Source of the DNA: Kibdelosporangium persicum
GTDB lineage: Bacteria > Actinomycetota > Actinomycetes > Mycobacteriales > Pseudonocardiaceae
DNA: 64,000 nucleotides
Reading direction: 5' to 3'
Assembly: GCF_013280595.1 (NCBI RefSeq)
Contig: NZ_JAAATY010000012.1
Span: 186,001 to 250,000, forward strand
Shown: in pieces, positions 1-64,000 of the stretch
Layout: the number at the start of each line of letters is the position of its first letter
Position numbering within the stretch: the stretch's first letter is position 1
Translations under genes and position numbers: made by a program
The notes under the pieces: model-generated
What the model was told of the DNA's origin: nothing
Database searches by the model: none
The model's input: only the letters and a program-made list of their open reading frames with translations

Positions 1-1667
<1,667 letters not shown>

Positions 1668-1672
1668 CCGGC

Positions 1673-4180
1673 TCAGCCTCCGTCGGTCGGCGCGAGCCGG
1701 ACCCGCACGTACAGGTCCTCGGTGGAGTCCGGCAGCTTCACGGTCATCTCGCCGGGGTCGAACGCCGCGTACGGGCGGCCGTCGAGCTCCACTGTGTCCA
1801 GCCGGACCCGCCCGGCCGGCAGGGCGTCCGGCGCCACTCGCAGCACCCGGTCCCGGAATCCGTCGGTCCGGGGGCGGAAATGCAACGTCAACGGCTCGCC
1901 GCGAAGCAGCAGCCGACCATACACAGTGGCCAGATAGCACAGCTCGGCCGAGTGGTACATGCTCATCGAGTGACTGCCTTTGAGGCGCTCATTGCCCAGC
2001 AGGTACGGCGTTCCCGCCGCCAGCACGTTGAAGTAGACGCCGCCCTCGTCGTGGTCGAGGAAGAAGGCGTTGTAGAACGCCGCCGATTCCCGTGCCTGCC
2101 GCAGGAACTCCTCGTCCCCGGTATTCGCGGCCAGGATGAGGTACGCGAGGATCGCCTGTTCCTGCTGCCACCACGCCTTGCGGTCGTGCCAGACGAACCT
2201 GTGCGTGTCCTGGCCTTCGGCCAGAGCTCGTTCGACCACGTCGTACCAGCCGAGCCGCTGCCGGTCGGCGCCGAGCGCGGGCATGGCCCGGCCGAGCCGC
2301 TCGGCGAACTCGCGATAGGACTGTTTGGGCCGGATCGCGTTCATCCGCATCAGGTTCCAGGCGATCTTCAGGTTGTGACCGACCACCGCCCGGTCCTGTT
2401 GCCAGCCCCACGTGGTGTCGGGCGTCCAGTCACCGTGGAACCGTTCTCGCACGAACGGGTTGGTCTCGTCCGGGAAGTGCTTCGTCACCAGGTCGAAGCA
2501 TTCCTCGAGCATGTCCGCGTGCCGCTGGTCGCCGGTGGCCAGCAACAGGTTGATCAGGTACGCCGGAGCGTGCTCGCCGAGCGAGTGCCAGTTCTTGCGG
2601 GCCCGGTTGGGGCCGAGCGACTCGTGGTCCGGGCTGAGCAGGATCGGGTCGATGTGCGAGAAGAACCCGCCGTTCTCCCGGTCACGGAAGAAACGGTGGA
2701 ACAACCGGACCGTGGCGTCGATGTCGTCGGCGATGCGCGGATCGCCGGTCACCCGGAAGGTCTGGACCGGCCCGACCAGCCCGAAGATCTGCTCGTAGAT
2801 CGGGATCGCGTCGTAGTCGTCGCCGAACTCGGACGTGAAGAGCTTCTTCTCCTGGCAGCCACGGACATCGATGCCGTGGTACCAGTACACGACATCGTTG
2901 TCCCGGTCGACGAACCGCATGTGGGCACGCAGGTACTCGGTACCACGCTCGGCCACGTCGAGGTGGTCCTCGTTGCCGGTCAACAGGTAGGACGAAGCCA
3001 TCCCGTAGACCAGCCGCGAGATCGTGTCCGTCTCCTGCACGTGGTGGTCGCTCTTGTCGCCGCCGAGCCGCAGCATGGTGCGGTAGTCGGTGTAGTCCAC
3101 CGGCGTGCTGTCACCGAACTGCGCGCGCCGGTAGAACCGGGCGAGTTCGCCGATCTGGCGCACCCACCAGTCCGGTTCCTCGGCCGCGTACTCCCCCGCC
3201 GTCCGGCCCACGAAGACGATCCGCTTCGCCTCGAACCCGCCCTGGTCCGGGTAGTGGATGCCGTACGCGAAGAGCAGACGGCCTGACGTAAGCAATCCGG
3301 TCAGGTGGGCGGTGGCGTCCAGGTACGGATCGCCCAGGTTGCGGAGGAACTCGGCCGATGTGGTCGACGTCAGCGTGATCCGGACCGCGCGGCCGTCACT
3401 CGTGCGCAGGTCGACCAGCTTGCGGTCCGGGTGGTAGGCCGTGACGTAACCCGCGACCAGGTCGGAGAACGTGAAGCCGTGCCGTACGGCAGGCGCCACT
3501 GGTTCGGCAGCCACTGTTTCGACAACCGGTGTTTCGACGGGCGCTGTTCGTACTGGCGCTGTTCGTACTGCGGCGCGATAGGGGCGTTCCTCGCCGCGGG
3601 CGGCGATGAGGTCGATCAGGGTCCGGGCGAACAGGTGGCAGTGATCGGTGCTGCGTGCCGTCACGAGATCGTCGTCGACGACCACGTCCTGATCGGCGTA
3701 GTGCGCACCCATGTTGCGGATGTCGCTGACCATGTTGTTGTGGCACGTCACCCGGCGGCCACGAACGGCCTCCGGGATCGGCGAGACCAGCCACATGCCG
3801 TGGCAGATGATGGCCTTCAGCACCGAACGCATCCCGAACGCCCTGCGCAGCAGCTGAACGGCCGGCGCGAGTTCGTCGACGTCCTCGGTGTAGCGCAACC
3901 GGTCGGCGACCGTGCCGGACGGCACGATCACCGCGTCGTATCCGGCCAGCTGCTCGTCGCCGACGGCTTCCACGTCTCCGTCCACTGTGAACAGAGAATG
4001 CGAGTCCTGGCCGGTGAACGTGAGCGAACGCTGTCCCCACAGGCGCGACAGGAAGTCCACCCGCGCGCCCTCCTCGGCGAAGCGGCGCTCGAAGTACGCC
4101 AGTTCGGCCTCGACGTAGCCGCTCTCCAGCAGGATCGCGATACGCCTGCCGCTCAACCGGCCCTGCACAGGGTCGATCAT
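1673..4180 (-). CDS. DJ-1/PfpI domain fused to an AGE-type epimerase/isomerase domain
   Basis: An 835-residue protein of three parts. Residues about 1-200 form a DJ-1/PfpI domain with the nucleophile elbow AIICHGMW (Cys followed by His). A Pro/Val/Thr-rich linker with repeated APVRT/VET units follows (about 200-235), then a beta-rich segment (about 235-340). Residues about 345-740 form an alpha/alpha barrel like N-acylglucosamine 2-epimerases and cellobiose 2-epimerases, with many conserved Trp/His pockets (for example WGWQQDRAVVGHNLK and NWHSLGEH). The C-terminal ~90 residues are beta-rich. The start overlaps the stop of the ThDP gene by 4 bases (ATGA), which indicates translational coupling. 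The family suggests sugar epimerisation or isomerisation, and DJ-1 domains often act on reactive carbonyls; the substrate is unknown. The fusion itself is seen directly. Confidence 0.8.
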   Translation of the reverse strand: MIDPVQGRLSGRRIAILLESGYVEAELAYFERRFAEEGARVDFLSRLWGQRSLTFTGQDSHSLFTVDGDVEAVGDEQLAGYDAVIVPSGTVADRLRYTEDVDELAPAVQLLRRAFGMRSVLKAIICHGMWLVSPIPEAVRGRRVTCHNNMVSDIRNMGAHYADQDVVVDDDLVTARSTDHCHLFARTLIDLIAARGEERPYRAAVRTAPVRTAPVETPVVETVAAEPVAPAVRHGFTFSDLVAGYVTAYHPDRKLVDLRTSDGRAVRITLTSTTSAEFLRNLGDPYLDATAHLTGLLTSGRLLFAYGIHYPDQGGFEAKRIVFVGRTAGEYAAEEPDWWVRQIGELARFYRRAQFGDSTPVDYTDYRTMLRLGGDKSDHHVQETDTISRLVYGMASSYLLTGNEDHLDVAERGTEYLRAHMRFVDRDNDVVYWYHGIDVRGCQEKKLFTSEFGDDYDAIPIYEQIFGLVGPVQTFRVTGDPRIADDIDATVRLFHRFFRDRENGGFFSHIDPILLSPDHESLGPNRARKNWHSLGEHAPAYLINLLLATGDQRHADMLEECFDLVTKHFPDETNPFVRERFHGDWTPDTTWGWQQDRAVVGHNLKIAWNLMRMNAIRPKQSYREFAERLGRAMPALGADRQRLGWYDVVERALAEGQDTHRFVWHDRKAWWQQEQAILAYLILAANTGDEEFLRQARESAAFYNAFFLDHDEGGVYFNVLAAGTPYLLGNERLKGSHSMSMYHSAELCYLATVYGRLLLRGEPLTLHFRPRTDGFRDRVLRVAPDALPAGRVRLDTVELDGRPYAAFDPGEMTVKLPDSTEDLYVRVRLAPTDGG

Positions 4181-5769
4181 GGTGGATCTCCCGTCACCAG
4201 GTCGATCAGGAACGGACCGGAACTCGCCAGCATCCGCCGCACCGCGGCGGGCACCTGGCTCGGTTTCTCCACCCGGATCGCGTCCACGCCGAGCGACCGG
4301 GCCAGTTCGGCGAACCCGATCTCCGGGTGGGACAGGTCGAACGACGCCGGGTGGCGGTGCGAAGCGATGCCGCGTTCGCGCCAGTACTGTTCGATGTTGC
4401 GGTCAAGCAGTTCGTAGCGGTGGTTGTCGCAGATGACGAACTTGGCGGGGACGGCGTACCGCGCCGCGGTCCACAGGGCCTGGATCGTGTACATGCTGCC
4501 GCCGTCACCGGTGAACGCGACCACGTCGGCGCCCGGACGTGCCAGTTGCACGCCGATCGCGCCGGGAATGCCGACGCCGAGCGAACCGCCCCTGGTCAGG
4601 AAGTAGCCGCCCGGCCTGCGCGGCGGCAGGTGCCGCACCAGGGCAGGCGAAGCGGTCAGCGCCTCGTCGAAGACCACCAGCCGGTCGTTGGCCTGGCCCG
4701 CGAGTTCGGCGGCGAAGACTTCCATCAGGTCGTCCGGGTTGGGTTCCGGACGCCGCCAGCTCCACTCGTACCGGGTGCGGCCGCCCAGTGCCGCCGCGAT
4801 CGCGGCGAGAGTCGCCTTGGGGTCGGCGGCGACCGCGGCGTCCACCGGGAAGTTCTTGGCGATCTCGTGGGTGTCCAGGTCGATCTGGACGACTGTGGCG
4901 CCTGCCCGGAAAGGAGTTGTCAGGTAAGGGAACACCTCGGGGAACACCGCCGTGCCGACGATCAGCACCACGTCCGCGGTGCCGACGACGCTCGCGCTGA
5001 CGTGGCCGAACATGTGGCCGAGCTGACCCCGGTACAGCGGGTGCGTGGCGTCCATGTTGACTTCCGAGCAGTCCACGCCCCACACCGGCGCGGCCAGCGA
5101 CTCGGCCACACGGGTCAGTTCTTCCTGTGCTCCGGACACCGCCACTCCGTCACCCATCAGGATGATCGGCTGCCGTGCCGTTCTGAGCAGGCGGACCACA
5201 TGGTCGACGTCGGGCGCTGCCGTGGTCACCGGGATGGTGCTCGGCACAGCGGGTTCGTCGCACATCGCGTCGAGGACGTCCATGGGCAGCGCGACGAACA
5301 CCGGTCCTCGCGGGGGCGTCATCGCGACCTTGACCGCCCGGCGCAGGACCCGCAACAGCGAGCCCGGATGCGTGACACGGGTGGCGTGCTTGGTCACCGG
5401 AGCGGCCATCGCCACGAGATCCGCGGCCATCTGGCCGTCCATGTTGTCGTACCGGACCCCGGCGTCGCCCGCGATCACGAGCAACGGCGAATGTCCGCGC
5501 TTCGCCTGGTACAACATGCCGACCGCGTTCCCGAGACCCACTGAGGAGTGCAGTTGCACCAAAGCTGGCCGTGCGGTGGCGCGGGCGTAGCCGTCGGCCA
5601 TCGCCACAGCGACGCTTTCGTGCAAGGCGAGCACGTACTCGAAGCCGCGCACGTCTCCGAGCGCGTCGAGCATGCCCTGCTCGACCGTGCCCGGATTGCC
5701 GAACATGCGGGTTATTCCGTCGGCGGTGAACTGCTCGAAGATCGCGACATTTCCCGGCCTTTTCGCCAC
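4177..5769 (-). CDS. ThDP-dependent decarboxylase/lyase (benzoylformate decarboxylase/acetolactate synthase superfamily)
   Basis: Thiamine-diphosphate enzyme of about 530 residues with the three usual domains. The N-terminal PYR domain holds the catalytic Glu in FGNPGTVEQGM, and the C-terminal PP domain holds the metal/ThDP motif from GDGGSMYTIQAL to about DNHRY. Sequence style is closest to benzoylformate or phenylpyruvate decarboxylase-like proteins, so non-oxidative decarboxylation of a 2-keto acid or carboligation is likely. The frame stays open upstream to 5922, but that stretch lies inside the preceding gene. I therefore chose the GTG at 5769, 5 bases after that gene's stop, giving MAKRPGNVAIFEQF. 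It sits between two DJ-1/PfpI-containing genes in one operon, which suggests a shared carbonyl or keto-acid substrate (inference). Confidence 0.85.
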   Translation of the reverse strand: MAKRPGNVAIFEQFTADGITRMFGNPGTVEQGMLDALGDVRGFEYVLALHESVAVAMADGYARATARPALVQLHSSVGLGNAVGMLYQAKRGHSPLLVIAGDAGVRYDNMDGQMAADLVAMAAPVTKHATRVTHPGSLLRVLRRAVKVAMTPPRGPVFVALPMDVLDAMCDEPAVPSTIPVTTAAPDVDHVVRLLRTARQPIILMGDGVAVSGAQEELTRVAESLAAPVWGVDCSEVNMDATHPLYRGQLGHMFGHVSASVVGTADVVLIVGTAVFPEVFPYLTTPFRAGATVVQIDLDTHEIAKNFPVDAAVAADPKATLAAIAAALGGRTRYEWSWRRPEPNPDDLMEVFAAELAGQANDRLVVFDEALTASPALVRHLPPRRPGGYFLTRGGSLGVGIPGAIGVQLARPGADVVAFTGDGGSMYTIQALWTAARYAVPAKFVICDNHRYELLDRNIEQYWRERGIASHRHPASFDLSHPEIGFAELARSLGVDAIRVEKPSQVPAAVRRMLASSGPFLIDLVTGDPP

Positions 5770-5773
5770 GGGG

Positions 5774-6598
5774 TCACCAGCCGTACCTGCGAAGTCCGGA
5801 TTCGAGGACCTGGACCAGTTTCTGACCGGCGAGGAACGAGTCCGGAGTGGACCGCGCGGTGACGAACGGATAATCGACGAGAACCGAGGTCTCCCGGCCG
5901 ACATTGCCGTGGAAACAACCACCCGGCGCGGTCGCGTCCCGCAGGACGTATTCCAGCGGATAGGGCGGTGGGCCGATCACGAAATCGGTCCCGAGAAAGC
6001 CGGTGCCGTCCTTGTAGTCGTACTCCTTGGGATGTCCGGTGACGTGCTTGCCAGCCAGGATGCTGCGCCGGTCGTCCCAGTCCCGCGCGAACGCCAGGCA
6101 GGCGACGCCGTAACACTCCGCCACGATCGGCTTGTCCGCGCGGACGAACGCGAGCACCAGGTCGTGCACCCGGCCGTTGTTGGCGAGATCCACGATCGGG
6201 CCACTGCCGCCGACGATCACCAGCGCGTCGTAACCGGCGATGTCGTCGTCCACTTTGGTCAGTTCGCGGTGGTACGCCTCCAACGCCCGCAAGTACTCCG
6301 GATCGCTCTGGTACGGCCGGTCGGGCAGCCATTCGGCCAGCGACACCGGGTGGTCCAGCCGTACCGACTCGTCGAGACGGCGGGCGGCGACGGCGATCTC
6401 GGGCGCGGTGACCGTGCGGCCGAGGGGCGGATCGACGTAGCCGGGATCGAGGCTCGGCGGCAGTGCCCGCGGCCGTTTGCCGGTGGGAGTCGCGAAGACC
6501 GACTGATAACCCCATTCGTCGCAGGCGACCAGCGGACCCAGTAACTCTTCGCCCCAGTATCCGTATTCCGAAAGAATGAAGAGTATTTTCTTCGTCAT
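5774..6598 (-). CDS. DJ-1/PfpI family protein
   Basis: A 274-residue DJ-1/PfpI-superfamily protein that heads the minus-strand operon. It starts MTKKILFILSEYGYWGEEL; the ATG at 6598 has a GGAG about 8 bases upstream, and the longer open frame beyond it lacks such a site. The nucleophile elbow is AECYGVACLAF, so the Cys is kept but the usual following His is Tyr. Members act as deglycases/glyoxalases, amidases, hydratases or chaperones, so the reaction cannot be named. It resembles the N-terminal domain of the downstream fusion protein in fold but is longer, with an insert around residues 40-95. The start faces the divergent receiver/reductase gene across 278 bases, where I see no confident promoter. 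Confidence 0.78.
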   Translation of the reverse strand: MTKKILFILSEYGYWGEELLGPLVACDEWGYQSVFATPTGKRPRALPPSLDPGYVDPPLGRTVTAPEIAVAARRLDESVRLDHPVSLAEWLPDRPYQSDPEYLRALEAYHRELTKVDDDIAGYDALVIVGGSGPIVDLANNGRVHDLVLAFVRADKPIVAECYGVACLAFARDWDDRRSILAGKHVTGHPKEYDYKDGTGFLGTDFVIGPPPYPLEYVLRDATAPGGCFHGNVGRETSVLVDYPFVTARSTPDSFLAGQKLVQVLESGLRRYGW

Positions 6599-6876
6599 CG
6601 CCGTCTCCAGCCATCGACCGACGCTCGCCGCCGAGTCAACCCGGCCACCGGCTGGGAAACAAGGAAAACGATCCGACGTGGGCTTACTCCGACAAGTCAC
6701 CGGCACATGACGCGCGGTGAAAGCGGTACTCCGTCAAGTGCCCGCGGTAATCCGCGACAACGCACGAGATCACCATGGCACTACGTCACGTCGGCCGACA
6801 GTGTCGCCGTTCACCGAAGCACAATCGGGGGTGCCGCACTCCCGCGGACAACCGTGCCAAGGCAACGGAGACATTC

Positions 6877-8535
6877 ATGCCCGAATCCCACCGGCCCACC
6901 ATGCTGGCGGTGGACGACGATCCGCACGTGTTGCGGGCCATCCGTCGCGACCTCAGCCGGGCCTATCAGGACCGTTACCGGGTACTCGCCTCCACCTCCG
7001 CGGCCGAAGGGCTGCGGATCCTGGACAAACTGCGTGACCGTGGTGAGGAACCGGCGCTGTTGCTGGTCGACCAGCGGATGCCGGAGATGACCGGGATCCA
7101 GTTCCTCGATCAGTCACTGGAACGTTTTCCGTTGGCACGCAGAGTGTTGCTGACCGCGTACGCGGACACCGCGGTGGCCATCGACGCCATCAACCGTGTC
7201 CGCCTGCACCACTACCTGGTCAAGCCATGGGAGCCGCCGGAGGAGCGGCTCTACCCTGTGGTCGACGACCTGTTATCGGACTGGCAGGCCTCGTATCAGC
7301 CGCCGTACGGCGGAATCCGCATCGCGGGCCACCGCTTCGCACCGTCGACACACCGGGTCCGCGACTTCCTCACGCGCCTGCAACAGCCGTTCCGGTTCAT
7401 GGACGTGGACCGGATCGACCTGCCGGAACTGGACGGCATCAAGCCCGGCGAGCTGCCGGTCGTGCTGATGCCGGACGGCACGATGCTGACGCAACCGACC
7501 TTCGAAGAGCTGGTGGACGCACTCGGCCTGACGATCACGGCCTCCCGCCCGCACTACGACGTCGCGATCGTCGGCGGCGGCCCGACCGGGCTCGCGACCG
7601 CGGTGTACAGCTCCTCCGAAGGACTGTCCACCCTGTTGCTGGACGCGTACGTGCCGGGCGGCCAAGCCGGGACGTCCAGCAGGATCGAGAACTACCTCGG
7701 TTTCCCGGCAGGCGTGAGCGGCGCCGAACTGACCCGCCGTGCGGTGGCCCAGGCTCGCAAGTTCGGCACCGACATCCTCTCCCCTGTCGCCGCGGTGTCC
7801 TTACGACGCGCCGGGCGGGCGCGGATGCTCACGCTGTCCGATGGCCGCGAGGTCAGCGCCGGATGCGTACTGCTGTCAACAGGTCTGTCGTATCGCCGGC
7901 TCGACGCCCACGGCGCGTCCCAGTTCGAAGGCGCCGGGATCTACTACGGCGCGACGGCGGCGGAAACCACGTCCTGCGTGGACCAGCACGTCTGGATCGT
8001 CGGCGGCGCGAACTCGGCTGGACAGGCCGCGCTGTACTTCGCCCAGCACGCCTCCCGCGTGACGATGCTGGTCCGCGCGGACAGCCTGCAACGCAGCATG
8101 TCCCAGTACCTGATCAACGAGATCGACCGCTGTCCGAACATCCGCGTCCGCGTGAACACCCGGCTGGTGGCGGCCGAGGGAACCGACCGCCTGGAGTGCA
8201 TCACGCTGCACAACGTGCTGACTGACCAGTTCACCACGGAACCCGCGGAGTTCCTGTTCACGTTCATCGGCGCGACACCCCGGACACAGTGGCTCGACGG
8301 CGTGGTGATGCGCGACTCCAACGGTTTCCTGCTGACCGGCCCGGACATCCACCCCGGCGGCATGATGCCCGAGGGCTGGGACATCCAGCGCTACCCCTTC
8401 CCGCTGGAGACAAGCGTCCCCGGCGTGTTCGCGGCCGGGGACGCCCGAGCGAACTCCGTCAAACGCATCGCCTCCGGCGTCGGCGAAGGCGCGATGGCCG
8501 CGGCCCTGATCCACCAGTACCGCGCCGAAACCTGA
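6877..8535 (+). CDS. Response-regulator receiver domain fused to a thioredoxin-reductase-like flavoprotein
   Basis: A 552-residue three-part protein. Residues 1-125 are a CheY-like receiver with acidic D13-D15, phospho-acceptor D65 (VDQRMPEMTG), T93 and K116. Residues about 140-215 look like a small thioredoxin/glutaredoxin-fold domain without a CxxC. Residues about 225-552 are a two-dinucleotide-fold reductase (AIVGGGPTGLATAVY for FAD, WIVGGANSAGQAAL for NAD(P)H, and a C-terminal GVFAAGDARANSVKR). The stretch that carries the redox CATC in true thioredoxin reductases reads YYGATAAETTSC, so the cysteine pair is missing. The start is the ATG at 6877 with CGGAG 6 bases upstream. No histidine kinase is nearby. 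Proteins with this architecture are known in actinomycetes; the physiological electron acceptor is not clear. Confidence 0.85.
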   Translation: MPESHRPTMLAVDDDPHVLRAIRRDLSRAYQDRYRVLASTSAAEGLRILDKLRDRGEEPALLLVDQRMPEMTGIQFLDQSLERFPLARRVLLTAYADTAVAIDAINRVRLHHYLVKPWEPPEERLYPVVDDLLSDWQASYQPPYGGIRIAGHRFAPSTHRVRDFLTRLQQPFRFMDVDRIDLPELDGIKPGELPVVLMPDGTMLTQPTFEELVDALGLTITASRPHYDVAIVGGGPTGLATAVYSSSEGLSTLLLDAYVPGGQAGTSSRIENYLGFPAGVSGAELTRRAVAQARKFGTDILSPVAAVSLRRAGRARMLTLSDGREVSAGCVLLSTGLSYRRLDAHGASQFEGAGIYYGATAAETTSCVDQHVWIVGGANSAGQAALYFAQHASRVTMLVRADSLQRSMSQYLINEIDRCPNIRVRVNTRLVAAEGTDRLECITLHNVLTDQFTTEPAEFLFTFIGATPRTQWLDGVVMRDSNGFLLTGPDIHPGGMMPEGWDIQRYPFPLETSVPGVFAAGDARANSVKRIASGVGEGAMAAALIHQYRAET

Positions 8536-8540
8536 CCCTC

Positions 8541-8756
8541 CACCCCGTGTCCACCACTCCGGCACCCCGTGTCCACCACTCCGGCACCCCGTGTCCACCA
8601 CTCCGGCACCCCGTGTCCACCGTTACGGCACCCCGTGTCCACCGTTGCGGCACCATGAAATTCCCCATCAGCGCACCCCGGGCATGGCCGGGTGCCGCAA
8701 CGGGTATCTCGGGGTGCCGGAACGGGTATCTCGGGGTGCTGGTGTGGTGGACACGC
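8541..8756. repeat. Mosaic 22-bp repeat array with inverted right arm, copy 1
   Basis: Five tandem 22-bp units fill 8541-8650 exactly; each begins CACCCCGTGTCCACC and ends CGG. The first three are identical, and the last two differ at 2-3 bases. A 40-base core follows (8651-8690), containing ATGAAATTCCCC. Three more 22-bp units then run in the opposite sense (8691-8712, 8713-8734, 8735-8756), starting GGTGCC or GGTGCT; the last carries GTGGACACG, the complement of the left-arm units. The array fills the gap between two convergent genes. A second copy with the same plan is at 41299-41472. Confidence 0.9.
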
Positions 8757-8766
8757 CGGGGAGAGG

Positions 8767-9144
8767 TCAGGCGGGCTTGGGGAAACCTTGGCTGACCTCG
8801 ACGATGACGCCGTCGGGGTCGCGGACCCAGACGGTGCGCCAGCCGGGGACGAACTCGTCGAAGGTCAGTGGGCCCAGGGTGATCTCGGCGTCGAGGCCGG
8901 CGACCACCGCGTCCACGTCGTCGACCTGGAATGCCAGGTGCCGCACGACGCCGGGGGTCGTCGGGCCGTCCCCCGAACCCGCGACCGGGTAGCCCGGGGC
9001 GGGGAAGAGTTCCAAGTGGACGGACCCGTTGCCGAGGAACACGATGTCGCCGAACACCGCCACCCGGGAGAACCCGAACTGCCGGTAGAACTCCTCGGTC
9101 CGGGCGACGTCCAGGCAGTTCAGGGCCACGTGGGACCAGCGCAT
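8767..9144 (-). CDS. VOC-superfamily (glyoxalase/bleomycin-resistance-like) protein
   Basis: A 125-residue single-domain vicinal-oxygen-chelate protein starting MRWSHVALNCLDVART. It has two beta-alpha-beta-beta-beta modules and candidate metal ligands at the positions usual for the fold: His6, a Glu in the HLELF strand, His in VVRHLAFQVDD and Glu in the terminal VIVEVSQG. The family includes glyoxalases, extradiol dioxygenases, isomerases and antibiotic-binding proteins. The ATG overlaps the GMC oxidoreductase stop (TGATG), so the two are co-translated. With three SnoaL-like genes around, small-molecule isomerisation, cyclisation or sequestration is plausible but not shown. Confidence 0.8.
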   Translation of the reverse strand: MRWSHVALNCLDVARTEEFYRQFGFSRVAVFGDIVFLGNGSVHLELFPAPGYPVAGSGDGPTTPGVVRHLAFQVDDVDAVVAGLDAEITLGPLTFDEFVPGWRTVWVRDPDGVIVEVSQGFPKPA

Positions 9145-10592
9145 CACGAGTCCTTCAGCAAAGCGGCCGCGCGGGCCGCGATCATCAGGACGGTCGTGTG
9201 CGGGTTGCACGACGGCAAAGCGGGCATCACGCTCGCGTCGGCCACCCGTAGCCCGGAAACACCGTGCACCCGCAACGAAGGATCGACCACGGACAGGTCG
9301 TCGATGCCCATACGGCACGAGCCGGCGTGGTGGTGGTAGCTGTCGGCGTTGCGACGTACGAAGGTCTCCAGCGCACGGTCGCCGTGAACGCTGCCGCCAG
9401 GCGCGAGTTCCTGCTTGTTCCAGTCGGAGAAAGCGCGGGTGGACACGAGGGCACGGGCGAGACGCACCGCATGCACCAAGCGCTCGACGTCGGCGTGGTC
9501 ACCGAGATAGTTCGGGTGCACGACAGGATGGGCGAACGGGTCGGCGCTCGCCAACCGGACCCAGCCGCGTGACATGGGCCGGACCACGCCGGGCAGCACG
9601 CTGACCGAGTTGGGGTGATTCGGCGAAGGGTAGAACGGGGCATGCACGAACGCGAGCTGGATGTCCGGCGCCTGCGAGCGCGTATCCGAAGCGGTGAACA
9701 ACGCGCTCTCGGAGAAGTTGAGAGCCGGCGGCGGGACGTCCGAGCACCCCTCGGTCATCACGCCCGTCAGCACGTGGTTGTGGAAGTTCTTGCCGACGCC
9801 CGGCAGCGGCACCGAAACGGGGATGTCGAACTCGGCCAGCTCGCCCGGATGCCCGATGCCCGACAGCATCAGCAGCTTCGGCGATTCGATGGCCCCAGCG
9901 GCCAGGATGACCTCGCCACGCGCGTAGGCACGAGACGTTCCGTACTCGACACCAGTGCACGTGTGGCCGTCGACCAGCAACCGAGTCACCCGGACGCCGC
10001 TCAGCACGGTCAACCCGGGCCGTTCGAGCACGGGCTCCAGGTACTTGGTTCGGGCACTGTCCCGTCGTCCCCCGGCGATGTCCAACTGGTGCCAGCCCGC
10101 GCCCATCATCGAGCCCGAGTTGAAGCTCTCCAGTTCCTGGTAGCCGAGTTCCACGCAGGCGTCGATGAACGCCCGTGAAGCCGGGTTGCCCAAGGAGCCG
10201 GCGTGGGTGGCCGGTTCCGACAGCCCTTCGAAGTACGGCAGCACGTCCTGGTACGACCACCCGGCCGCGCCCTGGTACGCCCAGTTGTCGAAGTCCGAGG
10301 GGTGGCCCCGGACGTGCATCATGGCGTACAGATTGCTCGTGCCGCCGACAGCCCGGCCACGGGGCTCCACTGTGGACCTGCTGGACAGGCCGGGCTGCGG
10401 GACACTGCGGTATCCCCAGTCGATCGGCCCGCCCATCAACCCGAGCCACGCCGCCGGATCGGACACCTGCTCCGGCAGGTCGCTGCCGCCCGCCTCCACC
10501 AGCAGAACGCCGGCACCGTCCGCGGAAAGCCGGTTTGCCAGCACGCAACCCGCCGCGCCTGCCCCGACGACGATGTAGTCGTACTCGGTCAC
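9144..10592 (-). CDS. GMC-family FAD-dependent oxidoreductase (choline dehydrogenase-like)
   Basis: A 482-residue GMC oxidoreductase. The FAD-binding loop is VVGAGAAGCVLANRLS at the N-terminus, and the GMC signature region is near GRAVGGTSNLYAMMHVRG. The C-terminal active-site histidines are in YHHHAGSCRMG and in CNPHTT. Such enzymes oxidise alcohols, either directly with O2 or with another acceptor. It is slightly shorter than the usual ~530 residues but has all core blocks. The GTG at 10592 was chosen because it overlaps the previous stop (GTGA) and gives VTEYDYIVVGAGAAG; the upstream open frame is inside the previous gene. It forms one operon with two SnoaL-like genes and a VOC gene. Confidence 0.88.
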   Translation of the reverse strand: MTEYDYIVVGAGAAGCVLANRLSADGAGVLLVEAGGSDLPEQVSDPAAWLGLMGGPIDWGYRSVPQPGLSSRSTVEPRGRAVGGTSNLYAMMHVRGHPSDFDNWAYQGAAGWSYQDVLPYFEGLSEPATHAGSLGNPASRAFIDACVELGYQELESFNSGSMMGAGWHQLDIAGGRRDSARTKYLEPVLERPGLTVLSGVRVTRLLVDGHTCTGVEYGTSRAYARGEVILAAGAIESPKLLMLSGIGHPGELAEFDIPVSVPLPGVGKNFHNHVLTGVMTEGCSDVPPPALNFSESALFTASDTRSQAPDIQLAFVHAPFYPSPNHPNSVSVLPGVVRPMSRGWVRLASADPFAHPVVHPNYLGDHADVERLVHAVRLARALVSTRAFSDWNKQELAPGGSVHGDRALETFVRRNADSYHHHAGSCRMGIDDLSVVDPSLRVHGVSGLRVADASVMPALPSCNPHTTVLMIAARAAALLKDS

Positions 10593-10954
10593 GACAGCAC
10601 CTTGAACGGAACCGTGTCGTGCACGTTGCTCATGTAGGCGATCCGGCCGTCCTCGACACGGAAGTAGTTCATCACGTCCGCCTCGATGCGATCGCCCCGC
10701 GTGCTCAGCGCCGAAATGTGCGAGACCACAACGCCTTCGGCACCTTCCACGAGGACCCGCCGTGGCACATTCCGGAACGACGAGTACATGTCGCCGAATC
10801 CGTCCATCATGGAACGCAGCTGGTCGCGTCCTTCGACCCGGCCGGCGAGTTGCTCGTCCATCACCATTCGCTCGGTGAACAAGTCGCACCAGCTGTTCCA
10901 GTCGCCCGCGTTGGCGTATTCGTAGTACTTCGTCAGCACGTCACGGGTGTTCAC
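10589..10954 (-). CDS. SnoaL-like/NTF2-fold protein
   Basis: A 121-residue cone-shaped NTF2-fold protein starting VNTRDVLTKYYEYANAGDW. The GTG at 10954 has GGGAG 7 bases upstream and lies 10 bases after the preceding stop. The helix-then-sheet pattern, the early D-W pair and the late YFRVEDGRIAYMSNVHD strand are typical of the SnoaL-like group, which includes polyketide cyclases, ketosteroid isomerases, dehydratases and non-catalytic binders. The neighbouring genes at 10965 and 11546 encode the same fold but only distant sequences, so this is a cluster of diverged relatives. Exact activity cannot be inferred. Confidence 0.78.
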   Translation of the reverse strand: MNTRDVLTKYYEYANAGDWNSWCDLFTERMVMDEQLAGRVEGRDQLRSMMDGFGDMYSSFRNVPRRVLVEGAEGVVVSHISALSTRGDRIEADVMNYFRVEDGRIAYMSNVHDTVPFKVLS

Positions 10955-10964
10955 GGCTGCTCCC

Positions 10965-11387
10965 TCACAACGCGGCGGAGCCGGACATCGGGACAAGGTC
11001 GTTGACGATGTAGGTCTTGATCCGCGGGCCTTGTCGCCCCGCGACGACGACCCACGTCTGGTCGGCGTCGAAGCCGAGCCACGCGCTCTGCGGATGCGGT
11101 GCGTTCCACACCGTTGCCTGCCAGTTCACCTGGACCCGCACGGTCGCCTCGTCGCCGTCGATGTCGGTGGTCACGGCGGTGACCGTGTGCGTCTCGTCGA
11201 AGAACCGGTGTGTCACCGCGCGGTACCACTCGCCGAAACCGGCGTGCCCGCGCGCGGTCGTCTCGGGGAAGCGCATTTCCAGCCCGTCGTCGACGACCAT
11301 GTGCTTCACGGCATCGAACTCGTCATGCCGGTCCAGTGCACGGTACCAGTCGTCCACCAGTTTCCTGATCGACTCTTCGGTGATCAC
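10965..11387 (-). CDS. SnoaL-like/NTF2-fold protein, first gene of operon
   Basis: A 140-residue NTF2-fold protein starting MITEESIRKLVDDWYRALDRHD. The W-Y-R-A-L-D-R-H-D helix followed by a GLEMRFP strand is usual for nuclear-transport-factor-2-like small enzymes. It is the promoter-proximal gene of the minus-strand set SnoaL, SnoaL, GMC oxidoreductase, VOC, and diverges from a third SnoaL-like gene across 158 bases. No signal peptide or membrane segment is present, so it is cytoplasmic. Function beyond the fold is unknown. Confidence 0.75.
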   Translation of the reverse strand: MITEESIRKLVDDWYRALDRHDEFDAVKHMVVDDGLEMRFPETTARGHAGFGEWYRAVTHRFFDETHTVTAVTTDIDGDEATVRVQVNWQATVWNAPHPQSAWLGFDADQTWVVVAGRQGPRIKTYIVNDLVPMSGSAAL

Positions 11388-11545
11388 GACAACTCCCTCG
11401 TACTACCGGGTCACCACTCCAACATCGGCCATTTCCCCGTGCGGGTCAACGTTCCGGGGCGCACTACGTCCGATCGGTGCCGCACCGGCCGGAAACGGTT
11501 GTCTACTGTCGGAAGCGACACCGATTCCAGCGGAGGGGACACACC

Positions 11546-11869
11546 ATGCGACTCCACCCGGTCTTCCAGCGGCAGATCGACTCCATCGTGCGCGGTGACC
11601 TGGACGCGCTGCTGGACAACTACGCGCCCGACGCGACCCTGGTCCGGTTCGACCTTGTGGCGCAGGGCATCGACGAGGTCAGGGAGATGATGCGCGGCTA
11701 CCTGACCACCAATCCGGAAGTGGTCGAACTGACCTCGTACGCCGAGGGCGGTGACACGATCTTCTACCGAGCCACCATGAAACTCAACGGACAGCCGCGG
11801 GACGCGTTCGGCACGCTGGTCCTGCGCGACGGCAAGATCTGGCGGCAGACCGCCGGTTTCGCCGCCTGA
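11546..11869 (+). CDS. Small SnoaL-like/NTF2-fold protein
   Basis: A 107-residue NTF2-fold protein starting MRLHPVFQRQIDSIVRGDLDAL. The ATG at 11546 is preceded by a strong GGAGGGG. The sequence shows the usual D-x-L-L-D-N-Y-A-x-D-A motif after the first helices and the terminal G-K-I-W-R-Q-T strand. It is transcribed away from the SnoaL/GMC/VOC operon, with a hairpin terminator directly after its stop. Likely a small-molecule isomerase, cyclase or binding protein; unassigned. Confidence 0.75.
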   Translation: MRLHPVFQRQIDSIVRGDLDALLDNYAPDATLVRFDLVAQGIDEVREMMRGYLTTNPEVVELTSYAEGGDTIFYRATMKLNGQPRDAFGTLVLRDGKIWRQTAGFAA

Positions 11870-11873
11870 CACC

Positions 11874-11921
11874 GGACGGTCCAGGGGAACGGGGGGAGAC
11901 TGCCGTTCCCCCGGACCGTCC
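11874..11921. terminator. Hairpin between convergent genes
   Basis: Inverted repeat GGACGGTCC-A-GGGGAACGG, a 10-base loop, then CCGTTCCCC-C-GGACCGTCC: two 9-bp stems joined by an A/C mismatch. It starts 4 bases after the SnoaL-like stop and ends 9 bases before the EamA stop, as expected for a bidirectional terminator. Confidence 0.75.
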
Positions 11922-11930
11922 GCGAGGCGG

Positions 11931-12830
11931 CTACCGGGCCGTCACCTTCCCCGCGCGCCGGGCCTCGGAGGGGACCGCGCCAAGTCTGTTCTCGGCGACA
12001 GCGAGGCCCAGCAGGACGATGACGGCACCGGCAGCCATGCTCCAGGTGATGGATTCCGAAAGGGTGATCACCCCGATCACCACCGCGGCGACCGGCACCA
12101 GGTAGTTCACCGCGGACGCCGTGGTGGCGCCGAAATCCCGGATCAGCCGGAAGTACAGCACATACCCCGCCCCCGTGGCCACGGCCCCGAGCAGCAGGAT
12201 GCTCACGAGGACCGGCCAGGTGAACGTGGGCTCGCGCCATTCGAACACAGGTGTGACGGCAGCCTGCAGGGCGGCTGCCGCCAACACCTGTGCGGCCGCA
12301 AGGGCGAGGGGAACGATGTCCAGACCGGACAGTACCTTGCAGACGTAGACCGCTTGCGCGGCATAGCATGCGGCCGCACCGAGGACGGCCAGTTGCCCGC
12401 CGAGCGAACCCGGCGCGCTCCCCCACGGCGAGACGACCAGAACCACACCGGCGAACCCGATGAGCAGACCGGTGGTCTTCCGCCAGGTCGCCCGCTCCCC
12501 GGGTAGCGTCGTGGTGGCGAACGCCAAGGTGATCAACGGCATCGCGCCGATGAGCACACCGGCCATTCCCGCGCTCGTGTGCTGCTGGCCCCAAGCCAGG
12601 AGCAGGAACGGTGCCACCAGGCCGAGCACCGCCGCCATGGCGATGTGCCCCCACACTCGGCCGAACGCGGGCAGCCTGATCCCGCGCAGCCGCACGATCG
12701 CCAGCAACACCACGGCACCGAGCACCAGACGTGCCAGCACGAGCTGGCTCGGGGTCAGCCCGGTCAACGAGATGGTGATGAACGTGTGGCTACCGCCCCA
12801 GATCAGCCCGAGCAGCAGGAACAGCACCAT
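11931..12830 (-). CDS. EamA/DMT-family transporter
   Basis: A 299-residue integral membrane protein with ten predicted helices in two EamA repeats. It starts MVLFLLLGLIWGGSHTF (first repeat about 1-130, second about 145-280) and ends in a short basic cytoplasmic tail. Members export amino acids and small metabolites. Its ATG comes one base after the stop of the TrpB-like gene, so the two form a tight pair. An efflux role for an amino acid or for the tryptophan-related product of the cluster fits this context (inference). Confidence 0.85.
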   Translation of the reverse strand: MVLFLLLGLIWGGSHTFITISLTGLTPSQLVLARLVLGAVVLLAIVRLRGIRLPAFGRVWGHIAMAAVLGLVAPFLLLAWGQQHTSAGMAGVLIGAMPLITLAFATTTLPGERATWRKTTGLLIGFAGVVLVVSPWGSAPGSLGGQLAVLGAAACYAAQAVYVCKVLSGLDIVPLALAAAQVLAAAALQAAVTPVFEWREPTFTWPVLVSILLLGAVATGAGYVLYFRLIRDFGATTASAVNYLVPVAAVVIGVITLSESITWSMAAGAVIVLLGLAVAENRLGAVPSEARRAGKVTAR

Positions 12831-12831
12831 G

Positions 12832-14196
12832 TCAGACCGTCGCCGGCTGCGGGATGCTGGCCAGGCCGTTGGCCAGTGCCTCGTCGGTCAGGGTGTCGTC
12901 ACGCAGCCGCCCGGCGAAGTACTGCTCGTACGCCGCCATGTCGAAGTTGCCGTGCCCGGACAGTCCGAAGAGGATCGTCCTGCCGACGCCCTCGTCCCGG
13001 CAGCGCAGGGCTTCGTCGACCGCGGCACGGACGGCGTGCGTCGATTCCGGCGCGGGCACGATGCCTTCCGAGCGAGCGAAGATCACACCGGCCTGGAAGC
13101 ACGCGGTCTGCCGCAACGCGACCGCCTCCATGTATCCGTCCTCAACTGCACGGCTGACCAGAGGCGCGATGTTGTGCGCGCGCAGACCGCCCGCGTGCAC
13201 GGCCGGCGGCACGAACCGGTGGCCGAGCGTGTGCGTCCGGAACAGCGGCGTGAGTTGACGTGTGTCCGCGTAGTCGTAGGCGATCCGGCCCTTGGTGAGC
13301 GTCGGGCACGCCACCGGCTCAGCCGCGATCAGCCGGACGTCCTTGCCGCCGCGCAGCTTCTCCCGCAGGAACGGGAACGACAGTCCGGCCAGGTTGCTGC
13401 CACCGCCCGCGCACCCGATCACGATGTCCGGGTAGTCGTCGGCGAGCGCCATCTGCTGGATGGCCTCCTGGCCGATGACCGTCTGATGTGCACAGACATG
13501 GTTGAGCGAACTGCCGCGGGCGTATCCGCTCTTGCCGTCGGCGAACACCGCCTGCAGGGCTTCGGACTTCGCGACGCCGAGGCTGCCGGGGTGGTCCGGG
13601 TTCTCCGCGAGGACCGCGCGGCCCGCGGCGGTCTCCGTGCTGGGGCTCGGCGTGCAGTTCGTGCCGAACGTCTCCATCAGCGAACGCCGGTACGGCTTCT
13701 GCTGGTAGCTCACCTTGACCATGTAGACCTTGGCGGACATGTCGAACAACGCGGCCGCGAACGCGATCGCGCTGCCCCACTGCCCGGCGCCGGTCTCCAC
13801 GACCAGCCGCTGGCGGCCGGCGAGCTTGTTGTAGTACACCTGCGGCACGGCCGAGTTCGGTTTGAAGCTGCCGGTCGGCGCGACGCCCTCGTACTTGTAG
13901 TAGATCTTCGCCGGGGTGCCCAGCGCCTGCTCCAGCCTGCGTGCCCGGAACATCGGTGTCGGCCGCCACTGCCGGTAGATCTCCCGTACCGGTTCGGGGA
14001 TCGCGAACTCCGCCTCGGTGCTTAACTCCTGGTCGGCTAAGGGTTCGGGCATCGTGCGCGCGAGATCGTCGCGGCCGAGCGGTGTCGCGGTGGCCGGGTC
14101 GAGGATCGGCGCGATCTCCGGCAGGTCCGCGGCCAGGTTGTACCAGGTCCAGGGAATGTCGTCCTCGCCGAGCTGGAACTTGATCTGCTCACCCAT
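12832..14196 (-). CDS. TrpB2-like PLP enzyme (tryptophan synthase beta-like)
   Basis: A 454-residue fold-type II PLP enzyme of the long TrpB2 group, starting MGEQIKFQLGEDDIPW. The substrate region matches (WRPTPMFRARRLEQAL, YYKYEGVAPTGS). The PLP-lysine motif reads GSFKPNSA, whereas tryptophan synthase beta chains have His before the Lys (GSHK). The phosphate-binding loop CAGGGSNLAG and the C-terminal LSGHGNFD are present. TrpB2 enzymes usually make tryptophan from free indole and Ser without TrpA. The window also has a canonical trpB, so this copy may salvage indole or condense a modified indole or a different amino acid. It diverges from the adenylation-enzyme operon and carries an ACTT-N4-type half-conserved site in its upstream region. 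Confidence 0.85.
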   Translation of the reverse strand: MGEQIKFQLGEDDIPWTWYNLAADLPEIAPILDPATATPLGRDDLARTMPEPLADQELSTEAEFAIPEPVREIYRQWRPTPMFRARRLEQALGTPAKIYYKYEGVAPTGSFKPNSAVPQVYYNKLAGRQRLVVETGAGQWGSAIAFAAALFDMSAKVYMVKVSYQQKPYRRSLMETFGTNCTPSPSTETAAGRAVLAENPDHPGSLGVAKSEALQAVFADGKSGYARGSSLNHVCAHQTVIGQEAIQQMALADDYPDIVIGCAGGGSNLAGLSFPFLREKLRGGKDVRLIAAEPVACPTLTKGRIAYDYADTRQLTPLFRTHTLGHRFVPPAVHAGGLRAHNIAPLVSRAVEDGYMEAVALRQTACFQAGVIFARSEGIVPAPESTHAVRAAVDEALRCRDEGVGRTILFGLSGHGNFDMAAYEQYFAGRLRDDTLTDEALANGLASIPQPATV

Positions 14197-14540
14197 GTGC
14201 TTCTCCCGCCATCAGCTTCGTAGACATGGCCCCGGGGACACCAGTGAACTCACGGGACTCGGCAGCGGCAATGCGGAAAACTCAGATCGCGCTCACTTGA
14301 CCAACTCGTCCGGACAGCGCGGATCGCGCTCTTACACCGCACTGGTTCCGGCCACAAGTCCTTGCCGTCAACCGTGTTCACACTCCGTCAACTCGAAGAC
14401 GACTGGTTGTGATCCACGCCACAGTCGCGAATACTGCGAGACGCGAGTGGTTTGTACATCGCATCAGCGCCACCTCGCAGCAGGACAGGGATTTCCCTTA
14501 CGGCTCAGCGGGTTGGCAGGGACCGCAGCAGGAGCAGACC
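14197..14540. other. Divergent intergenic region between the TrpB2-like gene and the carrier-protein operon
   Basis: 344 bases without a supportable gene. It must hold promoters for both directions. Visible structure: a near copy (ACTTGACCAACT, 14295-14306) of the cluster palindrome, and the octamer CCGTCAAC repeated in direct orientation at 14365-14372 and 14385-14392 with TGTTCACAC between. A direct repeat of this type could be a SARP binding site, but the 20-base period is not the 11/22-base period usual for SARPs. GGAG lies just before the ATG at 14541. No clear -35/-10 pair was found. Confidence 0.6.
14295..14306. promoter_or_regulatory. Near copy of the cluster palindrome ACTT-N4-AAGT
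   Basis: ACTTGACCAACT. It differs at one base from the perfect copy ACTTGACCAAGT at 43996-44007 and lies about 98 bases upstream of the TrpB2-like start and 235 bases upstream of the adenylation-enzyme start. Confidence 0.45.
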
Positions 14541-15998
14541 ATGCCTTCTCCCCAATTCCTGGACCGTTTCGCCACCTGGGTCGCGGACCGCCCGGACACT
14601 CCCGCCATCCGGTGGCGGGAGGCCACCATAACGTATCGCGATCTTGACGCGTTGGCCAATGCCGCCGCTCGGGAACTCGTTTCGGCCGGTCTTCGCGGCG
14701 ACGACCGGGTCGGGGTGTCCGCGGGCAAGTCACCGGAACTGGTGGCCCTGCTGATCGCGTTGTGGCGAGCCGGGCACACGGTCATGTTGCCGTCCCACGA
14801 TCTCGGCAGCGCGGCGCTTCGCATGCTGGCCAAGGCCGCCGGAGTGACCAGGCTCGTCACTCCCAGCCCGGTCCTCAGCGAGACGACCGAGCCGGTGGGG
14901 GTCCATCACGTGCCATCGGCCGGCGACTCGCTGCTGATCCTCACCACCTCCGGATCGACGGGCGTGCCGAAGCTCGTTCCGTTGTCTCCCAAAGGCGTTG
15001 ACAACTTCATGTGCTGGGCGGCCGGCACGTTCGACATCCGGCCCGGCGCACAGGTGCTGTCGTGCGCACCGCTCAACTTCGACCTGTCACTGCTGGACGT
15101 CTGGACCACGCTGGCCAGCGGCGCCACGACGACCCTCGTCGACCCGCGCTTCGCGACCGACGGCAGCTACCTCGCGCACACCCTCGACACCGAGAAGATC
15201 ACCATGGTGCAGGCCGTGCCGATGGTCTACCGGCTGCTGGCGGACCTCAGCATCGGCCCGATCCGGTTTCCCAGCGTGCGGCACCTGGTGCTGACCGGGG
15301 ACGCGACACCGCCGAAACTCCTGCCCGAGTTGGTCCGGATGTTCCCCAGAGCCCGTCGTTACAACGTGTACGGCTGTACCGAGACCAACGACTCGACCAT
15401 GTACGAGATCATCGACACGACCGAACGGAAGCTGCCGATCGGTTCCCCGTTGCCCGGCGTGCACACGCAGGTGATCAGCTGTGACGGTGACGTCGTCGAA
15501 GGATCGGGTTCCGGCGAGCTCTGGGTTTCCACGCCGTTCCAGGCCAACGGGTATCTCGATCCGATCGCCACCCGCGAACGGTTCGTGCGTGACCCCGCCG
15601 ACGGCAACACAGTGTTCTACCGGACGGGCGATGTGGTGTACCGCGACGACGATGGCGTGTTCACGCTCGAGGGCCGGACCGACTTCCACGTGAAGGTCCG
15701 TGGAGCCCGTACCAACATGGCCGAGGTCGAACACGTCATCCAGCGCCACCCGGACGTACGGGAGGTCGCGGTGGTGGCCGTGCCGGACGAACTGGCCGGC
15801 AACGTGCTGCACGCGGTGGTGTGCCGCCGCGAAGGCTCCTCGCTCAACAGCCTCAAGCTGCGCGAGGTCTGCAGGGAAGGCCTTGCCAGAACGGCGATTC
15901 CGACCACGATCACGATCGTCGAGGAGGCGCTGCCCAAGACGTCGACCGGCAAGGTCGACCGGAAAGCCGTCCTGAGCCGTTACACAGAAAGGATCTGA
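14541..15998 (+). CDS. Stand-alone amino-acid adenylation enzyme (AMP-dependent synthetase)
   Basis: A 485-residue free adenylation domain of NRPS type. Core motifs: ILTTSGSTGVPK (A3), FDLSLLDVW (A4), YNVYGCTETND (A5), YRTGD (A7), GRTDFHVKVRGARTN (A8) and PKTSTGKVDRK with the catalytic Lys (A10). The A4 Asp that binds the alpha-amino group is kept, so an alpha-amino acid is the likely substrate. By manual alignment the pocket begins D-L-L, as in prolyl-activating enzymes of pyrrole pathways, but the later positions do not clearly agree, so the substrate is open. The ATG at 14541 has GGAG 7 bases upstream. The PCP gene begins 2 bases after its stop; it opens a five-gene run PCP, EctC-like, dehydrogenase, transglutaminase-like. 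Confidence 0.9.
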   Translation: MPSPQFLDRFATWVADRPDTPAIRWREATITYRDLDALANAAARELVSAGLRGDDRVGVSAGKSPELVALLIALWRAGHTVMLPSHDLGSAALRMLAKAAGVTRLVTPSPVLSETTEPVGVHHVPSAGDSLLILTTSGSTGVPKLVPLSPKGVDNFMCWAAGTFDIRPGAQVLSCAPLNFDLSLLDVWTTLASGATTTLVDPRFATDGSYLAHTLDTEKITMVQAVPMVYRLLADLSIGPIRFPSVRHLVLTGDATPPKLLPELVRMFPRARRYNVYGCTETNDSTMYEIIDTTERKLPIGSPLPGVHTQVISCDGDVVEGSGSGELWVSTPFQANGYLDPIATRERFVRDPADGNTVFYRTGDVVYRDDDGVFTLEGRTDFHVKVRGARTNMAEVEHVIQRHPDVREVAVVAVPDELAGNVLHAVVCRREGSSLNSLKLREVCREGLARTAIPTTITIVEEALPKTSTGKVDRKAVLSRYTERI

Positions 15999-15999
15999 C

Positions 16000-16254
16000 A
16001 TGCCCCGCTCCGACGAGATCAAAGCATGGATCGTCCGCAACTTCGCCCCCGACGTCGACCCGGCTGACCTGCCGGACGACTACGACCTGCTCGCCAGCGG
16101 GCTGATCAGCAGCCTGAGCCTGGTCCGTCTGGTCAGCGGCCTGGCCGCGGAGTTCGATGTGGACATCGACGCCGCCGACCTCCGCCCCGAGTACTTCCGT
16201 TCGGTCACCTCGATCACCGAGTTCGTCGGCGCCGCGCTCCAGCCGCAGGCCTGA
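16000..16254 (+). CDS. Free peptidyl/acyl carrier protein
   Basis: An 84-residue carrier protein. Helix II begins at the phosphopantetheine site LLASGLISSLSLVRLVSGL. Ser38 is the modified residue by alignment, and the nearly invariant Asp just before it is Ser37 here. The rest (DDYDLL, TSITEFVGAAL) is typical of discrete carrier proteins beside free A-domains. It starts one base after the stop of the adenylation gene, which should be its loading enzyme. The tethered amino acid is then available to the downstream dehydrogenase, cupin and transglutaminase-like protein. No phosphopantetheinyl transferase gene is in the window. Confidence 0.85.
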   Translation: MPRSDEIKAWIVRNFAPDVDPADLPDDYDLLASGLISSLSLVRLVSGLAAEFDVDIDAADLRPEYFRSVTSITEFVGAALQPQA

Positions 16255-16321
16255 TCTGACTCTCCTTTCCCGTTTTCCGAATTCCTCAGTGGATATCGCA
16301 CGCCCAAAAGGGAGTACCAGC

Positions 16322-16696
16322 ATGTTCATTCGCAGCAGAGAAACCGTCAACGTCGTCGACTGGGGCAACGGCGACAGCTACCGCCTGCTCGTCGCCGCCG
16401 ACGGACTGGGATTCACCGTGTGCCACACCGTGGTCCGTGCCGGAACCAGCTCGAAACTCCAGTACAGCAAGCACTTAGAGGCCTGTTACTGCATTTCCGG
16501 GAAGGGCGAGGTGGTCACCGGCGACGGCGTCACGCACACGATCGAACCGGGGATCTTATACGCGCTCGACCAGCACGACCCGCACACCCTGATCGCCGCG
16601 CCCTCCGAGGACATGCACCTGATCAGCGTGTTCAACCCGCCGCTGACCGGCCACGAACGGCACTCGCTCTGCCCGGACGGCTATTCCTGCTACTGA
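16322..16696 (+). CDS. Ectoine synthase-like cupin (EctC family), without ectA/ectB
   Basis: A 124-residue cupin that aligns end to end with ectoine synthase. The three iron ligands known for EctC are at the expected places: Glu53 (HLEACYCISG), Tyr80 (ILYALDQHD) and His88 (DPHTLIA). The C-terminal VFNPPLTGHE block is present. EctC closes N-gamma-acetyl-2,4-diaminobutyrate to a cyclic amidine with loss of water. No acetyltransferase (EctA) or aminotransferase (EctB) is nearby, and the gene sits between a carrier protein and a carrier-type dehydrogenase. It may therefore build a tetrahydropyrimidine or related ring in a natural product (inference). The ATG at 16322 has GGGAG upstream. Solitary EctC proteins are known, but I do not know one inside such a module. 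Confidence 0.85.
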   Translation: MFIRSRETVNVVDWGNGDSYRLLVAADGLGFTVCHTVVRAGTSSKLQYSKHLEACYCISGKGEVVTGDGVTHTIEPGILYALDQHDPHTLIAAPSEDMHLISVFNPPLTGHERHSLCPDGYSCY

Positions 16697-16763
16697 CCAC
16701 ACCCCAGAGCTGGGAGGTGGTTGACCGGCAGTCGCCACCTCCCAGCCGCGAAAGGACTCAGGA

Positions 16764-17918
16764 ATGCCCGCACCCGCCGCGGAATGGTACGCACGGATGT
16801 CCGAGCTCGGGGACAAGCTCGGAACCACGGTGACCGAAGAGGACCGGACCGCCGAGTTCTCCTTCGGGAAATGGAACCTGATCGCCGAGACCGGACTGTT
16901 CGGCCTGCCGTTCGCCCAGGACCGCAGGCGGTCGGACGAGACGCTGCCGCAGATCACCGCGGCGCTGGAAGGTCTCGGCCACGGCAGCGACGACGCCAGC
17001 CTGGGGTTCAGCGTGGCCACCCAGCTGGCCAGCTGCGCGGTCCCGCTGGCACGGTTCGGCTCGCCCGCCCTGCGGGAACGCTATGAGCACGCGGTCAGCG
17101 CCGGACGGCTCATCGGCGCACACGCCATCACCGAACCGGAGGCAGGGTCGGACGCGCTGGCGATGTCCACCTGTGCCGCGTTCACCGGGGACGACTATGT
17201 CCTCAACGGACACAAAGCCTTCATCTCCAACGGCCCGATCGCCGACCTGATCGTGGTCTACGCACTGACCGGCGTGCCCGGCACGTTCACCGGCCTGACC
17301 GCGTTCATCGTCCCCCGGGACACCGACGGGCTGACCCTGAGCGAACCGCTGGACAAGATGGGCCTGCGGTGTTCGCCACTGGGGACCGCGGACCTGGTCG
17401 GCGTCCGCGTTCCGGCCGATCACGTGGTCGGTCAGGTCGGCGGCGGTTCCTGGCTGCTGTCGCACGTCATGGCGCGCGAGATCCTGTTCATCGCCGCGGG
17501 CCAGGTCGGTCAGATGCAGCGGCGGCTGGACGCCTGCACCGGGCGTGCCCGTGGCCGGGTCCAGTTCGGACAGCCGATCGGCGCGTTCCAGGCCGTCTCG
17601 CACAAGATCGTCGACATGCGGATCAGCGTGGAGACCGCCCGTTACTGGTTGTACGACACGACAACCAGGATGGTCGCCGGTGAGGACGTCACCGCACGGG
17701 TGGCGATGACCAAGATCGTGGTCAGTGAGGCGAACGTGGCCACCGCCCGGACCGCCGTGCAGGTGTTCGGTGGCGCGGGTTACCTGTCCGAGACGGGCAT
17801 CGAACGCGGCCTGCGGGACGCCATCGCCGGGACCATCTACTCCGGCACGTCGGAGATCCAGCGCAACAAGGTCGCCGCGGTCATGGGACTCGGCGAGAAC
17901 GGAGGGCAGTCGTGGTGA
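16764..17918 (+). CDS. Acyl-CoA-dehydrogenase-like flavoprotein, probably acting on aminoacyl-PCP
   Basis: A 384-residue acyl-CoA dehydrogenase-fold flavoenzyme. It has HAITEPEAGSDALAM (FAD/substrate loop), GHKAFISNGPIAD, RVQFGQPIGAFQAVSHKI, QVFGGAGYLSE and the C-terminal IYSGTSEIQRNKVA. Beside a free A-domain and PCP this is the arrangement that makes pyrrole-2-carboxyl-PCP from prolyl-PCP, so alpha,beta-oxidation of a carrier-bound amino acid is the best guess. An acyl-CoA substrate remains possible. Its stop overlaps the transglutaminase-like start, so the two proteins are made together. Confidence 0.85.
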   Translation: MPAPAAEWYARMSELGDKLGTTVTEEDRTAEFSFGKWNLIAETGLFGLPFAQDRRRSDETLPQITAALEGLGHGSDDASLGFSVATQLASCAVPLARFGSPALRERYEHAVSAGRLIGAHAITEPEAGSDALAMSTCAAFTGDDYVLNGHKAFISNGPIADLIVVYALTGVPGTFTGLTAFIVPRDTDGLTLSEPLDKMGLRCSPLGTADLVGVRVPADHVVGQVGGGSWLLSHVMAREILFIAAGQVGQMQRRLDACTGRARGRVQFGQPIGAFQAVSHKIVDMRISVETARYWLYDTTTRMVAGEDVTARVAMTKIVVSEANVATARTAVQVFGGAGYLSETGIERGLRDAIAGTIYSGTSEIQRNKVAAVMGLGENGGQSW

Positions 17919-18559
17919 TCGGGCCGACCGAGTTCCTGGACTACGAACACGAACGAGTACGTGCCTTCGTCGGCAAGGCGATCGGCGATGCCACGACACC
18001 CAAAGATTGTGCTGTACGGCTGTTCTACGCCGTCCGCGACGGCCTCGACTACGAGGTGAGCGGTCAGGATCTGTCCAGGGAAGGCCTACGCGCGAGTTCG
18101 ATCGTCGCTCGTGGACAGGGATTCTGCGTGCACAAGTCCATTCTCTACGCCGCCGCGGTGCGCTCGGTCGGCATCCCGAGCCGGCTCGTGGTCAGTGAAG
18201 TCCGCAACCACCTGGCGTCCCCCGCTCTCAAGGCACTGGTCGGCGGCGACACCTTCGTGCACTGGCTCACCGCGATCCGGCTCGACGGACGCTGGCTGCA
18301 CGTCACACCGGTGTTCAACAAGGTGCTGTGCCGGCTGTACCGGATGGAGCCGTTGGAGTTCGACGGCGAGTCGGACGCGCGGCTGCACCCGTTCACCGAC
18401 GGCGAGCGAATGGAGTTCCTCACCGAGCACGGTCGCTTTGACGACGTGGACTATGACAGACTGATGGGGCTCATGCGGACCCGCCACCCGGGTATGTTCG
18501 CCAACGGCACGGTGGTGCCGGACTCCGGGTCACTCGCGGCGCAGGCCACCTCGGTGTGA
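17912..18559 (+). CDS. Transglutaminase-like protein, candidate amide-forming acyltransferase
   Basis: A 215-residue papain-fold transglutaminase-like protein. The nucleophile Cys72 is in ARGQGFCVHKS, followed by the usual small-residue helix and IPSRLVV strand, and His117 is in TFVHWLTAI. The position of the third triad residue (GRWLHVTPVFN) carries Thr132 where the family has Asp. Transglutaminase-like enzymes such as AdmF in andrimid synthesis move acyl groups from a carrier protein to an amine. The context here, with a PCP four genes upstream and a decarboxylase fusion directly downstream, fits that role (inference). It starts at the GTG at 17912 (GGAGGG upstream) and overlaps the dehydrogenase stop by 7 bases. 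Proteolysis or a non-catalytic role is the alternative. Confidence 0.78.
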   Translation: MVIGPTEFLDYEHERVRAFVGKAIGDATTPKDCAVRLFYAVRDGLDYEVSGQDLSREGLRASSIVARGQGFCVHKSILYAAAVRSVGIPSRLVVSEVRNHLASPALKALVGGDTFVHWLTAIRLDGRWLHVTPVFNKVLCRLYRMEPLEFDGESDARLHPFTDGERMEFLTEHGRFDDVDYDRLMGLMRTRHPGMFANGTVVPDSGSLAAQATSV

Positions 18560-18725
18560 GAGAGCAGGACGAGAGATCGGCGAGAGTTTCCGGGAATAAC
18601 TTTCTTGTCAGGCACTGAAAAGCCAAGCACCACCAGTGCCCGCAGCACAGTTCCTGGCAAGAAATCCTGATTCGTCGAGAGTCTCCCACGCGATCGGTCA
18701 CGGCGCGATTGGGGAGGAGGCGTAA

Positions 18726-21593
18726 ATGTCCGGAAACACCCAACCGAAAGCGGTCATCGTCGGTGCGGGTCCAGTCGCGTGCTTGGTCGCGATCGAACTG
18801 CGCAGGCGCGCTTTCCAGGTCGAGCTCTACGAGCGGGGAACCGATTTCCGCCGTCTGCGCGGTGGCAAGGGCCACTCCTTCAACCTCACGCTGACCCGGC
18901 GCGGTTTGAAGTCGCTGCAGCCGCACCTCATCGATGTCCTGCACCAGAACGGTGTTCCGCTGCCGCAACGGGTCATCCACCACGCCGACGGTTCGTTGTC
19001 CTACCAGCGCTACGGCACCGAAGAAGACCACTACCTGTTGTCCATCCCGCGTGGACTGTTGCACCACACGCTGATGGACGAGGCCGAGAAGGCGGGCGCG
19101 GAGATCTTCTTCGAGCACGAGTGCATCCGCGCCGATCCCGCCGCGGCCACGGCCACGTTCGCCACCAGTTCCTACGGTATCCGGGAGGCCACGGGCGACA
19201 TCCTGATCGGCTGCGACGGCGCGAACAGCATCGTGCGGCAGGAGATGTCCCGCCGGGGCGCCCGGATGAGCATCTCCCAGGAGTACATCACCGACGGGTT
19301 CGCCGAGCTGAAGATGCCGCCGTCGGCGGGCGGCGGCTTCGCGCTGCTGGAGGCGCTGAGCGACCCGCACCGTCCGGACAGCGAGAACCACGGCCTGCAC
19401 GTCTGGCCGCGCGGCGACTTCGTCCTGCTGTCCCAGCCCAATGTGGACCGAAGCTACACCACCGGGCTGTTCATGCCGCTCACCTCCGCCGACCCCGAGC
19501 AGCCGACCTGGGACAAGCTGAAGACCGAACAGGACGTGGAAGCCCTGTTCTCCCGGTACTTCCCGGACATCGTGCCGTTCCTGCCGCAGCTGACCAAGGA
19601 CATCCTGGCGGCGCCGCCGTCCTGGCTCAAGACCATCAAGTGCTTCCCGTACCACCACGAGCGCACGGTGCTCATCGGCGACTCGGCGCACACCATGGTC
19701 CCGTTCTACGGCCAGGGCATCAACTGCAGCTTCGAGGATGTCCGGACGTTCTTCGAGATCCTGGACCGGCGCCTGGCCACCGAGGAGCTGCGGGCGGGCA
19801 TCCGCGCGGCGCTGGCCGACTTCACCGAGGCCCGCAAGGCCCCGGGGGACGCCATCGCCGACCTGTCGCTGGCGATGCGGGCCGAGCTGAAGTCGCACAC
19901 CGACGACACCAAGTTCCACGCCCGCAACAAGCTGGAGAAGCAGCTGCACCTGCGCCACCCCGGGGACTTCGTCCCGCTCTACCACATGGTCGCGTTCACC
20001 AACATCCCGTACAACGAGGTGATCAAGCGGCACCACGAGCAGAAGGCCATTCTGGACGAGCTGTGCGACCGGTTCGACATCCACACCGAGGCGCCCAAGA
20101 TCCTCGACTCGTTCCCGGCGAGCCGCGACGGCGTCCGGACCGGTCAGTCGCTGAGCTTCGACCTGGCTCCGGAGCAGCAGCGCTACCTGCTCGACACGGT
20201 TGTCAACCGGTTGCTGCGGTACCAGGAGGACCTGGCCAACGGCAAGTATCCGGCGTCGTACCTGCACCACCCGGACGGCGCGCACGACCCGGACGGCGCC
20301 CTGATCGGCGCGGAACTGCGCGAGGACGACGTCCCGCAGCACGGCACCAATCTCGAGGTGCTGCTGACCGAGATCTTCGACAAGGCCGTGCCCAACGGGA
20401 TGATCCACCCACACCCCGGGTTCATGGCCCACGTCCCGTCGGGCGGGCTGTTCCAGGCCGCGGTCGGTGAGTTCATCTCGCGCACGCTCAACCGGTTCCC
20501 GGGCGCGTGGGCGGCCTCCCCCGGGTTCACGCAGATCGAGTCGAACGTGATCCGGTGGTTCTGCGCCATGCTCGGCTACGGCACGGGATCCTTCGGATAC
20601 CTCACCACGGGCGGGTCGATCGCCAACTTCATGGCATTGCGGTGCGCGCTGGCCCGGGCCGGTGATGTCGCACAGCAGCGCGGCACGGTCTACGTGTCCT
20701 CCCAAGGACATTTCTCCGTGGCCAAGGCCGCACGGATGGCCGGCATCCCCGGTGACCGCGTCCGGAGCATCGGCGTGAACCGCGACTACACAATGGACCT
20801 GGACGAGCTGCGGCGGGCCGTGAACCGCGACCTCGACCGCGGTTACATCCCGACCTGTGTGGTCGGCACCGCGGGCACGACGAGCACCGGCGCGGTCGAC
20901 GATCTGGCCCAGCTGGCCGACTTCTGCGCGTACTACGGCATCTGGCTGCACGCCGACGCCTGCTTCGGCGGGTTCTTCCGGCTCACCGCCAGGGGCAAGG
21001 TCCTGCTGGCCGGCAGTGAGCTGGCCGACTCGATCGCGGTCGACGCGCACAAGTCGCTGTTCCTGCCGCACGGCATCTCCGGGCTGCTGGTCAAGGACCA
21101 GTCGCAGCTGAAGGTGGCGTTCGAGATCGGTGGCGCGGCCTACGTGCCGGAACTGTCCACTGACGACGCGTACGTCGACTTCTGCAACTACGGCCCGGAA
21201 CTCACCCGGGAGGCCCGTGGGCTGACCGCGTGGCTGCCGATCAAGCTGCACGGCATCAAGGCGTTCGAACGGTGCCTGGACGAGAAGCTCGACCTGGCCG
21301 ACGACCTGGCCGACCGGCTCAGGCACTTCAACGACATCACGCTCGTCGAGCGCGGCAAGCCGCACCTGCCGACGGTCGGGTTCGGTGTCCGGTCGGACAA
21401 CCTGGCCGACCAGGCACGCCGCAACGAGCGGCTGGCCGAGCTGATCAACTCGCGCGGCAACGTCTACCTGTCCACCACCACTCTGCCTGAGGAGGGCGTC
21501 GTCGTCCGGTCGTGCATCCTGCACCACCAGACCGACAAGATCGTCATCGACCAGCTCCTGGAAGACGTCCAGTGGTCCCTCGACAAGCTCTGA
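18726..21593 (+). CDS. KMO-like FAD monooxygenase fused to an aromatic-L-amino-acid decarboxylase
   Basis: A 955-residue two-enzyme fusion. Residues about 5-455 are a class A flavin monooxygenase most like kynurenine 3-monooxygenase, with FAD loop VIVGAGPVACLVAIEL and the KMO-style block LIGDSAHTMVPFYGQG (Asp319). Residues about 470-955 are a group II PLP decarboxylase: the substrate loop HPGFMAHVPSGG, the ring-stacking His in QGHFSVAKAARMAGI, Asp in HADACFGG and the PLP Lys776 in DAHKSLFLP. Both halves look complete and full length. A hydroxylated aromatic amino acid made by the first half could pass directly to the second, giving for example a hydroxytryptamine or 3-hydroxykynuramine type amine. 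Which substrate is used is unknown. The ATG at 18726 has GGGAGGAGG upstream; a 166-base gap separates it from the transglutaminase-like gene, so it may have its own promoter. Confidence 0.92.
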   Translation: MSGNTQPKAVIVGAGPVACLVAIELRRRAFQVELYERGTDFRRLRGGKGHSFNLTLTRRGLKSLQPHLIDVLHQNGVPLPQRVIHHADGSLSYQRYGTEEDHYLLSIPRGLLHHTLMDEAEKAGAEIFFEHECIRADPAAATATFATSSYGIREATGDILIGCDGANSIVRQEMSRRGARMSISQEYITDGFAELKMPPSAGGGFALLEALSDPHRPDSENHGLHVWPRGDFVLLSQPNVDRSYTTGLFMPLTSADPEQPTWDKLKTEQDVEALFSRYFPDIVPFLPQLTKDILAAPPSWLKTIKCFPYHHERTVLIGDSAHTMVPFYGQGINCSFEDVRTFFEILDRRLATEELRAGIRAALADFTEARKAPGDAIADLSLAMRAELKSHTDDTKFHARNKLEKQLHLRHPGDFVPLYHMVAFTNIPYNEVIKRHHEQKAILDELCDRFDIHTEAPKILDSFPASRDGVRTGQSLSFDLAPEQQRYLLDTVVNRLLRYQEDLANGKYPASYLHHPDGAHDPDGALIGAELREDDVPQHGTNLEVLLTEIFDKAVPNGMIHPHPGFMAHVPSGGLFQAAVGEFISRTLNRFPGAWAASPGFTQIESNVIRWFCAMLGYGTGSFGYLTTGGSIANFMALRCALARAGDVAQQRGTVYVSSQGHFSVAKAARMAGIPGDRVRSIGVNRDYTMDLDELRRAVNRDLDRGYIPTCVVGTAGTTSTGAVDDLAQLADFCAYYGIWLHADACFGGFFRLTARGKVLLAGSELADSIAVDAHKSLFLPHGISGLLVKDQSQLKVAFEIGGAAYVPELSTDDAYVDFCNYGPELTREARGLTAWLPIKLHGIKAFERCLDEKLDLADDLADRLRHFNDITLVERGKPHLPTVGFGVRSDNLADQARRNERLAELINSRGNVYLSTTTLPEEGVVVRSCILHHQTDKIVIDQLLEDVQWSLDKL

Positions 21594-21607
21594 CAAGGAA
21601 GCCCGAC

Positions 21608-22936
21608 ATGTCTCCCGTGACACCAACGACATCGGACCGGCTGCCGCCGATCTCCGCCGCGGCACCGGAACAACAACAGGCCGCCTTCCACGCCGACCCG
21701 TTCGGCTACGTCGAGAAGCAGGCCGCCGAACACGGCACGATCTTCGCCATCGAGCTCGGCTCGCTGGGCAACGAGGACGTCGTCGACGTCGAGACCAACG
21801 GCAAGTGGGTGTTCGTGTCCCGGCCGCACCAGATCCGTGCGATGTACAGCGCCGTGCGCTCCACCAGTGGCGCCGAGGCCAACCAGGTGTTCTTCGGCAC
21901 CATGGAGGAATCGGTCGGCTACATCGACGGCAAGGCCCACCGCAGGCGCCGCGCGCAGCTGCACCCGGCGTTCAGCGGCGGCAAGGACTACATCGCGATC
22001 ATCCAGCAGGCGGTGGACCGGCACTTCGCGCTCTGGCCGCGTGACACGCCGTTCCCGGTCTTCGAGGAGCTGCAGAAGCTCACGGCCGAGGTGATCGTCG
22101 AGGTGGTGTGCGGCAACTTCTCCGAGGCCGACAAGGCCGAGCTGTGCGAGTTGTTGCCGCGCACCGAGAACGCCAAGTACACGGTGGACGAGGTGATCGC
22201 GGCCGACAAGATCATCCGCGGCTTCGTGGCGGACCGGATTCCCGGTCATCTGGCCAAGTCCGACGAGCTGGGTGTGGACGACGTCTTCGCCTCCCTGCTG
22301 CGGCACGCGGCCGAGGGCGACGAGTCGCTCACCGACGAGGTCGTCCGCGACGAGGTGTTCAGCCTGCTGTACACCGGGTTCTCCACGACCGCCAACACCT
22401 TGTCGTGGGTGTTCGCCGAGATCACCCGCCGGCCCGAGGTGCTCGCCCGGCTCCGGGCCGAGGTGGGCGACCGGTTCAGGAACAGGCCGTTGTCACGTGA
22501 CGAGTTCGGCGACCTGGACTACCTGGACGCGACGATCTCCGAAACCCTGCGGCTGCACCCGGTTTCCGCGCTCAACGGCGTCCGGCTGCTCAAGGAACCG
22601 TTGCGGATCGACGACTACCTCATCCCGGCCGGGTCGATTCTCGTGCACTGCGCGTACCTTTCCCAGCGCAGTCCCGAGGTGTACGACAACCCCGAGGAGT
22701 TCCTGCCCGAGCGGTTCGTCGGCGCTCCGGTCGACCCCTACGTGTTCGGCGCTTTCGGTGGCGGGCAACGCACCTGCGTCGGCCGCGGCTACGCCCGGGC
22801 TGAGATGAAGATGATACTGGCCATGGCCGTCGCGGGCCTAGACTTGGGGCAGAACGAAACACCCGTTCCGCCCGCGAGGCAACAGGGCATCTTCATGGGT
22901 CCCGAAGACCACGCGGTCATCACGATTTCCCGGTAA
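21608..22936 (+). CDS. Cytochrome P450
   Basis: A 442-residue soluble bacterial P450. The K-helix ExxR is in ISETLRLHP, the PERF region is EEFLPERF, and the heme loop is FGGGQRTCVGRGYA with the Cys ligand. The I-helix oxygen-activation motif reads LLYTGFSTTANT, with Ser where most P450s have Asp or Glu before the Thr pair. The ATG at 21608 follows AAGGAAG and is 14 bases after the fusion gene, so it is co-transcribed. It probably oxidises the tryptophan-derived intermediate; no ferredoxin gene is in the window, so redox partners must come from elsewhere. The altered I-helix could signal an atypical reaction. Confidence 0.92.
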   Translation: MSPVTPTTSDRLPPISAAAPEQQQAAFHADPFGYVEKQAAEHGTIFAIELGSLGNEDVVDVETNGKWVFVSRPHQIRAMYSAVRSTSGAEANQVFFGTMEESVGYIDGKAHRRRRAQLHPAFSGGKDYIAIIQQAVDRHFALWPRDTPFPVFEELQKLTAEVIVEVVCGNFSEADKAELCELLPRTENAKYTVDEVIAADKIIRGFVADRIPGHLAKSDELGVDDVFASLLRHAAEGDESLTDEVVRDEVFSLLYTGFSTTANTLSWVFAEITRRPEVLARLRAEVGDRFRNRPLSRDEFGDLDYLDATISETLRLHPVSALNGVRLLKEPLRIDDYLIPAGSILVHCAYLSQRSPEVYDNPEEFLPERFVGAPVDPYVFGAFGGGQRTCVGRGYARAEMKMILAMAVAGLDLGQNETPVPPARQQGIFMGPEDHAVITISR

Positions 22937-22968
22937 TCTCATCATCACGATCCGAGGATCGGTCCATC

Positions 22969-24362
22969 ATGCGCGAATGTCCCGAGTACCCACTCGTGCC
23001 CGTTTACGAGGAATTCCTTGCCGACACGATGACGCCGGTGACGGTGTTCGAGCGGCTCTGCGGACCCGACGAGCCCGGCTTCCTGCTGGAAAGCGTGCCG
23101 GTGACCGGGGACGTCGGGCGGTACTCGTACATCGGGCATCGTCCGGTCCCGCTGACCCTGCCGGCCGGCGACCCGCTCACCACGCTGCGATCGCTCGCGG
23201 CGCAGCGGATCGCCCCGGTCCCGGGACTGCCGCCGTTCCTCGGTGGCGCGGTCGGGTACCTCGGCTGGGAGACCGCTCGGCACTTCGAGCGGCTGCCCGA
23301 GGCCGAGGGCCCGGCGCCCGGCCTGCCGGAGGCGGCGTTCCTCAGCGTCGAGGACCTCGCCGTCTTCGACCACGCCACCCGCAGGCTGATCCTGCTGACC
23401 GTGCACCGGCCGGCCCAGGAGTCCTATCAGGACGCCCTGGACCGGGTGGCGCGGATGCGGGAGCGGCTGGCGAATCCGGTGCCGCAGCGTCCGGTCGTGT
23501 CACTCTGCCCCGCGCAGGGCGACCTGCTGGACGGCTGGCGGTCGAACGTCACGCAGGAGGAGTTCGAAGCACGGGTCGAGCGGGCCCGTGAGTACATCGC
23601 CGCGGGCGACGCTTTCCAAATCGTGTTGTCGCAACGGTTCACCAAGCAGCTGACCGCGGATCCGCTGGACCTGTACCGGCACCTGCGGGCGGTCAACCCG
23701 TCGCCGTACATGTACCACCTGAGCCTCGGCGGCGGGCGGCACATCGTCGGCTGCTCGCCCGAACTGCTGGTGAAGGCGACCGGCAAGCGCATCGAGACCC
23801 GGCCGTTGGCCGGGACCCGGGCGCGCGGCAAGGACATCGACGCCGACCTGGCGCTGGAGCGCGAGCTGCTGGCCGACGAGAAGGAGTGCGCGGAGCACGT
23901 CATGCTCGTCGACCTGGGCAGGCACGACCTCGGCCGGGTCGCGGCGCCGGGCAGCGTGCGGGTGGAGAAGCTGATGGAGATCGAGCGCTTCTCGCACGTG
24001 ATGCACATTTCGTCCACTGTGGCCGGTGAGCTGGCCGGCAACGCGGACGGGCTGGACGCGTTGCGCTCCACGTTCCCCGCGGGCACGCTCAGCGGCGCAC
24101 CCAAGATCAGGGCGATGGAGATCATCGCCGAACTCGAGCCGGAACGACGGGGCGTGTACGGCGGCGCCCTCGGTTTCGTCGGCTACGACGGCGCGGCCGA
24201 TCTGGCGATCGCGTTGCGCACCATGGTCGTCGCCGACGGCAAGGTGCACGTCCAGTCCGGTGCGGGTGTGGTCGCCGACTCCGACGCGACCGCCGAGTAC
24301 CAGGAGACGCTGCACAAGGCCCGGGCCATGTTCACCGCCGTCCGGCAGGCGGAGGCGGTCCG

Positions 24363-24366
<4 letters not shown>
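22969..24366 (+). CDS. trpE: Anthranilate synthase component I
   Basis: A 465-residue TrpE that turns chorismate into anthranilate with ammonia from TrpG. The N-terminal FLLESVPVTGDVGRYSY holds the LLES element that binds tryptophan in feedback-sensitive enzymes, so allosteric control is probably kept. The C-terminal chorismate-binding domain has GDAFQIVLSQRF, SPELLVK, RPLAGTRARG and FPAGTLSGAPKIRAME. The usual DLGRND reads DLGRHD here. Start ATG at 22969, 32 bases after the P450. A short palindrome (CGATCC-GA-GGATCG) lies in this gap, but there is no leader peptide with Trp codons, so no classical attenuator. First of six trp genes joined by overlaps. Confidence 0.95.
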
Positions 24367-24926
<560 letters not shown>

Positions 24927-24927
24927 G

Positions 24928-25950
24928 ATGATTGACCTGATCAAGCGGGTGTCCCGAGGGGAGACCCTGAGCGAGTCGGACGCCGCGCTGGCGATGCGCA
25001 CGATCATGTGCGGCGCCGCGGGGCCCGCGCGGATCGCCGGGTTCGCGATGGCGCTGACGATGCGCGGTGAGACCGTCGACGAGATCGTGGGCATGGCCAA
25101 GGCGGCCCGCCAGCTGGCCAGGCCGGTGCCGTTCGGCTCCGACGTGCTGGACACCTGCGGGACCGGCGGCGACGGCCTGAACACGTTCAACATCTCCACC
25201 GCGTCCGCCATTGTCGCGGCGGCCTGTGGCGTCAAGGTGGCCAAGCACGGCAACCGCAGCGCCTCGTCCGGCTGCGGCAGCGCCGACGTGCTGGAGGAGC
25301 TCGGCGTGCGGATCGACCTCACGCCTGAGGACGCGGCCCGGTGCCTCGCCGAGACGGGCATCACGTTCCTGTTCGCGCCGGTGTTCCACCCCGCGTTCCG
25401 GCACGCCTCCGGGCCGCGCAAGGAGCTGGGCATCCGCACGGTGTTCAACCTGCTGGGCCCGTTGTGCAACCCCGCTCGTGCCCAGTACCAGGCGCTCGGC
25501 GTGCCCAACGCCGACCTGGTCGCTCCGATGGCCGAGGTGCTCGCCCGGCTGGGCGTCACCCGGGCACTGGTGTTCCACTCCGAGGACGGCCTGGACGAGC
25601 TGAGCATCGGCGCACCGTCCACAGTGGTCGAAGTGATCGACGGCGAGCGCCGGGCGTACCGGTTCGACCCGGCCGGCCTCGGCCTGCCGAAGGCCTCGGT
25701 CGCCGACCTCGCCGGGGGTGACCGTGCGGTGAACGCGGACATCATCCGCCGGATCTTCGCCGGTGAGCCGGGTCCGGGCCGCGACATCGTGCTGCTCAAC
25801 GCCGCGGCGGCGTTGCGGATCACCGGGCACGCCAAGGACTGGCACGACGGTCTCGGGCAGGCCGCCCGTGCGATCGACAGCGGTGCCGTGACGGCGTTGC
25901 TCGACAAGTGGGTCGCGGTGTCGCAGAACCGAGTGGCGGTGCCGTCATGA
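24928..25950 (+). CDS. trpD: Anthranilate phosphoribosyltransferase
   Basis: A 340-residue TrpD that joins anthranilate to PRPP. The PRPP/anthranilate loop is DTCGTGGDGLNTFNIST, followed by VAKHGNRSASSGCGSADVL, the hinge motif FAPVFHPAFRHA and the acidic metal loop HSEDGLDELS. Length and motifs match free-standing TrpD. The ATG at 24928 follows the trpG stop after one base. Its stop overlaps trpC. No phosphoribosylanthranilate isomerase (TrpF) gene is present; actinomycetes use the dual-function PriA of the histidine pathway for that step, so the absence is expected. Confidence 0.95.
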   Translation: MIDLIKRVSRGETLSESDAALAMRTIMCGAAGPARIAGFAMALTMRGETVDEIVGMAKAARQLARPVPFGSDVLDTCGTGGDGLNTFNISTASAIVAAACGVKVAKHGNRSASSGCGSADVLEELGVRIDLTPEDAARCLAETGITFLFAPVFHPAFRHASGPRKELGIRTVFNLLGPLCNPARAQYQALGVPNADLVAPMAEVLARLGVTRALVFHSEDGLDELSIGAPSTVVEVIDGERRAYRFDPAGLGLPKASVADLAGGDRAVNADIIRRIFAGEPGPGRDIVLLNAAAALRITGHAKDWHDGLGQAARAIDSGAVTALLDKWVAVSQNRVAVPS

Positions 25951-26750
25951 CCTTGTCCGACAACGGCCTCCGGCCGACGATGCTGACCAGGCTGATCCAG
26001 ACCGCCAACGAGCAGACCGCACGGCGCAGGAGCGTGCGTCCACTGTCCGAAGTGGCCGAACTGGCCGCGAAGGCGGAGCCGCCACGGGACTTCGTCGCCG
26101 CGCTGAGCGAACCGGGGCTGAGCGTCATCGCCGAGATGAAGCCACGCAGCCCGTCGAAAGGGCCGCTGACCGACGACTACCGTCCGGCTGAGCGGGCCCG
26201 CGCCTACCGCAGGGGCGGTGCGGCCGCGATCTCGGTGCTGACCCACGAGGACGGCTTCGGCGGCAGCCCCGAGCACCTGCCCGTCGCCCGCGCCGAGGGC
26301 GGCATCCCGGTGCTGCGCAAGGACTTCATCGACGACGAATACCAGATCCTCGAAGCCCGGGCGCTGGGCGCGGACGCGCTGCTGCTGATCGTCGCCTCGC
26401 TGACGCCGCACCGGCTGGCCGAACTGCTCGGCTACACCAGAGGCCTCGGCATGGAGGCGCTGGTCGAGGTGCACGACGCCGACGAGGTCGACATCGCGCT
26501 CGACGCGGGCGCGACCGTGATCGGCGTGAACCACCGGGATCTGCGGGACTTCCGGATCGACATGACACTCACCGCGCGGCTGCGCGACCGGGTCGGTTCC
26601 GGGCGCCTGCTCGTCGGTGAGAGCGGGATCAACACCAGACAGGACGCGGCCGCGCTGTACGAGGCGGGCGCCGCGGCGGTACTCGTCGGCGAGGTCCTGA
26701 TGAAGGCCGCCGACCCCGAGGGGAAAGTCAGGGAGCTGAGGCAGGCATGA
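25947..26750 (+). CDS. trpC: Indole-3-glycerol phosphate synthase
   Basis: A 267-residue (beta/alpha)8 enzyme that closes the indole ring. The early [13 protein letters not shown] holds the conserved Glu-Met-Lys and SPSKG signature, with [12 protein letters not shown] (catalytic Lys), [13 protein letters not shown] and [10 protein letters not shown] following. The ATG at 25947 was chosen because it overlaps the trpD stop (ATGA); the frame is open further upstream only inside trpD. The next gene, trpB, again overlaps by 4 bases. The N-terminal ~45 residues are the usual helical extension of the family. Confidence 0.95.
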
Positions 26751-27949
26751 GCGACCGCACCAGGTTCGGCCGTTTCGGCGGGCGTTACGTCCCGGAGACG
26801 CTGATGGCCGCACTCGACGAACTGCAGACCGTGTGGCTGGATCTGCGCGAGGACGAGGGCTTCCTCGGTGAGCTGCGGGCCCGGCAGGCGACGTTCATCG
26901 GCAGGCCGACGCCGCTGTACCACGCCGAGCGGCTGACCGAGCACTTCGGTGGCGCGACCATCCACTTCAAGCGTGAGGACCTCTGTCACACCGGCGCGCA
27001 CAAGCTGAACAACGCGCTCGGCCAGGCGGTGCTGGCTCGCCGGATGGGCAAGAAGCGGATCATCGCCGAGACCGGCGCCGGTCAGCACGGCGTGGCCACC
27101 GCGACCGTATGTGCCCGGTTCGGGCTGCCGTGCACCGTCTACATGGGCGCGGAGGACATGCGCCGCCAGGAGGTCAACGTCCGGCGGATGCGGATGCTCG
27201 GCGCCGAGGTCCGGCCGGTGACCAGCGGCACGGCCACGCTGAAGGACGCCACGTCCGAGGCGATCCGTGACTGGGTCACCAACGTCCGCGACACGCACTA
27301 CATCATCGGCTCGGTCGTCGGACCGGCTCCGTACCCGGAGATGGTCCGCGAGTTGCAGCGCGTGATCGGTGACGAGGCCCGCGCGCAGTATCTGGCCGCG
27401 GAGAACACGTTGCCGGACACGGTGGTCGCGTGTGTCGGCGGCGGGTCGAACTCGATCGGCATGTTCGCCGGGTTCGTCGACGACCCCGGCGTGGAACTGG
27501 TCGGTGTCGAGGCGGGCGGGCACGGCGTCGCGAGCGGGCAGCACGCCGCGGCGGCGGTCGGCGGCCAGGCCGGCGTCCTGCACGGCAGCTTCAGCTACAT
27601 CCTGCAGGACCGGCACGGCCAGGTGCTGCCGACGCACTCGATCGCCGCGGGTCTGGACTACCCCGGCGTCGGCCCGGAGCACGCGATGCTGGCCGAGCTG
27701 GGCCGGGCGTCCTATGTGGCCGTCAACGACGACGAGGCGGTCGCCGCGTTCAAGCTGTGCACCCGCCTCGAAGGCATCATGCCCGCGCTGGAGACGTCGC
27801 ACGCCCTGCACCACGTCGGCGAGCTCGCCCGTGAGATGGGCCCGGGAGCACGCATCCTGCTGTGCTTCTCCGGCCGCGGCGACAAGGACATGCACACCAT
27901 CGAGTCGGTGTCCCCCACCGACATGCCGGTGATCGGAGACCCGGAATGA
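26747..27949 (+). CDS. trpB: Tryptophan synthase beta chain
   Basis: A 400-residue canonical TrpB1. The substrate/PLP motif is [13 protein letters not shown] with the Schiff-base Lys and preceding His. [14 protein letters not shown], the phosphate loop [10 protein letters not shown] and the C-terminal CFSGRGDKD are present. It condenses indole, channelled from TrpA, with serine. Start and stop overlap trpC and trpA by 4 bases each. This normal copy contrasts with the TrpB2-like enzyme at 12832-14196, which has Phe at the position of that His. Confidence 0.96.
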
Positions 27950-28704
27950 CTCTGGCTGCAAGGTTGAAGCAAGACGGTCTGTCCCTCATCCCCTACCTGA
28001 TGGCCGGCCACCCGGACCTGGACACCACCCGCGAGGTCGGCCGCAAGCTGGTCAACACCGGGATCGCCGCGATCGAGCTGGGCATCCCGTACAGCGACCC
28101 GCTGGCCGACGGACCGGTGATCCAGCGCGCGGGGCAGCGTGCCCTCGACGCGGGCACCACGACCGAGGGCTGCCTGGAGGTCGCCGCGGACATCGCGGCC
28201 GAGCAGGCGGCACCCGTGATCCTGATGACGTACGTCAACCCGGTCCTGGCCTACGGCCCGGAGCGGTTCGCCCGTGACGCCGCCGAGGCGGGCGTCGCCG
28301 GGGTGATCATCCCGGACGTGCCGGTCGAGGAGTCCGCCGACATCGCGCGGACGATCACGGCCGCCGGCCTGGACACCGTGTTCCTGGTGGCTCCCACGAG
28401 CCCGGACGAGCGGATCGTGGCCGCGGCCACCGCGTCGACCGGTTTTGTGTACTGCGTGACGGTCACCGGGATCACCGGCAGCCGTTCGGCACTGCATCCC
28501 GACGTGCACGGACTGCTCGCCAAGGTCCGGTCGCACACCGACCTTCCCGTCGCAGCGGGCTTCGGCATCTCCAGTGCCGAGCAGGTCTCGCTGCTGCGGG
28601 AGCACGCCGACGCCGCGATCGTCGGCAGCGCGATCGTCAACGAACTGGACGCCGGACGGGATCCCGGCCCGCTTGTGAGGGAGCTGCTGTCAGCATGCAA
28701 ATGA
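27946..28704 (+). CDS. trpA: Tryptophan synthase alpha chain
   Basis: A 252-residue TIM-barrel TrpA that cleaves indole-3-glycerol phosphate. The catalytic Glu is in [16 protein letters not shown], and the catalytic Asp lies in the same block (DPLADGP). [11 protein letters not shown] binds phosphate. The ATG at 27946 overlaps the trpB stop. It ends 10 bases inside the DAHP synthase gene, so the operon continues without a break. Slightly shorter than the common ~265 residues but with all core strands. Confidence 0.95.
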
Positions 28705-30125
28705 TCGACATCCAGCCACACCGGCTGGGCATCCCCGTCCTGCCCGAGACGTCGGCCACGCCGCGGACGCACCTGCCGCCCGCCACCTGGCACCCCGACT
28801 CCTGGCGTGCCCGGCCCATCGCGCAGCAGCCCGACTGGCCGGACCCGCACCACGTCCAGCGGGTCGCCGAGGAGATCGCCCTGCAGCCGCCGCTGGTGCT
28901 GCCCGACGAGATCGGCACCCTGCAGCAGTCGCTGGCCGCCGCGGCGGAAGGCAACGCCTTCCTGTTGCAGGCCGGTGACTGCGCCGAGCGGTTCACGTCG
29001 TGCACCGAGCACGGCGTGCGCAGCAAGCTGCGGGTGATCCTGCAGCTGGCGATCCTGCTGACCTACGGCTCGGGACTGCCGGTGGTCAAGGTCGGCCGGA
29101 TCGCCGGCCAGTTCGCCAAGCCACGCAGCAAGCCCACCGAGGTCATCGACGGCGTCGAGTTGCCCGCCTACCGCGGCGACATCGTCAACGGCCCCGAGCC
29201 GACCGAAGAGGCCCGCCGCCCGGACGTCGACCGGTTGATGCGCGCGTACCACCACTCGTCCGCGACGCTGAACGTGTTGCGTGCCTTGACCAAGGAGGGC
29301 TTCGCCGACCTCGAGCAGGTGCACGCGTGGAACACCGAGTTCGTCCGCCGCAGCCCGGCCGGGCAGCACTACGAGCAGGTGGCCGACAACATCACATGGG
29401 CACTGCGGTTCATGCAGGCGTGCGGCATGAACGGCAAGGAGTCGTTGCGGCAGGTGCACTTCTACACCTCGCACGAGGCACTGCTGCCCCAGTACGAGCA
29501 GGCGTTGACCCGGTACGACAAGAAGACCGGCGCCTGGTTCGACACCAGCGCGCACATGGTGTGGATCGGTGACCGGACCCGGCAGCTCGACGGCGCGCAC
29601 GTGGAGTTCCTGTCCGGGATCGCCAACCCGATCGGGCTGAAGGTCGGTCCGACCACCACGCCGGGCGGACTGCGTGACCTGGTCGAACGACTCGACCCGG
29701 ACCACGTGCCGGGCCGGCTGGTGCTCATCTCGCGGATGGGCGCCGACCAGGTGACCGACCTGCTGCCGCCGCTGCTGCGCGCGGTGCGTTCCACCGGCCG
29801 CTCGGTGGTGTGGGCGTGCGATCCGATGCACGGCAACACGTTCGTGTCCCAGAGCGGCTACAAGACCAGGCGGTTGAGCGACATCACCCGCGAGATCGTC
29901 GGCTTCTTCGCCGCACACAAGCAGGAAGGAGTGCACCCAGGCGGCATCCATCTCGAACTCACCGGCGACAACGTGACGGAATGCCTCGGTGGGGCCGAGG
30001 AAATCCTGGACACCCACCTCTGCACCCGGTACGAGACCGCGTGCGACCCCCGGCTGAACGCCAGCCAGTCCATCGAACTGGCCTTCCGGGTCGCCGAGCT
30101 GTTGCGCGAACACCGCGGCCGGTGA
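28695..30125 (+). CDS. aroG: Class II 3-deoxy-D-arabino-heptulosonate 7-phosphate synthase
   Basis: A 476-residue plant/actinomycete-type (class II) DAHP synthase, first enzyme of the shikimate pathway. Diagnostic blocks are LQAGDCAERF, GRIAGQFAKPRS, WIGDRTRQLDGAH and VVWACDPMHGNT, which give metal and PEP/erythrose-4-phosphate binding residues. It overlaps trpA by 10 bases. A pathway-specific copy at the end of a trp operon inside a biosynthetic cluster is a known way to raise carbon flow to a shikimate-derived precursor, as PhzC does in phenazine clusters. Whether it escapes feedback inhibition cannot be judged by eye. Confidence 0.94.
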   Translation: MQMIDIQPHRLGIPVLPETSATPRTHLPPATWHPDSWRARPIAQQPDWPDPHHVQRVAEEIALQPPLVLPDEIGTLQQSLAAAAEGNAFLLQAGDCAERFTSCTEHGVRSKLRVILQLAILLTYGSGLPVVKVGRIAGQFAKPRSKPTEVIDGVELPAYRGDIVNGPEPTEEARRPDVDRLMRAYHHSSATLNVLRALTKEGFADLEQVHAWNTEFVRRSPAGQHYEQVADNITWALRFMQACGMNGKESLRQVHFYTSHEALLPQYEQALTRYDKKTGAWFDTSAHMVWIGDRTRQLDGAHVEFLSGIANPIGLKVGPTTTPGGLRDLVERLDPDHVPGRLVLISRMGADQVTDLLPPLLRAVRSTGRSVVWACDPMHGNTFVSQSGYKTRRLSDITREIVGFFAAHKQEGVHPGGIHLELTGDNVTECLGGAEEILDTHLCTRYETACDPRLNASQSIELAFRVAELLREHRGR

Positions 30126-30143
30126 TCGCGAAGTCCTGAGTGG

Positions 30144-30155
30144 ACTTCCGGAAGT
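30144..30155. promoter_or_regulatory. Cluster palindrome ACTT-N4-AAGT, copy upstream of the first flavin monooxygenase
   Basis: ACTTCCGGAAGT, a perfect 12-base palindrome 19 bases after the DAHP synthase stop and 101 bases before the GTG at 30256. It matches the copy at 38064-38075 in 11 of 12 bases. Confidence 0.6.
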
Positions 30156-30185
30156 GAGGAGGAGAGCGGGCGCGAACCGCCGCGG

Positions 30186-30230
30186 GACGCGGTCACGAAG
30201 ATATCGTTACGGCATCTTCGTGACCGCGTC
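30186..30230 (+). terminator. Strong hairpin between the trp/DAHP operon and the flavin monooxygenase gene
   Basis: A perfect 17-bp stem (GACGCGGTCACGAAGAT and its complement) with an 11-base loop, ending 25 bases before the next GTG. It could terminate the trp operon. Because the palindrome at 30144 lies upstream of it, a transcript starting there would carry it as a leader attenuator. No T-run follows. Confidence 0.6.
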
Positions 30231-30255
30231 GTGCCGTTTGCGCCAAGGAGAAGCC

Positions 30256-31455
30256 GTGACGAACACTCAGGTGCCCGCGCAGGAGCAGTGGGCCCGTGAG
30301 CCCTTACCCAGCACCCTTCCCGGATGGCTGGACCGCGCCAGGCAGGTCCGTGACATCTACTCGCTCAACGACGCCTCCCGTGACCGGGAACGAACCCCGG
30401 CACACCCGCAGGTGCAACTGCTGAAGCAGGCCGGACTGCACCGCCTGCTCGGCCCGGTGGAACACGGCGGCGCAGGCGCGGAGTGGCCATGGGTACACCG
30501 GATCATCCGTGAAGTGGCGTCCGGGGACGGCTCGCTCGGCCAACTGCTCGGCTACCACTACCTGTGGTACGCGTGGCCACGGCTGACCGGCTCCCCCAGC
30601 CAGGCCGCCGGATTCGAAGCCGACGCCACAGCCGGGAACTGGTTCCTCGCGGGCGCGCTCGACTCCGACGACACACGTGTCACGATCCGCGAGGACGGCG
30701 ACCACCTGATCTTCAACGGTGTCAAGCATTGCGCGACAGGGGTGCGCTACTCCGACGTCACCATGGTCGGCGGACTGTTGAACGGCACGCACGTCGTCGG
30801 TTTTGTCCCCACCGACCAGCCAGGCCTGCTCCTGCACGACGACTGGGACAGCATGGGCCAGCGGTTGACCGCGAGCGACACCTTGACACTGCAGGACTTA
30901 CATGTCCGTGCGGACCGCACCGTCACCTCACTCGGCAACGCGTACAGCACGATGACGGTCCCCGTCCGCCAGCTGATCTTCGCCAGCATCTGGCTCGGTA
31001 TCGCGTCCCAGGCGCTGCGTGAAACAGCGGAGTACAGCCACAAACACGGCCGCGGCTGGGGCGGATACGAGAAGCTGGTCGACGAACCTCGTGTCATCGA
31101 CGTGGTCGGTGATCTGACCGCCAAGCTCTGGACAGCCGAGGCTTTGCTCGACAAGGTCGCGGAGGAAGGCGTACCGCTGCACCGCGACCCGTCAAGCGTC
31201 ACCGCGCGGACACGCGGCGAGTACAAGGTGCGCACCGCGGCGGTCCAGGCCCGCGCCCAGGAAGTGGCCGTGGAGGTCGGCTCCCGGCTCTTCGAGGTCA
31301 CCGGCGCGAGGTCGACGACCTCGGCGTTCGGCTTCGACCGCTTCTGGCGCAACGCCCGGACGCACACGCTGCACGACCCGGTCAGCTACCAGCACGAGGA
31401 GATCGCTCGCTACGCGATCCTCGGCGCCGTGCCGACCCCTGGCTGGTACTCCTGA
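30256..31455 (+). CDS. DszC-type flavin-dependent monooxygenase, paralogue 1
   Basis: A 399-residue acyl-CoA-dehydrogenase-fold (group D) monooxygenase like DszC/TdsC, which use reduced FMN from a separate reductase. Shared blocks are FNGVKHCATGVRYSD, the DDWDSMGQRLTAS region and the C-terminal FEVTGARSTTSAFGFDRF followed by WRNARTHTLHDPVSYQ, where DszC has the catalytic-side His. The GTG at 30256 has AAGGAG upstream; the open frame further upstream overlaps the hairpin and was rejected. It is the most divergent of three such genes (others at 33748 and 36731). The flavin reductase at 41474 is the likely partner. Hydroxylation or N-oxidation of an aromatic substrate is expected. Confidence 0.88.
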   Translation: MTNTQVPAQEQWAREPLPSTLPGWLDRARQVRDIYSLNDASRDRERTPAHPQVQLLKQAGLHRLLGPVEHGGAGAEWPWVHRIIREVASGDGSLGQLLGYHYLWYAWPRLTGSPSQAAGFEADATAGNWFLAGALDSDDTRVTIREDGDHLIFNGVKHCATGVRYSDVTMVGGLLNGTHVVGFVPTDQPGLLLHDDWDSMGQRLTASDTLTLQDLHVRADRTVTSLGNAYSTMTVPVRQLIFASIWLGIASQALRETAEYSHKHGRGWGGYEKLVDEPRVIDVVGDLTAKLWTAEALLDKVAEEGVPLHRDPSSVTARTRGEYKVRTAAVQARAQEVAVEVGSRLFEVTGARSTTSAFGFDRFWRNARTHTLHDPVSYQHEEIARYAILGAVPTPGWYS

Positions 31456-31473
31456 CCTGCTCGGCCGGGGCGG

Positions 31474-32373
31474 TCAGTCCCGGCCGTGCGGACTGTGCCA
31501 ACCACTCAGATCCGGCCCGCCCGCCACAATGCCCGACGGGTTCACGTCGGTGTGCACCCTGTAGTAGTGCTCCTTGATGTGGTCGAAGTCCACAGTGTCC
31601 CCGAACCCCGGCGTCTGGAACAGATCCCGCGCGTACGCCCACAACACCGGCATCTCGGTCAGCTTGTTCCGGTTGCATTTGAAGTGGCCGTGGTACACCA
31701 CGTCGAACCGCACAAGCGTCACGAAGAACCGGATGTCGGCCTCGGTGATGCTGTCCCCCACCAGGTACCGCTGCGTGGACAACCGGTTCTCCAGCTCGTC
31801 GAGCCTGTCGAACAGCCGTTGGTACGCCTCGTCGTACGCCTTCTGCGTCGTGGCGAAGCCGGCCTTGTAGACGCCGAGGTTCACGTCTTCGGCCAAGTCC
31901 TCGATGACCTGGTCGATCTCCGGCCGCAGCGCTTGCGGGTACAGGTCGGGCGCGTCCGGTCGCGCGTACTTCGACCACTGCGTGGCGAGGTCGATGGTGA
32001 TGGTGTTGTGGTCGTTGGTCACCAGCCTGCCGGACGCGATGTCCACAATGGCCGGGACGCTGACACCGCCGTCGTAGCCCGGCCTGACCGCTTCGTACGC
32101 CTCGGCCAGATACCGGATGCCCAGTACGGGATCGCGGCCGTCCGGATCGAGGGTGAACCGCCAGCTGCGTTCGTCCTGGATCGGATCGGTCACGCCGACC
32201 GAGATCGCGTCCTCGAGCCCCATCAGCCGACGCACGATCAGGGATCGGCTGGCCCACGGGCAGGCCTTGTTGACCACAAGGCGATAACGCCCAGGCTCGG
32301 CCGGCCAGGGACCGTCAGCGGTGATCCGGGCGTTGAAGTGGGTCACCATGACCATGTCGTCGTTGTCACTCAT
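31474..32373 (-). CDS. Xi-class GST / hydroquinone reductase-like protein
   Basis: A 299-residue Xi-class glutathione-transferase homologue. The N-terminal thioredoxin-fold domain has the catalytic VNKACPWASR (Cys-Pro-Trp), and the long C-terminal helical domain holds YLVGDSITEADIRFFVTLVRF. Xi enzymes reduce S-conjugated hydroquinones. Actinomycetes have mycothiol instead of glutathione, so a mycothionyl-hydroquinone is a likely substrate. In this cluster it suggests a quinone or quinone-imine intermediate that forms thiol adducts (inference). The ATG at 32373 has GAGGAGG upstream, close to a large hairpin. Convergent with the monooxygenase gene, 18 bases apart. Confidence 0.87.
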   Translation of the reverse strand: MSDNDDMVMVTHFNARITADGPWPAEPGRYRLVVNKACPWASRSLIVRRLMGLEDAISVGVTDPIQDERSWRFTLDPDGRDPVLGIRYLAEAYEAVRPGYDGGVSVPAIVDIASGRLVTNDHNTITIDLATQWSKYARPDAPDLYPQALRPEIDQVIEDLAEDVNLGVYKAGFATTQKAYDEAYQRLFDRLDELENRLSTQRYLVGDSITEADIRFFVTLVRFDVVYHGHFKCNRNKLTEMPVLWAYARDLFQTPGFGDTVDFDHIKEHYYRVHTDVNPSGIVAGGPDLSGWHSPHGRD

Positions 32374-32395
32374 GATTGATCCTCCTCGCACGAAA

Positions 32396-32446
32396 ACCCT
32401 CGTGCGTGTTTCGTCCGCGGAAACCGGACGAGACACGCACGAGGGT
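32396..32446 (-). terminator. Long hairpin between the SnoaL-like and GST genes
   Basis: A 22-bp stem (arms 32396-32417 and 32425-32446, one G/T pair) with a 7-base loop. Read on the minus strand it is followed by TTTT, then TCGTGCG and the GST ribosome site AGGAGG. The TCGTGCG can also pair with CGCACGA of the stem, so two structures compete. Arms begin with CTCGTGCGTGTTT, related to the GTGAGTG palindromes at 50398 and 62125. Confidence 0.7.
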
Positions 32447-32458
32447 TCTTCGGGGCCC

Positions 32459-32887
32459 TTATTCGGGTTTGGTCGGGTCGTTGACCAGCCCGAGCTGCAT
32501 GAACATCGCGAAGTTGTCGACAACGCCCCAGTGCTCGGCCATCCGCCCGTCGACGAACCGGGTCTCGTCCATGGTCTCGATCTTCACCGGCAACCCGGTG
32601 GGAGCGTGATGCATGAACGGCCCGGTGTTCGTCCCGGCGGTCAGGATCCGGCACCACAACTTGTCCCCCGCCACCGCGTGGGACACGATCTCCAGGTGCA
32701 CGTCCGGCAACGCCGTCCGCAGTCCGGTGATCGCCTGCTTGAGGGGCTCCGGCCCGACGGTCTCCGCCCCGTGCTCGTGCTCGAGGAAGTCCGGCGCCAG
32801 GATCTCGTCGACCACCGACAGGTCGCCCTTGTTGAACGCCTCGGTGATGAGCCGCTGGTAGACGGCGTAGATGTCGTGCTCGGCCAT
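32459..32887 (-). CDS. SnoaL-like polyketide-cyclase-type protein
   Basis: A 142-residue NTF2-fold protein of the SnoaL-like ester-cyclase type, starting MAEHDIYAVYQRLITEAFNKGDL. It has the motif ILAPDFLEHEHG, GLRTALPDVHLEIV and the C-terminal DETRFVDGRMAEHWGVVDNFAMF, which includes the late His-Trp pair usual in this group. The ATG at 32887 follows AAAGGA, 10 bases after the aldo-keto reductase stop. In the operon order monooxygenase, aldo-keto reductase, SnoaL-like it may act on an oxidised aromatic intermediate; catalysis is not proven. Confidence 0.83.
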   Translation of the reverse strand: MAEHDIYAVYQRLITEAFNKGDLSVVDEILAPDFLEHEHGAETVGPEPLKQAITGLRTALPDVHLEIVSHAVAGDKLWCRILTAGTNTGPFMHHAPTGLPVKIETMDETRFVDGRMAEHWGVVDNFAMFMQLGLVNDPTKPE

Positions 32888-32897
32888 GGGGGTCCTT

Positions 32898-33734
32898 TCA
32901 GGAGATGTCAAAAAGGGTGCCCGGGCGCGGTTCGCACCGCTGCTCGGTCCCGAGGTTGCTCAGGTGCGACATCTCCTCGTCGCTGAGCTCGAAGTCGAAG
33001 ATCTGGAAGTTGCTCCGGATCCGGTCGGGGTTGACCGACTTGGGGATCACCTGGATGCCGAGCTGGATGTGCCAGCGCAGCACCACTTGCGCGGGTGACC
33101 GGTCGTGCCCGGCCGCAATCCCGAGCACCACCGGGTGCTCCAGCAGTCCCTGGTTGCGCCCGATCGGGCTCCACGCCTGGGTGACGATGCCGTGCTCGGC
33201 GTGGAACGCGCGCAGTTCCTCCTGGGGGTACATCGGGTGCAGTTCGATCTGGTTCATCGCCGGCACCACGTCGCACTCGTCGAACAGCCGCCGCAGCTCC
33301 GGGATGCCGAAGTTGGACACGCCGATCGACCGGACGCGGCCGTCGGCCTGCAGCTTCTCGAACGCCTTCCAGCTCTCGACGAACAGGTTCTGCTTCGGCC
33401 GCGGGAAGTGCATCAGGTAGATGCCCAGCCGCTCCATGCCGAGCTTGCTCATGCTCAGGTCGAACGCCCGCATGGTCCTGTCGTAGCCGTGGTCGTCGTT
33501 CCACAGCTTGGTGGTGACGTTCAGCTCGTCGGCCGGGATGCCGCTGTTGGCGACCGCCTTGCCGACGCCTTCTTCGTTCTTGTACGCCGCCGCCGTGTCG
33601 ATCAGCCGGTAGCCGGTCTCGATGGCCATCGTGGTGACCTGGGCCGCCTCCTCCGGCGGGACCATGAAGACGCCGTAGCCGATCTGCGGGATCACGGACC
33701 CGTCGTTGAACGTCAGGGTGGGAACCTCTGCCAT
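32898..33734 (-). CDS. Aldo-keto reductase
   Basis: A 278-residue NADPH-dependent aldo-keto reductase of the 2,5-diketogluconate-reductase type. The catalytic tetrad is complete: Asp in RLIDTAAAY, Tyr in AAAYKNEEG, Lys in NVTTKLWND and His in YLMHFPRP. IPKSVNPDRIRSNFQIFDF gives NADPH binding. It starts 13 bases after the monooxygenase stop. Reduction of a carbonyl or quinone in the cluster pathway is likely, but general detoxification cannot be excluded. Confidence 0.9.
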   Translation of the reverse strand: MAEVPTLTFNDGSVIPQIGYGVFMVPPEEAAQVTTMAIETGYRLIDTAAAYKNEEGVGKAVANSGIPADELNVTTKLWNDDHGYDRTMRAFDLSMSKLGMERLGIYLMHFPRPKQNLFVESWKAFEKLQADGRVRSIGVSNFGIPELRRLFDECDVVPAMNQIELHPMYPQEELRAFHAEHGIVTQAWSPIGRNQGLLEHPVVLGIAAGHDRSPAQVVLRWHIQLGIQVIPKSVNPDRIRSNFQIFDFELSDEEMSHLSNLGTEQRCEPRPGTLFDIS

Positions 33735-33747
33735 GACTGGACGCCTT

Positions 33748-34992
33748 TCAGGAATACCGGCCGGGTTTCGGGATCTGGTCGAGCAGCTGGTACTTGCCGA
33801 CCTCCTGGCGGTGGTAGTAGATCGGGTGGTGCAGGCTGTGCGTGCGCACGTTGCGCCAGAACCGGTCGTAGCCGTACTTGCTGGCGGTGGACCGGGCGCC
33901 GGTCACCTCGAAGATCCGTGCCGTGATCTCCAGCGCGGTCTCGGCCGACCGGGCCCGTGCCGCCCCGGTGCGGACCTTGTACTCACCGCGCTTGCGCTCG
34001 GTCAGCGCGTCGGGATCGCGGTGGATCTCCAGCCCGTCCTCGGCGACCTGGTCCAGGAACGCCTCCAGGGTCCAGAGTTTCGTGGTGAGGTCGCCGATGA
34101 CGTCCAGCACCCGCGGCTCGTCGACCGTCCGCTCGTAACCACCCCACGCCGTCCCCTGGGTACGGGTGTACTCCTCGGCGGTGATCAGCGCGCCGCGTGC
34201 CACGCCCGCGTAGATGTTGGCGAACATCAGCTGGCCGGTCGGCACGTTCATGGTGTTGTAGACGCGCGGGTAGTGCTTCTTGTCGCGCCAGCCCAGCGCG
34301 TCGCTCCACGGCACCTTGATGTCGTTGAACGTCACGCTGCCGCTCTCGGTGAGCCGCTGTCCCATGTTGTCCCAGTCGTCGTGGAACACCACGCCGGGCT
34401 GGTCGATCGGGACGTACGCCAGGATGTAGGTGTCCTCCGTGCCCTCCAGCAGGCCCTCGATCACGCTGTAGTCGGACACCTTCACGCCGGTGCAGAACGT
34501 CTTGCGGCCGTTGAACACCAGGTGGTCGCCCTCGTCACGGACCACGATGTCCCGGAACCGCGGGTTGAGCGCGCAGCCGTAGAAGTACCGGTTGGCGCCC
34601 CCGGCGGCCTCGAACGGCACGACCTGCTCCGGCGTGCCCATGATGCGCGGCAGCCACGCCCACAGGAAGTGGTCGCCGATCAGCTGTCCGATCGACCCGT
34701 CGCCCGACGCGACACCACGCACGACCCGGTACGCGGTCGGCCACTCCATCCCGCCGCCCCCGGTGTGGGCGGGCGCGAGAATGTTGACCAGACCCGCGTC
34801 CTTCAGCAGCTGGATCTCGTCGTACGGCGTCTTGGCCGCCCGGTCGCGGGCCGCGCCGTCGGCGAGCAGCAGCCTGCCCACCTGACGAGACCGCTCATCC
34901 CACCCCTCCGGCGTGGTCGGTAAGGGCGCCAGGGCCCACTCCGGCGGCGAACCGGAGTCGCCGCGCACGGGCGGCTGCTCGGTGGTGGTCAC
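33748..34992 (-). CDS. DszC-type flavin-dependent monooxygenase, paralogue 2
   Basis: A 414-residue homologue of paralogues 1 and 3. Shared blocks are FNGRKTFCTGVKVSD, DDWDNMGQRLTESG, RTVDEPRVLDVIGDL and TGARSTASKYGYDRFWRN, and it is very close to paralogue 3 in the last 120 residues. It begins MTTTEQPP and ends in a P-x-P-G-R-Y-S tail, as the others end in PGWYS. First gene of the minus-strand set monooxygenase, aldo-keto reductase, SnoaL-like. It needs reduced flavin from a separate reductase such as the one at 41474. The close pair with the gene at 36731 points to local duplication. Confidence 0.88.
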   Translation of the reverse strand: MTTTEQPPVRGDSGSPPEWALAPLPTTPEGWDERSRQVGRLLLADGAARDRAAKTPYDEIQLLKDAGLVNILAPAHTGGGGMEWPTAYRVVRGVASGDGSIGQLIGDHFLWAWLPRIMGTPEQVVPFEAAGGANRYFYGCALNPRFRDIVVRDEGDHLVFNGRKTFCTGVKVSDYSVIEGLLEGTEDTYILAYVPIDQPGVVFHDDWDNMGQRLTESGSVTFNDIKVPWSDALGWRDKKHYPRVYNTMNVPTGQLMFANIYAGVARGALITAEEYTRTQGTAWGGYERTVDEPRVLDVIGDLTTKLWTLEAFLDQVAEDGLEIHRDPDALTERKRGEYKVRTGAARARSAETALEITARIFEVTGARSTASKYGYDRFWRNVRTHSLHHPIYYHRQEVGKYQLLDQIPKPGRYS

Positions 34993-35037
34993 AGGACCTC
35001 CTTGAGAGTTTCAACTGGTGTGCGGTGAACGAACCGG

Positions 35038-36255
35038 TCAGTCGGCGGACGCCACGGTGACCGGGTCCTGCTGTCCGGTGTGGACGGCGCCGGCCGCCTG
35101 TCGGCGCCGCCTCGCCCGGACTTCGAGCACCCCGGACACCATCACCACGCCGAGTCCGGCGGTCGCCATCAGGGCGCCCACCGTGGGTGGCCCGGTGAAG
35201 CCCAGTGCGGTGCCGATGGTCAGGCCGCCGACATAGGCTCCGGCCGAGATGCCGAGGTTGATGGCCGATCCGCCGACCGCGGCCGCCAGCATCGGCGCCC
35301 CGTCGGCCTTGGCGATCAGCCGGGACATGAACGCGGGCACGAGCGCGAACCCGGCGCCGCCCATGACTGTCAACGCGATCGCCGCGGCCACCTGGTTCTC
35401 GGCGAACACCGCGAACGCGGCGAGCGAGACCGCGAGCGTCGCGAACGCGACGTGCAAGGTCGGCAGCTGGGCGCGGTCTGATCCCCACCCGCCCAGCAGG
35501 TTGCCGATGACAAGGCCGACACCGAACAGGGCGAGCAACGGCGTCAGTGTGCCGGGCGAGTAACCGCTGACGTCGGTCAGCAACGGGGCCACGTAGCTGA
35601 ACGACGCGAACAGCGCGCCGATCCCCAGCGTGCCGGTGAAGAGCGTCAGCCACACGTGAACATGCTTGAACGCGGCCAGTTCACCACGCAGGCCGGAGTT
35701 GCGCGCCCTCGGCCGCTTGGGCACCAGCGCGAGCACGCCGAGCGCACTCGCCAGCCCGACCGCGGTGATGATCCAGAAGGTCGCCCGCCACCCCATGTTC
35801 TGGCCGATCAGGGTGCCCAGTGGCGCACCGACCACATTGGCCACCGTGCCACCGGTGAACACCAACGCGATGGCCCGTGCCTGTTTGCCCGCCGCGACGA
35901 GGTCCGCCGCGACCACGGACCCGATCGCGAGGAACGCCCCCTGCCCGAACGCGCCGATCACCCGGCCCAGCATCAGGATCAGGTAACCGGGAGCGATCGC
36001 CGCGATCAGGTTGCCCGCGACGAACAGCACTGAGGAGAGCATCAACAGTGTCTTGTGCGACAACCGCGTGCCGGCGGCCACGAATAATGGCCCGCCGATC
36101 ACGATCGCCATCGCGTACCCCGACACGAGCAGCCCCGCGGTGGGAATCGACACGTCCAGGTCGCTCGCGATGTCCGGCAACAAGCCCGCGATCACGAACT
36201 CCGCGGTGCCCATGGCGAAGACGGCAAGCGCCAGTGCCAGCAGTGCGACGGGCAT
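35038..36255 (-). CDS. MFS efflux transporter (12 TM, AraJ-like)
   Basis: A 405-residue major-facilitator protein starting MPVALLALALAVFAMGTAEF. Twelve hydrophobic segments are visible. The FAMGTAEFVIAGLLPDIA opening, the GTRLSHKTLL loop after TM2 and VFTGGTVANVVGAPLG in TM5 are typical of drug:H+ antiporters of the AraJ/YdhP type. It lies between two SnoaL/monooxygenase pairs inside the cluster and is the likeliest exporter or self-resistance protein for the product. Confidence 0.9.
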   Translation of the reverse strand: MPVALLALALAVFAMGTAEFVIAGLLPDIASDLDVSIPTAGLLVSGYAMAIVIGGPLFVAAGTRLSHKTLLMLSSVLFVAGNLIAAIAPGYLILMLGRVIGAFGQGAFLAIGSVVAADLVAAGKQARAIALVFTGGTVANVVGAPLGTLIGQNMGWRATFWIITAVGLASALGVLALVPKRPRARNSGLRGELAAFKHVHVWLTLFTGTLGIGALFASFSYVAPLLTDVSGYSPGTLTPLLALFGVGLVIGNLLGGWGSDRAQLPTLHVAFATLAVSLAAFAVFAENQVAAAIALTVMGGAGFALVPAFMSRLIAKADGAPMLAAAVGGSAINLGISAGAYVGGLTIGTALGFTGPPTVGALMATAGLGVVMVSGVLEVRARRRRQAAGAVHTGQQDPVTVASAD

Positions 36256-36285
36256 TTCAGCTCTCTCCAGTGCGTAGTGAGACGG

Positions 36286-36699
36286 TTATTCGGCGTCCGC
36301 CCGGGCGGTCCCGAACGGGCTGTCGACGAGGTAACGCCACTTGCCGTCCGGGCCACGCCGGACGACGTCGGTCCCGGTGCCCACGGTGCGGACGTGCTCG
36401 CCGTCCGGCGTGGTGCCTTCGATCACCCAGTCGACGATCAGCAGCGCGATACCGTCACCGGTGTCGTAGACGTGCCGGGTGGTGGCCGACAGCGGCAGGC
36501 CGCCGTCGAGGAACTCCTTGGTGCGGCTGATGATCTCCTCACCGGTGACGGGCTTGCCCGGCTCCGGCACGAACACCGCCTTCGGGTCGAACAGCTGGCG
36601 CACCCGCTCGATGTCACCGGAGTTGAAGGCCTGCACGAAGACCTCGGTGTGGCCGGCCGGGTCGGTGGCCAGCTCCACGTGCGGAAGGGTGTTGGTCAT
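36286..36699 (-). CDS. SnoaL-like/NTF2-fold protein
   Basis: A 137-residue NTF2-fold protein (MTNTLPHVELATDPAGHTEV) of the DUF4440/SnoaL-like type with FDPKAVFVPEPGKPVTGEE and a long C-terminal sheet (VRTVGTGTDVVRRGPDGKW). It lies 31 bases after the third monooxygenase and 30 bases before the MFS gene on the same strand, so the three form a minus-strand transcription unit. Role unknown; binding or isomerising the oxidised intermediate is conceivable. Confidence 0.78.
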   Translation of the reverse strand: MTNTLPHVELATDPAGHTEVFVQAFNSGDIERVRQLFDPKAVFVPEPGKPVTGEEIISRTKEFLDGGLPLSATTRHVYDTGDGIALLIVDWVIEGTTPDGEHVRTVGTGTDVVRRGPDGKWRYLVDSPFGTARADAE

Positions 36700-36730
36700 C
36701 TCAGGGAATCCTTTGTTCCGAAGTAGACGA

Positions 36731-37966
36731 TCAGGAGTACCAGCCGGGGGTGGGGACCTCGTCGCGCAACTGGAAGGCGCCGATCTCCTGGCGCTGGTAC
36801 GGCACCGGGTCGTGCACGGTGTGCGTGCGGACGTTGCGCCAGAACCGGTCGTAGCCGTACTTGCTGGCGGTGGACCGGGCGCCGGTCACCTCGAACATCC
36901 GGTTGGTGATCTCGAGGACGACCGAGTCGGCGGCGATCTTCACCGCGGCGGTGCGGATCTTGTACTCGCCACGCATCCGCTCGGTCACGCCGTACGGGTC
37001 GCGGTGCAGCGGAAGGCCTTCCTCGGCGACCTGGTCGACGAGCGCCTCGACGGCCCACAGCTTCGCGGTGAGGTCACCGATGATGTCCAGCACGCGCGGC
37101 TCGTCGACGGTCCGTTCGTAACCGCCCCACGCCGTTCCCTTGGTACGGGTGTACTCGGACGCCTCGTGCAGCGCGCGTTTGGCGATGCCGAGCCAGAAGC
37201 TGGCGAAGATGACCTGACCGGTCGGCACGTTCATGGTGCCGTACGGCCGTGGCTGGAACTTCTTGTCCACGAATCCCAGTGCGTCGCTCCACGGGACGCG
37301 GATGTCGTTGAGGTTCACGCCGCCGCTCTCGGTCAGGCGCTGCCCCATGTTGTCCCAGTTGTCCAGCTTCACCAGGCCGGGCTGGTCGGTCGGCACGATC
37401 GCGACCACGTGCGTGTCGGTGCCTTCGAGCACACCTTCGATCACCGTGCGGTCGGAGACCTTCACCCCGGTGGAGAACGTCTTCTTTCCGTTGAACACAA
37501 GGTGATCGCCCTCGTCACGGACGACGACGTCCTTGTCACGCGCGTTGACCGCACCGGCCATGATCCAGTTGCCACGGGCGGACTCGGCCTCGAGCCGCGC
37601 GGTCTGCTCGGGCGTGCCGATGGCCGCGGGCACCCAGTTCCACATGTAGTGGTAGCCCAGCAGATGCCCGATCGAGCCGTCGCCGAAGGACACTTCCTTG
37701 ATCACCTTGTACGCCGTCGGCCACTCCAGGCCACCGCCGCCGTGCTCGGCGGGCAGCAGCAGACCGGCCAGACCGGATTCCTTGATCAGGGTGATCTCGC
37801 TGTACGGCGTCTTGTTCGCCGCGTCACGCTCGGCGTCGTCGGCGGCCAGGATCTGCCCTACCTGGCGAGCGCGCTCGATCCACCCCTCCGGCGTGGTGGG
37901 CCGCGTCGCCCACTCCGGCCGGGGGCCCGCCTCGGCCCGTGCGGGCGGTTGCTGAGTGGTGGTCAC
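36731..37966 (-). CDS. DszC-type flavin-dependent monooxygenase, paralogue 3
   Basis: A 411-residue group D flavin monooxygenase. FNGKKTFSTGVKVSD, LDNWDNMGQRLTESG, ERTVDEPRVLDIIGDL and TGARSTASKYGYDRFWRN are nearly the same as in paralogue 2. The N-terminal third differs more, which suggests different substrate pockets. The start region faces the membrane acyltransferase across 289 bases that hold two copies of the cluster palindrome. It leads the unit monooxygenase, SnoaL-like, MFS. Three such oxygenases in one cluster imply several hydroxylation or N-oxidation steps, or complexes of homologues. Confidence 0.88.
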   Translation of the reverse strand: MTTTQQPPARAEAGPRPEWATRPTTPEGWIERARQVGQILAADDAERDAANKTPYSEITLIKESGLAGLLLPAEHGGGGLEWPTAYKVIKEVSFGDGSIGHLLGYHYMWNWVPAAIGTPEQTARLEAESARGNWIMAGAVNARDKDVVVRDEGDHLVFNGKKTFSTGVKVSDRTVIEGVLEGTDTHVVAIVPTDQPGLVKLDNWDNMGQRLTESGGVNLNDIRVPWSDALGFVDKKFQPRPYGTMNVPTGQVIFASFWLGIAKRALHEASEYTRTKGTAWGGYERTVDEPRVLDIIGDLTAKLWAVEALVDQVAEEGLPLHRDPYGVTERMRGEYKIRTAAVKIAADSVVLEITNRMFEVTGARSTASKYGYDRFWRNVRTHTVHDPVPYQRQEIGAFQLRDEVPTPGWYS

Positions 37967-38063
37967 AAGCCCCTCCTAGTCAAAACTGACGAGTCGCGGA
38001 AATCTGTCCCGACGGTATCGCCGGGCAGGCGGGCGAAACCGTTTCGCGTCAAGCGGGCCACCT

Positions 38064-38097
38064 ACTTCCGCAAGTCGGCCGGGTTACTTGTCCAAGT
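38064..38097. promoter_or_regulatory. Two copies of the cluster palindrome ACTT-N4-AAGT
   Basis: ACTTCCGCAAGT (38064-38075) and ACTTGTCCAAGT (38086-38097), 22 bases apart start to start, which places them on one face of the helix. Both are followed by CGGC. They sit between the divergent starts of monooxygenase 3 and the acyltransferase and could control both. Confidence 0.65.
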
Positions 38098-38255
38098 CGG
38101 CGCGCGGGCGCGGAGAGTGCGGTGAGACCGGCCGTCCATAGCGTGGCGATCAACTCGATACCGCCGCACTTCCAGGAGCGATCCATGCCCGTGCACCAGG
38201 AGTTATGTCCGCGATTCCGTTCGTCGTCCGCGTTCGCGCACTGAGGGGGAAGACC

Positions 38256-39377
38256 GTGCAGACCATCGACCCGCGCGTCCATTCACGGCTGCCATCGCTG
38301 ACCGGCATGCGTTTCGCCGCAGCCCTGATGGTGTTTCTGTGCCATGTGGCCGACTCCCGGATATTCAGCGCGCAGGGGATCAGCGACGCGCTGCCGAAGT
38401 TCGTCTCCCAGCTTGGTTTTGTCGGTGTCTCGTTCTTCTTCATCCTCAGTGGTTTCGTGCTCACGTGGACCGCGCGTGCCAACGACACCAGGCGCGCGTT
38501 CTGGCGGCGCCGCCTGGTGAAGATCTACCCGAACCACTTCGTCACCATGGTCATCGCGCTGGGCTTCATGGCCGCGGCGGGCACAGTGACCCTTGTGGAC
38601 ACTTTCCCGTCGGTCCTGCTCGTGCAGGCGTTCATCCCGCAGGAGAGCGCCGCGTTCTACGCCAACGGCGTGAGCTGGTCGCTGTGCGCCGAGCTGGTGT
38701 TCTACCTGTCGTTCCCGGTGCTCCTGCCGCTGGTGAACCGGATCCGGCCGGAGCGGCTGTGGCTCTGGGCCGGGATCCTGGTCGCGTCGATCGGGCTCAT
38801 CGCGGTGATCGCGCAGGTGTTCCCCGACCAGCCGAACATCTCGTACTACCCGATCCCGTGGTACAAGTACTGGTTCGTCTACACGCTGCCGATCACCCGT
38901 ATCCCGGAGTTCCTGCTCGGCATCGTGATGGCCAGGATCGTGCTCACCGGCCGGTGGATTCCGCTCAGCCTCGGCAAGGCACTGCTCCTGCTCATCCCGG
39001 GTTATGCCCTCACCATCACGCTGCCTGACGTCTACGGCATGGTGCTGCCGTGTGCGCTCCCGCTCGCGCTCATCGTCGCCGCCGGCGCGGTGGCCGACGT
39101 GCAGGGCCACCGGTCCCCGTTCCGCAACCGCGTCGCCGTGTGGCTCGGGGAGATCTCGTTCGCGTTCTACATGGTGCATCTGTTGGTGCTGATGCACGGA
39201 CCGATGTCCGCGGGCACGTTCCAGACCTGGGACGTCCCGGCCGCTCTGGGGATCATCGCGGTATCACTGGGGATGTGCGTGTTCGCGGCCTGGTTGCTGT
39301 ACGCGCTGGTCGAACGACCGATCATGCGCCGGTTCAGCAAGCCGCGGCCCCGCGTCAAGCAAGTCGCGACTGTCTAA
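38256..39377 (+). CDS. Membrane acyltransferase, OafA/acyltransferase-3 family
   Basis: A 373-residue protein with about ten membrane helices. The family signature at the N-terminus is LPSLTGMRFAAALMVFLCHV (Arg and His of the acyltransferase-3 motif), followed by SFFFILSGFVLTW. Such proteins transfer acetyl or other acyl groups to sugars, antibiotics or cell-surface polymers, using acyl-CoA from the cytoplasm. I chose the GTG at 38256, which has GGGGGAAG 5 bases upstream; the ATG at 38205 is in frame but its AGGAG is only 2 bases away. O- or N-acylation of the cluster product is plausible. Confidence 0.85.
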   Translation: MQTIDPRVHSRLPSLTGMRFAAALMVFLCHVADSRIFSAQGISDALPKFVSQLGFVGVSFFFILSGFVLTWTARANDTRRAFWRRRLVKIYPNHFVTMVIALGFMAAAGTVTLVDTFPSVLLVQAFIPQESAAFYANGVSWSLCAELVFYLSFPVLLPLVNRIRPERLWLWAGILVASIGLIAVIAQVFPDQPNISYYPIPWYKYWFVYTLPITRIPEFLLGIVMARIVLTGRWIPLSLGKALLLLIPGYALTITLPDVYGMVLPCALPLALIVAAGAVADVQGHRSPFRNRVAVWLGEISFAFYMVHLLVLMHGPMSAGTFQTWDVPAALGIIAVSLGMCVFAAWLLYALVERPIMRRFSKPRPRVKQVATV

Positions 39378-39383
39378 GACCAG

Positions 39384-39433
39384 GACACCTGTGAGTGCGC
39401 GGCCGGTTCCCCGGCCGCGCACTCACAGGTGTC
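39384..39433. terminator. Perfect 23-bp hairpin between convergent genes
   Basis: Arms 39384-39406 and 39411-39433 are exact complements (GACACCTGTGAGTGCGCGG and on to CCGG) with a TTCC loop. It fills the gap between the acyltransferase and WrbA stops and should stop transcription in both directions. The GTGAGTG core recalls the palindromes at 50398 and 62125. Confidence 0.85.
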
Positions 39434-39440
39434 AGGGGTT

Positions 39441-40052
39441 TCAGGCCGCGCGCAGCGCGGTCAGCAGCTCGGTGATCCTGGCCAGCCTGCCGCCCTGGAA
39501 CTTGGCGGCGACGATCGTCTCCTTGCCCGGCAGCCCGTGCTCGGCGATGTGGCTGACACCGTAAGGGTTTCCGCCCGCGGCGTGGATGATGTCGTAGTCG
39601 ACGTAACCGGTCGGGACGATGATGGAACCCCAGTGGTACATCACGTTGTACAGCGAGAGCAGCGTCGATTCCTGGCCGCCGTGCCGCTCACCGGTGCTGG
39701 TGAACCCGGTGACCGGCTTGTTGGCCAGGTGGCCGCCTTCCCAGACGCCACCGGTGGTGTCGATGAACGCCTTGAGCTGCGCGGCGATGTTGCCGTACCG
39801 GGTCGGCGTGCCGAACGCGTAGCCGTCGGCCCACGTCAGGTCGTCCAACGTGGCCTCCGGGATGGAGGCGGTGGCGTTGAGGTGCGCCCGCCAGTCCGGG
39901 TTCTTGTCGACGGCCTTGTCGGGGGCCGTCTCGGCGACCCGCCGGAGGCGCACGTCCGCCCCGGCGTCCGCCGCGCCTTCCGCGATGGCCTCCGCCGTCG
40001 CGTGCACGTTGCCGGTCGCCGAGTAGTACACGACCGCGATCCGAGGACTCAT
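39441..40052 (-). CDS. wrbA: NAD(P)H:quinone oxidoreductase, WrbA type
   Basis: A 203-residue flavodoxin-fold quinone reductase. The FMN phosphate loop is VVYYSATGNVHATAEAI, the isoalloxazine loop is GTPTRYGNIAAQLKAFID, and TSTGERHGGQE with the later AAGGNPYGVS is characteristic of WrbA. It reduces quinones by two electrons and avoids semiquinones. The ATG at 40052 is preceded by AGGGG. It diverges from the methyltransferase gene. Together with the Xi-class GST it supports a quinone-type intermediate or product in this cluster. Confidence 0.93.
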   Translation of the reverse strand: MSPRIAVVYYSATGNVHATAEAIAEGAADAGADVRLRRVAETAPDKAVDKNPDWRAHLNATASIPEATLDDLTWADGYAFGTPTRYGNIAAQLKAFIDTTGGVWEGGHLANKPVTGFTSTGERHGGQESTLLSLYNVMYHWGSIIVPTGYVDYDIIHAAGGNPYGVSHIAEHGLPGKETIVAAKFQGGRLARITELLTALRAA

Positions 40053-40249
40053 GACCACAACCCCTACCGAAGTTGGAAAGAAGATACTCCGGCAACCGTA
40101 TCGATCGGTTCGCCACACGGCCGGTGTTCAGCGCGCAACACGGCCGGATCTCGTTAAGTGCGGGAACAACGTCAACTACGTCTACCACACGCGGTGGCCG
40201 CTCGACACGATCGGGAGCGAAGCCTCACCCGGAAGGATGGAGATCTCCA

Positions 40250-41290
40250 GTGGTCAACGACAACCGGCTCACCAGGAACGACTTTGTCGGCACCCTGTTC
40301 GGGGCCGCGGCCTTCCAGGTGCTCAACGCCGGGAACGAACTGGGCCTGTTCAGGCTGCTGAACGAGCGGCCGGGCCTGACCGGCGACGAGATCAGCGAGG
40401 CGCTCGGCCTCGCCCGGCGGCCGGTGGACGTGCTGCTGCTGGGCGCGACCGCCCTGAAGCTGACGACGATGCGGGACGGCCGGTACCGCAACGCGGAACT
40501 GATCGACACCATGTTCACCACCAACGAGTGGGAGATCATGACCGACCTGATCACCTTCGAGGCGAAGTTCGTCTACGCGCCGCAAGGTGATCTGGTGGAG
40601 TCGTTGCGGCAGAACACGAACGTCGGCCTGCGCCACTTCGAAGGCGAGGGAACCGACCTGTACCACCGGCTGCCCGCGACGCCGCACCTCGAGCAACTGT
40701 TCTACCAGTGCATGCGGTCCTGGTCGCGCCTGTCGAACCCGATCCTGGTCGCCAAGGCCGATCTGGACGGTGTCCGCCGCGTGCTCGACGTCGGCGGCGG
40801 CGACGGCGTCAACGCGATCCAGCTGGCCCAGGCCAACGAGGGCGTGGAGTTCACGGTGCTGGACCTGCCCGGTGCGGTGGCGATCGCGAAGAAGAAGATC
40901 GCGGACAACGGCCTGACCGACCGGATCGACGTGGCCGAGGCCGACATCTTCGCGGACACGTACCCGAAGGGCTACGACGCGGTCCTGTTCGCCAACCAGC
41001 TGGTGATCTGGTCGCCGGAGGAGAACCTTTCGTTGCTGCGCAAGGCCTACGACGCCCTGGACGAGGGCGGCCGGGTGCTGATCTTCAACGTGATGTCGGA
41101 CGACACGGGTGACGGCCCGCTCTACGCGGCACTGGACAACCTGTACTTCACGACCATCACCGCCAGCGGCAGCACGATCTACCCGTGGGGCCAGTACGAG
41201 AAGTGGCTGACCGAGGTCGGCTTCGGCAACGTGGAGCGCCTGCCCGGCGACACGTGGACCCCGCACGGCGTGATCAGCGGCGTCAAGTAA
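40250..41290 (+). CDS. SAM-dependent methyltransferase of the COMT-like family, catalytic His not conserved
   Basis: A 346-residue class I methyltransferase with an N-terminal winged-helix dimerisation domain (about 10-100) and a Rossmann domain. SAM motif I is VLDVGGGDGVNAIQLAQ, and the acidic VLDLPGAV and ADIFADTYPKGYDAV follow. Plant-type O-methyltransferases have a catalytic His-Asp-Trp; the aligned stretch here is NQLVIWSPEEN, with no His. It may therefore methylate carbon or nitrogen, or an already acidic hydroxyl. The GTG at 40250 has GGAG 8 bases upstream; the longer open frame upstream lies in the divergent promoter region. Confidence 0.85.
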   Translation: MVNDNRLTRNDFVGTLFGAAAFQVLNAGNELGLFRLLNERPGLTGDEISEALGLARRPVDVLLLGATALKLTTMRDGRYRNAELIDTMFTTNEWEIMTDLITFEAKFVYAPQGDLVESLRQNTNVGLRHFEGEGTDLYHRLPATPHLEQLFYQCMRSWSRLSNPILVAKADLDGVRRVLDVGGGDGVNAIQLAQANEGVEFTVLDLPGAVAIAKKKIADNGLTDRIDVAEADIFADTYPKGYDAVLFANQLVIWSPEENLSLLRKAYDALDEGGRVLIFNVMSDDTGDGPLYAALDNLYFTTITASGSTIYPWGQYEKWLTEVGFGNVERLPGDTWTPHGVISGVK

Positions 41291-41298
41291 CACCGCGG

Positions 41299-41472
41299 CA
41301 CCGCGTGTCCACCGTTCCGGCACCGCGTGTCCACCGTTCCGGCACCGCGTGTTCGCCGTTCCGGCACCGCGTGTTCGCCGTTCCGGCACGGTGAAATCCC
41401 CGCGCGAACCAGCCGGCGGGGATTTCACGGTGCTGGAATGTGTATTTCGGGGTGCCGGAACGGTGGACACGG
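41299..41472. repeat. Mosaic 22-bp repeat array with inverted right arm, copy 2
   Basis: Four tandem 22-bp units (41299-41386), each starting CACCGCGTGT and ending CCGG; units 3 and 4 have TTCGCC in place of TCCACC. A core hairpin follows (GTGAAATCCCCGC at 41391-41403 and its complement at 41416-41428). Two inverted units are at 41429-41450 and 41451-41472, the second with GTGGACACG. The plan, unit length and core (GAAAT-CCCC) match copy 1 at 8541-8756, again between convergent genes. Confidence 0.9.
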
Positions 41473-41473
41473 C

Positions 41474-41983
41474 CTACTGGGGGGCGCTGAACGTCCCGTA
41501 CTTGCTGCCGAAGAACACCATCGGCCGGACACCCGCACCGAACTCGGCGTGGTGCACCCGAGCCACCACGATCACGTGGTCCCCGGCCAGGTGCTCGGCG
41601 AACAGCGAACACTCCAGCCAGGCCAGCGACCCTGGCAGCACCGGCATCCCGCCCGGCGACGAGAACCAGTCCACCCCCCGGAACTTGTCGCCTCCCTTGG
41701 CGGCGATCTGCGCCGTGACCTGGCGCTGGTCGTCGCCAAGGATGTTCAGGCAGTACCGGTCCGAGGTCCGCACGGCCGGCCAGCTGGTACTGGTGTGCGC
41801 CACGCAGAATGCCACCAGCGGCGGATCCAGGGACACCGACGTGAACGAGTTGACCGCGAGCCCGACGGGCCGGTCGGTCCGCGGGTCGATACCGGTGACG
41901 GCCACGACACCGGTGGCGAACCGGCCGAGGACGTCACGGAACCGCCTGGTGTCCAGCAGTTGCTCTGTGGCCTGGTCACGCAT
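41474..41983 (-). CDS. Flavin reductase (HpaC/DszD-like)
   Basis: A 169-residue flavin reductase of the two-component monooxygenase type. It has RFATGVVAVTG, GLAVNSFTSVSLDPPLVAFCVA for flavin binding, ILGDDQRQVTAQIA and the C-terminal VFFGSKYGTF. It uses NAD(P)H to make free FMNH2. The three DszC-type monooxygenases in this cluster need such a partner and none carries its own reductase, so the assignment to them is strong by context. Its stop is 1 base from the repeat array. Confidence 0.92.
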   Translation of the reverse strand: MRDQATEQLLDTRRFRDVLGRFATGVVAVTGIDPRTDRPVGLAVNSFTSVSLDPPLVAFCVAHTSTSWPAVRTSDRYCLNILGDDQRQVTAQIAAKGGDKFRGVDWFSSPGGMPVLPGSLAWLECSLFAEHLAGDHVIVVARVHHAEFGAGVRPMVFFGSKYGTFSAPQ

Positions 41984-42013
41984 GACTGATCACCTTTCTC
42001 CAGGTAGGGGTGT

Positions 42014-43825
42014 TCACGCGGCGCGGCTTTCCGGAGCCGGCTGGGACAGTTCGGTCGCGTACAGCGCGATCACTTCGTGCATGCGGTAGCGGACGTTGCC
42101 GCGGTCGTCGACGCCGACGATGTCGACGAGCCTGCGGTCGACGAGAAGGTCGAGCAGCCGTTCGGCGGCCTGCACGGAACCGCCGGTGTCCACGGCGGCC
42201 ATCCACGCGTCGAAGCTGTCCACCGGCAGCTTGCTCAGCGCGCGCCACAGGCGCTTCGCCTCGGCGGGCAGTCCGTTCACTGTGGCCGCCAGGCTTTCCC
42301 GCACGTCGAGGGCGCCGTGCGAGAACTCGTCCAGCCGTCGGCGAGGGTCCCGCAGCCGGGTCGCCAGGTGGCCGAGCCGCAGGTGCGGCCGGGCCGCGAG
42401 CCGCGCTCCGGCGGCACGCACCAACAGGGGCAGGTTGCCGGCCAGCCGCAGGATCTCGCGCATCGCGTCCGGCTCGGCGTCGACCCGGACGGGTCCGACG
42501 ATCGACGTGAACAACTCGATCGCCTCCGCGTCGCTGAACGCGTCGACCTCGACGGGATTGACGCCTGCCAGGTCGGTCACGGTGGTACGGCTGGTCATCA
42601 GCACCGCCGACCCCGGCCCGCCCGGCAGCAACGGACGGACCTGACGGGCGTCCACCACGTCGTCGAGAACCACCAGGACCTTGCGCGTGGCCAGCAGGCT
42701 GCGGTACATCGCCGCCCGCTCGTCCGGGTCGGCCGGGATACGAGCGTCCGAAACACCCAGTGCGCGAAGGAAACCGCACGCGATTTCGCCGATACCCGCA
42801 GGCGTGCAGCGGGACGCGCCGAGTTCGGCGTAGAGCTGGCCGTCCGGGAACCGGTCACGCATCTGGTGGGCGACGTGCAGTGCCAACGCCGACTTGCCGA
42901 CACCGCACCGGCCGAGCAGTGCGGCGATTCGCACGCCGGTCGCGTCGGGCGCGGTGAGCACCCGCCGGATTTCCTTGGTGTACTCCCGGCGTTCGACGAA
43001 GTCCGGTGCGTCGGCGAGCAGTTGCGCGGGAACACGAACCGCCGCCGCGGCCACCGGAGCGGCCTGCGCGGGCAGTTCACCGTTGAGGATCTTGTGGTGC
43101 AGCTCCTGCAGTTTGCGGCCAGGCTCGACACCGAGCTCGTCGACCAGCACGCTGCGGCCTTCCCGGTAGACCGCCAGCGCGTCGGCCCGGCGGTCGCTGC
43201 GGTGCAGTGCGAGCATCAGCTGCCAGCGCAGCCGCTCCCGCAACGGGTTCTGCTCGACCAGCACGGTCAGCTCGGGCACCAGTTGGGAGTCCAGTCCGGA
43301 CTTCAGCTCCAGCTCCACGCAGTCCTCCAGGACTGACAGCATCCGCTCCTCCCACTTCGCCGCCGCCGTGCGCACCATCGGGCTGTCCACCTCGGCCAGC
43401 ACCGGGCCGCGGAACAGCCGTAATGCCTTGCGGTACACCGCGATGGCCTCGGTGTGGTCCCCGGCGCCGGCGATCGCCCGCGCCTGGCTCACCCAGGTCT
43501 CGAAGACCCCGGTGTCGATCTTGTCGGCGGCCAGCCTGAGCGAGTAGCCGGACGCGGTCGTCTCGATCAGGCCGCTGCCCGCGCCCGCGTTGACGAACGC
43601 GCGGCGCAGCCGCCAGATGCATGTCTGGATCTGCTCCGCGGCGGTTTTCGGCGCGCAGCCGCTCCACACGGCCTCGATCAGCCGGCCGACCGAAACGGTC
43701 TTGTTGACCTCCATCAGCAGAACGGCGAGCACCGTCAGCTGACGGTTCTTGCCCACCTGGACCGGCTCCCAGTCGACCGACACGTCGAGCGGCCCGAGCA
43801 CACGAAACCACATGGTTTCCCCCAT
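42014..43825 (-). CDS. SARP/AfsR-family transcriptional activator with NB-ARC domain
   Basis: A 603-residue regulator. Residues about 1-95 are an OmpR-type winged helix, about 96-245 a bacterial transcriptional activator domain (BTAD), and about 280-550 an NB-ARC ATPase with Walker A LLGRCGVGKSALALH and Walker B KVLVVLDDVVD. It ends soon after the helical part, without the TPR repeats of full AfsR proteins. Such proteins switch on antibiotic clusters by binding direct repeats upstream of target promoters. The ATG at 43825 is one option; the ATG at 43813 has a GGGGGAA nearer and is equally possible. It diverges from the MocR-like gene. Confidence 0.9.
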   Translation of the reverse strand: MGETMWFRVLGPLDVSVDWEPVQVGKNRQLTVLAVLLMEVNKTVSVGRLIEAVWSGCAPKTAAEQIQTCIWRLRRAFVNAGAGSGLIETTASGYSLRLAADKIDTGVFETWVSQARAIAGAGDHTEAIAVYRKALRLFRGPVLAEVDSPMVRTAAAKWEERMLSVLEDCVELELKSGLDSQLVPELTVLVEQNPLRERLRWQLMLALHRSDRRADALAVYREGRSVLVDELGVEPGRKLQELHHKILNGELPAQAAPVAAAAVRVPAQLLADAPDFVERREYTKEIRRVLTAPDATGVRIAALLGRCGVGKSALALHVAHQMRDRFPDGQLYAELGASRCTPAGIGEIACGFLRALGVSDARIPADPDERAAMYRSLLATRKVLVVLDDVVDARQVRPLLPGGPGSAVLMTSRTTVTDLAGVNPVEVDAFSDAEAIELFTSIVGPVRVDAEPDAMREILRLAGNLPLLVRAAGARLAARPHLRLGHLATRLRDPRRRLDEFSHGALDVRESLAATVNGLPAEAKRLWRALSKLPVDSFDAWMAAVDTGGSVQAAERLLDLLVDRRLVDIVGVDDRGNVRYRMHEVIALYATELSQPAPESRAA

Positions 43826-43995
43826 CTTGTTCCGGCCTTCTTTCGGTATTGAAAGCCTATCCGGCAATTCAGGGCCGGCCACTCTTTCGCTTTTTTGAAA
43901 CAGCGTTCACCAGCGGTTTCTCACGCCATGTCCGGTGTGCGATAAGTGCCTGTCCAGCGGTGTGTCACAAGTCTTCGCACGTATTGCCCGCACCG

Positions 43996-44007
43996 ACTTG
44001 ACCAAGT
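43996..44007. promoter_or_regulatory. Cluster palindrome ACTT-N4-AAGT between the two regulator genes
   Basis: ACTTGACCAAGT, a near-perfect 12-base palindrome 58 bases before the MocR-like start and 170 bases before the SARP start. It could be an autoregulatory operator. Confidence 0.6.
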
Positions 44008-44065
44008 ACCGCCCGCGGCGCCGGGTCCGGGCATGCTCGCAGCTCAGCGGTGGTTCGCTCGACGT

Positions 44066-45568
44066 ATGACAGTGGAGACGGCCGTGGGCCCCGACGAACT
44101 GGCGACGTGGGACGACGTGTTGACGGGCCCGGCGAGCACGCCCGGCTGGGGTCTCCTGCTCGACCGCGACAGCCATGAGCCGATGTATCAGCAGCTGTAC
44201 ACGCAACTGCGCGACCTCATCGTGGTACGCCGCCAATTCGCACCGGGAACACGACTGCCCGCGTCACGGACATTGGCCGACGAATTGGGAATATCCCGGA
44301 ATACCGTGTTGTTGGCATACCAGCGGTTACGTGAGGACAATTGTATTGACGGCGCGCCGGGCGCCGGAACAATTGTGCTCGCACCACCGAGGGGACAGGC
44401 CGCTCCGCCGAGCCCGGCGCGGTGTGACGCATTGTCGGACCGGGCACGGGCGGCGATCGCGAACGGCCCGGGTCACCTGATCGACCGCAGTGCCTGCAAC
44501 CGGCCGTTCGCGGTGGGGATGCCGCCGCTGGACGTGTTCCCGTCCGCGCTATGGGGCCGGTTGACGGCCAACCGCCTGCGTAAGCCGCCGGTCCGGTTGC
44601 TCAGCGACTGCGAAACGCTTGGCTTCGCACCACTTCGCGAGGCGATCGCGGCGTACCTGGGCCTCATGCGTGGCGTACGGTGCCGTGCCGAACAGATCGT
44701 CGTCACGCGTGGCGCGGAGAACGCGCTGGACCTGGTGGTGCGTTCGCTGCTGGAGCCGGGTGATCCGGTGTGGCTGGAGGAACCGGGCACCATCGAGGCG
44801 CGTGCCGTGGCGACGTGGCACGGCCAGCGAATCCACCCGGTGCCGATCGACGAGGAAGGGCTTGTGGTCAGCGCCGGTCCGGACGCGCGGATGGCGATCG
44901 TGTCGCCGACGCGGCAACTCCCGCTCGGCACTGCCATGTCCGCGCGGCGCCGCAGGGAACTGCTGGAGTGGGCGAACCGCAACAACTCGTGGATCGTGGA
45001 ACTGGACACCGAGGCGCCGTTCCTCTCCCCCGACGCCCCGCCGCCCCTGCAGACGCAGGACACCAACGGCCAGGTGATCTACGCGGGCACGTTCCGCAAC
45101 CTGTTGTTCCCCGAGGTCCGCGCCGGCTACTGCGTGCTGCCCGAGTCGCTGGTCGACCCGATCAGCGCGGTGCTCTGGCAGTCGGGCAGCGGCGTGTCCG
45201 CGCTGATCCAGCACGTGCTGGCGGATTTCATCAACTACCAGTACTTCCCGCGCTACCTGCGCCGCGTGCGTGATGTGTCCGCGAGCCGCCGTGAGACGCT
45301 GCTCACCGCACTGCGCGGGGAAAGCGCGGACTGGCTGACCCTTCGCGAGGACAAGAGCGGCGGCAGTTTCCTGGCGTGCCTGACCGACCATCCCGTCGAC
45401 GAGAACACGCTCGCGGACCGCGCCGGGCCTGCTTCCCTTTCGCTGCACAGCATCGACCGCTACTACGCCGGGCAACGCGACCTCAGCGGCGTCGTACTCG
45501 GTTACGCGGCCGTCGGTGAGCCCGCCATCGCACCCGCGGTGCGGCGACTGATGAAGGTCCTCGGGTAG
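44066..45568 (+). CDS. MocR-like regulator (GntR HTH plus aminotransferase-fold domain) lacking the PLP lysine
   Basis: A 500-residue GntR/MocR-type protein. Residues about 38-105 are the winged helix (PMYQQLYTQLRDLI, LGISRNTVLLAYQRL), and about 125-500 an aminotransferase class I/II-like effector domain. In MocR proteins PLP is bound by Lys in GTFSK; the aligned stretch here is YAGTFRNLLFPEVRAGY with Asn345. The usual acidic PLP motif (DDYDxEF) reads LDTEAPF. The domain has therefore probably lost PLP binding and may sense another ligand, perhaps the cluster product or a precursor amine. The ATG at 44066 was chosen because the family's N-terminus starts there; there is no strong ribosome site. 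Candidate owner of the ACTT-N4-AAGT operators. Confidence 0.85.
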   Translation: MTVETAVGPDELATWDDVLTGPASTPGWGLLLDRDSHEPMYQQLYTQLRDLIVVRRQFAPGTRLPASRTLADELGISRNTVLLAYQRLREDNCIDGAPGAGTIVLAPPRGQAAPPSPARCDALSDRARAAIANGPGHLIDRSACNRPFAVGMPPLDVFPSALWGRLTANRLRKPPVRLLSDCETLGFAPLREAIAAYLGLMRGVRCRAEQIVVTRGAENALDLVVRSLLEPGDPVWLEEPGTIEARAVATWHGQRIHPVPIDEEGLVVSAGPDARMAIVSPTRQLPLGTAMSARRRRELLEWANRNNSWIVELDTEAPFLSPDAPPPLQTQDTNGQVIYAGTFRNLLFPEVRAGYCVLPESLVDPISAVLWQSGSGVSALIQHVLADFINYQYFPRYLRRVRDVSASRRETLLTALRGESADWLTLREDKSGGSFLACLTDHPVDENTLADRAGPASLSLHSIDRYYAGQRDLSGVVLGYAAVGEPAIAPAVRRLMKVLG

Positions 45569-45707
45569 CACGACTTCAGGGTGGCACCTGCCCGTGCGGC
45601 GGGACAGGTCCATCGGAGAGGGTCGTGTGGTACCAATCCCGGTTGGCACCGTCCGGAGGCGACCGTTGGCACTATGGCCGCCCGGGCGCCAGTCCTACGT
45701 TGATGTC

Positions 45708-46577
45708 ATGGACATCCGGGATGACGACATCGAGCAGTTGCGCGAGTGGTCCGCCCAGTCCGGTCCCCACGCGAACCGGGCGGCAATGGTGCTGATGGCC
45801 TCCGACGGCATGCCGCTCGCCGAGATCGCACGCCGCCTGCGGACCACTCGTTCCACCGTGACAGCGTGGTGCCAGCGGTACCGCGACGAAGGCGTGGACG
45901 GGTTGCGTGACCGGCCGCGCCAGGGCCGCCCACAGGCGATCGATGACGTGGAACTGTTGCTGCGCACGCTGATCACCTCGCCGAACGGTCAGGCATGGCG
46001 CCGTTGGTCGACCCGGTCGCTCGCCGCCGAGGTGGGCGCGTCCAACGGCACGGTCGCTCGCGCCTGGCGCCGTTGGGGTTACCGATCCGAGGCACCAGCG
46101 GAGTTCCGGCTGCCGTTGAGCCCTGCTCTGCCCGGCCGCGTCGTCGACGTCGTCGGCATCCACACCAAGCATCGCGTTCTCGCGGTGCGTGTCGCCGGTG
46201 AACCGGCCGTGCCCAGCCGACGGTTGCCCGTCGTGCACGACGACGAGGTCGCGACGTTCATCTCGCACGTCCTCGCCCGGCACGGCTCGGCGATCCACCT
46301 GATCAGCGCCGATCCCACCGTGTACGAACGGCCCGAGGTCCAGGCCGTGCTCACGGCCCACCCGCACCTGCGTGCGCACGTCGTCATGCCCGGCTTCGAC
46401 TGGCTGGACATCACGACGCTTGCCTTGGGCATGGCCAAGGCAAGCCCATCGCCCAGGCACCAACGAGCCGTCGTGACCGCGGTGCTGCGGTTCGTCGACG
46501 CGCTACGCCGTCGCACCGACCCGGTGACCTGGGTCCAGGACGCGCCCGCCGTAACCCCGGCTCTGCGGAGTGCTTAG
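45708..46577 (+). CDS. HTH protein derived from an IS630-type transposase, catalytic domain degenerate
   Basis: A 289-residue protein. The N-terminal ~150 residues are the paired HTH region of IS630/Tc1-like transposases (PLAEIARRLRTTRSTVTAWCQRY, the GVDGLRDRPRQGRP linker, WSTRSLAAEVGASNGTVARA). The C-terminal part starts like the DDE domain (VVDVVGIHTKHRVLAV), but the first catalytic Asp region (VDEKSQ in IS630) is absent and the last block (SWLNQVE in IS630) reads FDWLDITTLA. No terminal inverted repeats are seen. It is therefore a dead or domesticated transposase, perhaps now a DNA-binding regulator. Its stop overlaps the convergent methyltransferase stop by 4 bases. Confidence 0.78.
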   Translation: MDIRDDDIEQLREWSAQSGPHANRAAMVLMASDGMPLAEIARRLRTTRSTVTAWCQRYRDEGVDGLRDRPRQGRPQAIDDVELLLRTLITSPNGQAWRRWSTRSLAAEVGASNGTVARAWRRWGYRSEAPAEFRLPLSPALPGRVVDVVGIHTKHRVLAVRVAGEPAVPSRRLPVVHDDEVATFISHVLARHGSAIHLISADPTVYERPEVQAVLTAHPHLRAHVVMPGFDWLDITTLALGMAKASPSPRHQRAVVTAVLRFVDALRRRTDPVTWVQDAPAVTPALRSA

Positions 46578-47314
46578 TCCTCGGCCTTCTCGTAGACCGA
46601 CACGTGCTTGGTGCTCTCGTGCGTGAACGCGTGCCGGGTCCAGCCGCCCCAGCGCTGGAACAGCCTGAGCCCGGCCAGTCGCGCCATCAGGTCGAGTTCC
46701 GACGGCCACACGTACCGGAACGGGATCGACTGGTTCTCCCCGCGCCCGTCGACGACCTCGATGTAGTTCGAGGTCATCGACTGGGTGGCGGTGTCGTACA
46801 CGTCGAACGCCCACTGCGTCGGACTGGTGTACAGCGGAACGATCCTGTGCCCGGGCGGCAGCTTGCGGATCTCCGGCACCTCGACCTCCACCACGAACCG
46901 CCCGCCCGGCGCCAGGTGCCGCGCCACGTTGCGGAAGCACGCGACCTGCGCTTCCTGCGAGGTCAGGTTGGTGATGGTGTTGAACACGCTGTAGACGAGC
47001 GAGAACGTGTCCGGCACCTGGGTGGTGGAGAAGTCGCCGATGGTCACGTCGATCGCGCCGCCACCGGGTTTGGCGTGCAGCCGGGCCACCATCGCCCTGG
47101 ACAGGTCGATCCCGCGCACCTTGACCCCGCGCTGCGACAACGGCAGCGCGATCCGGCCGGTCCCGATGCCGAGCTCCAGAGCCGTCCCGCCTGCCGCCAA
47201 GTCCTCGAGGACGTCGACCGCCGTGTCCACGATGCCAGGCAGGAACATGTCCGACGACGACTCGTCGTACCTCCGTGCCACACCCTCGCCGAAGTACCCG
47301 TCTTCACCGATCAC
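46574..47314 (-). CDS. Class I SAM-dependent methyltransferase
   Basis: A 246-residue single-domain methyltransferase. Motif I is ALELGIGTGRIALPLSQRG, motif II VKVRGIDLSRAMV, and the post-motif is FSLVYSVFNTITNL. The style is that of small-molecule methyltransferases near natural-product genes (SnoaM/UbiE-like), but no substrate can be named. It lies outside the palindrome-defined cluster, convergent with the transposase-derived gene, and may be unrelated to either neighbour. Confidence 0.85.
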   Translation of the reverse strand: MIGEDGYFGEGVARRYDESSSDMFLPGIVDTAVDVLEDLAAGGTALELGIGTGRIALPLSQRGVKVRGIDLSRAMVARLHAKPGGGAIDVTIGDFSTTQVPDTFSLVYSVFNTITNLTSQEAQVACFRNVARHLAPGGRFVVEVEVPEIRKLPPGHRIVPLYTSPTQWAFDVYDTATQSMTSNYIEVVDGRGENQSIPFRYVWPSELDLMARLAGLRLFQRWGGWTRHAFTHESTKHVSVYEKAED

Positions 47315-47583
47315 CCGTGAACACTATCGTTCCGTCCGCACAAGACGTGGGCACGGCCTGCCGATCCGCTCACCCGGCCGACCGGCAAGGCCTCCGCCCC
47401 GGCATCCGTGCGTCCGGCAGGCACGCGGCAGGTCCCGGCACGAAGAATCTCCATGGTGGTCACCTCCGGCCATCACAGGGGCTTCGCCGCCCATCGCACC
47501 CACGACCTTCGAAAAGGCGTAACCGCCTGCCACCAAAGCATTCTGAAAGGCCTTACACGGCTACTTAGGACAGCGGTACACGG

Positions 47584-47611
47584 TTGACAGCACGGTTCAG
47601 CCTGCTACCGT
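47584..47611 (+). promoter_or_regulatory. Promoter of the first pectate lyase
   Basis: TTGACA at 47584-47589, 16 bases, then TACCGT at 47606-47611. Start of transcription would fall near 47618, within the operator that follows. Confidence 0.6.
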
Positions 47612-47618
47612 CAAAGGT

Positions 47619-47634
47619 CGGAAAGCGCTTTCCG
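47619..47634. promoter_or_regulatory. LacI-family operator, perfect 16-base palindrome
   Basis: CGGAAAGCGCTTTCCG, with the central CG usual for LacI/GalR operators. It overlaps the expected +1 of the pectate lyase promoter, as for repression by blocking. It differs from the TTTGCAGAAA sites at 57377-59760, so another LacI protein probably binds it. Confidence 0.75.
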
Positions 47635-47681
47635 TCTCTCCCCTGCAGCAGGGCGGTTCTCCGCCCAACGGAAGGAACACG

Positions 47682-48620
47682 ATGTCAATGAAGACAGTGC
47701 GCGCCGGCGTGATCGGCGTACTGCTGGCCGCGGGCACAGTGCTTGCCCCGCAGCCGGCTTCGGCGGCACCGTTCGACCTGGCCGGATGGGCCACGCAAGG
47801 CGGCGGCACCACCGGCGGCGGCAACGCGTCGCCTGTCACGGTGACCAGTTCGTCCGCGTTGATCTCGGCCATGCAGTCGTCGAGCCCCGCGGTCATCCGC
47901 GTGTCCGGGTCGATCGCGATCTCGGGCATGCAGAAGGTCGCGTCGAACAAGACCCTGATCGGCGTCGGTTCCACCGCGGCGATCACCGGCGGCGGGCTGA
48001 ACATCGCCAACGCCTCGAACGTGATCGTGCGGAACATCAACTTCCGCGGCTGGTCGGACGACGCCATCAACGTGCAGTACTCGACGCGGGTCTGGATCGA
48101 CCACAACCAGTTCTCCAACGGCAACGACGGAGCCGTGGACGTCAAGCGCGCCTCGGACTACGTCACGGTCTCGTGGAACAAGTTCATCGACCACGACAAG
48201 ACAATGCTGTTGGGGCACAGCGACAGCAACGGCGGCGAGGACCGTGGCAAGCTGCGCGTGACCTACCACCACAACTGGTTCGCCGGCACCAACCAGCGCC
48301 ACCCGCGGGTCCGGTTCGGCAACCCGGTGCACGTGTACAACAACTACTACGCCAGCATCGGAAGCTACGGCGTCGCCTCCACAATGGAGGCCGGTGTGCT
48401 CGTGGAAGGCAACTACTTCGAGAACACCGAGGACCCCTTCCACCGCGGTGAGGGCAGCTCGCCCGCGGGCAGTCTGGTCGCGCGCAACAACCACTTCGTC
48501 AACTCCGGCAGCGGAGACGCCGGTGGCAGCGTGCGGAGCATCCCTTACTCCTACACGCTCGACTCCGCCTCGTCGGTGAAGTCGAGCGTCTCCAGTGGTG
48601 CCGGTACCGGCCGGATCTGA
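47682..48620 (+). CDS. Secreted pectate lyase, PL1 family
   Basis: A 312-residue secreted protein. The signal peptide MSMKTVRAGVIGVLLAAGTV runs to about ASAAP (residue 29), then follows a parallel beta-helix. PL1 marks: VWIDHNQF with the calcium-site Asp, DGAVDVKRASDYVTVSWN, and the catalytic Arg region NQRHPRVRFGNPVHVYNNYY. It cleaves polygalacturonate by beta-elimination outside the cell. The ATG at 47682 follows GGAAGGAA. Single gene under its own promoter/operator; products would feed the ABC importer at 54-57 kb. Confidence 0.93.
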   Translation: MSMKTVRAGVIGVLLAAGTVLAPQPASAAPFDLAGWATQGGGTTGGGNASPVTVTSSSALISAMQSSSPAVIRVSGSIAISGMQKVASNKTLIGVGSTAAITGGGLNIANASNVIVRNINFRGWSDDAINVQYSTRVWIDHNQFSNGNDGAVDVKRASDYVTVSWNKFIDHDKTMLLGHSDSNGGEDRGKLRVTYHHNWFAGTNQRHPRVRFGNPVHVYNNYYASIGSYGVASTMEAGVLVEGNYFENTEDPFHRGEGSSPAGSLVARNNHFVNSGSGDAGGSVRSIPYSYTLDSASSVKSSVSSGAGTGRI

Positions 48621-48632
48621 CGCGGGCGCCTC

Positions 48633-48664
48633 GGGCTCGTGGGTGAGCGCGCACCCACGAGCCC
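48633..48664. terminator. Hairpin between convergent genes
   Basis: A 13-bp perfect stem (GGGCTCGTGGGTG and its complement) with a 6-base loop, between the pectate lyase stop (48620) and the stop of the minus-strand gene (48672). Confidence 0.8.
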
Positions 48665-48671
48665 TCAACGC

Positions 48672-49445
48672 TCAGCCCAGTTCACACGTGGCGAACTGGC
48701 CGAGTCCTGCCGGCCTTTCCCCGGCCCGGCCGATCGCGATCGCGATCCGCTCCAGTGCCGCGGTCCGCTTACCGGCCAACGGCCCCAGAATCGCGTTCTG
48801 CACGAAGTTCGGCCCACCCTGCCCCACCGAGTTCGCCAGCCGCGTATTCGCTTCGGCCACCTGCTTGTCCAGATTCGCCAACTCCCGCTCCACCTCGGCC
48901 TGCGCGGCGGCCGGAACGTCAGGCAGAACCGGCTCCGGGCACACGATGCTGTTGCCTGCGGGCTGTGCTCCTGACGTCGCAGACGACGCCGGAGGCGGTG
49001 TCGGCGAGGATGTCACTGGGGGCGCCTGGCCCAGCCCACAGGTCGCGAACTGCTCCAGCCCTTCCGGACGCGCACCGTCGGCCCGGCCGATCGCGATCGC
49101 GATCCGGTCCAGTGCCGCGGTCCGCTTACCGGCCAACGGCCCCAGAATCGCGTTCTGCACGAAGTTCGGCCCACCCTGCCCCACCGAGTTCGCCAGCCGC
49201 GTATTCGCTTCGGCCACCTGCTTGTCCAGATTCGCCAGTTCACGGTCCACTTCGGCCCGCGCCGCCGCCGGCACCGCGGGCAGCGCCGGGCTTGGGCAGA
49301 CGATGCCCTGTACCTGCGGAGCTTCGGATTCACCACTCGAGGCCAGCGCGGCGACGGCGAGCGCGGACATGGCGCCCGCGCTGAGCAACCCGATCCACAC
49401 GAGGCGCCGTTTGGCACGCTGCGGACGGGCGTGTGCTTGTGACAT
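48672..49445 (-). CDS. Membrane-anchored or secreted protein made of two near-identical repeats
   Basis: A 257-residue protein I do not recognise. N-terminal basic stretch, one membrane/signal segment (VWIGLLSAGAMSALAVAAL), then two ~85-residue repeats separated by a Pro/Ser/Thr linker. Each repeat starts with a VCP Cys, has a helical RELANLDKQVAEANTRLANS segment followed by GQGGPNFVQNAILGPLAGKR, and ends with a second Cys (FATCGLG or FATCELG). The Cys pair probably makes one disulphide per repeat. DNA of the two repeats (about 48735-48895 and 49085-49245) is almost the same, so the duplication is recent or kept by gene conversion. A binding or wall-associated role is only a guess. Confidence 0.75.
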   Translation of the reverse strand: MSQAHARPQRAKRRLVWIGLLSAGAMSALAVAALASSGESEAPQVQGIVCPSPALPAVPAAARAEVDRELANLDKQVAEANTRLANSVGQGGPNFVQNAILGPLAGKRTAALDRIAIAIGRADGARPEGLEQFATCGLGQAPPVTSSPTPPPASSATSGAQPAGNSIVCPEPVLPDVPAAAQAEVERELANLDKQVAEANTRLANSVGQGGPNFVQNAILGPLAGKRTAALERIAIAIGRAGERPAGLGQFATCELG

Positions 49446-49528
49446 ATCGATACCTCACTGCTGTCGGGACTTCGGCAGCGTCAGGTACGGCACGCCGGTA
49501 CATCCGGCGCCACGGTTGGCCGCCTGAC

Positions 49529-49560
49529 CGGGGGCCGGCCGGACCAGTTGCCGGCCCCCG
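49529..49560 (-). terminator. Hairpin after the LPMO gene
   Basis: An 11-bp stem (CGGGGGCCGGC and its complement) with a 10-base loop, 49 bases downstream of the LPMO stop on the minus strand and before the next minus-strand gene. Confidence 0.6.
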
Positions 49561-49608
49561 CATCAGACACGAGTGAACCGATCCCGCCGGTTCACGTTAA
49601 CATCGAAA

Positions 49609-50262
49609 TCATCCGGTGAAGTTCACGTCACTGCAGAAGTAGTAGGACTGGTCCATGTGACTGGCCTGCCAGATCGTGTACACGACGTGCCGGCCGGACC
49701 TCGATCCCGCGTTCACGTTGACCTGGTACGTGCCGGCGGGCGCGAGCTTGCCCGTCTGGGCGACCAGCTCCAGGTTGTTCCACCCCAAGGGCTGCGTCAG
49801 CGGGTTGAACCCCTGCCTGGTCACGTAGACGTAGAGGTAGTCGGCGCCGTGCCTGGCCTGGTCGGTGACGGTCAGCGTGAACCTGTTGCTCTTGTTCGCC
49901 ATCTGCCACGCGCCGACGGCGTCGAGGGAGTTGTACCGTCCGTCCCCGGTGCGCCCGCCGCTGCACAGCTGTCCGTTCGGGATGGTGCCCTGGTGGTTGC
50001 CGCCCACGTTCTCGCGGTACAGGCCGTTCCAGTTCCACATCGCGTTCGTGTCGTGTTGCCAGGCCTGCCAGCACATCGGGTCCTTGGTCGCCATCTCCGG
50101 GTTCTGGAAGTCACTGCCCCAGCGGGCCCAGCAGCCGTAGTTGCGTGACGGCGGGTCAGTGGTCGAACCATGGGCGCTCGCCGTCCCGCTCATCAGCGTG
50201 GCGAACAGCACGCCGATCGCACTCACCACTGTGAGCACACGTCGGCCTAACTGGTTGTGCAC
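49609..50262 (-). CDS. Lytic polysaccharide monooxygenase, AA10 (CBM33) family
   Basis: A 217-residue secreted copper enzyme. The signal peptide ends ...SGTASA and the mature protein begins His-Gly-Ser, so the N-terminal His needed for the copper histidine brace is right at the predicted cleavage site. The second brace His is in IWQASHMDQSYYFCSDV. Single AA10 domain without a separate binding module. It breaks crystalline chitin or cellulose oxidatively. The GTG at 50262 has GGAGGAGG upstream. The promoter carries a CebR-type operator and a DasR-type palindrome, so both cellulose- and chitin-linked control are indicated. Confidence 0.93.
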   Translation of the reverse strand: MHNQLGRRVLTVVSAIGVLFATLMSGTASAHGSTTDPPSRNYGCWARWGSDFQNPEMATKDPMCWQAWQHDTNAMWNWNGLYRENVGGNHQGTIPNGQLCSGGRTGDGRYNSLDAVGAWQMANKSNRFTLTVTDQARHGADYLYVYVTRQGFNPLTQPLGWNNLELVAQTGKLAPAGTYQVNVNAGSRSGRHVVYTIWQASHMDQSYYFCSDVNFTG

Positions 50263-50301
50263 GTTGTCCTCCTCCTTGAGGGGTGCACTTGCAGGGAAAG
50301 G

Positions 50302-50317
50302 CTGGGAGCGCTCCCAG
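50302..50317. promoter_or_regulatory. CebR-type operator in the LPMO promoter
   Basis: CTGGGAGCGCTCCCAG, a perfect palindrome whose inner 14 bases equal the CebR consensus TGGGAGCGCTCCCA of streptomycetes. It lies just downstream of the -10 element, 40 bases before the LPMO GTG. Confidence 0.85.
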
Positions 50318-50323
50318 ACTCCT

Positions 50324-50352
50324 ACTGTAGCCAGTGCCGCACACCCTGTGAA
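50324..50352 (-). promoter_or_regulatory. LPMO promoter
   Basis: On the minus strand: TTCACA (50352-50347), 17 bases, TACAGT (50329-50324). Correct spacing, followed directly by the CebR-type operator. Confidence 0.6.
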
Positions 50353-50369
50353 GGCCTGACCTCGGGACT

Positions 50370-50387
50370 ATTTGGTCTGGACCAAAT
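50370..50387. promoter_or_regulatory. DasR-type (dre-like) palindrome upstream of the LPMO promoter
   Basis: ATTTGGTCTGGACCAAAT. The core TGGTCTGGACCA (50373-50384) differs at one base from the DasR consensus TGGTCTAGACCA. It lies 18 bases upstream of the -35 hexamer, and DasR controls chitin-use genes in streptomycetes. Confidence 0.65.
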
Positions 50388-50397
50388 ACCCCGAGAC

Positions 50398-50445
50398 CCT
50401 CGTGAGTGTTTATCAGGGTTAGAACACCGATAAACACTCACGAGG
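50398..50445. repeat. GTGAGTG palindrome with conserved loop, copy 1; probable terminator of the pectin operon
   Basis: A perfect 17-bp stem (CCTCGTGAGTGTTTATC and its complement) around AGGGTTAGAACACC. The loop recurs in 13 of 14 bases at 62140-62153. It lies 28 bases after the pectate lyase 2 stop on the minus strand. Confidence 0.8.
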
Positions 50446-50472
50446 AGCGGGGTGGTCGTCCGGGTATGGGGC

Positions 50473-51723
50473 TCACCAGTTGCGGCCGACGCCTGCCTTC
50501 GCCCGCACCTGCCGTGGCACATCGATGGTCCGGTCCAGCCGGGGAACGAGCGTCGGCGTCCACCCGACATCGGTGCCCAGGTCCGGATCGAACGCCGCGT
50601 TGTGCGCCGCCACCACGTCGACGGGCCGCCCGTTCACCAGTGTGCCGGTGGCGTGCAGCACGGTTCCCTTCCACCACTTCGCGATCAGGCTCGGGTCCTG
50701 GCGGGTTTGGAAGAAGTTGTTCTCCGCGTAGATCTTCGACTCGACGCCGACACCCCACGAGTACTCGTACTCTCCGGGGATCACGTAGAGGTTGTTGTAC
50801 ACGTGAAGCTGTCCATAGCGGACACGAGGCGCGCGGGAGCCGAGGTTCTCGAAGAGGTTGTGGTGCAACGTCACACGCAGCTTGCCCACGTCGTAGGTCG
50901 GCCGGTCGGTGTTGCCGATCAGCAGTGACTTGTCGTGGTCGTGGAAGTGGTTGTACGACAGGGTCACCAGGTCGGCGCCGTTGACCACGTCGAGCAGGCC
51001 GTCGTGCACCTCGTACTTGCGGCCGAAGTATGTCGGCTGAGTGGTGTTGCCGCCGTCGCTGAACTCGCTGCGGTCCACCCACACATGCGTCGCTCCGGCC
51101 AGCACGAGGTTGTCGTACTCGGAGTTCCAGTTGCCGGTGTCGCCGTCCAGCGGGTCCCACTGCGGGAAACAGTCGTACGCGTCCTCGAACCGCAGGTTGC
51201 GGATGATCACGTTGTCCACGTTGGACGCCCGCAACGTCAGTCCGTGCAACGTGGCGTCGTCGCCGAGACCGACGATCGTCGTGTTCGAACTGACCGGGAC
51301 CACGACCCGGCGGGCCTGATTGGCCTGCGACCGGGCACGTGCGTCCTCCAACGGCCCGGACGGCTCGACCCTGCCCCACGTGGCCGGGTCGTACTGCGTC
51401 AGGTAGGCCTGGAGGCTGTAGCCGGGATCGGCGTAGTCCGCGCAGGACAGCGGGCGGTCGTTGTCGTCCGCGTTGCCCTCGATCGTCCCGCGCACGTAGA
51501 TGATCTTCGACTCGTTCCCGGCGAGCGCCGCCACGAGTTCCGAGCGACTGTCCACGAAGTACACGTGGTCGCGGGTCGCCGCCGAACCGCCGGTCGTGCC
51601 CGCCGCCCAGCCGTCACGGGGACCCAGTACCTCACGGCCGAGGTTCTCGAAGTCCGCGCCGGCCGGCGCGGCGGACACCACGCCCGCCGCCACCACCATC
51701 GGTAACAGCTTCGCCAACAGCAT
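50473..51723 (-). CDS. Secreted pectate lyase-like protein, PL1 family
   Basis: A 416-residue secreted beta-helix protein. Signal peptide MLLAKLLPMVVAAGVVSAAP, mature part from about ADFENLGREVL. PL1 marks are TTIVGLGDDATLHGLTLR, DNVIIRNLRFEDAYDCFPQWDP (calcium-site Asp pair), WVDRSEFSDGG and the catalytic Arg region GSRAPRVRYGQLHVYNNLY. Distinct from the lyase at 47682 and longer. The ATG overlaps the stop of the DUF6807 gene (TAATG). It is the last gene of the importer operon, so extracellular cleavage and uptake are expressed together. Confidence 0.9.
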   Translation of the reverse strand: MLLAKLLPMVVAAGVVSAAPAGADFENLGREVLGPRDGWAAGTTGGSAATRDHVYFVDSRSELVAALAGNESKIIYVRGTIEGNADDNDRPLSCADYADPGYSLQAYLTQYDPATWGRVEPSGPLEDARARSQANQARRVVVPVSSNTTIVGLGDDATLHGLTLRASNVDNVIIRNLRFEDAYDCFPQWDPLDGDTGNWNSEYDNLVLAGATHVWVDRSEFSDGGNTTQPTYFGRKYEVHDGLLDVVNGADLVTLSYNHFHDHDKSLLIGNTDRPTYDVGKLRVTLHHNLFENLGSRAPRVRYGQLHVYNNLYVIPGEYEYSWGVGVESKIYAENNFFQTRQDPSLIAKWWKGTVLHATGTLVNGRPVDVVAAHNAAFDPDLGTDVGWTPTLVPRLDRTIDVPRQVRAKAGVGRNW

Positions 51724-52640
51724 TAGGCTTCCTCCTTGCTCCACCGAGGAGTGATGCGATGACCGATGTACTCGTCGATCCGCCCGGAGTCCCACCGGCC
51801 GTCGGCGATGATCGCGTGATGGGTCAGGCTCAGCCGCCCATCGGGTTCGAGCAACAGCGGCTCGTGGAACGTGACCGCGAAGCTGACCACGGGAAACGGT
51901 GCCGTGCGGACGTACCACGGCGTCGGATAGCGGACGTTGTCCGGGCAGTCGACGAAGACCACGGTGGAATGCCGGAGGCTGACGTCGTGCTGGCCGGTGA
52001 AGGACAACCACGATGACCGGGACCCCATCGCCTCTTCACCGTGCACTCCCGACGAGGTGACCGCCTCGCCACCGATGAACGAACGCGGCCCGCGCCAGAA
52101 CAGGCCGCCGTAGCCCGCGGTCGGGCGGCCTTCGGTCACCGGACTGCCCCAGCGCAGTTCACGTCCGCTCGTGTTGTGCAGCCGCGTTCTCCACGTGAGC
52201 AGCCAAGATCCGTCGACCGGGTCCACTTCGGCCACTTCGATCGACCGGTCCTCGATCAGCCAGCACTCCCCCGCCCTGGTCTGCCATTCCAGGCGGTGCC
52301 CCAGCTCCACCCGGTCGTCGGCGCACTCGGCGCGATGCCAGCGCACGTGCCTGATCGAGCCGTTGTTGTCCAGCGGGGTGTAGCCCTGGCCACGCACGAA
52401 CGTCCGGCCGCCCCAGAAGTTCTCCCCGGACAGGTTCGCCGCGGTGAACTGCAGGCCGTTGTGCCAGGTGTGGTCGTGCGGCCGGATCGCGCTGACCACA
52501 TCGCCCGTTGTCGTCCGAAGTGGATGGAGATACGGCTTCGGTGAATCGGACTGCGGAACACCCGGTTCCACCACGTACTCGGCCAGTTCCACGTCACCGG
52601 CGGCCACCCGGACGTAGCCGTTGTCGGCGATCAGCCGCAT
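51723..52640 (-). CDS. DUF6807 (PmoA-family) protein
   Basis: A 305-residue beta-sandwich protein of the DUF6807 group, which databases often call 'methane oxygenase PmoA' although it has no relation to methane monooxygenase. Visible marks are SAIRPHDHTWHNGLQFTAAN (His-rich loop), GENFWGGRTFVRGQGY and SPVTEGRPTAGYGGLFWRG. Members occur in sugar-catabolic operons with Gfo/Idh oxidoreductases, as here, and are thought to bind or modify carbohydrates. The ATG at 52640 overlaps the previous stop (TGATG); an ATG at 52652 is also in frame. Confidence 0.82.
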   Translation of the reverse strand: MRLIADNGYVRVAAGDVELAEYVVEPGVPQSDSPKPYLHPLRTTTGDVVSAIRPHDHTWHNGLQFTAANLSGENFWGGRTFVRGQGYTPLDNNGSIRHVRWHRAECADDRVELGHRLEWQTRAGECWLIEDRSIEVAEVDPVDGSWLLTWRTRLHNTSGRELRWGSPVTEGRPTAGYGGLFWRGPRSFIGGEAVTSSGVHGEEAMGSRSSWLSFTGQHDVSLRHSTVVFVDCPDNVRYPTPWYVRTAPFPVVSFAVTFHEPLLLEPDGRLSLTHHAIIADGRWDSGRIDEYIGHRITPRWSKEEA

Positions 52641-53758
52641 CAGATCGCCCATGGCACACCCAGTTCCGAGAACAACGCCATGCTTTCCGCGGCCGACTCC
52701 ACGAACTTGTCGGCCCGGTCGATGACGTACCGGCGTTCCAGTCCGGTGTCGACCGAGTACACCCAGTCGGCGGCGACCCGCCTTGGCCCAGGATGGTCCC
52801 GCACCGCCTGGACGAACGCGGTGAAGGCGCGGGTCTGGCTCAGCGGCGCGACCAACGGCGTCTTGTCCCTGACGTGCATCACGAGGTTGCGCAGCAGGTC
52901 GATGGGCGTCCCGGCGGGCACACGTTCACCGTTGATCTCCAAGGCGTTGGACCGATACCACCAGCGGGCCTTTCCCCGCGTGCCGTGCAACACCACATAC
53001 GGCTCGAACTCCTGCTCGGTGCACAGTGTCGCCGCGGCGACGACCTCCAGGCCGTTCGCGAACGTCACCCGGGCGCACGCGGTGTCGTCGGCCTCGATCT
53101 GCCGCGCCTGGAAGAGCTCGGTCTCCACCCGGGTCGGCAACACGTCCGCTTTCCCCGCCACGAGCAACGCCGTGGCGATGGCGTGGGCGAAGGGATTGGT
53201 CAACGAGCCGTCCACCACGAACTCGCCGTTGAGCCGACGACGGCCCGCCCAGGAATTGCGCTGGTAGTAGGCGTCGCGACGAATCCACGCACCGGCCGTG
53301 CCGACGCCGGTGAGCATGCCGATCGCCTGGGTTTCGACGGCGGCGCGAAGGGCGTGCAACGCCATCGACCCGAAGCTCTGGAAGCCGGTCTGGACCTGCA
53401 CGCGCCTCCGGTGCGCTGCCGCGGCGAGCCGCTCGAACGCGTCAAGCCCGAGTACGGGCGGCTTCTCCACCAGCACATGGCATCCCGCCGAGACGGCCGT
53501 GAGGGCCACGGGCAGGTGCGCGTGCGGCGGGGTCGCCACCACGACGATGTCCGGTGTCGTCTCGTCGATCAGATCACGCAGGTCACGGCGGACAGCGGCG
53601 TCGGGCGGCAGCAGACTGGCCGTCTCCGGCACGGTCTCCCGCACGTCACAGGCCCCTGCCAGAACGATTTCCGACGAGTCGTGCATCGCACGGGCCCGGC
53701 GCAGGTGCACTTCCGCGTACCCGGTCATCCCGGCCACCACCACGCGTGGCCGCTTCAC
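52640..53758 (-). CDS. Gfo/Idh/MocA-family oxidoreductase, copy 1
   Basis: A 372-residue NAD(P)-dependent sugar oxidoreductase. N-terminal Rossmann motif VVVAGMTGYAEVHL (unusual G-M-T-G-Y), VVVATPPHAHLPVA and the catalytic-Lys region VLVEKPP, then the beta-sheet domain. The GTG at 53758 overlaps the YesL-like stop (GTGA). The gene at 58550 is a clear paralogue (shared TGFQSFGS, YYxRNxWAGRR, GSLTNPFxHA). The substrate is probably a sugar or uronic acid released from pectin or a side chain. Confidence 0.88.
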   Translation of the reverse strand: MKRPRVVVAGMTGYAEVHLRRARAMHDSSEIVLAGACDVRETVPETASLLPPDAAVRRDLRDLIDETTPDIVVVATPPHAHLPVALTAVSAGCHVLVEKPPVLGLDAFERLAAAAHRRRVQVQTGFQSFGSMALHALRAAVETQAIGMLTGVGTAGAWIRRDAYYQRNSWAGRRRLNGEFVVDGSLTNPFAHAIATALLVAGKADVLPTRVETELFQARQIEADDTACARVTFANGLEVVAAATLCTEQEFEPYVVLHGTRGKARWWYRSNALEINGERVPAGTPIDLLRNLVMHVRDKTPLVAPLSQTRAFTAFVQAVRDHPGPRRVAADWVYSVDTGLERRYVIDRADKFVESAAESMALFSELGVPWAI

Positions 53759-54288
53759 CGGATCGTCCCGACCGCGGCCAGCGTCACCGGACCGGCCACC
53801 AGCAACAGCATCAACGGCTGCATCCACACCAGTGCGCCGGCGGTGACGACCGCACCGGCCAGCAACGCGGAGCCGCGGACGTCCGTGCTCAGCCGCATCG
53901 CGGTGCGCAGCGCGGACATCCACCGGTCGTCGACCACGGAACAGGTCCGCAACGCCACGACCATCAACGCCACCAACAGGACAGGGAACGCCACCGAGAA
54001 GAACTCACCACCGGGCAATCCGGCCTCCAGCAACGCCATGTCCACGCTCAGCACCAAGGCCAGCACGACAACACCTGCCGTGAAGGGAATCCCTCCGCGC
54101 AACTGCCGGACGAACTCGTCACGGAAGGCCGGGAGCATCCGCGGCGACTCGCCGTCGCGCCACCTGCTGACCAGACGGCATCCGGCGGCGAACGCCGGGC
54201 CGATGGTGACCACGGGGATCGAGGCCACACACACCAGCAGGCCAAGCTGGAGGCAGTCGGAGAACTCGGTCAACCGCTCACGCCACAT
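53755..54288 (-). CDS. YesL-like (DUF624) membrane protein
   Basis: A 177-residue membrane protein with four to five hydrophobic segments and the DUF624 pattern of an early VASIPVVTIGPAFAAGCRL. In Bacillus the homologue YesL is encoded with rhamnogalacturonan-oligosaccharide uptake genes, and DUF624 genes follow MalFG-type permease genes very often. Here too it starts 4 bases after a permease stop. A helper role in the importer is likely but unproved. Confidence 0.82.
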   Translation of the reverse strand: MWRERLTEFSDCLQLGLLVCVASIPVVTIGPAFAAGCRLVSRWRDGESPRMLPAFRDEFVRQLRGGIPFTAGVVVLALVLSVDMALLEAGLPGGEFFSVAFPVLLVALMVVALRTCSVVDDRWMSALRTAMRLSTDVRGSALLAGAVVTAGALVWMQPLMLLLVAGPVTLAAVGTIR

Positions 54289-54292
54289 CCCG

Positions 54293-55123
54293 TCACCCCT
54301 TCAGTCCGCTGGTGCTCACGCCCTCGACCAGAAGTCGTTGGAAGACCAGGAAGAACAGCACGATCGGCACCAGCGCCAGCGCCGACATGGCGAACATCGC
54401 GCCGAAGTTGGACTGGCTGCTGGTGTCCACGAACAGCCGAAGTCCCAACGGGACGGTGAACTTCTCGGCGTCGTTGAGGTACACCATCTGCGTGAAGAAG
54501 TCGTTCCAGGTCCAGATGAACGTGAAGATCGACGTGGTCACCAGCGCCGGTTTGGCCAGCGGCAGCACCACGTGCCAGAACGTCTTGTAGACGCCGCAGC
54601 CGTCGATGGTCGCGGCCTCGTCCAGCTCGCGCGGGATGCCGCGCATGAACTGCACGATCAGGAACACGAAAAACGCCTCGGTGGCCAGCAGTTTCGGCAG
54701 GATCAGCGGGACGAACGTGTTGACCATCCCGGCCTGCTGGAAGATCACGTACTGCGGGATCAGCGTGACGTGGTGCGGCAGCATCAACGTCGCGATCATG
54801 AACGCGAACAACGGGCCGGAGAACCGGAACCGCAGGCGCGCGAAGGCGTACGCCGCGAGCGTGCACGACAACACGTTGGCCACGACGGACGCGACGGCGA
54901 CGACGAACGAGTTCATGAAGAACGTGCCGAACCCGATGCCCGCCGCGCCCTCCCAGCCCTGCCGGTACCCGTCCAGCACCAAGCGGCTGGGCAGCAGGTT
55001 CAGGCTGGACAGCACTTCCGACGGTGGCTTGACCGACGCGAACGCGAGCCAGATCAGCGGGTACAGCACCACCGCGACCGCGGCGAGGCAGAGCACGTGC
55101 CACAGCACGGTCTTGGCCCTCAT
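54293..55123 (-). CDS. Carbohydrate ABC transporter permease, MalG type
   Basis: A 276-residue membrane protein with six helices. The permease EAA loop reads LDEAATIDGCGVYKTFWHVVLPLAKPAL. It starts at the ATG that overlaps the MalF-type stop by 4 bases; the frame upstream is inside that gene. Together with the next two genes it forms a CUT1-type importer for oligosaccharides. No ATPase gene is present in the operon; in actinomycetes a shared MsiK-type ATPase encoded elsewhere usually serves such importers. Confidence 0.92.
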   Translation of the reverse strand: MRAKTVLWHVLCLAAVAVVLYPLIWLAFASVKPPSEVLSSLNLLPSRLVLDGYRQGWEGAAGIGFGTFFMNSFVVAVASVVANVLSCTLAAYAFARLRFRFSGPLFAFMIATLMLPHHVTLIPQYVIFQQAGMVNTFVPLILPKLLATEAFFVFLIVQFMRGIPRELDEAATIDGCGVYKTFWHVVLPLAKPALVTTSIFTFIWTWNDFFTQMVYLNDAEKFTVPLGLRLFVDTSSQSNFGAMFAMSALALVPIVLFFLVFQRLLVEGVSTSGLKG

Positions 55124-56076
55124 GACTTGTCTCCGTAGAACACCCAGAGCCGTGCGCTGCGGAAGATCACGGCGGTCACGATCGCGATCACCACGAGCAG
55201 CACCCAGGCCATCGCGGAGGCGTAACCCATCTCGAAGTCCTCGAATCCGGCCTGGTAGAGGTACAACGTGTAGACCAGCGCCGAGTCGGCCGGGCCGCCG
55301 CGCCCGCCGCCGATCACGAACGCCGGGGTGAAGACCTGGAACGCGTGGATCGCCTCGAGCACCAGGTTGAAGAAGATCACCGGGGACAGCATCGGCAGCG
55401 TGATGTGCCAGAACTTGCGCACCGGGCTGGCACCGTCCACTTCGGCCGCTTCGTAGAGCTCGCGCGGGATCTGCTTGAGCCCGGCCAGGAAGATCACCAT
55501 GGGCGCGCCGAACTGCCACACCGCCAGCAGGATGACCGACCAGATCGTGTACGACGGGTCGTCCACCCAGCTCGGGGTGTTCAGGCCGATCCCGTCGAGC
55601 AGCTCGTTGACCGTGCCGCCTTCGGTGAACATCGCCCGCCACACCAGCGCCGCGGCCACGCTCGCGCCGAGCAGCGACGGCGCGTAGAAAGCCGACCGGT
55701 AGAAGCCGTTGGAGCCGGCGCGGGTGTTGAGCACCATCGCGACCAGCAGGGACACGATCATCTTCATCGGCACCGCGACCAGGACGTACAGCAGGGTCAC
55801 CTTGACCGACTGCAGGTAGCGGTCGTCCTCGGTGAACATGCGCACGAAGTTCTCGAAGCCGACCCAGCGCGGCTCGGTGAACAGGTCGTACTCGGTGAAG
55901 GACAGGTAGAGCGAGACGATCATCGGGCCGACCGTGAGCCCGATCGCGCCGAGCAGCCAGGGAGTCAGGAAGACGTACGCCTCACGCTGGTGCTCCCGGC
56001 GCCGCCCGGCCCCACGGGGTTTCCGTGGGGCCGGCGCCGCGGTGGCAGAGGACGGCGGCGTCTTGAGAACCGTCAC
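55120..56076 (-). CDS. Carbohydrate ABC transporter permease, MalF type
   Basis: A 318-residue permease with a basic, Pro-rich N-terminal tail (about 1-30) and six membrane helices. The EAA loop is LYEAAEVDGASPVRKFWHITLPMLSP. Start and stop overlap the neighbours by 4 bases each. Partner of the MalG-type protein at 54293 and of the lipoprotein at 56073. Substrate specificity is set by the lipoprotein; the linked pectate lyase points to oligogalacturonides or other pectin fragments. Confidence 0.92.
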   Translation of the reverse strand: MTVLKTPPSSATAAPAPRKPRGAGRRREHQREAYVFLTPWLLGAIGLTVGPMIVSLYLSFTEYDLFTEPRWVGFENFVRMFTEDDRYLQSVKVTLLYVLVAVPMKMIVSLLVAMVLNTRAGSNGFYRSAFYAPSLLGASVAAALVWRAMFTEGGTVNELLDGIGLNTPSWVDDPSYTIWSVILLAVWQFGAPMVIFLAGLKQIPRELYEAAEVDGASPVRKFWHITLPMLSPVIFFNLVLEAIHAFQVFTPAFVIGGGRGGPADSALVYTLYLYQAGFEDFEMGYASAMAWVLLVVIAIVTAVIFRSARLWVFYGDKS

Positions 56077-57353
56077 TGCAGGTCCTTCTGGGCTTCCGAC
56101 ATGAACCTGCTGACCGCGTCGTCGACGCTCAGCCGGCCGAAGGCGATCTCCTCATAGGTGCGTTGCAGCAACTTCTGGATGGCACCGGCTCCCTTGGGCG
56201 GCACCGCGGGTGCCGGGCCGAGCTTGGGCTCGATCGCCGCCTCGTAGTCGTAGATCACCTTGTCGGTGCCCTTGGCCTCGCCCGCGAGCTGCGCGCGGAT
56301 CTTCAGGTTCGGCGGCAGCCCGCGGTCCGCGCCGAGGATCTTGCCCGCCTCGGGGTCGTTGATCAGGAAGTTCACCAGCTTGGCCGACGCCTCCTGCTGC
56401 TTGCCACGGGCCGACACGGCGAGGAACATCGACGGGCGGCGGTACTGCCCCGTGTTGGCCGGGTCGTCACTCGGGTACGGCGCGACCCGCAGGTCCTTGC
56501 CGTTCGCCTTCTGGAATCCGGGATAGACGCTGTCGTAGGCGAATTCGGCGGCGGTCAGCTTCTTGCCCAGCGGGGCCTGCTCCGGCGAGGTGTTGTACGA
56601 CGCCGTCACCTCGGCCTCGGTCGCCGCCTTCGTCGTGCGGAACCGGCTCGCCAGCTCCCAGTACTCCTTGAGCTCCGCGGCGCCGAACCCGAGTTTGCCG
56701 TCCGGGGTGAACATGCCCTTCCCGCGCTGCCGCAGCCAGATCTCCAGGGCACTGTCGATCATGCCGAAGTCGGTCACCCCGCGGACCTGGAACCCGTTGG
56801 CGGCGCTGACCTTCTCGGCCGCGGCACGGAACTGCTCCCAGGTCATCGGCTGGCTCGGGTCCGCACCGGCCGCCTGGTACGGCGCCGGGTCGTAGACCAA
56901 CGAGGAGGCGTTCTGCGCCCACGGCACCGCGAACCGCTTGCCGCCGATCACGCCGGTGTTCGCCAGTTCCGGGTTCACGTCGGCCAGCGAGACCTGTTTG
57001 CCCGCACCCTCGTTCAAGTCGAGCAACACCTTGCGTTCGCCGTACTCCGAGAGATACCTGGTGTCGACGGTCATCACGTCCGGCGGGTTGCCGCCCGCGG
57101 TCTGCGTCGCGACCTTCTCCCAGTAGGCCGCGTACGCCGAGAACGTCGTCTGCACCTTGATGTTGGGGTTCTTCTGCTGGAACAGCTCGACCGCCTGTTT
57201 GGTGATCGTGGCCCTGCCGTCACTTCCCCACCAGGCGAACGAGATCGTCACGTCACCGCCGCCGCCCGCACCGCCGGGCTGCGAGCCGCACGCCGCCAAC
57301 GACACCGCCAGGGCAGCGATCGCGGTCCCTCGCCTGAGTCTCCCAGCACCCAT
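56073..57353 (-). CDS. Sugar-binding lipoprotein of the ABC importer
   Basis: A 426-residue extracellular solute-binding protein (family 1). Signal peptide with lipobox LAAC (AVSLAACGSQPGG), then VTISFAWWGSDGRATITK and two alpha/beta lobes. It is anchored to the membrane by a lipid on the Cys and hands oligosaccharide to the MalFG-type pair. The ATG at 57353 has GGGAG 8-9 bases upstream; a GTG at 57362 is also in frame but badly placed. First gene of a seven-gene operon running to the pectate lyase at 50473, with promoter and LacI-type operator just upstream. Confidence 0.92.
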   Translation of the reverse strand: MGAGRLRRGTAIAALAVSLAACGSQPGGAGGGGDVTISFAWWGSDGRATITKQAVELFQQKNPNIKVQTTFSAYAAYWEKVATQTAGGNPPDVMTVDTRYLSEYGERKVLLDLNEGAGKQVSLADVNPELANTGVIGGKRFAVPWAQNASSLVYDPAPYQAAGADPSQPMTWEQFRAAAEKVSAANGFQVRGVTDFGMIDSALEIWLRQRGKGMFTPDGKLGFGAAELKEYWELASRFRTTKAATEAEVTASYNTSPEQAPLGKKLTAAEFAYDSVYPGFQKANGKDLRVAPYPSDDPANTGQYRRPSMFLAVSARGKQQEASAKLVNFLINDPEAGKILGADRGLPPNLKIRAQLAGEAKGTDKVIYDYEAAIEPKLGPAPAVPPKGAGAIQKLLQRTYEEIAFGRLSVDDAVSRFMSEAQKDLQ

Positions 57354-57376
57354 CCCGACCACTCCCAGGTTTGCAG

Positions 57377-57389
57377 GTTTTCTGAAAAC
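57377..57389. promoter_or_regulatory. LacI-type operator before the importer operon
   Basis: GTTTTCTGAAAAC, perfect 6-bp arms around one base, 24 bases before the lipoprotein ATG and just downstream of the promoter. Same family as 57498-57510 and 59748-59760. Confidence 0.65.
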
Positions 57390-57405
57390 TCACGTGTGAC
57401 CGTGA

Positions 57406-57434
57406 ACCGTAGAGTGCCGTCCATCTTGTGTCAA
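57406..57434 (-). promoter_or_regulatory. Promoter of the pectin importer operon
   Basis: On the minus strand TTGACA (57434-57429), 17 bases, TACGGT (57411-57406). Near-consensus for the main sigma factor of actinomycetes. Confidence 0.7.
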
Positions 57435-57462
57435 CGGTCAGAAGTTCGCGGAAAAACAGGGT

Positions 57463-57491
57463 TTGACGACACAGTGTGATCGCGGGACGAT
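57463..57491 (+). promoter_or_regulatory. Promoter of the LacI-type regulator gene
   Basis: TTGACG (57463-57468), 17 bases, GACGAT (57486-57491). Good -35, weak -10. Expected start of transcription falls in the operator at 57498-57510. Confidence 0.45.
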
Positions 57492-57497
57492 GTCAGA

Positions 57498-57510
57498 GTT
57501 TTCTGCAAAC
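57498..57510. promoter_or_regulatory. LacI-type operator, probable autoregulation site
   Basis: GTTTTCTGCAAAC. It matches the site at 57377 in 11 of 13 bases and lies 15 bases before the regulator's ATG. Confidence 0.65.
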
Positions 57511-57525
57511 GACAGGAGTGGTGTC

Positions 57526-58560
57526 ATGCGCGGGGACTTCGTCCGGCCGGCCACCCTGACTGACGTCGCCAACCGCGCGGGCGTTTCGGCGGCGACGGTC
57601 TCTCGTGTGCTCAACCGCAGCAACCTGGTCTCGCGTGCGACCCGGGAGCGCGTCGAGCGGGCGATCCATGAGCTGGAGTACGTGGTCAACGGGCACGCCA
57701 GGGCGTTGGCGGCGGCGGCGTCCGAGGTGATCGGCGTGATCGTCGGCGACATGTCCGATCCCTTCTTCGCGCACATCGTGGCCGGTGTGCAGGACCAGAC
57801 GTTCCTGGCGGGCCAGCTCGCGCTGGTGTGCAGCACCGGCAGCGATCCGCTGCGGGAGATCAGGCAGCTGGAACACCTGCGCCGGCTGCGAGCCGACGGC
57901 GTGATCCTGGTCGGCGGCTCGGTCAGGGACGCCGACCACCAGCTGACGCTCACCCGCCTGCTCAGCGGGTTCCACAACCGCGGCGCCCGGGTCGTCCTGT
58001 GTGGACGGCCGCCGATCCCGGACCTGCCGAAGGCGTCCGCGATCACGTTCGACAACACCGGCGGCACCATGCGGCTCGTCGAACACCTCACCGCCTTGGG
58101 CCACAAGCGAATCGGCTACATCACCGGCCCACCGCTGCGATCCACCAGCCGGGAACGGCTGCACGGCTACCGGATCGCCGCGCGCGACCACGACCCTGGC
58201 CTGATCGAACAAGGAACGTTCACCCGCGAGTCCGGATGGCTGGCAGGCCACAAACTGCTGCAACGCAACGACGTCACGGCCATCGTCGCGGCCAACGACG
58301 TGATGGCGGCAGGCGCGCTGGCCGCCGCCCGGGCGTCCGGAAGGGACGTTCCCGGACAGGTTTCCGTGGCCGGGTTCGACGACATCGAGTTCTGCCAGGA
58401 CACCCATCCGCCGTTGACCACGGTGCGGCTTCCGTTGCGGGAAGCCGGCGCGCTGGCCGGACGGATCGCGTGTGGACTGGACGAACCGCCGCCCACAGGC
58501 GTCGTCCGGCTGGGCGCCGAACTGGTCGTGCGCGATACGACCGGCCCGGTCAGGGAGTGA
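57526..58560 (+). CDS. LacI-family transcriptional regulator of the pectin operon
   Basis: A 344-residue LacI/GalR repressor. The N-terminal HTH is TLTDVANRAGVSAATVSRVL and the hinge helix HARALAAAASEVIGVIV, followed by a periplasmic-binding-like sensor domain (VSDPFF-like GDMSDPFFAHI, AGFDDIEF). The ATG at 57526 has GGAG upstream; the upstream in-frame ATG at 57490 has no ribosome site and overlaps the operator. It diverges from the importer operon, with one operator in front of each. It converges with the second Gfo/Idh gene (11-bp overlap). Confidence 0.92.
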   Translation: MRGDFVRPATLTDVANRAGVSAATVSRVLNRSNLVSRATRERVERAIHELEYVVNGHARALAAAASEVIGVIVGDMSDPFFAHIVAGVQDQTFLAGQLALVCSTGSDPLREIRQLEHLRRLRADGVILVGGSVRDADHQLTLTRLLSGFHNRGARVVLCGRPPIPDLPKASAITFDNTGGTMRLVEHLTALGHKRIGYITGPPLRSTSRERLHGYRIAARDHDPGLIEQGTFTRESGWLAGHKLLQRNDVTAIVAANDVMAAGALAAARASGRDVPGQVSVAGFDDIEFCQDTHPPLTTVRLPLREAGALAGRIACGLDEPPPTGVVRLGAELVVRDTTGPVRE

Positions 58561-59719
58561 CGGGCACGCGGTGAACACCACGCCACCACCGGTTGGGACC
58601 GGCCCACGGCACGCCGAGTTCGGAGAACAGGGCGAGGCGTTCCGCGGCGACGGCCACTTCCTCACCGATCCCGCGGACGACCGGGTGGCGGCCCGGACCG
58701 TCACCGACGGTCCGAATCCAGCCCTCGGGGATCGGCGCGGGCTCGGGGGCGTCCCGTACCGCCTGGACGACCGAAGCGAACGCCCTGGTCTGGGACAACG
58801 GCGCGAGCAGCCTCGTGCCGGGGTCGGCCCGGTGCATGATCAGGTTGCGCAGCAGGTCGGTCGGCGGGGCGACGGGAACGTGCTCGTCGTTGATCTCCAG
58901 CCGATGGGTCTTGTACCAGAACTTCGCGCGTCCCTCGGTGCCGTGCACGACGACGTACGGCTCGTGATCCTGTTCCGCGCACAGGGAAGCCGCGACCACG
59001 ATCTCCGGCCCGCCGGTGAACCGCAGTCGCAGGCAAGCGGTGTCGTCGGCTTCCAGATCACGTGTGCCGAACAGTTCGAGCGCGATGTCCGCCGGATCCC
59101 GTTCCGCCACACCGGCGACGAGCACGGCCGTGGCGACCGCGTGCGAGAAGGGATTTGTCAACGCACCGTCCACAACGGCCTCACCGTCCAGCCATCTGCG
59201 GCCGGCCCAGGGATTGCGTGCGTAGTAGGCGTCGGTCCGGACCCACGCTCCGGCGGCGCCGACACCGGTCACCTCCCCCAGTTCGCCGCGGGCGATCGCG
59301 CCGGCCAGCACCGGCAAGGCACCGGAGCCGAAGCTCTGGAACCCCGTCTGGCAGATCCGGCCCAGCCTGGTGGTGAGTGCCATCAGCTCGTCGTACCCGT
59401 TGAGGTCGAGCACAGGCGGCGTCTCGATCAGCAGGTCGCCGCCCGCCCTGAGCACGGCGGCGGCGATCGACCGGTGGGCGTGCGGCGGTGTCGCCACGAC
59501 GACGACATCCGGTGTGGCCACGCGCATCAAGGTGTCGACGTCAGGATGCACAGCTGCGCCTGGCGGCAGCAGAGCGAGGGCTTGCGAGGACGGTTCCCGG
59601 ATGTCGCAAGCGCCGACGAACTCCGCCCACCCTTCCTCGTGCAGGTCACGCGCCCGCTGCAGGTATGTGAACGCGTATCCGGACGTGCCGACAACGGCAA
59701 GGCGTGCGGTACCCGGCAT
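58550..59719 (-). CDS. Gfo/Idh/MocA-family oxidoreductase, copy 2
   Basis: A 389-residue paralogue of the enzyme at 52640 (shared VVATPPHAH, QTGFQSFGS, YYARNPWAGRR, DGALTNPFSHA, LSQTRAFASVVQAVRD, LFSELGVPWA). The catalytic Lys region of copy 1 (VEKPP) reads IETPP here, so the Lys is replaced by Thr. The ATG at 59719 has the operator pair at 59731-59760 directly upstream. Copy 2 may work with copy 1 on sequential sugar steps, or may have lost redox catalysis. Confidence 0.86.
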   Translation of the reverse strand: MPGTARLAVVGTSGYAFTYLQRARDLHEEGWAEFVGACDIREPSSQALALLPPGAAVHPDVDTLMRVATPDVVVVATPPHAHRSIAAAVLRAGGDLLIETPPVLDLNGYDELMALTTRLGRICQTGFQSFGSGALPVLAGAIARGELGEVTGVGAAGAWVRTDAYYARNPWAGRRWLDGEAVVDGALTNPFSHAVATAVLVAGVAERDPADIALELFGTRDLEADDTACLRLRFTGGPEIVVAASLCAEQDHEPYVVVHGTEGRAKFWYKTHRLEINDEHVPVAPPTDLLRNLIMHRADPGTRLLAPLSQTRAFASVVQAVRDAPEPAPIPEGWIRTVGDGPGRHPVVRGIGEEVAVAAERLALFSELGVPWAGPNRWWRGVHRVPVTP

Positions 59720-59730
59720 TGGGTCTCCGA

Positions 59731-59760
59731 TCCTGCAAACGGCCGTGAATTTCTGCAAAG
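59731..59760. promoter_or_regulatory. Two TTTGCAGAAA-type operator sequences before Gfo/Idh copy 2
   Basis: TCCTGCAAAC (59731-59740) and ATTTCTGCAAAG (59749-59760), 12-41 bases upstream of the ATG at 59719. The second matches the site at 57498 in its TTTCTGCAAA core, which links this gene to the same LacI regulator. Confidence 0.55.
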
Positions 59761-59846
59761 CCACGCTAGGGGCGCCCGGGGAGCGCTGTCAAGAAGAACG
59801 CGCAGGTCGGAACCTGTTTCCAGACAGCGACGGACGGCGCGGCGAA

Positions 59847-59875
59847 TTGACAGGAAAGCAGACGGTTTACATCAT
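59847..59875 (+). promoter_or_regulatory. Promoter of the second LacI-type gene
   Basis: TTGACA (59847-59852), 17 bases, CATCAT (59870-59875). Just downstream lies TTGTGC-AAAGCA-GCGCAA, an imperfect inverted repeat that may be its own operator. Confidence 0.55.
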
Positions 59876-59904
59876 GTTGTGCAAAGCAGCGCAAAGGGAG
59901 CCCC

Positions 59905-60885
59905 GTGACCGTCACCATCCATGACGTCGCCACTCTGGCGAAGGTCTCCATCTCCACCGTCTCCCGTGCCTTCACCACACCCGACCTGGTCAAGCCCGAG
60001 ACACGCAACCGGATCCTGGCCGCGGCCGGGGAACTGGGGTACCACCCGGCCGGCGGGCCGCGCAAGCCGGCGAACCGCACCGGCCACATCGGCATCATCG
60101 TCTCCGACCTGGACAACCCGTTCTTCACCGGCGTGCTGAACGGCGTGCAGGCCCGGGCCCGTCAGGACGACGTGGCGGTGCTGTTCGCCAACAGCGACCA
60201 GGACCCGGTGGTCGAGGAGAACCTGGCCCGCAACATGGCCAAACAGGTCGACGGACTGGTCCTGTGCAGCCCGAGCATGAGCGACGACCACGTCCGTGAC
60301 CTGGCCAGGCAGACGTTCGTGGTGCTGCTCAACCGGGAGATCGAGGGCATCCCCTCGGTCGTGATGGACAGTCCCGGCGGGATGCACCAGGCGATCCAGC
60401 ACCTGGCGGCCCTCGGCCACCGGAAATGCGCCTTCCTCGGCGGTCCCCGCAACTCGTGGGCCAACGCGACCCGGCTGAGCGGCCTGCGCCCGGCGGCCGA
60501 ACAGCACAACATCGAGGTCGTCGAGTTCGGACCGTTCCCGCCGAGGTTCGAGGGCGGCCTGCAGGGAGCGGACCTGGCGCTGGCGGCGGGGGTCACGGCG
60601 ATCATCACGTTCAACGACCTCGTCGCCTTCGGCGTCCTGGCCAGGCTGAACGCCCGGGGCGTTCCGGTGCCCGACGAGATCAGCCTGGTCGGCTTCGACG
60701 ACCTGGTCTTCGCGGCGATCTCGGCGCCCCCGCTGACCACGGTGGCGATGCCCGCGGAAGCGGCGGGACGCGCAGCGGTGAACGTGCTGCTGGCCCTGCT
60801 CGACGACGACCACCGCGTGAGCACGAACCAGTCGCTGGACACGTACCTGATCGTGCGTGCCACCACCGCGCCGCCCCGCTCCTAG
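59905..60885 (+). CDS. LacI-family transcriptional regulator
   Basis: A 326-residue LacI/GalR repressor. HTH TIHDVATLAKVSISTVSRAF, sensor-domain marks VSDLDNPFFTGVLNGVQ, HRKCAFLGGPRNSWAN and LVGFDDLVFAAISAPPLTTV. The GTG at 59905 has AAGGGAG upstream. It converges with the monosaccharide transporter permease (4-base overlap at the stops), so control of that transporter is likely by position. Confidence 0.92.
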   Translation: MTVTIHDVATLAKVSISTVSRAFTTPDLVKPETRNRILAAAGELGYHPAGGPRKPANRTGHIGIIVSDLDNPFFTGVLNGVQARARQDDVAVLFANSDQDPVVEENLARNMAKQVDGLVLCSPSMSDDHVRDLARQTFVVLLNREIEGIPSVVMDSPGGMHQAIQHLAALGHRKCAFLGGPRNSWANATRLSGLRPAAEQHNIEVVEFGPFPPRFEGGLQGADLALAAGVTAIITFNDLVAFGVLARLNARGVPVPDEISLVGFDDLVFAAISAPPLTTVAMPAEAAGRAAVNVLLALLDDDHRVSTNQSLDTYLIVRATTAPPRS

Positions 60886-62099
60886 GCAGCCCTGCGCTTG
60901 GTCCAGATGTCATAGGCGACAGCGGCGAGCAACACCAGGCCCTTCACCAGCATGACGATCTCACTCGGCTGGCCGAGCAGGGACATGCCGTTGTTGATGA
61001 CGGCCATGATCAGGCCACCGGTGATGGCCCCGACGACCTTGCCGACACCGCCCTGGACCGCGGCGCCGCCGATGAAGGCGGCCGCGATGGCGTCGAGCTC
61101 GAACGCGTTGCCCGCCGTCGGCCCGGCCTGGTTCAGCCGCCCGGCGAAGATCACACCGGCCAGCGCGGCGAGCACCCCCATGTTGACGAAGATCCAGAAC
61201 GTGATCGGCTTGACCTTCACCCCGGACAGCTCGGCGGCCTGCCGGTTGCCGCCGATGGCGTAGATGTGCCGTCCGAAGACGGACTTGTTGGCCAGCAACG
61301 AATATCCGAGGACCAGCACGGTCAGCAGCACCAGCACCCACGGCAGGTTCTTGAACCTGGCCAGCTGCACCACCACGGCGAGCACGACGAGGGCGGCGCC
61401 GCCGGCCTTGAGCAGGAACACCGGGAACGGATCGACCTGCTGCAGGTAGCCGAGACGCGCCTTACGCTGCCGCCACTGAACGAGGAAGATCGCGGCGACC
61501 CCGGCCACCCCGGCGAGCAGGCTGACCAGATCGGCACCGCCGAGCGGTCCGAGGCCGATGTTGCCGAGGTACCCGTCGGTGAACCCGTTGGACAGCGTGC
61601 GGATCTCGTCGGGGAACGGCCCGATCCCCTGGTTGCCCAGGACCCACAGGGTGAGGGCCCGGAACACGAGCATGCCCGCCAGGGTGACGATGAACGCGGG
61701 GATGCCGAAGTAGGCGACCCAGTACCCCTGCCAGGCCCCGATCACGGCCCCGGCGACCAGCGTGAGCAGCAGTGCGGGCAACCAAGGCATGCCCATCTCG
61801 ACAGTGAGGACGGCACACAGCGCCCCGCAGACGGCCACCACCGAGCCGACCGAGAGGTCGATGTGCCCGGCGATGATGATGAGCATCATCCCGACGGCCA
61901 GGATCAGGATGTACGAGTTCTGCACGATGATGTTCGAGATGTTCTGCGGCTCGAGCAGGACACCGTCGGTCAGGATCGTGAACAGGACCACGATCAGGGC
62001 GAAGGCGACGTAGATGCCGCTCTCGCGGGGGTTGATGGAGATTCGCCGAAGCGGCTTGGCGGTCTCCGGCGCCTGGGAAGGAGCCTGGGTAACAGTCAT
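60882..62099 (-). CDS. Monosaccharide ABC transporter permease (XylH/GguB type)
   Basis: A 405-residue permease of the CUT2 type with about ten to twelve hydrophobic segments. Marks are MMLIIIAGHIDLSVGSVVAV and the conserved YAIGGNRQAAELSGV loop, then FIGGAAVQGGVGKVVGAITGG. The ATG at 62099 follows AAGGAAA. A 59-base gap to the ATPase gene holds half of a dispersed palindrome that also covers the ATPase stop codon. Substrate class: xylose, galactose or another monosaccharide. Confidence 0.92.
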   Translation of the reverse strand: MTVTQAPSQAPETAKPLRRISINPRESGIYVAFALIVVLFTILTDGVLLEPQNISNIIVQNSYILILAVGMMLIIIAGHIDLSVGSVVAVCGALCAVLTVEMGMPWLPALLLTLVAGAVIGAWQGYWVAYFGIPAFIVTLAGMLVFRALTLWVLGNQGIGPFPDEIRTLSNGFTDGYLGNIGLGPLGGADLVSLLAGVAGVAAIFLVQWRQRKARLGYLQQVDPFPVFLLKAGGAALVVLAVVVQLARFKNLPWVLVLLTVLVLGYSLLANKSVFGRHIYAIGGNRQAAELSGVKVKPITFWIFVNMGVLAALAGVIFAGRLNQAGPTAGNAFELDAIAAAFIGGAAVQGGVGKVVGAITGGLIMAVINNGMSLLGQPSEIVMLVKGLVLLAAVAYDIWTKRRAA

Positions 62100-62124
62100 G
62101 GGATTTCCTTCATCGGGTACCACG

Positions 62125-62168
62125 TCGTGAGTGTTTGTCAGGGTTAGAACACGGATAATCACTCACGA
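62125..62168. repeat. GTGAGTG palindrome with conserved loop, copy 2
   Basis: Arms TCGTGAGTGTTTGTC (62125-62139) and GATAATCACTCACGA (62154-62168) pair in 13 of 15 positions. The loop AGGGTTAGAACACG equals copy 1 (50415-50428) in 13 of 14 bases. It overlaps the ATPase stop codon inside an operon, so it may partly terminate transcription or stabilise the upstream mRNA. Confidence 0.8.
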
Positions 62169-63679
62169 TCGGTGGTCATCAGCTGCATCAACCGTTCCTG
62201 AGTCGCGTCAGCACGATCGACCTCACCTGTGATCCGTCCACGGGACAGCGCGTAGATCCGGTCACAGAGGCCGAGCAACTCGGGCAGTTCCGACGAGATG
62301 ACCAGCACTGCCTTGCCGTCGTCCGCCAGCTGGTTGATGATCGAATAGATCTCGAACTTCGCCCCGACGTCGATGCCCCGCGTCGGCTCGTCCAGGATCA
62401 GCACGTCCGGGTCGGTCAGGATCCACTTCGACAGCACGACCTTCTGCTGGTTGCCGCCACTCAGCTTCCCGGTGACCGACCGGACGCTGGGCGCCTTGAT
62501 CCCCATCCGGGCCCGGAACTCCTCGGCGACGCGATGCTCCTCGTGCTCGCGGACCCACCCGTGGCGGGACAGGCCACCGAGCCAGGCCGCCGAGACGTTC
62601 CGCTTGATGTCCTCGATCAGGTTCAGCCCGTACCGCTTACGGTCCTCGGTGACGTAGGCGATCCCCTGCGAGATCGCGTCCTGGACGGACCGGAGGTGGA
62701 TCTCCCTGCCGTCCTTGACGATCCGCCCCGAGATGTCCTTGCCGTAGGACCGCCCGAACACGCTCATGGCCAGCTCGGTCCGGCCGGCGCCCATCAGCCC
62801 GGCGAGTCCGACGATCTCCCCGCGCCGCAAGGACAGCGAGGCCCGGTCCACCACAAGCCGTCCCGAGTGGACCGGGCTGTGCACGGTCCAGTCCTCGATC
62901 CGGAACACTTCCTCGCCCACGGACGGCGTCCGCGGCGGGAACCGCTGTGACAGGTCCCGGCCGACCATCCCGGAGATGATCCGGTCCTCGGTGACCTCGG
63001 CCGCCTGCAAGGTCTCGATCGTCCGGCCGTCGCGCAGGATGGTGATCGAGTCCGCGATCGCCCGGACCTCGCCCAGCTTGTGCGAGATGATCACGCAGGT
63101 GACCCCCTCCTCCCGCAGCCCGCGCAGCAGGTCCAGCAGATGCGCCGAATCCGTGTCGTTCAGGGCGGCGGTCGGCTCGTCCAGGATCAGCAGGCGCACC
63201 TTCTTGGACAGTGCCTTGGCGATCTCCACCAGCTGCTGTTTGCCCACCCCCAGCTCCGAGACGGGCGTGACCGGGTTCTCGTCCAGGCCCACCCGGCGCA
63301 ACAGCTCCCCGGCCGCGTGGTTGGTGCGGTTCCAGTCGATCAACCCGCCCCGCGCCAGTTCGTTGCCCAGGAAGATGTTCTCGGCGATCGAGAGCTGCGG
63401 GCACAGCGCGAGCTCCTGGTGGATGATCACGATCCCGCGCCGTTCGCTGTCCCGCACCGACGAGAACCGGCAGCGCTCGTCCTCGAAGGTGATCTCGCCG
63501 TCGTAGGACCCGTGCGGGTACACGCCCGACAGCACCTTCATCAGGGTGGACTTGCCGGCGCCGTTCTCCCCGCAGATCGCATGGATCTCGCCGCTGCGCA
63601 CGGCGAGATTCACGTCCTGGAGCGCTTTCACACCGGGAAAGGTCTTGGTGATGCCGCGCATCGCCAGGATCGGCGTCAT
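62159..63679 (-). CDS. Monosaccharide ABC transporter ATPase (XylG/GguA type, double NBD)
   Basis: A 506-residue ATPase with two nucleotide-binding domains. NBD1 has Walker [10 protein letters not shown] and Walker [15 protein letters not shown]2 starts near residue 255, has a degenerate Walker A ([10 protein letters not shown]), a signature [14 protein letters not shown] and Walker [12 protein letters not shown]. This asymmetry is normal for CUT2 ATPases. The ATG overlaps the binding-protein stop by 4 bases. The last codons and stop lie in a dispersed palindrome. Confidence 0.93.
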
Positions 63680-64000
63680 TTGAGCTGATCCGCCTTGTAG
63701 TAGCCGGAGTCGACCAGTTCCTTCTGGTAGTTGTCCTTCGTCACGATCGACGTGGGCAGCAGCTGGCTGGGCACGACCTTCTTGCCGTTGTCGTAGTCCT
63801 TCTCGTTGTTGACGCTCGGCTTGCCGCCCTTGAGCACGGCGTCGGCCATCTGCACGGTCACCTTGGCCAGCTCACGGGTGTCCTTGAACACCGTCGAGTA
63901 CTGCTCACCGGCGATGATCGACTTCACCGACGCGAGCTCGGCGTCCTGCCCGGTCACCACCGGGTAGGCCAGCGTTCCGGTGCCGTAGCCGCTGCTCTTG
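63676..64000 (-). CDS. Monosaccharide-binding protein (ChvE-like), 5' part outside the window
   Basis: About 107 C-terminal residues of a periplasmic-type sugar-binding protein. Visible are [17 protein letters not shown], typical of ChvE/multiple-monosaccharide binding proteins, then [19 protein letters not shown] and a final ILPTSIV-like strand ([15 protein letters not shown]). The frame is open to base 64000, so the start and lipobox lie outside. First gene of the transporter set binding protein, ATPase, permease. Confidence 0.88.

Follow-up and report, generated by a model that had tools for sequence, protein, structure and literature searches.

A conserved five-gene cassette with an ectoine synthase-like cupin as a likely route from glutamine to an aminopyrrole unit in Kibdelosporangium persicum

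What an ectoine synthase (EctC) homologue does among the genes of a carrier-protein module is the question raised by a locus of Kibdelosporangium persicum. According to a 2018 review, the role of EctC outside ectoine clusters is not clear (PMC5924519). The window analyzed here is the whole stretch of 64,000 nucleotides (contig NZ_JAAATY010000012.1, positions 186,001 to 250,000), and positions are counted from its first base. Inspection of the sequence confirmed the presence of five adjacent genes, all on the plus strand and without internal stop codons: a free-standing adenylation (A) domain (14541..15998; PF00501, 197 bits; PF13193, 62 bits), a carrier protein (PCP/ACP; 16000..16254; PF00550, 22.5 bits, just above the cut-off of 20.8), an EctC-like cupin as the proposed glutamine cyclase (16322..16696, the profile scan having begun at 16325; PF06339, 117 bits, cut-off 27; NF009806, 138.5 bits, cut-off 128), an acyl-CoA dehydrogenase (ACAD)-like flavoprotein as the proposed alpha,beta-desaturase on the carrier (16764..17918; PF00441, 123 bits), and a transglutaminase-like protein (TGL) proposed to act in release, as a hydrolase, or in acyl transfer (17912..18559; PF01841, 53.5 bits). 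The A and PCP genes are separated by 1 base, the ACAD and TGL genes overlap by 7 bases, and the serine of the carrier lies within ISSLSL in the alignment of the cassette carriers. A free A domain, a PCP, a candidate cyclase, a dehydrogenase and a candidate release enzyme are all present in the window, and it is rather likely that the cassette is a self-contained building-block pathway, a judgment that covers the whole aminopyrrole explanation given below.

The original prediction staked itself on conservation of the five-gene order in other genomes, and the order A-PCP-EctC-ACAD-TGL was strictly kept in 19 of the 31 cassette loci compared, which include the near-duplicate pairs L034/L117 and L035/L037 and come from actinobacteria and alpha-, beta- and gammaproteobacteria. 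Judged from this recurring strict order, the co-occurrence of the five genes is beyond chance. The EctC-like gene was found in 30 of the 31 loci, of which 15 had been located via EctC itself, and in 9 of the 10 genomes found by TGL instead; at L140, which has the cassette and a TrpB-like gene, it was not found. The survey took in 80 of 117 EctC relatives among the matches listed and 5 of the 92 plasmid records that matched TGL, and the TGL and ACAD alignments omit second copies of the window or of L033 (L002, L003, L120, L121 and L132-L134).

Like canonical EctC, the cupin belongs to the ectoine synthase Pfam family and has the iron ligands and many active-site residues; Glu57, Tyr84 and His92 (Paenibacillus lautus numbering) were kept in 24 of 24 cassette rows, the window included, as had been predicted. 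The cassette proteins differ from canonical EctC in that Trp21 has moved into a WGNG motif, residue 38 is Cys, Thr or Ala, and EctA and EctB are not encoded alongside. The predicted lack of these two partners held: neither the EctA- and EctB-like proteins of the genome nor its EctD-like protein gave a tblastn match in the window (E ≤ 1e-3), and the ectABCD genes of the host, named by eye, lie on another contig (C9). In a tree of 53 rows, built with 27 of the 66 orphan rows and without the short cassette sequence of L008, the protein grouped with cassette and orphan EctC, and the two canonical rows stood apart. Loss of Asn38 was considered as proof of carrier-bound cyclization and rejected, as Cys is found there in all 66 orphan EctC rows; position 38 is not diagnostic because the genome's own canonical EctC has His.

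EctC is already known to act on glutamine. EctC of H. elongata has a weak side reaction that converts glutamine to the amidine ring ADPC, with the equilibrium largely on the glutamine side (PMC5924519), and ADPC formation from glutamine by EctC is also described elsewhere (PMC6344544). In the showdomycin route as reviewed, a cyclase closes free glutamine before carrier loading, and the other parts are a free A domain, a carrier protein, oxidation and hydrolysis (PMC8724604). The cassette resembles this module (SdmC/SdmD/SdmE of Streptomyces showdoensis) in its A domain, PCP, glutamine cyclase, oxidation and release toward a pyrrole acid, a likeness drawn from the published description of the module and not from the sdm gene sequences (PMC8724604). 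It differs in that the window contains no PsuG-type C-glycosidase (the PsuG proteins of L042 and L067 gave no tblastn match in it, E ≤ 0.01) and has a TrpB-like gene, a kynurenine-3-monooxygenase (KMO)-decarboxylase fusion and trp genes. Four other loci are of the PsuG type: PF04227 was present in all three scanned (L042, L067 and L137), L138 was assigned by similarity, and L067 also carries a HAD phosphatase. We presume that the showdomycin cyclase SdmE is EctC-like, which the review passages do not mention, and the pyrrole acid was reportedly named 2-amino-1H-pyrrole-5-carboxylic acid in the 2021 showdomycin work of Ren et al. The original prediction of a PCP-bound amino acid that is oxidized and cyclized to an amidine-type ring agrees with the gene content; its order of steps, with cyclization on the carrier, does not agree with the cyclization of free glutamine in the showdomycin review (PMC8724604). 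Nor is this the new use of EctC chemistry that it claimed, since the showdomycin route (PMC8724604) and the ADPC reaction of H. elongata (PMC5924519) precede it; given the showdomycin precedent, the chemistry of the cassette is not wholly new.

We consider it fairly probable that the cassette converts glutamine to 2-aminopyrrole-5-carboxylate and that the ring is then used by the TrpB-like enzyme. The EctC-like protein would join the alpha-amine of L-glutamine to the side-chain amide and expel water; the product, 5-amino-3,4-dihydropyrrole-2-carboxylate (ADPC), would be either free or carrier-bound, and the A domain would load the PCP with this unit. The ACAD would take one hydrogen pair, from C5H8N2O2 to the aromatic 2-aminopyrrole-5-carboxyl unit (acid, C5H6N2O2); this pair is the exact difference between ADPC and the aminopyrrole acid, so that a single desaturation would be enough. 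TGL would free the aminopyrrole, probably by hydrolysis, and the divergent TrpB-like enzyme (12832..14196) would most likely couple the freed ring to serine-derived aminoacrylate to give a pyrrole amino acid. The KMO-decarboxylase fusion and the P450 may take part in further tailoring, as may true tryptophan supplied by the trp genes. Gene content, conservation, residues and co-occurrence are what we observed, and from these we infer every reaction of the route.

The A domain of the window has the predicted code DLLQVTVDSK, read from an alignment with the cassette A domains at what we take to be the code positions and set against no curated table. Of the 31 A domains of cassettes, 30 have DLLQ-x-T-x-DSK (20/21 in the first set and 10/10 further ones), those of the four PsuG-type loci among them, and the exception is L116 (DLLHLAIDTK). 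This near-uniformity, which extends to the PsuG-type loci, points to one common substrate, and most cassettes probably make one shared unit; from code conservation and precedent, glutamine is most likely the substrate and 2-aminopyrrole-5-carboxylate the product. Scattered clusters of actinobacteria and three proteobacterial groups would in this way be tied to one portable building block and one A-domain code. The ACAD has Glu239 at the catalytic position in 28 of 28 aligned sequences, and its best solved relative is the prolyl-ACP dehydrogenase 4irn (241 bits). It shares the fold family and this Glu with the prolyl-carrier dehydrogenases PigA, RedW and 4irn, but falls far under the NCBIfam equivalog cut-offs of the first two (PigA, 316 against 500 bits; RedW, 307 against 650 bits), and one desaturation would suffice for it.

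These data bear on two simpler explanations. The prolyl-carrier dehydrogenases being closest to the ACAD, the cassette might be a proline-to-pyrrole-2-carboxyl module to which the EctC-like protein is an extra with a minor role. The first three code positions, D-L-L, are those of proline-type free A domains, and the proline ligase 6o6e ranked eighth among the PDB matches of the cassette A profile. However, Q at position 278, T at 301 and DS at 330-331 of the code differ from what we take to be the proline code, the ACAD lies well under the PigA and RedW cut-offs, and the constancy of the EctC-like gene, also in genomes found via TGL, argues against a minor role, which makes this reading improbable. 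Far less credible still is the view that the cupin is a normal ectoine synthase that has strayed into the cluster. The protein exceeds the Pfam and NCBIfam ectoine-synthase cut-offs, and the 2018 review reports that ectoine was formed when an H. elongata ectC mutant was given an orphan EctC from Pseudomonas syringae; its authors lean to orphan EctC proteins being competent ectoine synthases (PMC5924519). This orphan kind falls near the cassette type in our tree, in which the P. syringae protein itself is not included. Against such an origin are the ectABCD genes elsewhere in the genome with no EctA or EctB match in the window, the separate placement of the canonical rows, and the tight linkage of the gene to A-PCP-ACAD-TGL. 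The glutamine route is preferred over both, and the cassette points to what EctC proteins may do when they lie outside ectoine clusters.

Whether the unit is released or transferred depends on TGL, in which Cys72, His117 and Asn136 were present in 27 of 27 aligned sequences; at what we take to be the position of the transglutaminase triad Asp, the 27 rows have Thr, or Ser or Ala in a few. No PDB relative was found by sequence (E ≤ 0.01). The AlphaFold model (mean pLDDT 88) falls in the transglutaminase/arylamine-N-acyltransferase fold group. Assignment of a function from the fold was tried and dropped: the neighbors are transferases, the geldanamycin amide synthase ShGdmF among them, and hydrolases alike, with TM-scores of at most 0.49 by query length. 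The acyl group had been predicted to be moved onto an amine; TGL is also kept in PsuG-type cassettes, where the showdomycin route wants the free acid, so hydrolytic release is at least as likely, and TGL probably releases its product by hydrolysis. In the transfer version, the amino acid would be cyclized and oxidized on the PCP, and TGL would acylate an amine that the KMO-decarboxylase fusion provides. The fold group of the model, the position of the fusion as the next gene after TGL and the complete trp set downstream speak for it. This version, with an aminopyrrole carboxamide of a (hydroxy)tryptamine as its product, is nevertheless unlikely: cassettes of the PsuG type and others have kept TGL, and among 27 genomes or records searched, the full-length fusion was matched only in the genomes of the window and of L033, so that TGL cannot generally depend on it.

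With hydrolytic release as the preferred reading, the freed ring would be open to the TrpB-like PLP enzyme, which is encoded on the minus strand, divergently from the cassette (NF009057, 654.6 bits, above the cut-off of 366), and belongs to the subfamily of type-3 cassettes, being 66-91% identical to cassette-linked copies. Among 397 genomes of the order, this subfamily (at least 66% identity to the protein of the window) was found in three, the host among them, and adjoins the cassette in all three; none of six genomes with type 1 or 2 cassettes had a TrpB-like match (E ≤ 1e-60). When 11 cassette-linked proteins and 6 paralogues were compared for residues of a substrate change, a single column was fixed in both groups and different, and thus no such change is visible. 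The TrpB-like gene of L035 is followed by one for an ATP-grasp protein whose C-terminal domain is of the L-amino-acid-ligase type, as if the TrpB-like product were an amino acid. An EamA-family transporter, a possible exporter, lies behind the TrpB-like gene in the window (11931..12830, minus strand; PF00892, 120.6 bits), and an EamA protein likewise follows it in L143. Across several bacterial groups, the aminopyrrole appears to be channeled into quite different pathways, and this plug-in use of the cassette with differing partners looks new. Literature searches found no paper on ectoine synthase combined with an adenylation domain, a carrier protein and transglutaminase, none on anthelvencin together with ectoine, and nothing relevant by title on TrpB-like or tryptophan synthase with aminopyrrole, showdomycin or pyrrolopyrrole.

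Six cassettes (type 4) carry TrpD-, TrpC- and TrpA-like genes, and five of them also a TrpF-like gene. Most catalytic motifs of the tryptophan pathway (TrpD/TrpF/TrpC/TrpA/TrpB) are kept in this set. The set differs from the pathway in that TrpE and TrpG had no match in the type-4 stretches (E ≤ 0.1) and in that KHGNR of TrpD is replaced by K[TS]G[SA] and ESGI of TrpC by ASG[IL], each in 6 of 6; 12 other TrpD rows were compared, 11 of them distinct since L119 and L165 are one gene. The residues lost in TrpD are presumably those of the anthranilate site. Type-4 TrpD was found in 0 of 396 genomes of a phylum sample (E ≤ 1e-40), which held no known positive and is uninformative. The type-4 genes are possibly a parallel tryptophan pathway on aminopyrrole. 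We tentatively propose, at somewhat less than even chances, that aminopyrrole replaces anthranilate or indole, with TrpB-like alone (type 3, as in the window) or a TrpD-TrpF-TrpC-TrpA(-TrpB) set (type 4) leading to pyrrole or pyrrolo[2,3-b]pyrrole tryptophan mimics, and that in the window such a mimic is made beside a full supply of true tryptophan. If so, the tryptophan pathway would be re-run on a different ring, and tryptophan mimics and new antibiotics could be sought from the cassettes, a prospect open to testing. The Trp-linked cassette types look new, as judged by the literature searches.

Downstream of TGL, on the plus strand, the fusion of a KMO-type flavoprotein and an aromatic-amino-acid-type decarboxylase (18726..21593; PDB match 6lkd, 252 bits) is followed by a cytochrome P450 (21608..22936, start codon by our count; PF00067, 177.6 bits). 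The KMO domain may belong to a kynurenine route, since the genome has Trp_dioxygenase matches on contig C1, outside the window. Next on this strand are trpE, trpG, trpD, trpC, trpB and trpA of the ordinary type (22969..28704), which are open reading frames named by eye, the names of trpD, trpC and trpA being also backed by similarity to annotated homologues; this trpD keeps KHGNR and HPAFR. A class II DAHP synthase (28695..30125; PF01474, 669 bits; TIGR01358, 736 bits) follows on the same strand.

The A domain, PCP, EctC-like protein, ACAD and transglutaminase-like protein (TGL) of the original prediction were all found in the window at 14541-18559 on the plus strand (contig C12 of the genome, 186001-250000), and the EctC-like gene starts at the ATG at 16322. 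The EctC-like protein scored 116.5 bits with PF06339, versus 183.7 bits for the canonical EctC of the same genome, which lies within an ectABCD set on contig C9 (gene names assigned by eye). EctA and EctB had been described as missing from the window, and this was borne out, as the EctA-, EctB- and EctD-like proteins of the genome gave no match there at E ≤ 1e-3. Taken with the ectABCD set on C9, this result indicates that ectoine is probably produced from other genes of the genome, outside the window.

When contigs were scanned using the EctC-like protein alone as seed and the best 80 of 117 relatives were taken, an ACAD gene adjoined the EctC-like gene in 15 of these 80. A domain and PCP were also present at all 15 loci and TGL at 14, the exception (L060) being cut by the contig end. 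With TGL as the query, 30 of 397 genomes from the order gave a match at E ≤ 1e-10. Identity was at least 49% in ten genomes, including the window's own, and all ten have cassette genes and nine the EctC-like protein; TGL lies about 28 kb (G264) and about 42 kb (G047) from EctC. The loci found with EctC and TGL, five of 92 matching plasmid records and further stretches gave 31 cassette loci for comparison, including two near-duplicate pairs (L034/L117 and L035/L037). The five-gene order is conserved in other genomes, and the strict A-PCP-EctC-ACAD-TGL order on one strand was observed in 19 of the 31. Besides the truncated L060, the A gene is inverted in L063, L064 and L115, TrpD-TrpA is inserted in L114, the cassette is rearranged in L116, L137 and L138, EctC is absent from L140, and TGL is not adjacent in L167, L193 and L195, with no TGL found in L167.

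The predicted ten-residue code of the A domain, DLLQ-[VLIM]-T-[VIL]-DSK, is shared by 30 of the 31 loci, the sole deviation being DLLHLAIDTK in L116, and cassettes with the shared code would use one substrate. Glu57, Tyr84 and His92 are kept in all 24 rows of EctC-like proteins, and Cys72 and His117 in all 27 TGL rows. The ACAD has Glu239 in 28 of 28, at the position that aligns with a Glu in the prolyl-carrier dehydrogenase.

EctC of H. elongata is reported to convert glutamine to the amidine ring 5-amino-3,4-dihydropyrrole-2-carboxylate (ADPC) as a side reaction (PMC5924519, PMC6344544), described in the 2018 review as very inefficient and reversible and lying largely on the glutamine side (PMC5924519). 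In the showdomycin pathway, the understanding of which is called incomplete, L-glutamine is described as cyclised by SdmE, activated by SdmC, loaded on SdmD, oxidised and hydrolysed, with C-glycosylation by SdmA after hydrolysis (PMC8724604). In the cassette, carrier loading and oxidation coupled to cyclisation could pull the ADPC equilibrium forward. Arithmetically, glutamine minus one water and one H2 is 2-aminopyrrole-5-carboxylic acid, the proposed product, and these two losses fit one cupin and one ACAD.

In a 53-row EctC tree with the root drawn at the midpoint, the canonical pair was set apart (support 100/97), and 27 orphan EctC rows formed one group (100/95) nested among the cassette EctC. 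A simple reading of this group is opposed by the orphan EctC of P. syringae, which is not among the rows of the tree and gave ectoine in a heterologous test (PMC5924519). A second association was also seen, in which a different A domain, sharing 26-31% identity with that of the window, comes immediately after orphan EctC (L066, L077, L080, L081, L083, L112); farther along, L066, L080 and L112 encode an MFS transporter, and L080 and L112 also an ACAD-like protein (names by eye). In L013 and L017-L021, the neighbours of distant TGL relatives (39-44%) are an A domain (25-28%) and a P450; these 3.6-kb loci gave no match to either EctC-like or ACAD.

The 31 loci fall into four genomic contexts, apart from L060, which is left unassigned. 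Type 1 (L034, L117, L039, L041, L113, L135, L136, L139) has MarR, DsbA-like, two SMR transporters, a deaminase and an Amdase-family protein beside the cassette, the families being scanned in L113 and the other loci assigned by similarity to it; this compact cluster is common to Vibrio, Alteromonas, Leisingera and actinobacteria. Type 2 (L042, L067, L137, L138) has a PsuG/IndA-family protein, as does showdomycin. PF04227 was found in all three scanned loci (L042, L067, L137), L138 being assigned by similarity, and the PsuG proteins of L042 and L067 gave no tblastn match in the window at E ≤ 0.01. Type 3, twelve loci including the window and L033, has a TrpB-like protein. In type 4 (L114, L116, L140, L167, L193, L195), every locus encodes TrpD-, TrpC- and TrpA-like proteins, five of the six have a TrpF-like one, and L140 has TrpB-like as well.

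The TrpB-like protein (window 12832-14196, minus strand) matched 75 of the 397 genomes of the order at E ≤ 1e-100. Identity of at least 66% was confined to G000 (the window's own), G132 and G192, in all three at the cassette, and the next-best matches were at most 62%. Among 18 genomes or records searched separately, ten had a match at E ≤ 1e-60, and in every one the best match sits at the cassette (66-91%), second copies showing 50-55%; the second copy in the window's own genome shows 48%. Within type-3 loci, L040 encodes a pterin-binding, dihydropteroate-synthase-like protein (4819-5658). TrpB-like of L035 is followed by an ATP-grasp protein (12641-13900) whose C-terminal domain is of the L-amino-acid-ligase type.

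Type-4 TrpD, TrpC and TrpA share only 29-35% identity with those of the window, and window TrpE and TrpG had no match in type-4 stretches at E ≤ 0.1. The PRPP-side motif GTGG is kept in 6/6 type-4 TrpD, and all six carry K[TS]G[SA] at the position of KHGNR in ordinary TrpD. Window TrpD has KHGNR, and so do all but one of 11 other distinct TrpD sequences, the exception having KHGGR. Among residues that we take to be catalytic, Glu, Lys, Lys and Glu are kept in type-4 TrpC, Cys and Asp in 5/5 TrpF, and Glu and Asp in TrpA of the five loci with that stretch; in TrpC, ESGI is replaced by ASG[IL] (6/6) and the NN motif is SN in L193. With its ordinary trpD and with trpE and trpG present, the window trp operon should make true tryptophan. 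A second trpD of the genome, 50% identical, is on contig C18.

The cluster probably extends beyond the five genes, since a 60-kb stretch of a contig from Actinosynnema sp. ALI-1.44 (L132-L134) matched window proteins from about 9144 to 47314 at 53-95% identity and gave no match to those outside this span. It includes TrpB-like, EamA, P450, trpEGDCBA, DAHP synthase, an O-methyltransferase, a BTAD-type regulator and a protein (18726-21593) in which a kynurenine-3-monooxygenase-type flavoprotein is fused to a PLP decarboxylase. In a search of 27 genomes or records, this fusion was matched over its full length only in the window's genome and that of Actinosynnema ALI-1.44. Three paralogous ACAD-fold proteins of the cluster (30256-31455, 33748-34992, 36731-37966) all match Acyl-CoA_dh_2, and the first scores with the SfnB and DszC monooxygenases under their cut-offs. 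All three have one common best match in the Actinosynnema stretch, which suggests duplication in the window. At window 6775-8535, a thioredoxin-reductase-like flavoprotein is fused to a response-regulator domain (by eye).
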